A DNA stretch of 19,609 bases from the NCBI GenBank assembly GCA_030690875.1, contig JAUYFP010000031.1:1-19609 (forward strand), given 5' to 3'. The stretch is from a bacterium. GTDB lineage: Bacteria; Patescibacteriota; Patescibacteriia; UBA1558; GWA2-36-10. Each line of letters begins with the position of its first letter. Positions within the stretch are counted from its first letter, which is position 1. The translations under genes were made by a program, and so were the position numbers. Shown piece by piece: positions 1-19,609 of this stretch. The notes beneath the pieces are model-generated. The model was not told where the DNA came from and did no database searches. It saw only the letters and a program-made list of their open reading frames with translations.

Positions 1-1
1 A

Positions 2-556
2 ATGCCTTTGGATAAATTGGGCTTAAAACAAAGAAAATTATTGCAAAAAAAATTAAAACAAATAAAACTGGAAAAACTCTATGCCAGTGAATTGATTAGG
101 AGTCAAGAAACCGCTGAACTTTATGCCAAGGAGTATAATAAAAAAATTTTTGTTGACAAAAGGTTGGATGAAATAGGCTGGAAAGATTGGTATAAAATCA
201 GATATTTCAACATGTCCGATAAAACTAGAATGAAAAGAGTGAGTAAATACAAAAAAATGGACAAAGAACTTTACAAACTTCACCAAAGAGTAAGAAGGCT
301 TTTGGCGGACATTTACAAAAAAAATAAAGGCAAAAGAATCGGCATCTTCTGCCACGGCAACTTAATCAGAGCTATGATAACTAGTATTTTGCATACTGAT
401 GTGATTGGCTTTTTATCAATAGAAATATACCAATCATCAGTCACTAAGCTAGTGATAGACAAAAACGGCTACATTAAAATAAATTATATCAATAATATCA
501 GTCACTTGCCCAGTAAACCAAAGGAAGATTTATTTTTGGCCGCTCTAAATCAATAA
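2..556 (+). CDS. Histidine phosphatase family protein, 5' end cut by window edge
   Basis: C-terminal part of a phosphoglycerate-mutase-like (histidine phosphatase) protein. The frame is open to the window edge, and the N-terminal RHG motif with the phospho-accepting histidine must lie upstream, so the ATG at position 2 is probably internal. Visible family features are YASELIRSQETAELY (the usual 'SxLxRaxQTA' segment), an acidic DKRLDEIGWKDW stretch where the family has its substrate-contact Glu, and GIFCHGNLIRAM carrying the second catalytic histidine. Members dephosphorylate small phosphorylated metabolites or act as mutases; the substrate cannot be told from this. A plus-strand terminator follows at 607-629. 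The family call is firm, the exact role unknown. Confidence 0.85.
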   Translation: MPLDKLGLKQRKLLQKKLKQIKLEKLYASELIRSQETAELYAKEYNKKIFVDKRLDEIGWKDWYKIRYFNMSDKTRMKRVSKYKKMDKELYKLHQRVRRLLADIYKKNKGKRIGIFCHGNLIRAMITSILHTDVIGFLSIEIYQSSVTKLVIDKNGYIKINYINNISHLPSKPKEDLFLAALNQ

Positions 557-606
557 TTAAAATACCTCTCTCTCCTCCTCTTTCTGGATTTTTCATAAAT
601 TATTTT

Positions 607-629
607 TCAACCTTCGAGGTTGATTTTTT
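607..629 (+). terminator. Rho-independent terminator after the phosphatase gene
   Basis: A 7-bp perfect stem, TCAACCT (607-613) with AGGTTGA (617-623), has a 3-nt loop and is followed by six T (624-629). It is 50 nt after the phosphatase stop and oriented to end that transcript. On the other strand the hairpin is followed by A, so it is not a good terminator for the converging minus-strand genes. Confidence 0.75.
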
Positions 630-705
630 AGCTGGCGAAAATTGCCAAAACAATAGCAACAACAAGCAAAGCGACTATTACCCAGAAAAATTTTGGTGGC
701 TTCAT
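628..705 (-). CDS. Probable 25-residue single-pass membrane peptide
   Basis: A minus-strand reading frame from ATG (705-703) to TAA (630-628) encodes 25 residues. It starts MKPPKFFW, continues with about 15 hydrophobic residues (VIVALLVVAIVLAIF) and ends AS. That is one membrane helix with a positively charged N-terminus. It lies 10 nt downstream of the two-helix membrane protein gene at 716-970 on the same strand and would be the last gene of that group. No clear ribosome binding site is seen. Many AT-rich genomes carry such single-helix peptides of unknown role, but a chance frame cannot be excluded. Confidence 0.45.
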   Translation of the reverse strand: MKPPKFFWVIVALLVVAIVLAIFAS

Positions 706-715
706 ATTTTTTTAA

Positions 716-970
716 TTATTTATTAATAAAAAACCAAACTAATGAAAATATTCCTAATAAAACTGCCATGAATAAAATAATAAATAAAAATCTTTTTTGT
801 TTAAAATTAATAGTTTTTTTCTTTTGTTTTTTCTCCAGATTTTCATTAGGATCTTCGGAAATAGGACTTTTTTCAACTTGAAAACGATAAATAGATAAAA
901 TAGCCATTAACACTATAATGACCGCCACCAAAGTCATAATCGCCGACCATTGCTGATTGCTTTGCTCCAT
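716..970 (-). CDS. Small membrane protein with two predicted helices, unknown function
   Basis: The chosen start is the ATG at 970 (MEQSNQQW), 2 nt after the TspO stop codon. A longer start at 997 would overlap TspO by 25 nt. The 84-residue product has a hydrophobic helix near residues 10-27 (IMTLVAVIIVLMAIL), a charged, lysine-rich middle (about 33-58) and a second helix near 60-82 ending FFINK. I do not recognise the family. Tight coupling to the TspO gene suggests co-expression with it and with the MgtE-like transporter. Confidence 0.7.
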   Translation of the reverse strand: MEQSNQQWSAIMTLVAVIIVLMAILSIYRFQVEKSPISEDPNENLEKKQKKKTINFKQKRFLFIILFMAVLLGIFSLVWFFINK

Positions 971-972
971 AA

Positions 973-1464
973 TTATCTTGCTAAATTTAATTGCCAAATA
1001 CTATAATTGAGCAGAGTGGCGAAACTGACCCAGAGAAAATACGGCACTAGAAGATAAGCGGCCCTTTTATCAATATTGCAAAAACTGAAAATTAAATAAA
1101 CTATAAACAGCCAGAGAAAACTAATGTCCAATAATGCCAAGCCAATATTTTTTTGGCCAAAAAATATTACTGACCACAGAGTATTGAAAAAAAGATGCGC
1201 AATAAATAACCAAAAAGCCAATTTATTAGCTGGCTTATCAAGTCCTTTTTGCCAAACTAGATAAAGGGCTATGGCCATAAGCAAAAATAAAGTTGTCCAA
1301 ACCGGAGCAAAAAGCCAGTTGGGCGGATTAAAACTCGGCTTAACTAGTTGGGCGTACCAGCTGTCTATAGCCGGCCGGGTAAAAAAAGAACCTATAATGC
1401 CAGTCAGCTGGCAAATGATAATCGCTACTGCTAATTTAAATAAGTTTTGTTTTTGCATATTCAT
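973..1464 (-). CDS. TspO/MBR family membrane protein
   Basis: 163 residues with five hydrophobic segments, the size and topology of the TspO/MBR (translocator protein / mitochondrial benzodiazepine receptor-like) family. Hallmarks are SWYAQLVKPSFNPPNW followed by FAPVWT (the conserved W-x-KP-x-NPP-x-W-x-F-x-P-W block), NTLWSVIFFG in the third helix region, and LVPYFLWVSFATLLN near the C-terminus. Family members bind porphyrins and other hydrophobic ligands in the membrane; the role here is unknown. It starts 6 nt after the MgtE-like gene, with two in-frame ATGs (1464 and 1458) as possible starts. Co-transcription with both neighbours is likely. Confidence 0.92.
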   Translation of the reverse strand: MNMQKQNLFKLAVAIIICQLTGIIGSFFTRPAIDSWYAQLVKPSFNPPNWLFAPVWTTLFLLMAIALYLVWQKGLDKPANKLAFWLFIAHLFFNTLWSVIFFGQKNIGLALLDISFLWLFIVYLIFSFCNIDKRAAYLLVPYFLWVSFATLLNYSIWQLNLAR

Positions 1465-1470
1465 ATTATT

Positions 1471-2460
1471 TTATAATAACCATTCCGCAACTAATAAATA
1501 TATAGTGACACTTAAAATATCCTGAATAATAGTGGCTACTGGCCCGCTGGCATTGGCTGGATCAGAATTTAATTTACTAAAAGCATAAGGTATAAATAAA
1601 CCGGTAATTACGGAAGATAATATTGCCAGTAGCATTGCCAAAGCCAAAACAAAACCAATAAATAAATTATTATAAAAAACCCAAGAAATCAATAAAACCA
1701 AAAAACTAATAACCAATCCCATCGTTACAACCACCAACAGCTGACGAAAAAAATACAAAAAGAATTTAATTTTTGAATTAATAGCTAAATCCCTAACTAC
1801 AAAAAAACCAATTTGTGTTCCTACGGCGCTGGCCATATAGACAATCAATGGTATAAAAGAAGCCAGAATGATATTTTCCGATAAGGTGTTTTCAAAAAAA
1901 CCAATAATCTTGGCGGCTAGTATTCCCCCAAACAGCCCAATTAGCAACCATGGCAAGCGGTGTTTTAAAGATAAAAATAAAGACATTGATGTCACATCAT
2001 CAATGTTTAATTTATGATGCCCAACACCAGCTAAATGCAAAATATCCTCCTGCGCTTCTCTATATAAAGTATCTAGAATCACATCACTTAAAACCGCTCC
2101 TAAAAATTTACCACTTGGATCAACTACCGGCACAGATTTAATGTTGTGGCGCAAAGATAGAAAAGCCACCCGCTCTTTATCAGTATGCGGGTGAACAACT
2201 ACTAAATCCTTTATCATCACCTCGCCTACTTTTTTGCTTTTTGGCTGACGAAAAATTTCCTTAATGGACATGACGCCTAGCAATTTCCCCTGTTTGTTGA
2301 CTACATAAACATAATCTATAGAGTCCAGTTTTTTTACATTTTCCAAAAGATAATTTTCCAGTGTGGTAATACTGCTCTCTGGGTCGCTCAAAGGCACTTT
2401 CGCAGTCATTAAACTACCAGCCATTTTTTTACTATAAACTATTGCTCCATTTTTTTCCAT
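1471..2460 (-). CDS. mgtE-like: MgtE-like divalent cation transporter lacking the N domain
   Basis: 329 residues, against roughly 450 for classical MgtE. The protein enters almost at once at the junction motif AGSLMT (residues 14-19) that normally follows the MgtE_N domain. Two CBS domains follow (about 20-75 and 76-135), then an amphipathic connecting helix and five hydrophobic segments from about residue 168. The C-terminal DPANASGPVATIIQD corresponds to the conserved MgtE last-helix segment with the pore aspartate. CBS domains in this family sense Mg2+ and gate the pore. The missing N domain is either a genuine reduction or a mis-set start; no upstream in-frame extension is offered. It heads a group with the TspO and small membrane protein genes. 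Confidence 0.88.
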   Translation of the reverse strand: MEKNGAIVYSKKMAGSLMTAKVPLSDPESSITTLENYLLENVKKLDSIDYVYVVNKQGKLLGVMSIKEIFRQPKSKKVGEVMIKDLVVVHPHTDKERVAFLSLRHNIKSVPVVDPSGKFLGAVLSDVILDTLYREAQEDILHLAGVGHHKLNIDDVTSMSLFLSLKHRLPWLLIGLFGGILAAKIIGFFENTLSENIILASFIPLIVYMASAVGTQIGFFVVRDLAINSKIKFFLYFFRQLLVVVTMGLVISFLVLLISWVFYNNLFIGFVLALAMLLAILSSVITGLFIPYAFSKLNSDPANASGPVATIIQDILSVTIYLLVAEWLL

Positions 2461-2509
2461 TTTTATTCTTAATGTCTATAATAATACTACATTTTGACTA
2501 AAAAATGAA

Positions 2510-2941
2510 TTATTTAAAAAATAATTTTTTATATTTAGCTAAAATTAGCTTTTTGATTTCCAAGGGTTGCAAATTCAGCTTACTCAAATCAGCTAAATCA
2601 TACCATTTAAATTCATATTTACCCGGGTATTTTGAATTTGGTGTTAGTTCCGGACCAGTGCCAGTACCTAATTTACCGCCAATAATATCAGCCAAATAAA
2701 AATACTCCATTTGGCCTTCTAATCCCGGCTTTTGGCAAGGCAAGTTGGTCAGCAAATCCCCTGCTTTGATGTCTAAACCCGTTTCTTCCTTTACTTCCCT
2801 AATTAGAGCTTGCTCTTCGCTTTCGCCCTTTTCTATCTGTCCACCTGGGCAGGCCCAATAAATTCTTTCATTGATAGTTCTCTTTACCAAAAGAATTTTG
2901 TTGCCGGAAATAATAATAGCTCTGGATCTAACTTGCTTCAT
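2510..2941 (-). CDS. Nudix hydrolase
   Basis: 143 residues with a complete Nudix box at about residues 34-56: GGQIEKGESEEQALIREV followed by KEETGL, matching G-x5-E-x7-REUxEExGU. The glutamates bind the divalent metal used to hydrolyse nucleoside-diphosphate-linked substrates. The N-terminus (RSRAIIISGNKILLVKRT) is the usual first strand and turn of the fold, so the ATG at 2941 is a natural start. Substrate specificity cannot be read from the sequence. The gene is 49 nt upstream of the MgtE-like gene on the same strand and may or may not share its transcript. Confidence 0.93.
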   Translation of the reverse strand: MKQVRSRAIIISGNKILLVKRTINERIYWACPGGQIEKGESEEQALIREVKEETGLDIKAGDLLTNLPCQKPGLEGQMEYFYLADIIGGKLGTGTGPELTPNSKYPGKYEFKWYDLADLSKLNLQPLEIKKLILAKYKKLFFK

Positions 2942-3029
2942 GGCTCAATTTTCCCATTTTATTGACAAAAAATCAAGTTAAAGGGAAAATCGCCTACACA
3001 TATCTATATCCTTGAATTTTTGCTAAAAT

Positions 3030-3035
3030 TATAAT
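3030..3035 (+). promoter_or_regulatory. Candidate -10 box for tRNA-Ala
   Basis: A perfect TATAAT lies 50 nt upstream of the tRNA-Ala gene, which would give a leader of about 43 nt. No convincing -35 box is at the standard distance; TTGAAT at 3012-3017 is too close (12-nt spacer). Confidence 0.4.
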
Positions 3036-3085
3036 AAAATAGACTAGCCACTTTATAGAGTATGGTGTAATTGCCTATTACTAGG

Positions 3086-3162
3086 GGGCCGTTAGCTCAG
3101 TTGGCTAGAGCGCTACATTCGCATTGTAGAGGTCGGGAGTTCGACTCTCCCACGGTCCACCA
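3086..3162 (+). tRNA. tRNA-Ala (anticodon CGC), CCA encoded
   Basis: The acceptor strands GGGCCGT (3086-3092) and ACGGTCC (3152-3158) pair throughout and include a G3-U70 wobble, the main identity element of alanine tRNAs. The anticodon stem CTACA/TGTAG encloses the loop TTCGCAT, reading anticodon CGC for GCG codons. The T-arm is GGGAG-TTCGACT-CTCCC. Discriminator A and CCA are encoded (3159-3162). A short G+C-rich patch with repeated TTCG/CTTCG motifs follows at about 3173-3218. Confidence 0.97.
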
Positions 3163-3251
3163 AAGACGATTTGTCGCCTCGTTCGGAGCTTCGCCCCTCG
3201 CTTCGGCGGGCAATTCGGCCAGATAATTCCATAGATTTTTGAAATAAACAG

Positions 3252-3464
3252 TCATTTTTTCCGCCAAAATTTGGTTCTTATTATTCGCAAACCAACAAAA
3301 ACAATAAAACTAATACCTGACCAAACATGTAAATCTGTAATAAATGAATATTCTAACGATCCCCCTTTTATATAATTCATAAATAGAGGGATAGAAGTAA
3401 TCGCAACGATAACAAAACTTAAAATACATAAAAATTTAATCGGTTTAGATGTTTTGTTGTTCAT
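3252..3464 (-). CDS. Small two-helix membrane protein (DUF4405-like)
   Basis: 70 residues with two hydrophobic helices (about 10-28 and 46-63) and a basic C-terminus (RTKFWRKK). The second helix starts DLHVWSGISFIVFVGLRI, a His-x-x-x-Gly pattern that resembles the haem-ligand-type helices of DUF4405/cytochrome b-like small proteins. That resemblance is weak. It is the last gene of the minus-strand ABC operon, 48 nt after the ATPase stop, and may be an accessory of the exporter or unrelated. Confidence 0.6.
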   Translation of the reverse strand: MNNKTSKPIKFLCILSFVIVAITSIPLFMNYIKGGSLEYSFITDLHVWSGISFIVFVGLRIIRTKFWRKK

Positions 3465-3512
3465 ATTATTTTATTTAATTGTTATCTATTTTTCTTAACT
3501 TTATTCCTTTTA

Positions 3513-4193
3513 TTATTTTGATAAAATTATATCCTTCTCAATTCGTCCATCACGTATATAAATCATTCTTTGCGCCATTTTTGCAAATTCTTCTTCGTGC
3601 GAAACCATGATAATTGTTTGTCCCTCTTGGTGTAACTGAAGGAGAGCTGACATTAAATCGTGAGATCTCGCGGTATCCAAACTTGCTGTTGGCTCATCAG
3701 CAAAAAGAATTTTTGGCTTTCTTACAATCGCTCGAATTACGCTCACGCGTTGCATCTCGCCCCCTGAAAGCTGACTCGGCAAGTGATCAATTTGCTTAAG
3801 CATGCCGAAAGAGGTAAATATTTTAATGGCCTCATGTTTTGCTTTTGCATAATTATCCCCAAGCATCAAGCTCGGTAGTAGGGTATTCTCCAACGCAGTA
3901 AATTCAGGAATGAGCGCGGAATCCTGAAATACAAAACCAAAATTTTTCAAACGAAAACGCGTCGCTTCAGCTTCTTTAAAATGCGATACATCAATTCCGT
4001 CAATAATAATTGATCCGCTTGTGGGTTTATCTAAGAGACTTATTTGATACAATAGGGTGGATTTGCCAGCTCCAGACGGTCCCATTATAGAAAGAAATTG
4101 ACCCTCCGGCACCTCAAGATCAATGCTTTTTAAGACATTGGTGACAATATCACCTTTTATAAAATTTTTTACTATTGCTGTAACTTTAATCAT
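3513..4193 (-). CDS. ABC transporter ATP-binding protein, LolD/MacB type
   Basis: 226 residues, a single complete ABC ATPase domain. Walker A is GPSGAGKST (about residues 38-46). The Q-loop sits in FVFQDSAL, the signature is LSGGEMQR (about 142-149), Walker B is ILFADEPTASLD and the switch histidine is in MVSHEEE. The closest type is the LolD/MacB/FtsE class, which works with FtsX-like permeases, and exactly such a permease gene lies 12 nt upstream. The complex probably uses ATP on the cytoplasmic face to drive movement of its partner's extracytoplasmic domain, for export of lipids, peptides or antimicrobials. The substrate is unknown. Confidence 0.95.
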   Translation of the reverse strand: MIKVTAIVKNFIKGDIVTNVLKSIDLEVPEGQFLSIMGPSGAGKSTLLYQISLLDKPTSGSIIIDGIDVSHFKEAEATRFRLKNFGFVFQDSALIPEFTALENTLLPSLMLGDNYAKAKHEAIKIFTSFGMLKQIDHLPSQLSGGEMQRVSVIRAIVRKPKILFADEPTASLDTARSHDLMSALLQLHQEGQTIIMVSHEEEFAKMAQRMIYIRDGRIEKDIILSK

Positions 4194-4205
4194 AATTATT
4201 AATTT

Positions 4206-5474
4206 TTATCTTCCTAAAATAGCGTCAAGCGTATTTTGCCGAATAATAAGCCAGGCGGGAATGAATGCTGAAATAATCGACGATATAAATAACACCACAA
4301 CGCGTATTGAGACATATAGCGATGTGAGAAGTAATTGCCCATCCGCCATTGGCAAAGAGATAGGATTTTTCATAAAATATGGCTGTAAAAAAACAAAAAG
4401 CGCAATCAGGCCAAGAATCACACCAACCGCTACATAAAAAATGATTTGAAAAACATAAGACAAAATAAGCGTTGGCGCAGAAATTCCTTGTGCTTTTAAA
4501 ATGCCAAGATACCTTCGGCGACTCGATGCATTGACATATATAATGACAAAAATAGTTATGACGCCGACTAGCAGAGCCGTGACGCTAACGATATTTCCAA
4601 TTAACCTAAAAGCTTTTTTAAGATCGCCGACTGCCGAAGGTATTGCTTCGTCGGATGATTTTATATCATTCCTATCTCCTCTTGAAATACCCCTCAATTC
4701 TTTAATAAGTGATGTGGAGCTTATATCACCGCCTGTGACAACCGCAATTTCCGAATAATCATTTCCTTGCTTTGAAAGTAATTGGCGCAGTATTTTTTGA
4801 TTTATGAAAGCTCTTTGATCAACTGTTGACGATTTAGAGTTTAAAATGCCAATAACGGTAAATTCGTATAAATTATTGTTTGAAAAACGAATACGAACCT
4901 TATCCCCAATTAACACGTGTCCCAATGATGCCTCACTACCCGTCTTACTTGATATATATCCATCTACCAGAGACGATCCTAACACAATAGAATCCCAATT
5001 TTCATCAAGAAATGACCCGGCAATAACGCGCTGGTCTATGTTGGTAACTCGTGTTTCAAGAATAGGTTCAAGCCCAGCTATTACCGCGCTTACTCTCGAT
5101 GGATTTTTTCCACCAGTTACATTTTTATACTCATATTCTATACTCACCCCGCTTGTTAGTCTTGGGGAATAGTGGACATTAGGAACCCCATTGAGAAGGG
5201 AAAAAATATCACCCGTGTTTTGGATGTAGTTGTATTCTTTCGCCGGTTCAATAAATATATCGCCGGTAAGCGAATCTTTCACTTTAACGCCAACATCTTC
5301 GGTAATACCAACGAGAAGCCCTCCCACCACTATGAGATTAAGAAAAGTTAACAGTAAAATAAAAACTGTGACGAATTTTACTGTTAAAGAACCACGCTGA
5401 ATACTCTTAGACGCAATAAAAAATGCAGTGCGTATAATAAGTCTTAAATTGTTTGATTGTATAGGCATATACAT
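4206..5474 (-). CDS. ABC transporter permease, MacB/FtsX-like
   Basis: 422 residues in the MacB/FtsX topology. One N-terminal helix (about 30-55) is followed by a large extracytoplasmic domain (about 56-290, MacB periplasmic-core type) and three helices near 296-320, 338-365 and 385-410, ending in a short tail with the common 'ixxxxxxDAILGR'-type finish. Start choice is open between ATG 5474 and ATG 5468; neither has a strong ribosome site. It lies 18 nt after the PadR gene and 12 nt before its ATPase, so the three are very probably one transcript. The family includes macrolide exporters, lipoprotein-release systems and bacteriocin-resistance pumps. Confidence 0.92.
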   Translation of the reverse strand: MYMPIQSNNLRLIIRTAFFIASKSIQRGSLTVKFVTVFILLLTFLNLIVVGGLLVGITEDVGVKVKDSLTGDIFIEPAKEYNYIQNTGDIFSLLNGVPNVHYSPRLTSGVSIEYEYKNVTGGKNPSRVSAVIAGLEPILETRVTNIDQRVIAGSFLDENWDSIVLGSSLVDGYISSKTGSEASLGHVLIGDKVRIRFSNNNLYEFTVIGILNSKSSTVDQRAFINQKILRQLLSKQGNDYSEIAVVTGGDISSTSLIKELRGISRGDRNDIKSSDEAIPSAVGDLKKAFRLIGNIVSVTALLVGVITIFVIIYVNASSRRRYLGILKAQGISAPTLILSYVFQIIFYVAVGVILGLIALFVFLQPYFMKNPISLPMADGQLLLTSLYVSIRVVVLFISSIISAFIPAWLIIRQNTLDAILGR

Positions 5475-5492
5475 CGTATCTTTATATTATTT

Positions 5493-5879
5493 TCATTTTA
5501 TTTTTTTATCTCTAAAATATTTTTCATAAATACTAATCACTTTATCCATTATCTTTTTTCTTTCTATAATCATTTCTAGCCATGTTTTCAAAAGTCTTGC
5601 TCCTTGTCTAGTCACGCGGTAAATTCTTTTATCAGGTGCCCCCTTATTTTTTTCCCATTTAGAAATTAAAAGATTATTTTTCTCCATCCGTCGTAGCAGA
5701 GTATACGCTGTCCCATATTTGATTTGGTGCCTGCCTTCAGATAAGTCCTTGATTAATTTAACCACCTTATATCCATAAGAGGGTTTTTCATAAAGCACTC
5801 TCAAAATTAAAAATTGTACCCAGCTTCTTTCTGGATACCCTCTGCTACACCCGCAATCAATTTCCTTTTTTCCATTCAT
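5493..5879 (-). CDS. PadR family transcriptional repressor
   Basis: About 128 residues with a PadR-type winged helix: VQFLILRVLYEKPSYGYKVV (helix 1 and the GYxxx turn), YGTAYTLLRRMEKNNLL (recognition helix) and the wing KNKGAPDKRIYRVTRQG, then a C-terminal dimerisation helix. The ATG at 5879 is preferred over a TTG at 5888 because the TTG lies inside the palindrome, upstream of the expected transcript start. The protein begins with an unusual Cys-Gly-Cys (DCGCSRGYPERS), which could bind metal or respond to redox state. As the first gene of an ABC exporter operon it most likely represses the operon until ligand binds. Confidence 0.9.
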   Translation of the reverse strand: MNGKKEIDCGCSRGYPERSWVQFLILRVLYEKPSYGYKVVKLIKDLSEGRHQIKYGTAYTLLRRMEKNNLLISKWEKNKGAPDKRIYRVTRQGARLLKTWLEMIIERKKIMDKVISIYEKYFRDKKIK

Positions 5880-5898
5880 ATATAACAATGTTATATAT
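5878..5898 (-). promoter_or_regulatory. Candidate PadR operator overlapping the operon promoter
   Basis: A perfect inverted repeat, ATATATAAC (5878-5886) and GTTATATAT (5890-5898), with a 3-nt spacer. On the minus strand a consensus -35 TTGACA (5916-5911) and a -10-like TATAAC (5895-5890, spacer 15) fall over its right arm. Transcription would start about 4-6 nt before the ATG at 5879, an almost leaderless message. A repressor bound here would block the promoter directly, the usual autoregulation mode of PadR proteins. Confidence 0.65.
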
Positions 5899-5932
5899 TA
5901 GATTGCTTTTTGTCAATAGATATGTTATGAAT

Positions 5933-5950
5933 ATGATGATATATCATCAT
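5933..5950. repeat. 18-bp perfect palindrome in the divergent intergenic region
   Basis: ATGATGATATATCATCAT is identical to its reverse complement. It sits between the PadR gene and the plus-strand 1287-residue gene, about 200 nt before the latter. It may be a second operator. The rest of 5951-6149 is AT-rich without a recognisable gene; a TAGAAT at 6114-6119 is a weak candidate -10 for the gene at 6150. Confidence 0.55.
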
Positions 5951-6149
5951 TTATAATAAGGTGAAATACATCTGGAGTTATGTTAAACGGAAAATGAGAA
6001 AACATGATGGAATACCTAAAAAAAATCATTTTTACCTGAAAAAAGCAGAATTTAGATTCAATAATCGCAACAATAATTTAATTAACACATTAACCAAAAT
6101 TGTCCTTAAGAGTTAGAATCTTCTGGGCAAGACCATAAATTTTAATACT

Positions 6150-9100
6150 ATGGAAAAATTCACACCAGAAAAAGAAATATCCGTAAAACAAGGGGAAATC
6201 CATCCAGAGGGTCAAGAGCTCCGTCGAGAGCCCTTGCCTGAATTAGAGTTGACCGAATTACTTAAATCTGAAAAACCAATTAATACAAAAGAAGGTCAGA
6301 AATTAGAGATAGAAGTTCTTCGTCCTTGGAATAACTACACAATCGTTACTCTTGATGGTTCAGATGAAATTCAGATTTTTGATGAAGATGCTTATGTTAT
6401 TCCGGAATTCAAGAAACCTTTGAACAGTAAAAAAGTGACTGTAAACTGGAATAGCCCTGAGGTAAGAAATAAGCTTGGCCAACAACACCACTATATTGGC
6501 GACGACACTAGATCATCTAATGACACTATAAATATATCTCAGGTGCCTTTGGAGTTAAGGGGTTTCGCCAAAGCTGTTTTAGCTACTAAAAATACTGATG
6601 AATTTCCACTAAGAGAAGAGCCAAAGAAAGAATCCACTGCGTCAAATGTCATCATTTTAGATAAATATATCATACTAACAACAAAGGACGGTGGATATTT
6701 TGCCTACGTTACTCGAAATGAAAATGGTATTGTTCTTGCTCCGCAAAACTGGCAGAGAGTTGACTATACAAAACCAATACCCCCGGAACTTAATAAATAT
6801 GCGGAGATAATCTTGAGAGAGAACGAGGGGTATCAACAGATTAATGAAAAATATTCCGCACTTGTTACTGACGTCGGTATAAATATTGTAAAAAATGAAG
6901 AGACTATGGGTGCGCCATTGTTTTCTGACAACGTTCCGTCTATAGAAAAAAATATTACAATTGATCCAACAAATCCTAATATTATTTACTACTGTCAGAG
7001 TAGCAATCCTCGAAGTATTAGACGAATTGACCTCAGCGCAGAACCGAATACTTGGGGAGCGATCTCGGCCGAACTCCCACAAAAATACGAGAGTATTAAC
7101 AATCTCCAACTCGATCCCTCTGGCAACTTCTTCTTATTTTACTCTAAAGAGGACTTAGTGATGGTTACCAAAGACGGTCTAGAAGAAGTGAAAAGAGTTC
7201 CTAAGCTATCTCAGGTAAATTTCGATGCCACAGGAAGAATACGCGCGGTAGATAAGGATGGGCACCTTGTTATTTACGAACCTAATTTCGATGAATTAGC
7301 TCAAGAGATGGATAAGCAGAGGGTAGCAAAACTAGCCCAAGGTATAAAAATTGTCGACATATTCGAATTGGAAGCTTCCAAAAAAGCATTAGGTCAAAAA
7401 GGCGGAGAAGGACTTGAGTATCTAGAACCGCTTCGAACTCAATACGAACAGCAGTTTACCGAGGTACTGGCAAAAATAACTACTCCAGAAGGAGCTCAAC
7501 AGCTTAGGAAAGGTTTCAATAAATTAGCTGAAGCATTAAAGCAACAAGGGCTCAAACCAAATGAAGTCACATTTATTATTTCCGGACTTGAAGGGCCTAT
7601 AGAAGCAAAAGAGAAAGAATTCGCTATCAAGAGTACCCAAGAAGCACTTGTTTCTGTACGAGCAAAACTTGCGAGCGGACTTTCTATCTCCTCTGTGTCA
7701 GAAGCGCGCGCTGAAATGGAAAAAATTAGAGCTACAGAAGCATTGTTAGAGGGAGATTTACGTCAAGAAGTACATGAGATCGCGTTAGAGCTTGAACAAA
7801 GATCCCTAGAACTTTTCCGACAACGTGGTGGTGAAATCATTAAGGATATTCATGGCCTAATTGAAAGAACCAAGACAGATCTTGAGGGCTTTACTAGCAA
7901 GTCGCAAATGGATGACTGGCTTGAATTTCGTTACCCGCAACTTAAATCAAGATTGGGTTCTTTGGCTAAAGATGTTCCCCTTGAAGCAGATGAGGCTTAT
8001 AAAGCTATTGTTGCGGCACGGACAAATCTACAAGCCATTGCTTCAGCGTTTGAGGATAAATTCAAAAGAGAGTATGCCAAAGTGAGAGAGAAGGCTTCGG
8101 AGCGCATAGGGGCAACGGTGGATATCTTGGCGCAAGATGTTGACGGACTAATTGAGCGTCTGCGAACTAAAGGTTTTACCAGTCGAACTGCGGCAGAACA
8201 ATATTTGTCTTCAAGCGACGCTAAAAAAACGCTGGAAACTGAAATTGCTGGACTAGCTGGAGACAATCCTGATGTAGCAAAAGAGTTAGAAAGAGGTTTG
8301 AAAGTAAGAATCTCTAACACACTAACGGAAATAGAGCGTGGATCACTTACTCGAGTCGCTGAAACCGGCCAGCAAATGGTTATGTTTGGTGAGACAGCTT
8401 TTCCTAAATGGGAAGCTAAAGTTAAAGAAAAAATGGAGTACAAGGTTGATCTAACGTTTGAAGAGGATGCAAAAACACATGGACCTGGCGTAAAGGCTGG
8501 AGATATTCTTGGAGATGTTTCGATCTCTATTCAGACCTCTACGGGAAAGGTAGAAAAGGTTCGGCTTTATGAAGGATGGCAAGATGAAAACGAATGGCGT
8601 CTTGGTCTTTTGACTTATCGCGGAGAATCCATCCCTCCTTCTTACCTAACCGCCAAAGAATTTAAGGACATTAGAAAAGAATATGGAGATTGGGCACAGG
8701 GAGAAAAATCCAATCTCAGGAGAGAACTGCAAGAAAAGAGAGACACATTAAAAGAAGTTTATTCGAGACGACAAAAAGTCGGAGAAAGAACTCCAGATAT
8801 AGATAGTGTGTGGCAAGAAGAATACAAAACAAAATTACAGGAGTACGCTACATTTGCCACCGAAAATCACATCTCCCTGTTAAGACGTATTGATCAAATC
8901 AAGTCGGAGCCGGAAATTGAATATACAAATGGTAAAGGATTTATACCCGAGTGGCAAAGCCATTGGGTTATGGATCGACAAACCGAGACTGATTTGGAAG
9001 AAATGGCGAAAGCATTAAAGATGCAACTGGATTTACAGGAAGGCTTGGTCAACTTAAAAGGACACGCCGGTACTGGTAAAGATGTGCGTATAAAAATGTT

Positions 9101-10013
9101 TAGCTCGCTCACTAATCGTCCTTACTTTGGAATCGATGGCACGAAGTGGACTACCGAGTTCGAGCTGTCAGAAGATGTCATGTTGGAATCTAAGGACGGT
9201 GCCTCTCAGACGGTGAAAGTGCCTTCGGCAGTATTGAATGGTATTACTACTCCCGGAGCAATTGTTTACTTCAATGAATTCAATGCGATGCCCGAACAAG
9301 CGCAAATTTTCCTACATGCTCTTATGGATGAGAAACGTTCGTTAACACTCAAAACAAGTTCCGGTAAAACTATTCGTGCATTGCCGAATGTCCTACTGGT
9401 CGGTTCTATGAACCCAAACTACCCCGGAACATTTGATCCGCAATTTGCTACTCGAAGTCGCATGGTCTCATTGGAAATCGGTTACCCACCGCTTACACGC
9501 AAGGCTGATGCAGGAGATCGAAACCCTAATGCACCTTACGATGCTTCTGAAGCGTTGCGCATAGCTCGAGGCGTTGATTCTCTAGCCAATCTAACATACG
9601 AGGCCAGCCTTGAACGCAATGAGTATGTGAAAATGTGGGATAAATATATCAACGGTATAGACAATGGCGCACCAGAGCCGACAGGAACGCAAAAATTCGA
9701 TATAGATGTTTCCCTCGCTCTTGTACAGTTTGCCAATAACCTCCGAGAGAGCTTCATTAAAATCTTTGAGAAAAGTCATGAGGCACGAAATACCTTACCT
9801 GTTTCTCAACCGATCACTGGTCGAGAACTTCGTCGCGCGGCTTATGCTCTTAGTAAAATGACCCCGGAAGAAAAAGCAACTGCAAATCCAGAAGGTGTGG
9901 CCCGAAACCTCCTTAATAAATATTTCTTAACTCACATCGACAAAAAGGAAGATCAGGACAAAATTCGCACAGCAATGAGCACATGGACTTCTAAGAAACG
10001 TGTAAGAGCATAA
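6150..10013 (+). CDS. Giant MoxR/CobS-like AAA+ ATPase with beta-rich N-terminal region
   Basis: 1287 residues. Residues 50-150 are a charged, beta-rich lead. About 160-376 reads as repeated short strands ending in G/D turns (NLQLDPSGNFFLFYSKEDLV; VNFDATGRIRAVDKDGHLVI), like a degenerate beta-propeller. About 380-740 is helical and coiled-coil-like, and 760-830 is another beta segment. The AAA+ module starts near 950: Walker A GHAGTGKD (971-978), Walker B AIVYFNEF (1037-1044), sensor-1 GSMNPN (1085-1090), a candidate arginine finger in FATRSRM (1099-1105) and a sensor-2-like GRELRRA (1224-1230). The SxNP sensor and layout fit the MoxR/CobS/NorQ class. The usual Thr/Ser after the P-loop Lys is Asp, and the Walker B Asp is Asn. 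No signal peptide or membrane helix is seen. It lies 4 nt before the VWA gene, its likely partner. Confidence 0.85.
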   Translation: MEKFTPEKEISVKQGEIHPEGQELRREPLPELELTELLKSEKPINTKEGQKLEIEVLRPWNNYTIVTLDGSDEIQIFDEDAYVIPEFKKPLNSKKVTVNWNSPEVRNKLGQQHHYIGDDTRSSNDTINISQVPLELRGFAKAVLATKNTDEFPLREEPKKESTASNVIILDKYIILTTKDGGYFAYVTRNENGIVLAPQNWQRVDYTKPIPPELNKYAEIILRENEGYQQINEKYSALVTDVGINIVKNEETMGAPLFSDNVPSIEKNITIDPTNPNIIYYCQSSNPRSIRRIDLSAEPNTWGAISAELPQKYESINNLQLDPSGNFFLFYSKEDLVMVTKDGLEEVKRVPKLSQVNFDATGRIRAVDKDGHLVIYEPNFDELAQEMDKQRVAKLAQGIKIVDIFELEASKKALGQKGGEGLEYLEPLRTQYEQQFTEVLAKITTPEGAQQLRKGFNKLAEALKQQGLKPNEVTFIISGLEGPIEAKEKEFAIKSTQEALVSVRAKLASGLSISSVSEARAEMEKIRATEALLEGDLRQEVHEIALELEQRSLELFRQRGGEIIKDIHGLIERTKTDLEGFTSKSQMDDWLEFRYPQLKSRLGSLAKDVPLEADEAYKAIVAARTNLQAIASAFEDKFKREYAKVREKASERIGATVDILAQDVDGLIERLRTKGFTSRTAAEQYLSSSDAKKTLETEIAGLAGDNPDVAKELERGLKVRISNTLTEIERGSLTRVAETGQQMVMFGETAFPKWEAKVKEKMEYKVDLTFEEDAKTHGPGVKAGDILGDVSISIQTSTGKVEKVRLYEGWQDENEWRLGLLTYRGESIPPSYLTAKEFKDIRKEYGDWAQGEKSNLRRELQEKRDTLKEVYSRRQKVGERTPDIDSVWQEEYKTKLQEYATFATENHISLLRRIDQIKSEPEIEYTNGKGFIPEWQSHWVMDRQTETDLEEMAKALKMQLDLQEGLVNLKGHAGTGKDVRIKMFSSLTNRPYFGIDGTKWTTEFELSEDVMLESKDGASQTVKVPSAVLNGITTPGAIVYFNEFNAMPEQAQIFLHALMDEKRSLTLKTSSGKTIRALPNVLLVGSMNPNYPGTFDPQFATRSRMVSLEIGYPPLTRKADAGDRNPNAPYDASEALRIARGVDSLANLTYEASLERNEYVKMWDKYINGIDNGAPEPTGTQKFDIDVSLALVQFANNLRESFIKIFEKSHEARNTLPVSQPITGRELRRAAYALSKMTPEEKATANPEGVARNLLNKYFLTHIDKKEDQDKIRTAMSTWTSKKRVRA

Positions 10014-10017
10014 ACTT

Positions 10018-13000
10018 ATGGAACGTCCCAGCGAATTTAATGAGTCGCCTCCGCAAGAAAAAGCAAAACTATCAAAGCTCACTCGTGAGATGCTTTTTCT
10101 GGCTGAACAAGCTACTGAAGGCAGATTAAAGGTTCTCCCCGGTAAAGAGTGGTCTTTGCATCATCCGGCGGGTCAAGCCACTCGAGCGGAAAAACTTCAG
10201 GGTTTACTGGATGGTAGATATACTGCCAAAGAAGTTGCCCATGATATTACACCCGACGCGCTTTTTTATAATGCTGAGGACATTGAAAAAGAAGGTTTAG
10301 AAAAAGTTAGTGGACGTATACGAGACCTTTCTGCATTCATTACGCATTATGACTATCCTAGATTCGCTCAATTCGTAGAAGGCATGCGTGGTCATGATAT
10401 TCCTCTAGACGATCTGGACAACCTTTATAGCGATGTTACTCAAGCAAGAGTTCAAAAAAAAGTAATGGATTCTTATGGACATACAGGCCGAAAACAAATG
10501 GAGGAAGCTCTGCGGACTGAAGCAAGCAGTACGATTGAAAGTATCAGCAATCTCCCTCGATCCCAAAAAGTGCTCAAAGCACTCAAAGTTAACTGGCTAA
10601 GTGAAGACTTGGGTCTTGTTGGGATGGAAGAACGGGATCGTGTTATCTCTGAACTTTCAGGAGACGAACGTAAACTTTTTGAAGACCTTCAGCCCTCATA
10701 CCGAGACTACATACAGAGGGGAGACGAGAGTGGGTACAAAAAACTAACAGATACGGTACGGGAGGGTTTGCCGAAAATTCAAAAAGAGGCCAAAAGCGGT
10801 GAGCCGAGTGAAAGTATGCAGGAACTTGAAAAAGAGCTTGAGCAATACAAAGAACAGGCTGTCCCTCCGGGCTCTCCAGAAGATCCTGCCATTCCTCCTG
10901 AAGATCGAGATGAATATCACACTCCACCACCAGCACCGGGTGAGTCAAAAGAAAAGATGCAAGTCAGACCTATCTTTGAAATTGATCCTGCGCTTGGTGG
11001 ATATTATGCGAGTGGCAGAAAAAGTTATTACGATATTGAATCAAAAACGTGGAGCAAGAAAAAACAGCTTTCCCCATATAATATTTCTATTACTGGTAAA
11101 GATCGTTCCACAATTTCAGGAACCTTGGATAATGGGGTCAAATCTCTTCCGCTCCCAAACGGTTATGCATTGGATGTATCTTCTTTGAAAGCCGAGGGAG
11201 CTAACGTGGAAATCAGGCGTGATCAAAATGGATGTTTTTATCTTGAGGTTAGTGGGACCGGAGCATTTTCAATAGATTTCCTATCTGAGCAGAATCCTTT
11301 TCCTGGAGCAACAATTCCGGAAGATATGTCACCCCTCCATCGGGGATCATTTTCATCAAAGACAGAAGCAACCCTCTCAAAACTTATAGGATCACCCATA
11401 CAAAAAGCTGAACAGACACGGCAATACATTTTAGCCAATCATTTTTATCCCGGAGGCGGAGATCTACAAAAAGCCCAAGCGTTACAGTATAAGTTGCGAA
11501 GTGAGTCCACCGGCGATAACTACCTCCAAAATATTGATCAATCGGAATATTTGGAATGTTACTCTGCCAACACTAAATTTATTGCCATGATGCGTAAAGC
11601 AGGTATCCCGGCGCGTCTTGTAATAGGACATAAAGTTGAGGGGGCAAAGGATGGCAAATCAGCTATTACTCAAAGCACTGGCCACGCCTGGTCGGAAATT
11701 TGGGACGGAAAAGCATGGAGGCGTTTTGATGCTACTCCTAATCCAAAGCCCGAGGATCAGAAAAAATCCGCCGAAGACGATAAAAAATCAGACAAAGAAT
11801 CTGCAGAGGAAGCGCAGGACGGAGGCATTGATAAACCACAGGAGAAGGGAGACAAAGATGGTCAAAAAGGAGAGAGCCAACAACAAGGCAAAAAACAAGG
11901 ACAACAGCAAGGATCGGAACAATCCTCGGAGTCTGGAAATCCCTTAGACCAAATGTCTGATGCCTCTGATGGCGAGATGCAAAAGTCTGAATCACAACTC
12001 CAAGAAGCGAAAGAGCAAATGGAGAAAATGGAGCAACAAAAACAGCAACTCAATGACAAAGTGCAAAATGCAGAAAAATTCAAAGAGCTTTCCGAACTTC
12101 AAAAAGAAGTAGAAGAGAGCGAACTTTTTGACGACTTAAAAAAGGAACTTCAGGACAAGTTGGACGCAAAAGAAGATCAGATGAAGGACAAAATAAAAGA
12201 TGAGCTTGATAAAATGGTTGAAGATGGCTTCATGGATGAAAAAAAGCGAGACGAAATTTTACAGGAGCTCGAACAAAAAAAGCTGGAAGAACTTGATCGA
12301 GTTCAAAAAGAAGTTGAGCAGGAAAATAGACTTTATAACGAGTACGAAGATATCCGGGAGGAGCTTGCGCCCTTAGTCGATAAATGGTTTAAGTATTTTG
12401 CCGAACGGCTACCACGACAAGAAGAAGTCGGTTTTGATCAGGATTCATTAACTCGACAAGGAACATTTAATCGACGAGCTGTAATGAAAACCAGAAACTT
12501 ACTTTTTGGGACAGTAAAAAATCCTCGGGAAATTCATCCTTCGATCAAACCTCGATTTATGGCTTCCATTTTGGTGGACGTGTCTGGTTCTATGGCAGGA
12601 GAAAAATTACAAAGCGCTCAAAAGCTTCTCATATTTTACTCTGAATTATTCAGTCGTATTTCTCAGGAGTTTGGTTACATTAAATTTTCTATAGATACTT
12701 TTTCTGATTCGGTAACTGAAATAAAGGGGTTCAAACAAGATTACGACTCACCACAGAGATATGATTTTGAAGATGGGACACAGTCAACTGTGAAAGTCCG
12801 GTTAATGCAAAGACTCGCTACTCAAGGTGGTACGAATATGCTCGATGGTATCAAAAAAGCGGCGAGCGAGTTAAACAAACAAGTTGAAGAATATCCCGAT
12901 TATGCCTCTGCGTTTTATTTTGTTGGTGACGGTGGTGATACTCATGGCAATGCGGCGAACATAACCAGATTCTTACAGGTAAATGAATCAGAGCGTGGAT

Positions 13001-13179
13001 TCGGTGAGCATATGTATTCCGCTATCCTACTTGGTAACGAATCCCAGCGTAAAGAGTTGGCGGAAATCTTTGGAGATGAGCACACTAATGTTGCGCCTGA
13101 CTTTGATGAGCTTATAGAAAAAAGCATGGATAAATTTGACGAAGATTTGAAAGAGTATCTGAAGACAAAAACTCAATAG
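10018..13179 (+). CDS. Transglutaminase-like / VWA fusion protein
   Basis: 1053 residues. Residues 1-280 are helical and unrecognised. A proline-rich spacer (280-315) precedes a beta-rich region (316-430). The transglutaminase-like domain (about 460-575) shows Cys514 in ECYSANTKF, His556 in TGHAWSE and Asp571 in RRFDATP, the complete triad. Residues 575-790 are a Q/K/E/D-rich linker passing into coiled coil. The C-terminal VWA domain (about 845-1040) has a full MIDAS: Asp854-x-Ser856-x-Ser858, Thr939 and Asp971. No signal peptide or membrane helix is seen, so it is probably cytoplasmic. The ATG is 4 nt after the upstream stop. AAA+/VWA pairs act as remodelling chaperones or metal insertases; the transglutaminase domain could crosslink, deamidate or cleave proteins. 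Domain calls are firm, biological role unknown. Confidence 0.9.
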   Translation: MERPSEFNESPPQEKAKLSKLTREMLFLAEQATEGRLKVLPGKEWSLHHPAGQATRAEKLQGLLDGRYTAKEVAHDITPDALFYNAEDIEKEGLEKVSGRIRDLSAFITHYDYPRFAQFVEGMRGHDIPLDDLDNLYSDVTQARVQKKVMDSYGHTGRKQMEEALRTEASSTIESISNLPRSQKVLKALKVNWLSEDLGLVGMEERDRVISELSGDERKLFEDLQPSYRDYIQRGDESGYKKLTDTVREGLPKIQKEAKSGEPSESMQELEKELEQYKEQAVPPGSPEDPAIPPEDRDEYHTPPPAPGESKEKMQVRPIFEIDPALGGYYASGRKSYYDIESKTWSKKKQLSPYNISITGKDRSTISGTLDNGVKSLPLPNGYALDVSSLKAEGANVEIRRDQNGCFYLEVSGTGAFSIDFLSEQNPFPGATIPEDMSPLHRGSFSSKTEATLSKLIGSPIQKAEQTRQYILANHFYPGGGDLQKAQALQYKLRSESTGDNYLQNIDQSEYLECYSANTKFIAMMRKAGIPARLVIGHKVEGAKDGKSAITQSTGHAWSEIWDGKAWRRFDATPNPKPEDQKKSAEDDKKSDKESAEEAQDGGIDKPQEKGDKDGQKGESQQQGKKQGQQQGSEQSSESGNPLDQMSDASDGEMQKSESQLQEAKEQMEKMEQQKQQLNDKVQNAEKFKELSELQKEVEESELFDDLKKELQDKLDAKEDQMKDKIKDELDKMVEDGFMDEKKRDEILQELEQKKLEELDRVQKEVEQENRLYNEYEDIREELAPLVDKWFKYFAERLPRQEEVGFDQDSLTRQGTFNRRAVMKTRNLLFGTVKNPREIHPSIKPRFMASILVDVSGSMAGEKLQSAQKLLIFYSELFSRISQEFGYIKFSIDTFSDSVTEIKGFKQDYDSPQRYDFEDGTQSTVKVRLMQRLATQGGTNMLDGIKKAASELNKQVEEYPDYASAFYFVGDGGDTHGNAANITRFLQVNESERGFGEHMYSAILLGNESQRKELAEIFGDEHTNVAPDFDELIEKSMDKFDEDLKEYLKTKTQ

Positions 13180-13200
13180 AAGTTCCTAGTTGCTTCCCAC

Positions 13201-13217
13201 TGCCCGTCCGACAGGCA
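13201..13217. repeat. Short imperfect palindrome
   Basis: TGCCCGTC (13201-13208) and GACAGGCA (13210-13217) pair at 7 of 8 positions around one base. It lies between the VWA gene and tRNA-Leu and has no T-run, so it is not a classical terminator. It resembles the short G+C-rich palindromes elsewhere in this window. Confidence 0.4.
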
Positions 13218-13250
13218 AATTAGTTAAGATTTCGTTCAAAATAAGTTCAG

Positions 13251-13337
13251 GCCGAAGTGGTGAAATTGGTATACACGCATGGTTCAGAGCCATGTAGTCG
13301 CAAGGCTGTGGAGGTTCAAATCCTCTCTTCGGCACCA
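13251..13337 (+). tRNA. tRNA-Leu (anticodon CAG), CCA encoded
   Basis: The acceptor strands GCCGAAG and CTTCGGC pair fully, with discriminator A and encoded CCA (13334-13337). The anticodon stem CATGG/CCATG encloses TTCAGAG, anticodon CAG, for CUG leucine codons. A long variable arm (TAGTCGCAAGGCTGTG) marks a class II tRNA. The T-arm is GAGG-TTCAAAT-CCTC. It starts 71 nt after the VWA gene stop, with no clear terminator between. Confidence 0.97.
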
Positions 13338-13359
13338 TTTAAATCAAATAAACAATAAA

Positions 13360-14379
13360 ATGTCACAACTAATAATCAATCGCAATGAAAATCTCTACGG
13401 ACCAGCGCCAAAAGTTTTAGAAACAATCCATAATTTTGACGCGATTAATGTTTCCCGCTACCAAGAGGGCTATTATAATTCTCCTTTGGCCAAAAAAATA
13501 TCTGCTCAATTTGCCATACCCGAAGAGCAGGTAATTATTTTCTACGGACTGGAAGATTTTTTTAGAAATCTATTTTCCGGACTGGATAAAAAACAGGACT
13601 CCATTTTGGTCAATCAGTGGCACTTTGCTTATTTCAAAAAATACGCTGATTTTTTGCAGATAAAATTTTTGGAGTTTAAGCTAATTGAAAATGAAACTGA
13701 CTTTTCTTTTGATATTGATGACTGCCTAAAAATATATAATGAGCAAAAACCCAAAATATTAATACTCACTTCGCCGAATAATCCTACTGGCAATGTTCTA
13801 CCCTTTGCCGAGCTGGAAAAAGTACTCAATAATATTTCCCTAGACACTTTGTTTATTTTGGATGAAGCTTATTTTGGCTATGAGCAAAATTATCAGCTAG
13901 AAAAATATCTAGCGCTACTGGCAAAATACCCCAATCTGATGCTGGTGAGAACTTTCTCCAAATACTACGCTTTGGCCGGACTGCGCATTGGTTTTGCCCT
14001 AGCTGGCAAAAAAGCCAAAGAAATGATAAATTACCAGCACCGTTATCTGGGTTTTAGCACTATTTTAGAAAATATTGCCTTAGCGGCCTTAGATTCTGAA
14101 AGTTATTATGAGGAAATAGCGCAAAAAATTATCAAAGAAAGAGACTGGTTTATAAATCAAGTAAGAACGCTCAAAAATTTTAAAATTTTTAATTCTCAGA
14201 CCAATTTTGTTTTGCTCAGAGTAAACGAAAAAATAATTGATAAATTAAAAGAGCAAATAGCCAAAGAGGAATTTGTTATTGCCCTATTTTTAAAAGATAA
14301 TATGATGCGAGTTTCCAGTGGCTTGCCCGAACACAATCAAAAATTCCTTGCCCTGTTAAAAAATATTGATAATTTATAA
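13360..14379 (+). CDS. HisC-like PLP aminotransferase (fold type I)
   Basis: 339 residues from the ATG at 13360, 22 nt after tRNA-Leu. A longer frame would start inside the tRNA and is rejected. The protein begins with the substrate-arm motif NRNENLYGP typical of histidinol-phosphate aminotransferase-like enzymes. Then come ILTSPNNPTGN, FILDEAYFGYE (the PLP-contacting Asp and Tyr) and RTFSKYYALAGLRIGFA, with the Schiff-base lysine in SK and an arginine contacting the phosphate. These enzymes move an amino group between an amino acid or amino-phosphate and a 2-oxo acid. No other histidine biosynthesis gene is in the window, so the true substrate is open. Confidence 0.9.
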   Translation: MSQLIINRNENLYGPAPKVLETIHNFDAINVSRYQEGYYNSPLAKKISAQFAIPEEQVIIFYGLEDFFRNLFSGLDKKQDSILVNQWHFAYFKKYADFLQIKFLEFKLIENETDFSFDIDDCLKIYNEQKPKILILTSPNNPTGNVLPFAELEKVLNNISLDTLFILDEAYFGYEQNYQLEKYLALLAKYPNLMLVRTFSKYYALAGLRIGFALAGKKAKEMINYQHRYLGFSTILENIALAALDSESYYEEIAQKIIKERDWFINQVRTLKNFKIFNSQTNFVLLRVNEKIIDKLKEQIAKEEFVIALFLKDNMMRVSSGLPEHNQKFLALLKNIDNL

Positions 14380-14389
14380 ATATATACTA

Positions 14390-14405
14390 GGAGGAGTGCC
14401 AGAGT
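14390..14405 (+). pseudogene. tRNA-Ser 5'-end remnant
   Basis: GGAGGAGTGCCAGAGT matches the acceptor strand and start of the D-arm of a bacterial tRNA-Ser. Its first seven bases pair perfectly with CTCCTCC at 14631-14637, which is followed by G and CCA (14638-14641), the matching 3' end. Between them lie an intact tRNA-Ser(CGA) and two palindromes, so the outer tRNA is broken and lacks its anticodon arm. Confidence 0.5.
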
Positions 14406-14449
14406 CCCCGTACAATTCGCCCTCGAAAATCTCGGGCTCATTTACGGGG
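14406..14449. repeat. G+C-rich palindromic element, copy 1
   Basis: Outer arms CCCCGTA (14406-14412) and TACGGGG (14443-14449), with an inner stem GCCC (14419-14422) and GGGC (14434-14437). It directly abuts the tRNA-Ser 5' remnant. The outer arms are shared with the hairpin at 14593-14626, so the two may be related or may be the ends of one inserted piece. Confidence 0.6.
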
Positions 14450-14472
14450 CATGGGTTGAATTTTTTATACAA

Positions 14473-14564
14473 GGTGGGGTGGCTGAGCGGTTGAAAGCGC
14501 TGGTCTCGAAAACCGGTAGTCGTGTCAAAACGGCTCGTGGGTTCAAATCCCACCCCCACCGCCA
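14473..14564 (+). tRNA. tRNA-Ser (anticodon CGA), CCA encoded
   Basis: The acceptor strands GGTGGGG and CCCCACC pair fully, with discriminator G and CCA (14561-14564). The anticodon stem CTGGT/ACCGG encloses CTCGAAA, anticodon CGA, for UCG serine codons. A long variable arm follows, and the T-arm is GTGGG-TTCAAAT-CCCAC. Its last nine bases plus eleven downstream bases recur at 17187-17206. Confidence 0.97.
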
Positions 14565-14575
14565 AATTTAATAAA
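14556..14575 (+). repeat. Left copy of 20-bp direct repeat (attL-like, tRNA-Ser 3' end)
   Basis: CCACCGCCAAATTTAATAAA comprises the last 9 nt of tRNA-Ser(CGA) with CCA, plus 11 nt of flank. The same 20 nt occur at 17187-17206. Such a duplication of a tRNA 3' end is the usual trace of site-specific integration into a tRNA gene. Confidence 0.75.
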
Positions 14576-14592
14576 CTAAGTGAGAATCTTCA

Positions 14593-14626
14593 CCCCGTAA
14601 GTTGAGCGTAGCGAAACTTTACGGGG
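14593..14626. repeat. G+C-rich palindromic element, copy 2
   Basis: CCCCGTAAGTT (14593-14603) pairs with AACTTTACGGGG (14615-14626) with one bulged base. No T-run follows. It is immediately followed by the tRNA-Ser-like 3' end at 14631-14641. Confidence 0.6.
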
Positions 14627-14630
14627 CTTC

Positions 14631-14641
14631 CTCCTCCGCCA
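14631..14641 (+). pseudogene. tRNA-Ser-like 3' acceptor remnant
   Basis: CTCCTCC-G-CCA pairs over seven bases with GGAGGAG at 14390-14396. It forms the left border of the GIY-YIG segment, whose right border (14971-14981) is a similar tRNA 3' end. Confidence 0.5.
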
Positions 14642-14665
14642 AAAATAATTAGAAGAAAAACGATT

Positions 14666-14920
14666 ATGCACTATGTTTATATTTTATTAAGTCTTAAGGA
14701 TAAAAAATTTTATATTGGCTATTCTGCTGATCTTAAACGCAGGATAATTGAACATAAAAATGGAAAAGTCACGTCAACCAAATTTCGCAGACCGCTAAAA
14801 TTAATCTGCTATGAAGCCTATTGTTTCAAACAAGAAGCTCAAACTAGAGAAAAATTTTTAAAAAGTAGTGACGGCAAAAAAGATTTAAGAAAAAGACTAA
14901 CTGTGAGTTTATACTCGTAG
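14666..14920 (+). CDS. Single-domain GIY-YIG nuclease (UPF0213/YhbQ type)
   Basis: 84 residues, only the GIY-YIG catalytic domain. VYI (4-6) and YIG (16-18) stand for the two halves of the signature. Arg25/Arg26 in ADLKRRIIEH supply the catalytic arginine, and Glu62 in QTREKFLK supplies the metal-binding glutamate. Stand-alone proteins of this kind are common and poorly characterised; some relatives are DNA-repair or homing-type nucleases. Here the gene lies between two tRNA 3'-end-like sequences (14631-14641 and 14971-14981), and its TAG stop runs directly into a tRNA T-arm-like GGTTCG. That suggests the nuclease belongs to, or has ridden on, a tRNA-associated mobile segment. Confidence 0.9.
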   Translation: MHYVYILLSLKDKKFYIGYSADLKRRIIEHKNGKVTSTKFRRPLKLICYEAYCFKQEAQTREKFLKSSDGKKDLRKRLTVSLYS

Positions 14921-14981
14921 GGTTCGCCCCGCATACGCGGGGCGCTCGGCGCATGCCGAGCGAATCCTGCTCCTTCCGCCA
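14921..14981 (+). pseudogene. tRNA 3'-end remnant interrupted by two palindromes
   Basis: GGTTCG (14921-14926) and AATCC (14963-14967) look like two halves of a tRNA T-arm, followed by the acceptor strand TCCTTCC, G and CCA (14971-14981). Between the halves are two perfect tetraloop-type hairpins: CCCCGC-ATAC-GCGGGG (14927-14942) and CGCTCGGC-GCAT-GCCGAGCG (14943-14962). No matching 5' tRNA half is found nearby. Confidence 0.45.
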
Positions 14982-14999
14982 GATGTCCAAGTTTGAACC
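14982..14999 (+). repeat. Left arm of imperfect inverted repeat around the R-M genes
   Basis: GATGTCCAAGTTTGAACC begins right after the CCA at 14979-14981. Its reverse complement recurs, with a small change in the middle, at 17166-17185, on the far side of the restriction-modification pair. Confidence 0.6.
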
Positions 15000-15031
15000 A
15001 CGATAAAATAATGGGTTTCTACGATTGAAAA

Positions 15032-15059
15032 GCCGGCATTAAATAAGATGCCGGTTTTT
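15032..15059 (+). terminator. Rho-independent terminator upstream of the methyltransferase
   Basis: GCCGGCAT (15032-15039) pairs with ATGCCGGT (15048-15055) across an 8-nt loop and is followed by a T-run to 15059. It isolates the R-M pair from transcription entering from the GIY-YIG side. Confidence 0.8.
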
Positions 15060-15067
15060 CTTAATCC

Positions 15068-15096
15068 TTATCAATACTAAAAAAAACTGATATAAT
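15068..15096 (+). promoter_or_regulatory. Promoter of the R-M pair, predicted leaderless
   Basis: TTATCA (15068-15073), a 17-nt spacer and a perfect TATAAT (15091-15096) preceded by TG (extended -10). The ATG at 15103 is 6 nt after the -10 box, so transcription should begin at or next to the start codon and the methyltransferase message would be leaderless. Confidence 0.65.
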
Positions 15097-15102
15097 AAAG
15101 CT

Positions 15103-16275
15103 ATGAATAGAAACCAAAAACATCTAAATTATATAGACACGGTAAATCTCGGCTCTTACTATACGTCGGAGATTATTGTTGATTTAGCTTATTCTATTTT
15201 ACAAAAAAATGTTCTAGATATTAAAGACTTTACAATTTTAGATTCATCTTGCGGTTACGGTTCATTTTTAACAAAAAAAAATATTGCGAAAAGATTGATT
15301 GGTGCTGATATTGATGAAAAAGCTATCTCTGAAGCAAAAAAAAGAATTGATAATGTGGATTTTATCTACCAAAATTCACTTGCAAATGTTTTTCGGAAAA
15401 ACCTGGCGATTGAAGATAATGAAAAACTTATAGCCGTAGGTAATCCGCCATATAACGATACAACTTCTATAATCCGCAATTCTATAAAAGATGCTTCTGC
15501 TCAACATAAAATTGATTCTGATATTAAAACCAGAGATTTAGGAATGTCTTTTTTGCTTTCTTACAATAAGCTTCAAACGGATTATGTTTGCGTTTTGCAC
15601 CCACTGTCTTACCTAATAAAGAAAACAAATTTTGCCTTGCTCTCAAAATTTACCGAAAACTATAAATTAATTGACGGAATAATAATAAGCAGTCATGAAT
15701 TTTCTGACACCTCTCGCGGAATGGCCTTTCCCATCTTAATAGCTCTTTATAAAAGAGATCAGAATGGGATGACTTATAATTACATTCAAGATTATCAATT
15801 TAAAGTAAAAGATGATAGCCTTTTTCGTTTAAAAGATTTTGACACTATAGTTAATTATGTTCAAAAATATCCAAATAAAAAATATTTAAATAAAAATGAT
15901 AAACCAGTAGCAAAATTTTGGACTTTAAGGGATATAAATGCGCTTAAGCGTAATCGTACTTTTATCAATTCTGATACTTATAACACCGTTTACATATTAA
16001 TGGAGAAGCTTCCATATTATTGTTATATTGATGTTTTCAAACAATATGCAGATAAAATGCCGTATTTTATTGGAAACTGCGATGTGATAATTGATAATAA
16101 AAAATTTAATGAGATAAAAGAATGTTTTATTTCCCAGAGTGTTCACACAAATCCCATTTTAAAAAATAAATTTAAATTTAGAGAAATTCCTAATGCTAAA
16201 CTAAAAATAGAAAATTATTTCAAAGAATTATTAGGGAGTAAATTAGGTGAAAAATATGCCAAAAATTTTGATTAA
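15103..16275 (+). CDS. Type II N6-adenine DNA methyltransferase
   Basis: 390 residues of the adenine-specific class. Motif X lies in LGSYYTSE (16-23). The AdoMet-binding motif I is DSSCGYGSF (47-55), motif II follows in GADIDE (68-72), and catalytic motif IV is GNPPYND (113-119). The C-terminal half should hold target recognition. The start is well placed by the promoter only 6 nt upstream. It overlaps the restriction gene by 20 nt, so the modification protein is made first from a shared message. If the partner is an R.PabI relative as proposed, the expected target is GTAC with methylated A; that specificity is inference from the family. Confidence 0.92.
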   Translation: MNRNQKHLNYIDTVNLGSYYTSEIIVDLAYSILQKNVLDIKDFTILDSSCGYGSFLTKKNIAKRLIGADIDEKAISEAKKRIDNVDFIYQNSLANVFRKNLAIEDNEKLIAVGNPPYNDTTSIIRNSIKDASAQHKIDSDIKTRDLGMSFLLSYNKLQTDYVCVLHPLSYLIKKTNFALLSKFTENYKLIDGIIISSHEFSDTSRGMAFPILIALYKRDQNGMTYNYIQDYQFKVKDDSLFRLKDFDTIVNYVQKYPNKKYLNKNDKPVAKFWTLRDINALKRNRTFINSDTYNTVYILMEKLPYYCYIDVFKQYADKMPYFIGNCDVIIDNKKFNEIKECFISQSVHTNPILKNKFKFREIPNAKLKIENYFKELLGSKLGEKYAKNFD

Positions 16276-17017
16276 AGAACAGGAACATAAAATTAAAGTA
16301 CCGATATCATTAACTGCTGTTAGCGGAAAAATTCGTGTTAAAAATCGCTCGATTGTGAATGAATATGGAACACCGGTTGCAGTTAAGCGAGATGGGTTTG
16401 CTTTAAATAATTATGTTGAATGGCAGATCGGTTACGATGTTGTTAAAAAAGAAGTTGAAAAACTCGCAGAATCATCGTTACCAGAGACTGAATTCACTGG
16501 TGCAAACGGCAAAACCAAAGCGCTTTATGAATTATCAGAATATATTTGGTATTTTTATAAATGGACTATAATATCCAGAGAAAAATTAGAGGGTATTATT
16601 CATTATCTTAATTCAATACCAAGTAATGACTTGATTGATAATAATTCTGGACTGCAAATTGACCGTAGTCACCCGATAGCAAAAAATATAAATGGATTTG
16701 ATTTTGAATATACCCAGGTTAAGTACCCTCTTTTAATTCACAAATTTAATGGATACGAAATAGTTACCGAAATAAAAATTACCGAAAAACAATACGCAGT
16801 CGGCACGCAACCAATGCTATATTTATGTTTTCCAATCACAGAATTAAAAGCGAGAACCAATTTAATTGGACGAACCGCCGAAACAAAAGAAATCGCCCAG
16901 TTTGAAATTACGGAAAGCAACATCAAAGTATTCTTAGAAATGCTAAAAATGTTTGGTACTCTATCTAATAGTCATAAGCATGATATCTTGCAAATTATAA
17001 ATGCAATCTTGGCATAA
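16256..17017 (+). CDS. Type II restriction protein, probable R.PabI family DNA glycosylase
   Basis: 253 residues from the ATG at 16256, chosen because AGGTGA (16245-16250) sits 5 nt before it; a GTG at 16247 would add three residues. Position straight after a DNA adenine methyltransferase marks it as the restriction partner. It lacks a PD-(D/E)XK, HNH or GIY-YIG motif. It shows SGKIRVKNRS near residues 23-32, Glu55 with Tyr60 in VEWQIGYDV, and His240 with Asp243 in SHKHDIL 11-14 residues from the C-terminus. The Glu-x4-Tyr and His-x2-Asp spacings and terminal location match what I recall of the R.PabI catalytic residues (Arg32, Glu63, Tyr68, His211, Asp214). R.PabI excises adenine from GTAC instead of hydrolysing the backbone. 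Family assignment rests on motif recall only. Confidence 0.7.
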   Translation: MPKILIKEQEHKIKVPISLTAVSGKIRVKNRSIVNEYGTPVAVKRDGFALNNYVEWQIGYDVVKKEVEKLAESSLPETEFTGANGKTKALYELSEYIWYFYKWTIISREKLEGIIHYLNSIPSNDLIDNNSGLQIDRSHPIAKNINGFDFEYTQVKYPLLIHKFNGYEIVTEIKITEKQYAVGTQPMLYLCFPITELKARTNLIGRTAETKEIAQFEITESNIKVFLEMLKMFGTLSNSHKHDILQIINAILA

Positions 17018-17165
17018 TCTAGACCCCTTTAACTGAATAATCCACCCCGTTTTTACCTTTGTCAGACTTAGGCCTCGGTGTCTCAAATTATTCCGAATGA
17101 ACCTTGTAGATGCTCTTAAGTCGAGTATACTTTTATTAATATTCTTGAATTTTAGTCACTTTTTC

Positions 17166-17185
17166 GGTTCAAACTTCTAGACATC
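17166..17185 (+). repeat. Right arm of imperfect inverted repeat around the R-M genes
   Basis: GGTTCAAACTTCTAGACATC matches the reverse complement of 14982-14999 over 11 bases at one end and 6 at the other, with a 1-nt versus 3-nt difference between. It ends one base before the right copy of the tRNA-Ser repeat. The rest of 17018-17165 shows no gene. Confidence 0.6.
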
Positions 17186-17186
17186 A

Positions 17187-17206
17187 CCACCGCCAAATTT
17201 AATAAA
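17187..17206 (+). repeat. Right copy of 20-bp direct repeat (attR-like)
   Basis: CCACCGCCAAATTTAATAAA is identical to 14556-14575. Only the last nine tRNA bases are present and no tRNA precedes them, so this is the copy left at the distal end of the inserted segment. It lies 31 nt before the transporter gene at 17238. Confidence 0.75.
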
Positions 17207-17237
17207 AAAATTAGCAATAAAATTTTAAATTATTACC

Positions 17238-17906
17238 ATGATCCAATTAAGTGAACAATCATTTAAAAAATTATTCATTACCCTAACCATATATTTAAGT
17301 TCCCTTTTTGCGACCAATACTCTGGGGCTTAAAATAATGCCCTTTTTATTCGGCTCACATTTGTCAGCGGCGGTATTTTCTTTCCCTATTGTATTTTTGA
17401 CTACCGATGTTGTTGGTGAAGTATATGGTAAGCGTATAGCTAAATTGTTTGTGCTGGCCGGATTCATTAGCACAGCGCTTTTTATCGCCTATTCTTTTTT
17501 GTCCTTAGCTATGCCTTGGTCAGCTGAGGGTGAGTGGGTAAGACAGGGCTACAATCAGGTTTTCGGCATTTCCATACGCATTGCCATTGCCTCGCTGGTC
17601 GCTTTTCTTATTGCCGAATACCAAGATGTTTTTTCCTTTTTCTTTTTTCGGGAAAAACTAAAAATAAAATTCTTCTGGTTGCGTTCGCTTCTATCAAACC
17701 TCTGGTCGCAACTCCTTGATTCCAGCATATTCATGGTTATTGCTTTTGCGGGAATTTATTCAAATTCCACCTTGATAAGTATTACCATTTCTTGGTGGCT
17801 TTACAAAGTAGCCATGGGCGCGCTTTACACTCCTTTGTCCTACATTGGCATTTATTTACTACGCGGAAAAAATAAAGAGCAAGCACCAATTGAGGCAAAA
17901 AGCTAA
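17238..17906 (+). CDS. Queuosine precursor transporter, VUT/YhhQ family
   Basis: 222 residues with about six hydrophobic helices. Family hallmarks are FATNTLGLKI in helix 1, FSFPIVFLTTDVVGEVYGKR (the FPxxFxxxDxxxExYG block) and LLSNLWSQLLDSSIFM (the SNxxxQxxDSxxF block). Characterised members import the 7-deazaguanine precursors preQ0 or preQ1 used to modify tRNA wobble position 34. A lone importer suits a reduced organism that salvages queuosine precursors. No tgt gene is in the window. The start has no clear ribosome site. Before the island inserted, this gene would have followed tRNA-Ser directly. Confidence 0.9.
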   Translation: MIQLSEQSFKKLFITLTIYLSSLFATNTLGLKIMPFLFGSHLSAAVFSFPIVFLTTDVVGEVYGKRIAKLFVLAGFISTALFIAYSFLSLAMPWSAEGEWVRQGYNQVFGISIRIAIASLVAFLIAEYQDVFSFFFFREKLKIKFFWLRSLLSNLWSQLLDSSIFMVIAFAGIYSNSTLISITISWWLYKVAMGALYTPLSYIGIYLLRGKNKEQAPIEAKS

Positions 17907-17933
17907 AAACTTTCCCTTATTTTTATTTTCCTA

Positions 17934-17939
17934 TATAAT
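17934..17939 (+). promoter_or_regulatory. Candidate -10 box for the G+C-rich gene
   Basis: A perfect TATAAT in an AT-rich spot 28 nt after the transporter stop, just before base composition turns G+C-rich. No clear -35 is seen at 17 nt. It would start a transcript near 17946 and supports a separate unit for the gene ending at 18398. Confidence 0.45.
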
Positions 17940-18038
17940 ATAAATGTAAATCCCCCGTCACTCACACCCCAACTTTTTCCCAAGCATGGAGGCAAAATCG
18001 AGGAGAAGAACTGCTTCGTACTCAATGCTCGCCAGCCA

Positions 18039-18398
18039 TTGCGCCTAGTGGATTTCGACCGCCCACCTAAGGAGGATCAAGCGTTCCCTTGCGCTTTTGT
18101 TCAGGGCAAAAGCATTCAGTATCCAGCCGGCACTTACAAATTGGTCAGGATCCCCAATCCCGGAGATCGCAACATCTTTCCTATTGACCTTCTGGTCATC
18201 AAGGAAGAGCTGGACCAAGGCCGTATCATTGGCATGTCTGTGACCAGCTGGCGTTCACTCGCCACTCAATGCGACTGTCCTGAATTGAGCGCTTTCATCG
18301 CCTCTCTCAACATCATCAGACTTCCCCTACTTGATGAATCTGACGACGAGGACCAAGCAGAAAATGGCGATGTCAGCCAAGCTGTCGTCGCTTCCTAG
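18039..18398 (+). CDS. Hypothetical protein of higher G+C, start uncertain
   Basis: 119 residues if translation begins at the TTG at 18039; I do not recognise the family. The product has beta-like stretches (GTYKLVRIPNPGD; FPIDLLVIKEEL), the helix SWRSLATQCDCPELSAFIAS and an acidic tail (DESDDEDQAENGD). The start is doubtful. The same frame is open back to the transporter stop, and the upstream codons (KHGGKIEEKNCFVLNARQP) read like real protein, but no ATG or GTG is available. A GGAGG at 17988-17992 stands before an ATC. Visibly richer in G+C than the genes to its left, with a strong terminator after it, so it is probably a real expressed gene, perhaps 5'-altered. Confidence 0.6.
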   Translation: MRLVDFDRPPKEDQAFPCAFVQGKSIQYPAGTYKLVRIPNPGDRNIFPIDLLVIKEELDQGRIIGMSVTSWRSLATQCDCPELSAFIASLNIIRLPLLDESDDEDQAENGDVSQAVVAS

Positions 18399-18403
18399 GA
18401 CAG

Positions 18404-18437
18404 ACCGCCCGGGCTCTAATGACGGGCGGTTTTTTTT
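18404..18437 (+). terminator. Strong rho-independent terminator
   Basis: ACCGCCCG (18404-18411) pairs with CGGGCGGT (18423-18430), closing an 11-nt loop, followed by T to 18437. It is 5 nt after the stop of the upstream gene. Confidence 0.93.
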
Positions 18438-18533
18438 ATGCACAGCCCTACCCCTTTGGCTCATCTTGACCAATATTTTGCGCCAAGTATCTTCATTTTT
18501 TTAGCTCACACATATCACGCTATTTTGATCCGC

Positions 18534-18549
18534 TCCGCCAGCTGGCGGA
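18534..18549. repeat. 16-bp perfect palindrome
   Basis: TCCGCCAGCTGGCGGA equals its reverse complement. It lies in the roughly 270-nt gap between two converging terminators (18438-18706), where I see no gene. The gap also holds a G+C-rich stretch with imperfect repeats at about 18617-18660 that looks like intergenic repeat debris. Confidence 0.65.
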
Positions 18550-18702
18550 TGACGAACTAAAATACTTTGGATTATATGGACGCTGGATTCGGTAGCAAAA
18601 AACCGCCTGGCCTGACCTCTCAACCCTGAGTTCGAGGCCGAAGGGGCAAGGTCGAAGGCTAGTCGTCTGCAGATTAGCCTAATTCCAAAATAATTTTAGC
18701 AT

Positions 18703-18744
18703 AAAAGAAAAAGCTCCGCACCCACATGAGGTGAACACGGAGCT
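18703..18744 (-). terminator. Terminator of the minus-strand G+C-rich gene
   Basis: Read on the minus strand, AGCTCCG (18744-18738) pairs with CGGAGCT (18718-18712), with inner CACC/GGTG pairing, and is followed by a T-rich run to about 18703. It lies about 74 nt past the stop of the gene at 18818. Confidence 0.85.
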
Positions 18745-18817
18745 CCGAGAAACGCAGTCCAAGGGCTAAGGTCTAAGGATCTAAGGAAGATCCAAGGCCT
18801 CAAAGTCCAGAGGACTG

Positions 18818-19417
18818 TTACTTGCGACAGGCGAAGACGAACCGGTGGCCAGCACTGCAGAAGCCGCCGGGACTGGCATAGCTGGCACTGAGCCACAGAC
18901 CACTGCCAAGGCGTTCGACAGCGAAGGTGTTGAGGTCGCCGTCCGAATCGCGAATGGCTTCCATGGCCAAGTAGAGTACTTCGCCCTTGGGCTGATCCTT
19001 GTACTGCAGACGCAGTTGCGGACCATGCTCGGGCTGACAAAGATCATGTCCGAGTTCCACACCACGCTTGCAGACGTCCGAGTAGGAAGCTCCGCCCTCG
19101 AAGCCAAGCTCGGCTACGGTCAGGGTAACGAGATCCACTTCGATCAGCTTACTCGAAACCTTGAAGGCCGACTGGTTCAGCAGATCGCTGGCCCAGTCAC
19201 CGAGCTTCATGCCAGACTTCTTCAGAGCCTGACGGAAGTCGTCGGCGGACTTGAGTCCGGTGCCGAGCTTGATGGTCTTGAAGATGGCGAAGGCCTTCCT
19301 CAAAATTTCCTGCAACCCCTTGGGGTTGTCGATGTGGCGTTGCATGGCCTCACCCGACATTTCGGGCAGATTCTGGCAAACCACAGCGGCAAACTGGAGA
19401 ACTTGCTTGATTGACAT
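18818..19417 (-). CDS. Conserved hypothetical protein of a type seen in CPR genomes
   Basis: 199 residues from the ATG at 19417, preferred because AAGGA stands 9 nt before it; an upstream ATG at 19477 adds 20 basic residues. The N-terminal half is helical (SIKQVLQFAAVVCQNLPEM; NPKGLQEILRKAFAIFKTIK; ADDFRQALKKSGMKLGDW). The C-terminal half is beta-rich: GPQLRLQYKDQPKGE, then YLAMEAI, and an end in HRFVFACRK. I recall similar proteins as recurrent uncharacterised genes in Patescibacteria, often with the same high G+C; that recollection is unverified. No catalytic motif is evident. It converges on the gene ending at 18398, and each has its own strong terminator, so both look like stand-alone units. 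Confidence 0.8.
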   Translation of the reverse strand: MSIKQVLQFAAVVCQNLPEMSGEAMQRHIDNPKGLQEILRKAFAIFKTIKLGTGLKSADDFRQALKKSGMKLGDWASDLLNQSAFKVSSKLIEVDLVTLTVAELGFEGGASYSDVCKRGVELGHDLCQPEHGPQLRLQYKDQPKGEVLYLAMEAIRDSDGDLNTFAVERLGSGLWLSASYASPGGFCSAGHRFVFACRK

Positions 19418-19533
19418 GGCGCTTTTTCCTTTTGGTTTTCGCCTTTTGCTATCTGACAACCAGGAATTGGTAGTCATAGCCAGAAATAACCGATTTCTGT
19501 AATTTTGAATATTTTTCAGAATCTCCAGCTAGA

Positions 19534-19552
19534 CCCTGAAACAAGTTCAGGG
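19534..19552. repeat. REP-like inverted repeat
   Basis: CCCTGAA (19534-19540) and TTCAGGG (19546-19552) pair across ACAAG. The motif is of the short intergenic kind common in many bacterial genomes. The window continues to 19609 without a recognisable gene. Confidence 0.55.
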
Positions 19553-19609
19553 TGACCTTCAGTCACTTTTGGCTATAACCACTTCGTTTTTCCGCCAAAG
19601 ACGGACATA

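Follow-up and report, generated by a model that had tools for sequence, protein, structure and literature searches.

The closest described relatives of the gene pair reported here are the MoxR-vWA conflict systems, in which a MoxR AAA+ ATPase and a vWA protein form the core pair (PMC7159879). According to the available text of that survey, propellers and, rarely, transglutaminase-like peptidases are found among the parts, many systems have attached diversity-generating retroelements (DGRs), and what defines the MoxR clade is an insert within helix 2 of its AAA+ core. Ternary systems combine adjacent MoxR and vWA genes with a constant third component (VMAP, iSTAND, FtsH or a propeller protein), the propeller type carrying a roughly four-bladed propeller C-terminal to the vWA domain. 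A second relative is the PA2875-PA2874-TgpA operon of Pseudomonas, where, in the portion of the report available, TgpA is predicted to have six membrane helices and its transglutaminase (TG) domain is periplasmic (PMC3507681). In structural comparisons, NorQ-NorD and CbbQ-CbbO provide the best AAA+ fold matches to our pair and are among its best VWA matches. These two systems have canonical Walker motifs and a dedicated client enzyme and, to our knowledge, neither a propeller nor a TG domain. Rea1/Midasin, whose MIDAS domain is also a fold match to our VWA domain, is one giant protein with several AAA+ modules that serves ribosome assembly. PA2875 and PA2874 we take to be a MoxR and a DUF58 protein.

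The window analysed here, the whole stretch of 19,609 nucleotides, contains two neighbouring giant genes, A and B, separated by 4 nt according to the ORF calls (Table 1), which agrees with the first-pass annotation. The pair has the MoxR AAA+ and vWA core of the conflict systems, and the two genes are adjacent, as in the ternary systems, in 11/11 loci. However, no constant third component was seen at the 14 loci compared, the propeller is N-terminal on A while B ends with the VWA domain, and the TG domain precedes VWA on one chain, unlike the arrangements given there. The P-loop also differs, with GKD in A against GXXXTAKS in two MoxR-vWA conflict systems. Compared with the TgpA operon, the TG domain is soluble and VWA-fused. 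We found no description of this exact layout in the literature searched, part of which was available as excerpts. The idea that nothing resembles it would be too strong, since the MoxR-vWA systems and the TgpA operon are akin to it.

Table 1. Features of the gene pair and its flank in the window (residues in protein numbering).
Feature	Residues	Position	Strand	Basis or remark
Gene A: propeller, helical region and MoxR-type AAA+ ATPase	1287 aa	6150..10013	+	ORF, Pfam, predicted structure
WD40-like beta-propeller (predicted fold)	A 46-380	6285..7289	+	predicted structure; fastest-evolving part
Long helical region	A 381-740	7290..8369	+	predicted structure
Small beta-rich domain preceding AAA+ module	A 741-850	8370..8699	+	predicted structure
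AAA_5 core	A 969-1105	9054..9464	+	Pfam E 3e-11, above cut-off; fold match
Walker A GHAGTGKD, Asp978 at Ser/Thr position		9060..9083	+	110/110 aligned homologues
Beta-hairpin insert	A 1008-1025	9171..9224	+	secondary structure of predicted model
Walker B VYFNE, Asn1042 replacing Asp, Glu1043 retained		9264..9278	+	110/110 homologues
Gene B: soluble transglutaminase-VWA fusion	1053 aa	10018..13179	+	ORF, Pfam, fold matches
Beta-sandwich and transglutaminase core, TgpA-like fold	B 283-576	10864..11745	+	Pfam, homologue alignment, fold match
TG triad	Cys514	11557-11559	+	
TG triad	His556	11683-11685	+	
TG triad	Asp571	11728-11730	+	
Disordered linker followed by long helices, putative coiled coil	B 577-770	11746..12327	+	predicted structure
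VWA with complete MIDAS (Asp854, Ser856, Ser858, Thr939, Asp971)	B 771-1053	12328..13176	+	structure, alignment
tRNA-Leu		13251..13337	+	71 nt after B

The assignment of A to the MoxR type, as first proposed, is upheld by the AAA_5 profile and by a MoxR-type fold match, the nearest folds being CbbQ and NorQ (PDB 9qh4-9qhg, 6l1q, 5c3c). The propeller-like region of A is modelled as a WD40-like N-terminal propeller in the predicted structure. The beta-hairpin lies between helices and is read as the MoxR-clade helix-2 insert, from the secondary structure of the model. The fold assignments apply to the other parts of the proteins, as the VIA lists scarcely cover the helical part of A or residues 1-282 of B. 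A has neither the Ser/Thr expected in a canonical Walker A motif nor the Asp of Walker B, and the residues that take their place are invariant in the aligned homologues. Of 55 Walker pairs read across 36 loci in this genome and related ones, just 3 show the Asp/Asn combination: one is A, and the other two are first domains of Clp-like proteins with two P-loops. With Asp978 and Asn1042, the carboxylate that binds Mg would sit in Walker A instead of Walker B. As Glu1043 stays in place, we propose that hydrolysis is altered, not plainly lost.

B joins TG and VWA domains on one chain. Transglut_core matches residues 482-572 above cut-off (E 2e-11), and VWA_2 falls just below it on residues 851-960 (25.1 bits vs 27), the VWA identity being supported by the fold match. 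The TG domain is nearest to TgpA in the predicted structure and holds a Cys-His-Asp triad, as expected of the transglutaminase-like superfamily, while the VWA domain matches Rea1-MIDAS and NorD. All triad and MIDAS residues named in the first-pass annotation are present in B. Among the 112 homologues of at least 1000 aa (120 were listed), Cys514 is kept in 111, P0042 having Tyr, and His556, Asp571 and the five MIDAS residues are kept in every one. Hydropathy revealed no membrane segment in A or B of the window, in keeping with the claim that both partners are soluble, and none of the membrane-spanning helices that surround the exported TG domain in TgpA-type proteins. Of the 240 retrieved homologues, just 2 contain a stretch of 19 residues averaging 1.6 or more on the Kyte-Doolittle scale. 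The search for paralogues in the same genome gave a single weak VWA match, next to a different AAA_5 gene on contig C98.

A and B lie side by side and in the same order in every one of the 11 loci that span both gene positions, with gaps of -1 to 81 nt (mechanical ORF ends). The pair is conserved and intact, and it is rare. It was found full-length in 1/379 genomes of the phylum, matches to it in 4/380 genomes of the class and 5/373 of a second class, and it is absent from a 98%-complete genome of the same genus; about 99% of the surveyed relatives are without it. Identities to the window conflict with those of RpoB: B 88%, A 75% and RpoB 52% for L011; B 79%, A 71% and RpoB 57% for L010; B 49% and RpoB 67% for L060. 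B identity is about that of RpoB in L014, L015 and L059, and L009 was left out because no RpoB was found in that genome. The conflict between gene trees points to horizontal movement of the pair among Patescibacteria lineages.

In a genome of the same family, A and B are missing from the tRNA cluster that surrounds them in the window. By plain count, 4 of 11 loci (the window, L010, L011 and L012) have a tRNA no more than 1 kb from the module. In the window, in L010 and in L012, no repeats of at least 22 nt flank the pair. A 65-nt direct repeat flanks the pair on both sides in L011, but two further, less similar copies in that genome mean that it is no proof of insertion. GC content of the pair differs from that of its flanks in no constant direction. 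Viral contigs yielded two sets of candidate stretches, 33 and 44, with no relative among them, so a viral or phage carrier was rejected.

The propeller is the fastest-diverging part of A. Since synonymous rates are saturated in many domains, codon identity at identical residues was used. Between the window and L009, the same codon is used at 96/217 such residues in A 1-380 vs 483/769 elsewhere in A (p 1e-6), and a deficit is also seen against L011 (p 4e-4), but not in 4 of 6 locus pairs. The low-codon stretch shared with L009 extends beyond the propeller, to about residue 480. From these codon data, the propeller of the window's A appears to have been exchanged; the two significant comparisons may reflect one event, because the window is a member of both.

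A sister family (family II) occurs in Patescibacteria at loci L081-L086, L091-L096 and L098. There a soluble TG-VWA gene is followed by an AAA_5 ATPase gene where contig and search reveal one, the reverse of the A-B order. The search identified this partner in L081, L083, L086, L092, L093, L094, L096 and L098 and not in L091, L095 or L085; among distant members, the residue patterns used overlook certain triad, MIDAS or Walker B motifs. Both TG (hhalign E 1e-34) and AAA+ (E 2e-8) domains are homologous to those of the pair. The alignment with B spans only B 302-578; hhalign gave no alignment of the VWA halves, and Pfam VWA matches in family II are below cut-off. Excluding L082 (a 4-kb contig) and L097 (where phmmer recognised no TG-VWA), 8 of 11 family II loci have a reverse transcriptase (RT) and adenine-biased repeat pairs (VR/TR), and in five the DGR rewrites the AAA+ C-terminus, in place of a propeller. 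The canonical Walker A motif is present in all nine members read. Within the 14 family I (A-B) loci, and in a further search at the gene ends of four loci, there is no such repeat pair, and only L015 has an RT. AAA-CLec fusions have already been reported to be the DGR targets found most often in CPR (PMC10907252, citing earlier work, in the part available).

The pair, carried by some tiny uncultured bacteria, looks like an undescribed bacterial recognition-and-response machine, perhaps an immune one. The reading we prefer, at somewhat short of an even chance, is that A and B make up a single self-contained machine of the cytosol that has spread horizontally in Patescibacteria as an anti-phage or anti-element conflict system of the MoxR-vWA kind. 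By analogy with NorQ/CbbQ, A would form an AAA+ hexamer; the VWA domain of B would use its MIDAS metal to dock at the ring or close to it, as in NorD and Rea1-MIDAS. The propeller may recognise the target, and nucleotide-driven remodelling might then expose or position the Cys-His-Asp site, which would cleave, deamidate or crosslink a cytosolic protein. The first-pass interpretation is supported in part, namely for the two-gene module, the propeller, the TG-VWA fusion, solubility by hydropathy and adjacency; its model of a VWA protein docked on a ring that controls access to such a site would be the hypothetical part. The Walker A/B exchange, the horizontal spread, the propeller exchange and the DGR-linked sister family go beyond it. 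More tentatively, and with doubt prevailing, the two families may represent a kind of receptor machine that works in the cytosol of Patescibacteria, the AAA+ protein carrying recognition and the TG-VWA partner the enzyme, with one branch diversified by WD40 propeller exchange, with a rearranged Mg site, and the sister by targeted hypermutation of a C-terminal domain.

Speaking for the conflict reading, L015 has a UG19-type RT, accompanied by a DnaG-like protein, 91 nt past the end of B, and the window has a type II R-M system about 1.9 kb downstream. Speaking against it, clear defence neighbours are few among the 72 neighbours scanned, with 25 of 52 families listed. A 627-aa ATPase of L059 matches mad3 (E 9e-83), which may be a broad hit, the protein having an ABC-type P-loop stretch in common with the window's ABC ATPase. 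A TraG-like protein of L014 matches mad8. PADLOC returned zero matches for A and weak ones only for B.

An unlikely reading, although the strongest rival, is that the pair acts in the cytosol to regulate division or the making of the wall, with A controlling B as it cleaves or modifies a division protein. Division or wall genes lie near the pair in 5/14 loci vs 0/13 comparison loci (11 from the sister family or genomes matched in the distribution search, plus L061 and L099), a comparison biased by marker proteins taken from those same loci. ftsA or ftsZ is directly beside the pair in two: L075 has MurG, an FtsW-like protein and FtsA (42 nt) upstream and FtsZ downstream, and L077 has FtsZ 56 nt downstream. 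Yet these two share one order and FtsZ proteins 77% identical, and may be one insertion. The other three have a PBP and a Mur ligase upstream (L010), FtsW/RodA 1.9 kb downstream (L009) and an FtsQ-like protein 1.4 kb downstream (L059). In addition to these five, L076 has a VanW/peptidoglycan-binding protein 0.8 kb downstream and L060 a weak FtsA-like match. The nearest fold to the TG domain, TgpA, is moreover an essential envelope protein in the available text of PMC3507681. However, half of the 14 loci are without any division or wall neighbour, FtsZ is on the pair's contig in only 3 of 12 genomes, many of them drafts, and in one of these some 22 kb off, and the near-absence of the pair from relatives fits a division role poorly.

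Less likely still is that the pair, in the manner of NorQD or CbbQO, acts as a chaperone or in maturation, remodelling a host enzyme or loading a cofactor into it, with the TG domain as processing peptidase. Such systems are known to adjoin the enzyme they serve, whereas the survey of what travels with the pair, by blastp of 159 neighbour ORFs, revealed no neighbour common to at least three of 14 loci and six pairs recurring in two; at several loci the contig offers little sequence on one flank, and blastp could overlook a third gene that is divergent. A fast propeller and patchy distribution also suit a fixed client badly. Very improbable is a selfish addiction pair, in which A restrains a harmful B and so keeps the module in the genome: the genes are transferred as a unit and the predicted catalytic site lies in the cytosol, but the proteins are very large and highly conserved, and L016 keeps a B fragment without A, though one that has no catalytic domain.

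If the recognition-and-response reading is right, genomes of about one megabase devote 7 kb to a mobile sensor-enzyme machine, and two branches of one design would have reached receptor diversity by different routes, one exchanging a domain and the other using hypermutation by a retroelement. The invariant Asp/Asn exchange of Walker A and B poses a clean and testable question in P-loop chemistry, and the coupling of a soluble transglutaminase to an AAA+ ring would be an unusual way to regulate an enzyme.

The AAA+ ATPase A and the transglutaminase (TG)-VWA protein B share one contig (19.6 kb) in a draft genome that totals 718 kb and is 69% complete. Pfam assigned an AAA_5 domain to A; in B it recognised a transglutaminase core and, slightly below the cut-off, VWA. 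The TG triad and VWA MIDAS residues that the first-pass annotation had named in B are indeed nearly invariant: among the 120 homologues listed, those of at least 1000 aa keep Cys514 in 111 of 112 cases and the seven other positions in all 112. Hydropathy analysis revealed no membrane segment in the window's A or B. The adjacency noticed in the window also holds elsewhere, A and B being neighbours in the same order in all 11 loci that span both gene positions. In L059 and L060, A extends to the contig start, and at L013 and L015 the contig starts within B. L016 has no A, and of B just the C-terminal 184 residues, adjoining a serine recombinase.

Coordinates of the gene pair and of features at related loci (nt)
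Sequence	Feature	Position	Strand	Remark
Window	Gene A	6150-10013	+	1287 aa; head to tail with gene B
Window	Gene B	10018-13179	+	1053 aa; 4 nt from gene A
Window	Type II R-M	15103-17017		R.Pab1-like endonuclease with methyltransferase; follows tRNA-Ser, ~1.9 kb downstream of the pair
Window	Long ORFs	18818-19477		Overlap on opposite strands; minus-strand ORF without Pfam match
L013	Composition shift	~2620		Past an N gap downstream of B; scaffold probably chimeric
L015	UG19-like RT; Toprim/DnaG-like protein	3143-5404; 6569-8224		Downstream of and next to B
L016	C-terminal B remnant beside serine recombinase	9047-10555		Recombinase on opposite strand
L049	Second VWA + AAA_5 pair	3-3378		Window's own genome; weakly related; unusual P-loop GKTSTSKT
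L059	627-aa ATPase	9068-10948		
L075	A-B pair	6617-14944		Directly after ftsA; Microgenomates-type genome
L077	A-B pair	128-8304		Directly before ftsZ; Microgenomates-type genome
L080	Divergent B-like protein	437-3178		36% identical; 3-kb contig without partner ATPase
L081	AAA+ gene with DGR repeat	8273-11377 with 11705-11825		Template nearby; mostly adenine-only changes

Two protein searches, each scoring ~8000 candidates, recovered 206 and 158 relatives with an E-value limit of 1e-3. In the 120 listed for each search, the visible lineage names are Patescibacteria (CPR) groups, with the sole exception of P0128, labelled Syntrophomonadaceae. Full-length members were rare, with a single one among 379 genomes sampled across the phylum; 44 of these gave any profile match, the second-best scoring 98 bits versus 1904 bits for the best. 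Members were found in 4/380 genomes of the window's class, in 5/373 of the class of L015 and in 3/82 of the order of genome G977, one of the latter at 36% identity only. The pair is absent from a same-genus genome that is 98% complete, and a same-family genome has the tRNA-Leu/Pro/Ala, aminotransferase and tRNA-Ser cluster, differently ordered, with neither A nor B.

With RpoB as yardstick, the divergence of the pair often departs from that of the species. The window shares with L011 88% identity in B and 75% in A for 52% in RpoB; the corresponding values are 79%, 71% and 57% for L010, 72%, 66% and 53% for L012, and 49%, 44% and 67% for L060, which lies in a same-class genome. L014 (B 51%, A 44%, RpoB 53%), L015 (B 58%, RpoB 52%, no A value) and L059 (B 63%, A 63%, RpoB 66%) are uninformative on transfer either way, because B identity is near RpoB identity. 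The identities of A and B co-vary across the compared loci. The 159 neighbour ORFs at 14 loci include six matching pairs, each shared by two loci (FtsW-like, FtsZ, a translation GTPase, a TraG-like protein, one unknown and an ABC-ATPase stretch); no neighbour recurs in three loci.

The predicted propeller of A, together with the N-terminal tail, is its least conserved part. Between the window and L009, identity is 58% in the propeller, 94% in the AAA+ domain and 88-93% in the domains of B; with L014, the helical region of A is slightly less identical than the propeller. Allele exchange was tested on six locus pairs as the fraction of identical residues encoded by the same codon. For the window and L009 this was 96/217 in A 1-380, 483/769 in the rest of A (p 1e-6 for the contrast within A) and 641/927 in B; for the window and L011 it was 89/200 versus 430/734 (p 4e-4). 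The remaining four pairs showed no codon deficit in the propeller region: L009-L011 gave even fractions (0.65, 0.66 and 0.62), and p was at least 0.06 in all three pairs that involve L010. Since the raised silent divergence is confined to one gene end, where it extends to about residue 480, the codon data point to replacement of this end of the window's A by a more distant allele, beyond fast selection alone. Among 5995 protein pairs, 42 combined AAA+ identity of at least 0.9 with propeller identity below 0.55. Propeller identity exceeded that of AAA+ by more than 0.05 in 32, many of which involve a single, possibly chimeric protein (P0170).

The stronger secondary matches of the phylum-wide profile search are soluble TG-VWA proteins (~840-970 aa where complete) that constitute a sister family. 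In 8 of 11 loci an AAA_5 ATPase of ~690-1050 aa was also identified, its gene lying in reversed order relative to A-B. Profile comparison aligned this family with B over the sandwich and TG (probability 99.9, E 1e-34) and with A over the AAA+ core (probability 95%, E 2e-8); the VWA parts of the two families failed to align. Eight of the 11 loci contain a reverse transcriptase (RT) and a repeat pair differing almost solely at template adenines (18/18 differences in L081, 18/18 in L093, 11/12 in L086 and 23/26 in L092). L091 has an RT fragment only, with none in L098 or in L085, for which the opposite contig end (L099) was included. Five loci (L081, L083, L092, L093 and L094) have their variable repeat as the 3′ terminus of the AAA+ gene, with the template nearby. 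No adenine-biased repeat pair occurs in any of the 14 A-B loci. AAA-CLec fusions are described as common targets of CPR retroelements (PMC10907252); no retroelement link to a TG-VWA partner was found in the open-access journal literature searched, where the closest topics were other MoxR-vWA systems and a Thermus genome.

The Walker motifs of A are GHAGTGKD and YFNE, and Asp978, Asn1042 and Glu1043 are identical in all 110 homologues of at least 1200 aa among the 120 listed. The aligned sister-family motifs are GEGGTGKS and LDEF; Ser or Thr occupies the P-loop in 9/9 ATPases whose P-loop was read, and the Walker B Asp was seen in six of the nine, the search pattern having missed the other three. 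A survey of 55 Walker pairs at 36 loci in the window's genome and its relatives, mostly in Clp-like proteins with two P-loops, gave Thr/Asp in 45 and Asp/Asn in three, namely A and the first domains of two Clp-like proteins (L104 and L122), relatives of which show drift at both positions. The exchange is thus uncommon and is fixed in A; its other occurrences are in a domain that seems degenerate. A may be a nucleotide-binding scaffold instead of a working ATPase; a rearranged site that still works is favoured on sequence grounds, given that the core, including the Walker B Glu, is otherwise conserved.

The first rival to a role in recognition is that A-B acts in cell division or the wall. Such genes lie unexpectedly near the pair in 5 of 14 loci, including the orders ftsA-A-B and A-B-ftsZ, versus 0 of 13 comparison loci, a contrast biased because the marker proteins were taken from the same pair loci. 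FtsZ and the pair were located together on one contig in just 3 of the 12 genomes. This proximity and the scarcity of clear defence neighbours argue against a simple defence reading. Besides those of the window and L015 (Table), the ATPase of L059 matches MADS mad3 (E 9e-83) and mad8; this may be a broad match, and the gene may serve defence or encode an ABC-type transporter.

Among systems already described, A-B comes closest to the MoxR-vWA conflict systems, which, as presented in PMC7159879, have a third component, none being seen for A-B, and carry their propeller, when present, on the vWA or third protein. No description of the pair was found in the open-access journal papers covered on CPR, MoxR, vWA, TG and WD40, among them PMC7159879, PMC8195603, PMC10907252 and PMC3507681. 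A-B is thus a real variant of the MoxR-vWA kind, undescribed as far as searched, whose mechanism we infer. Because the pair is self-contained, mobile and patchy, its cytosolic enzyme is intact and the ATPase of both families carries a variable recognition part, A-B is most likely a recognition-and-response machine, which fits better than a housekeeping chaperone.
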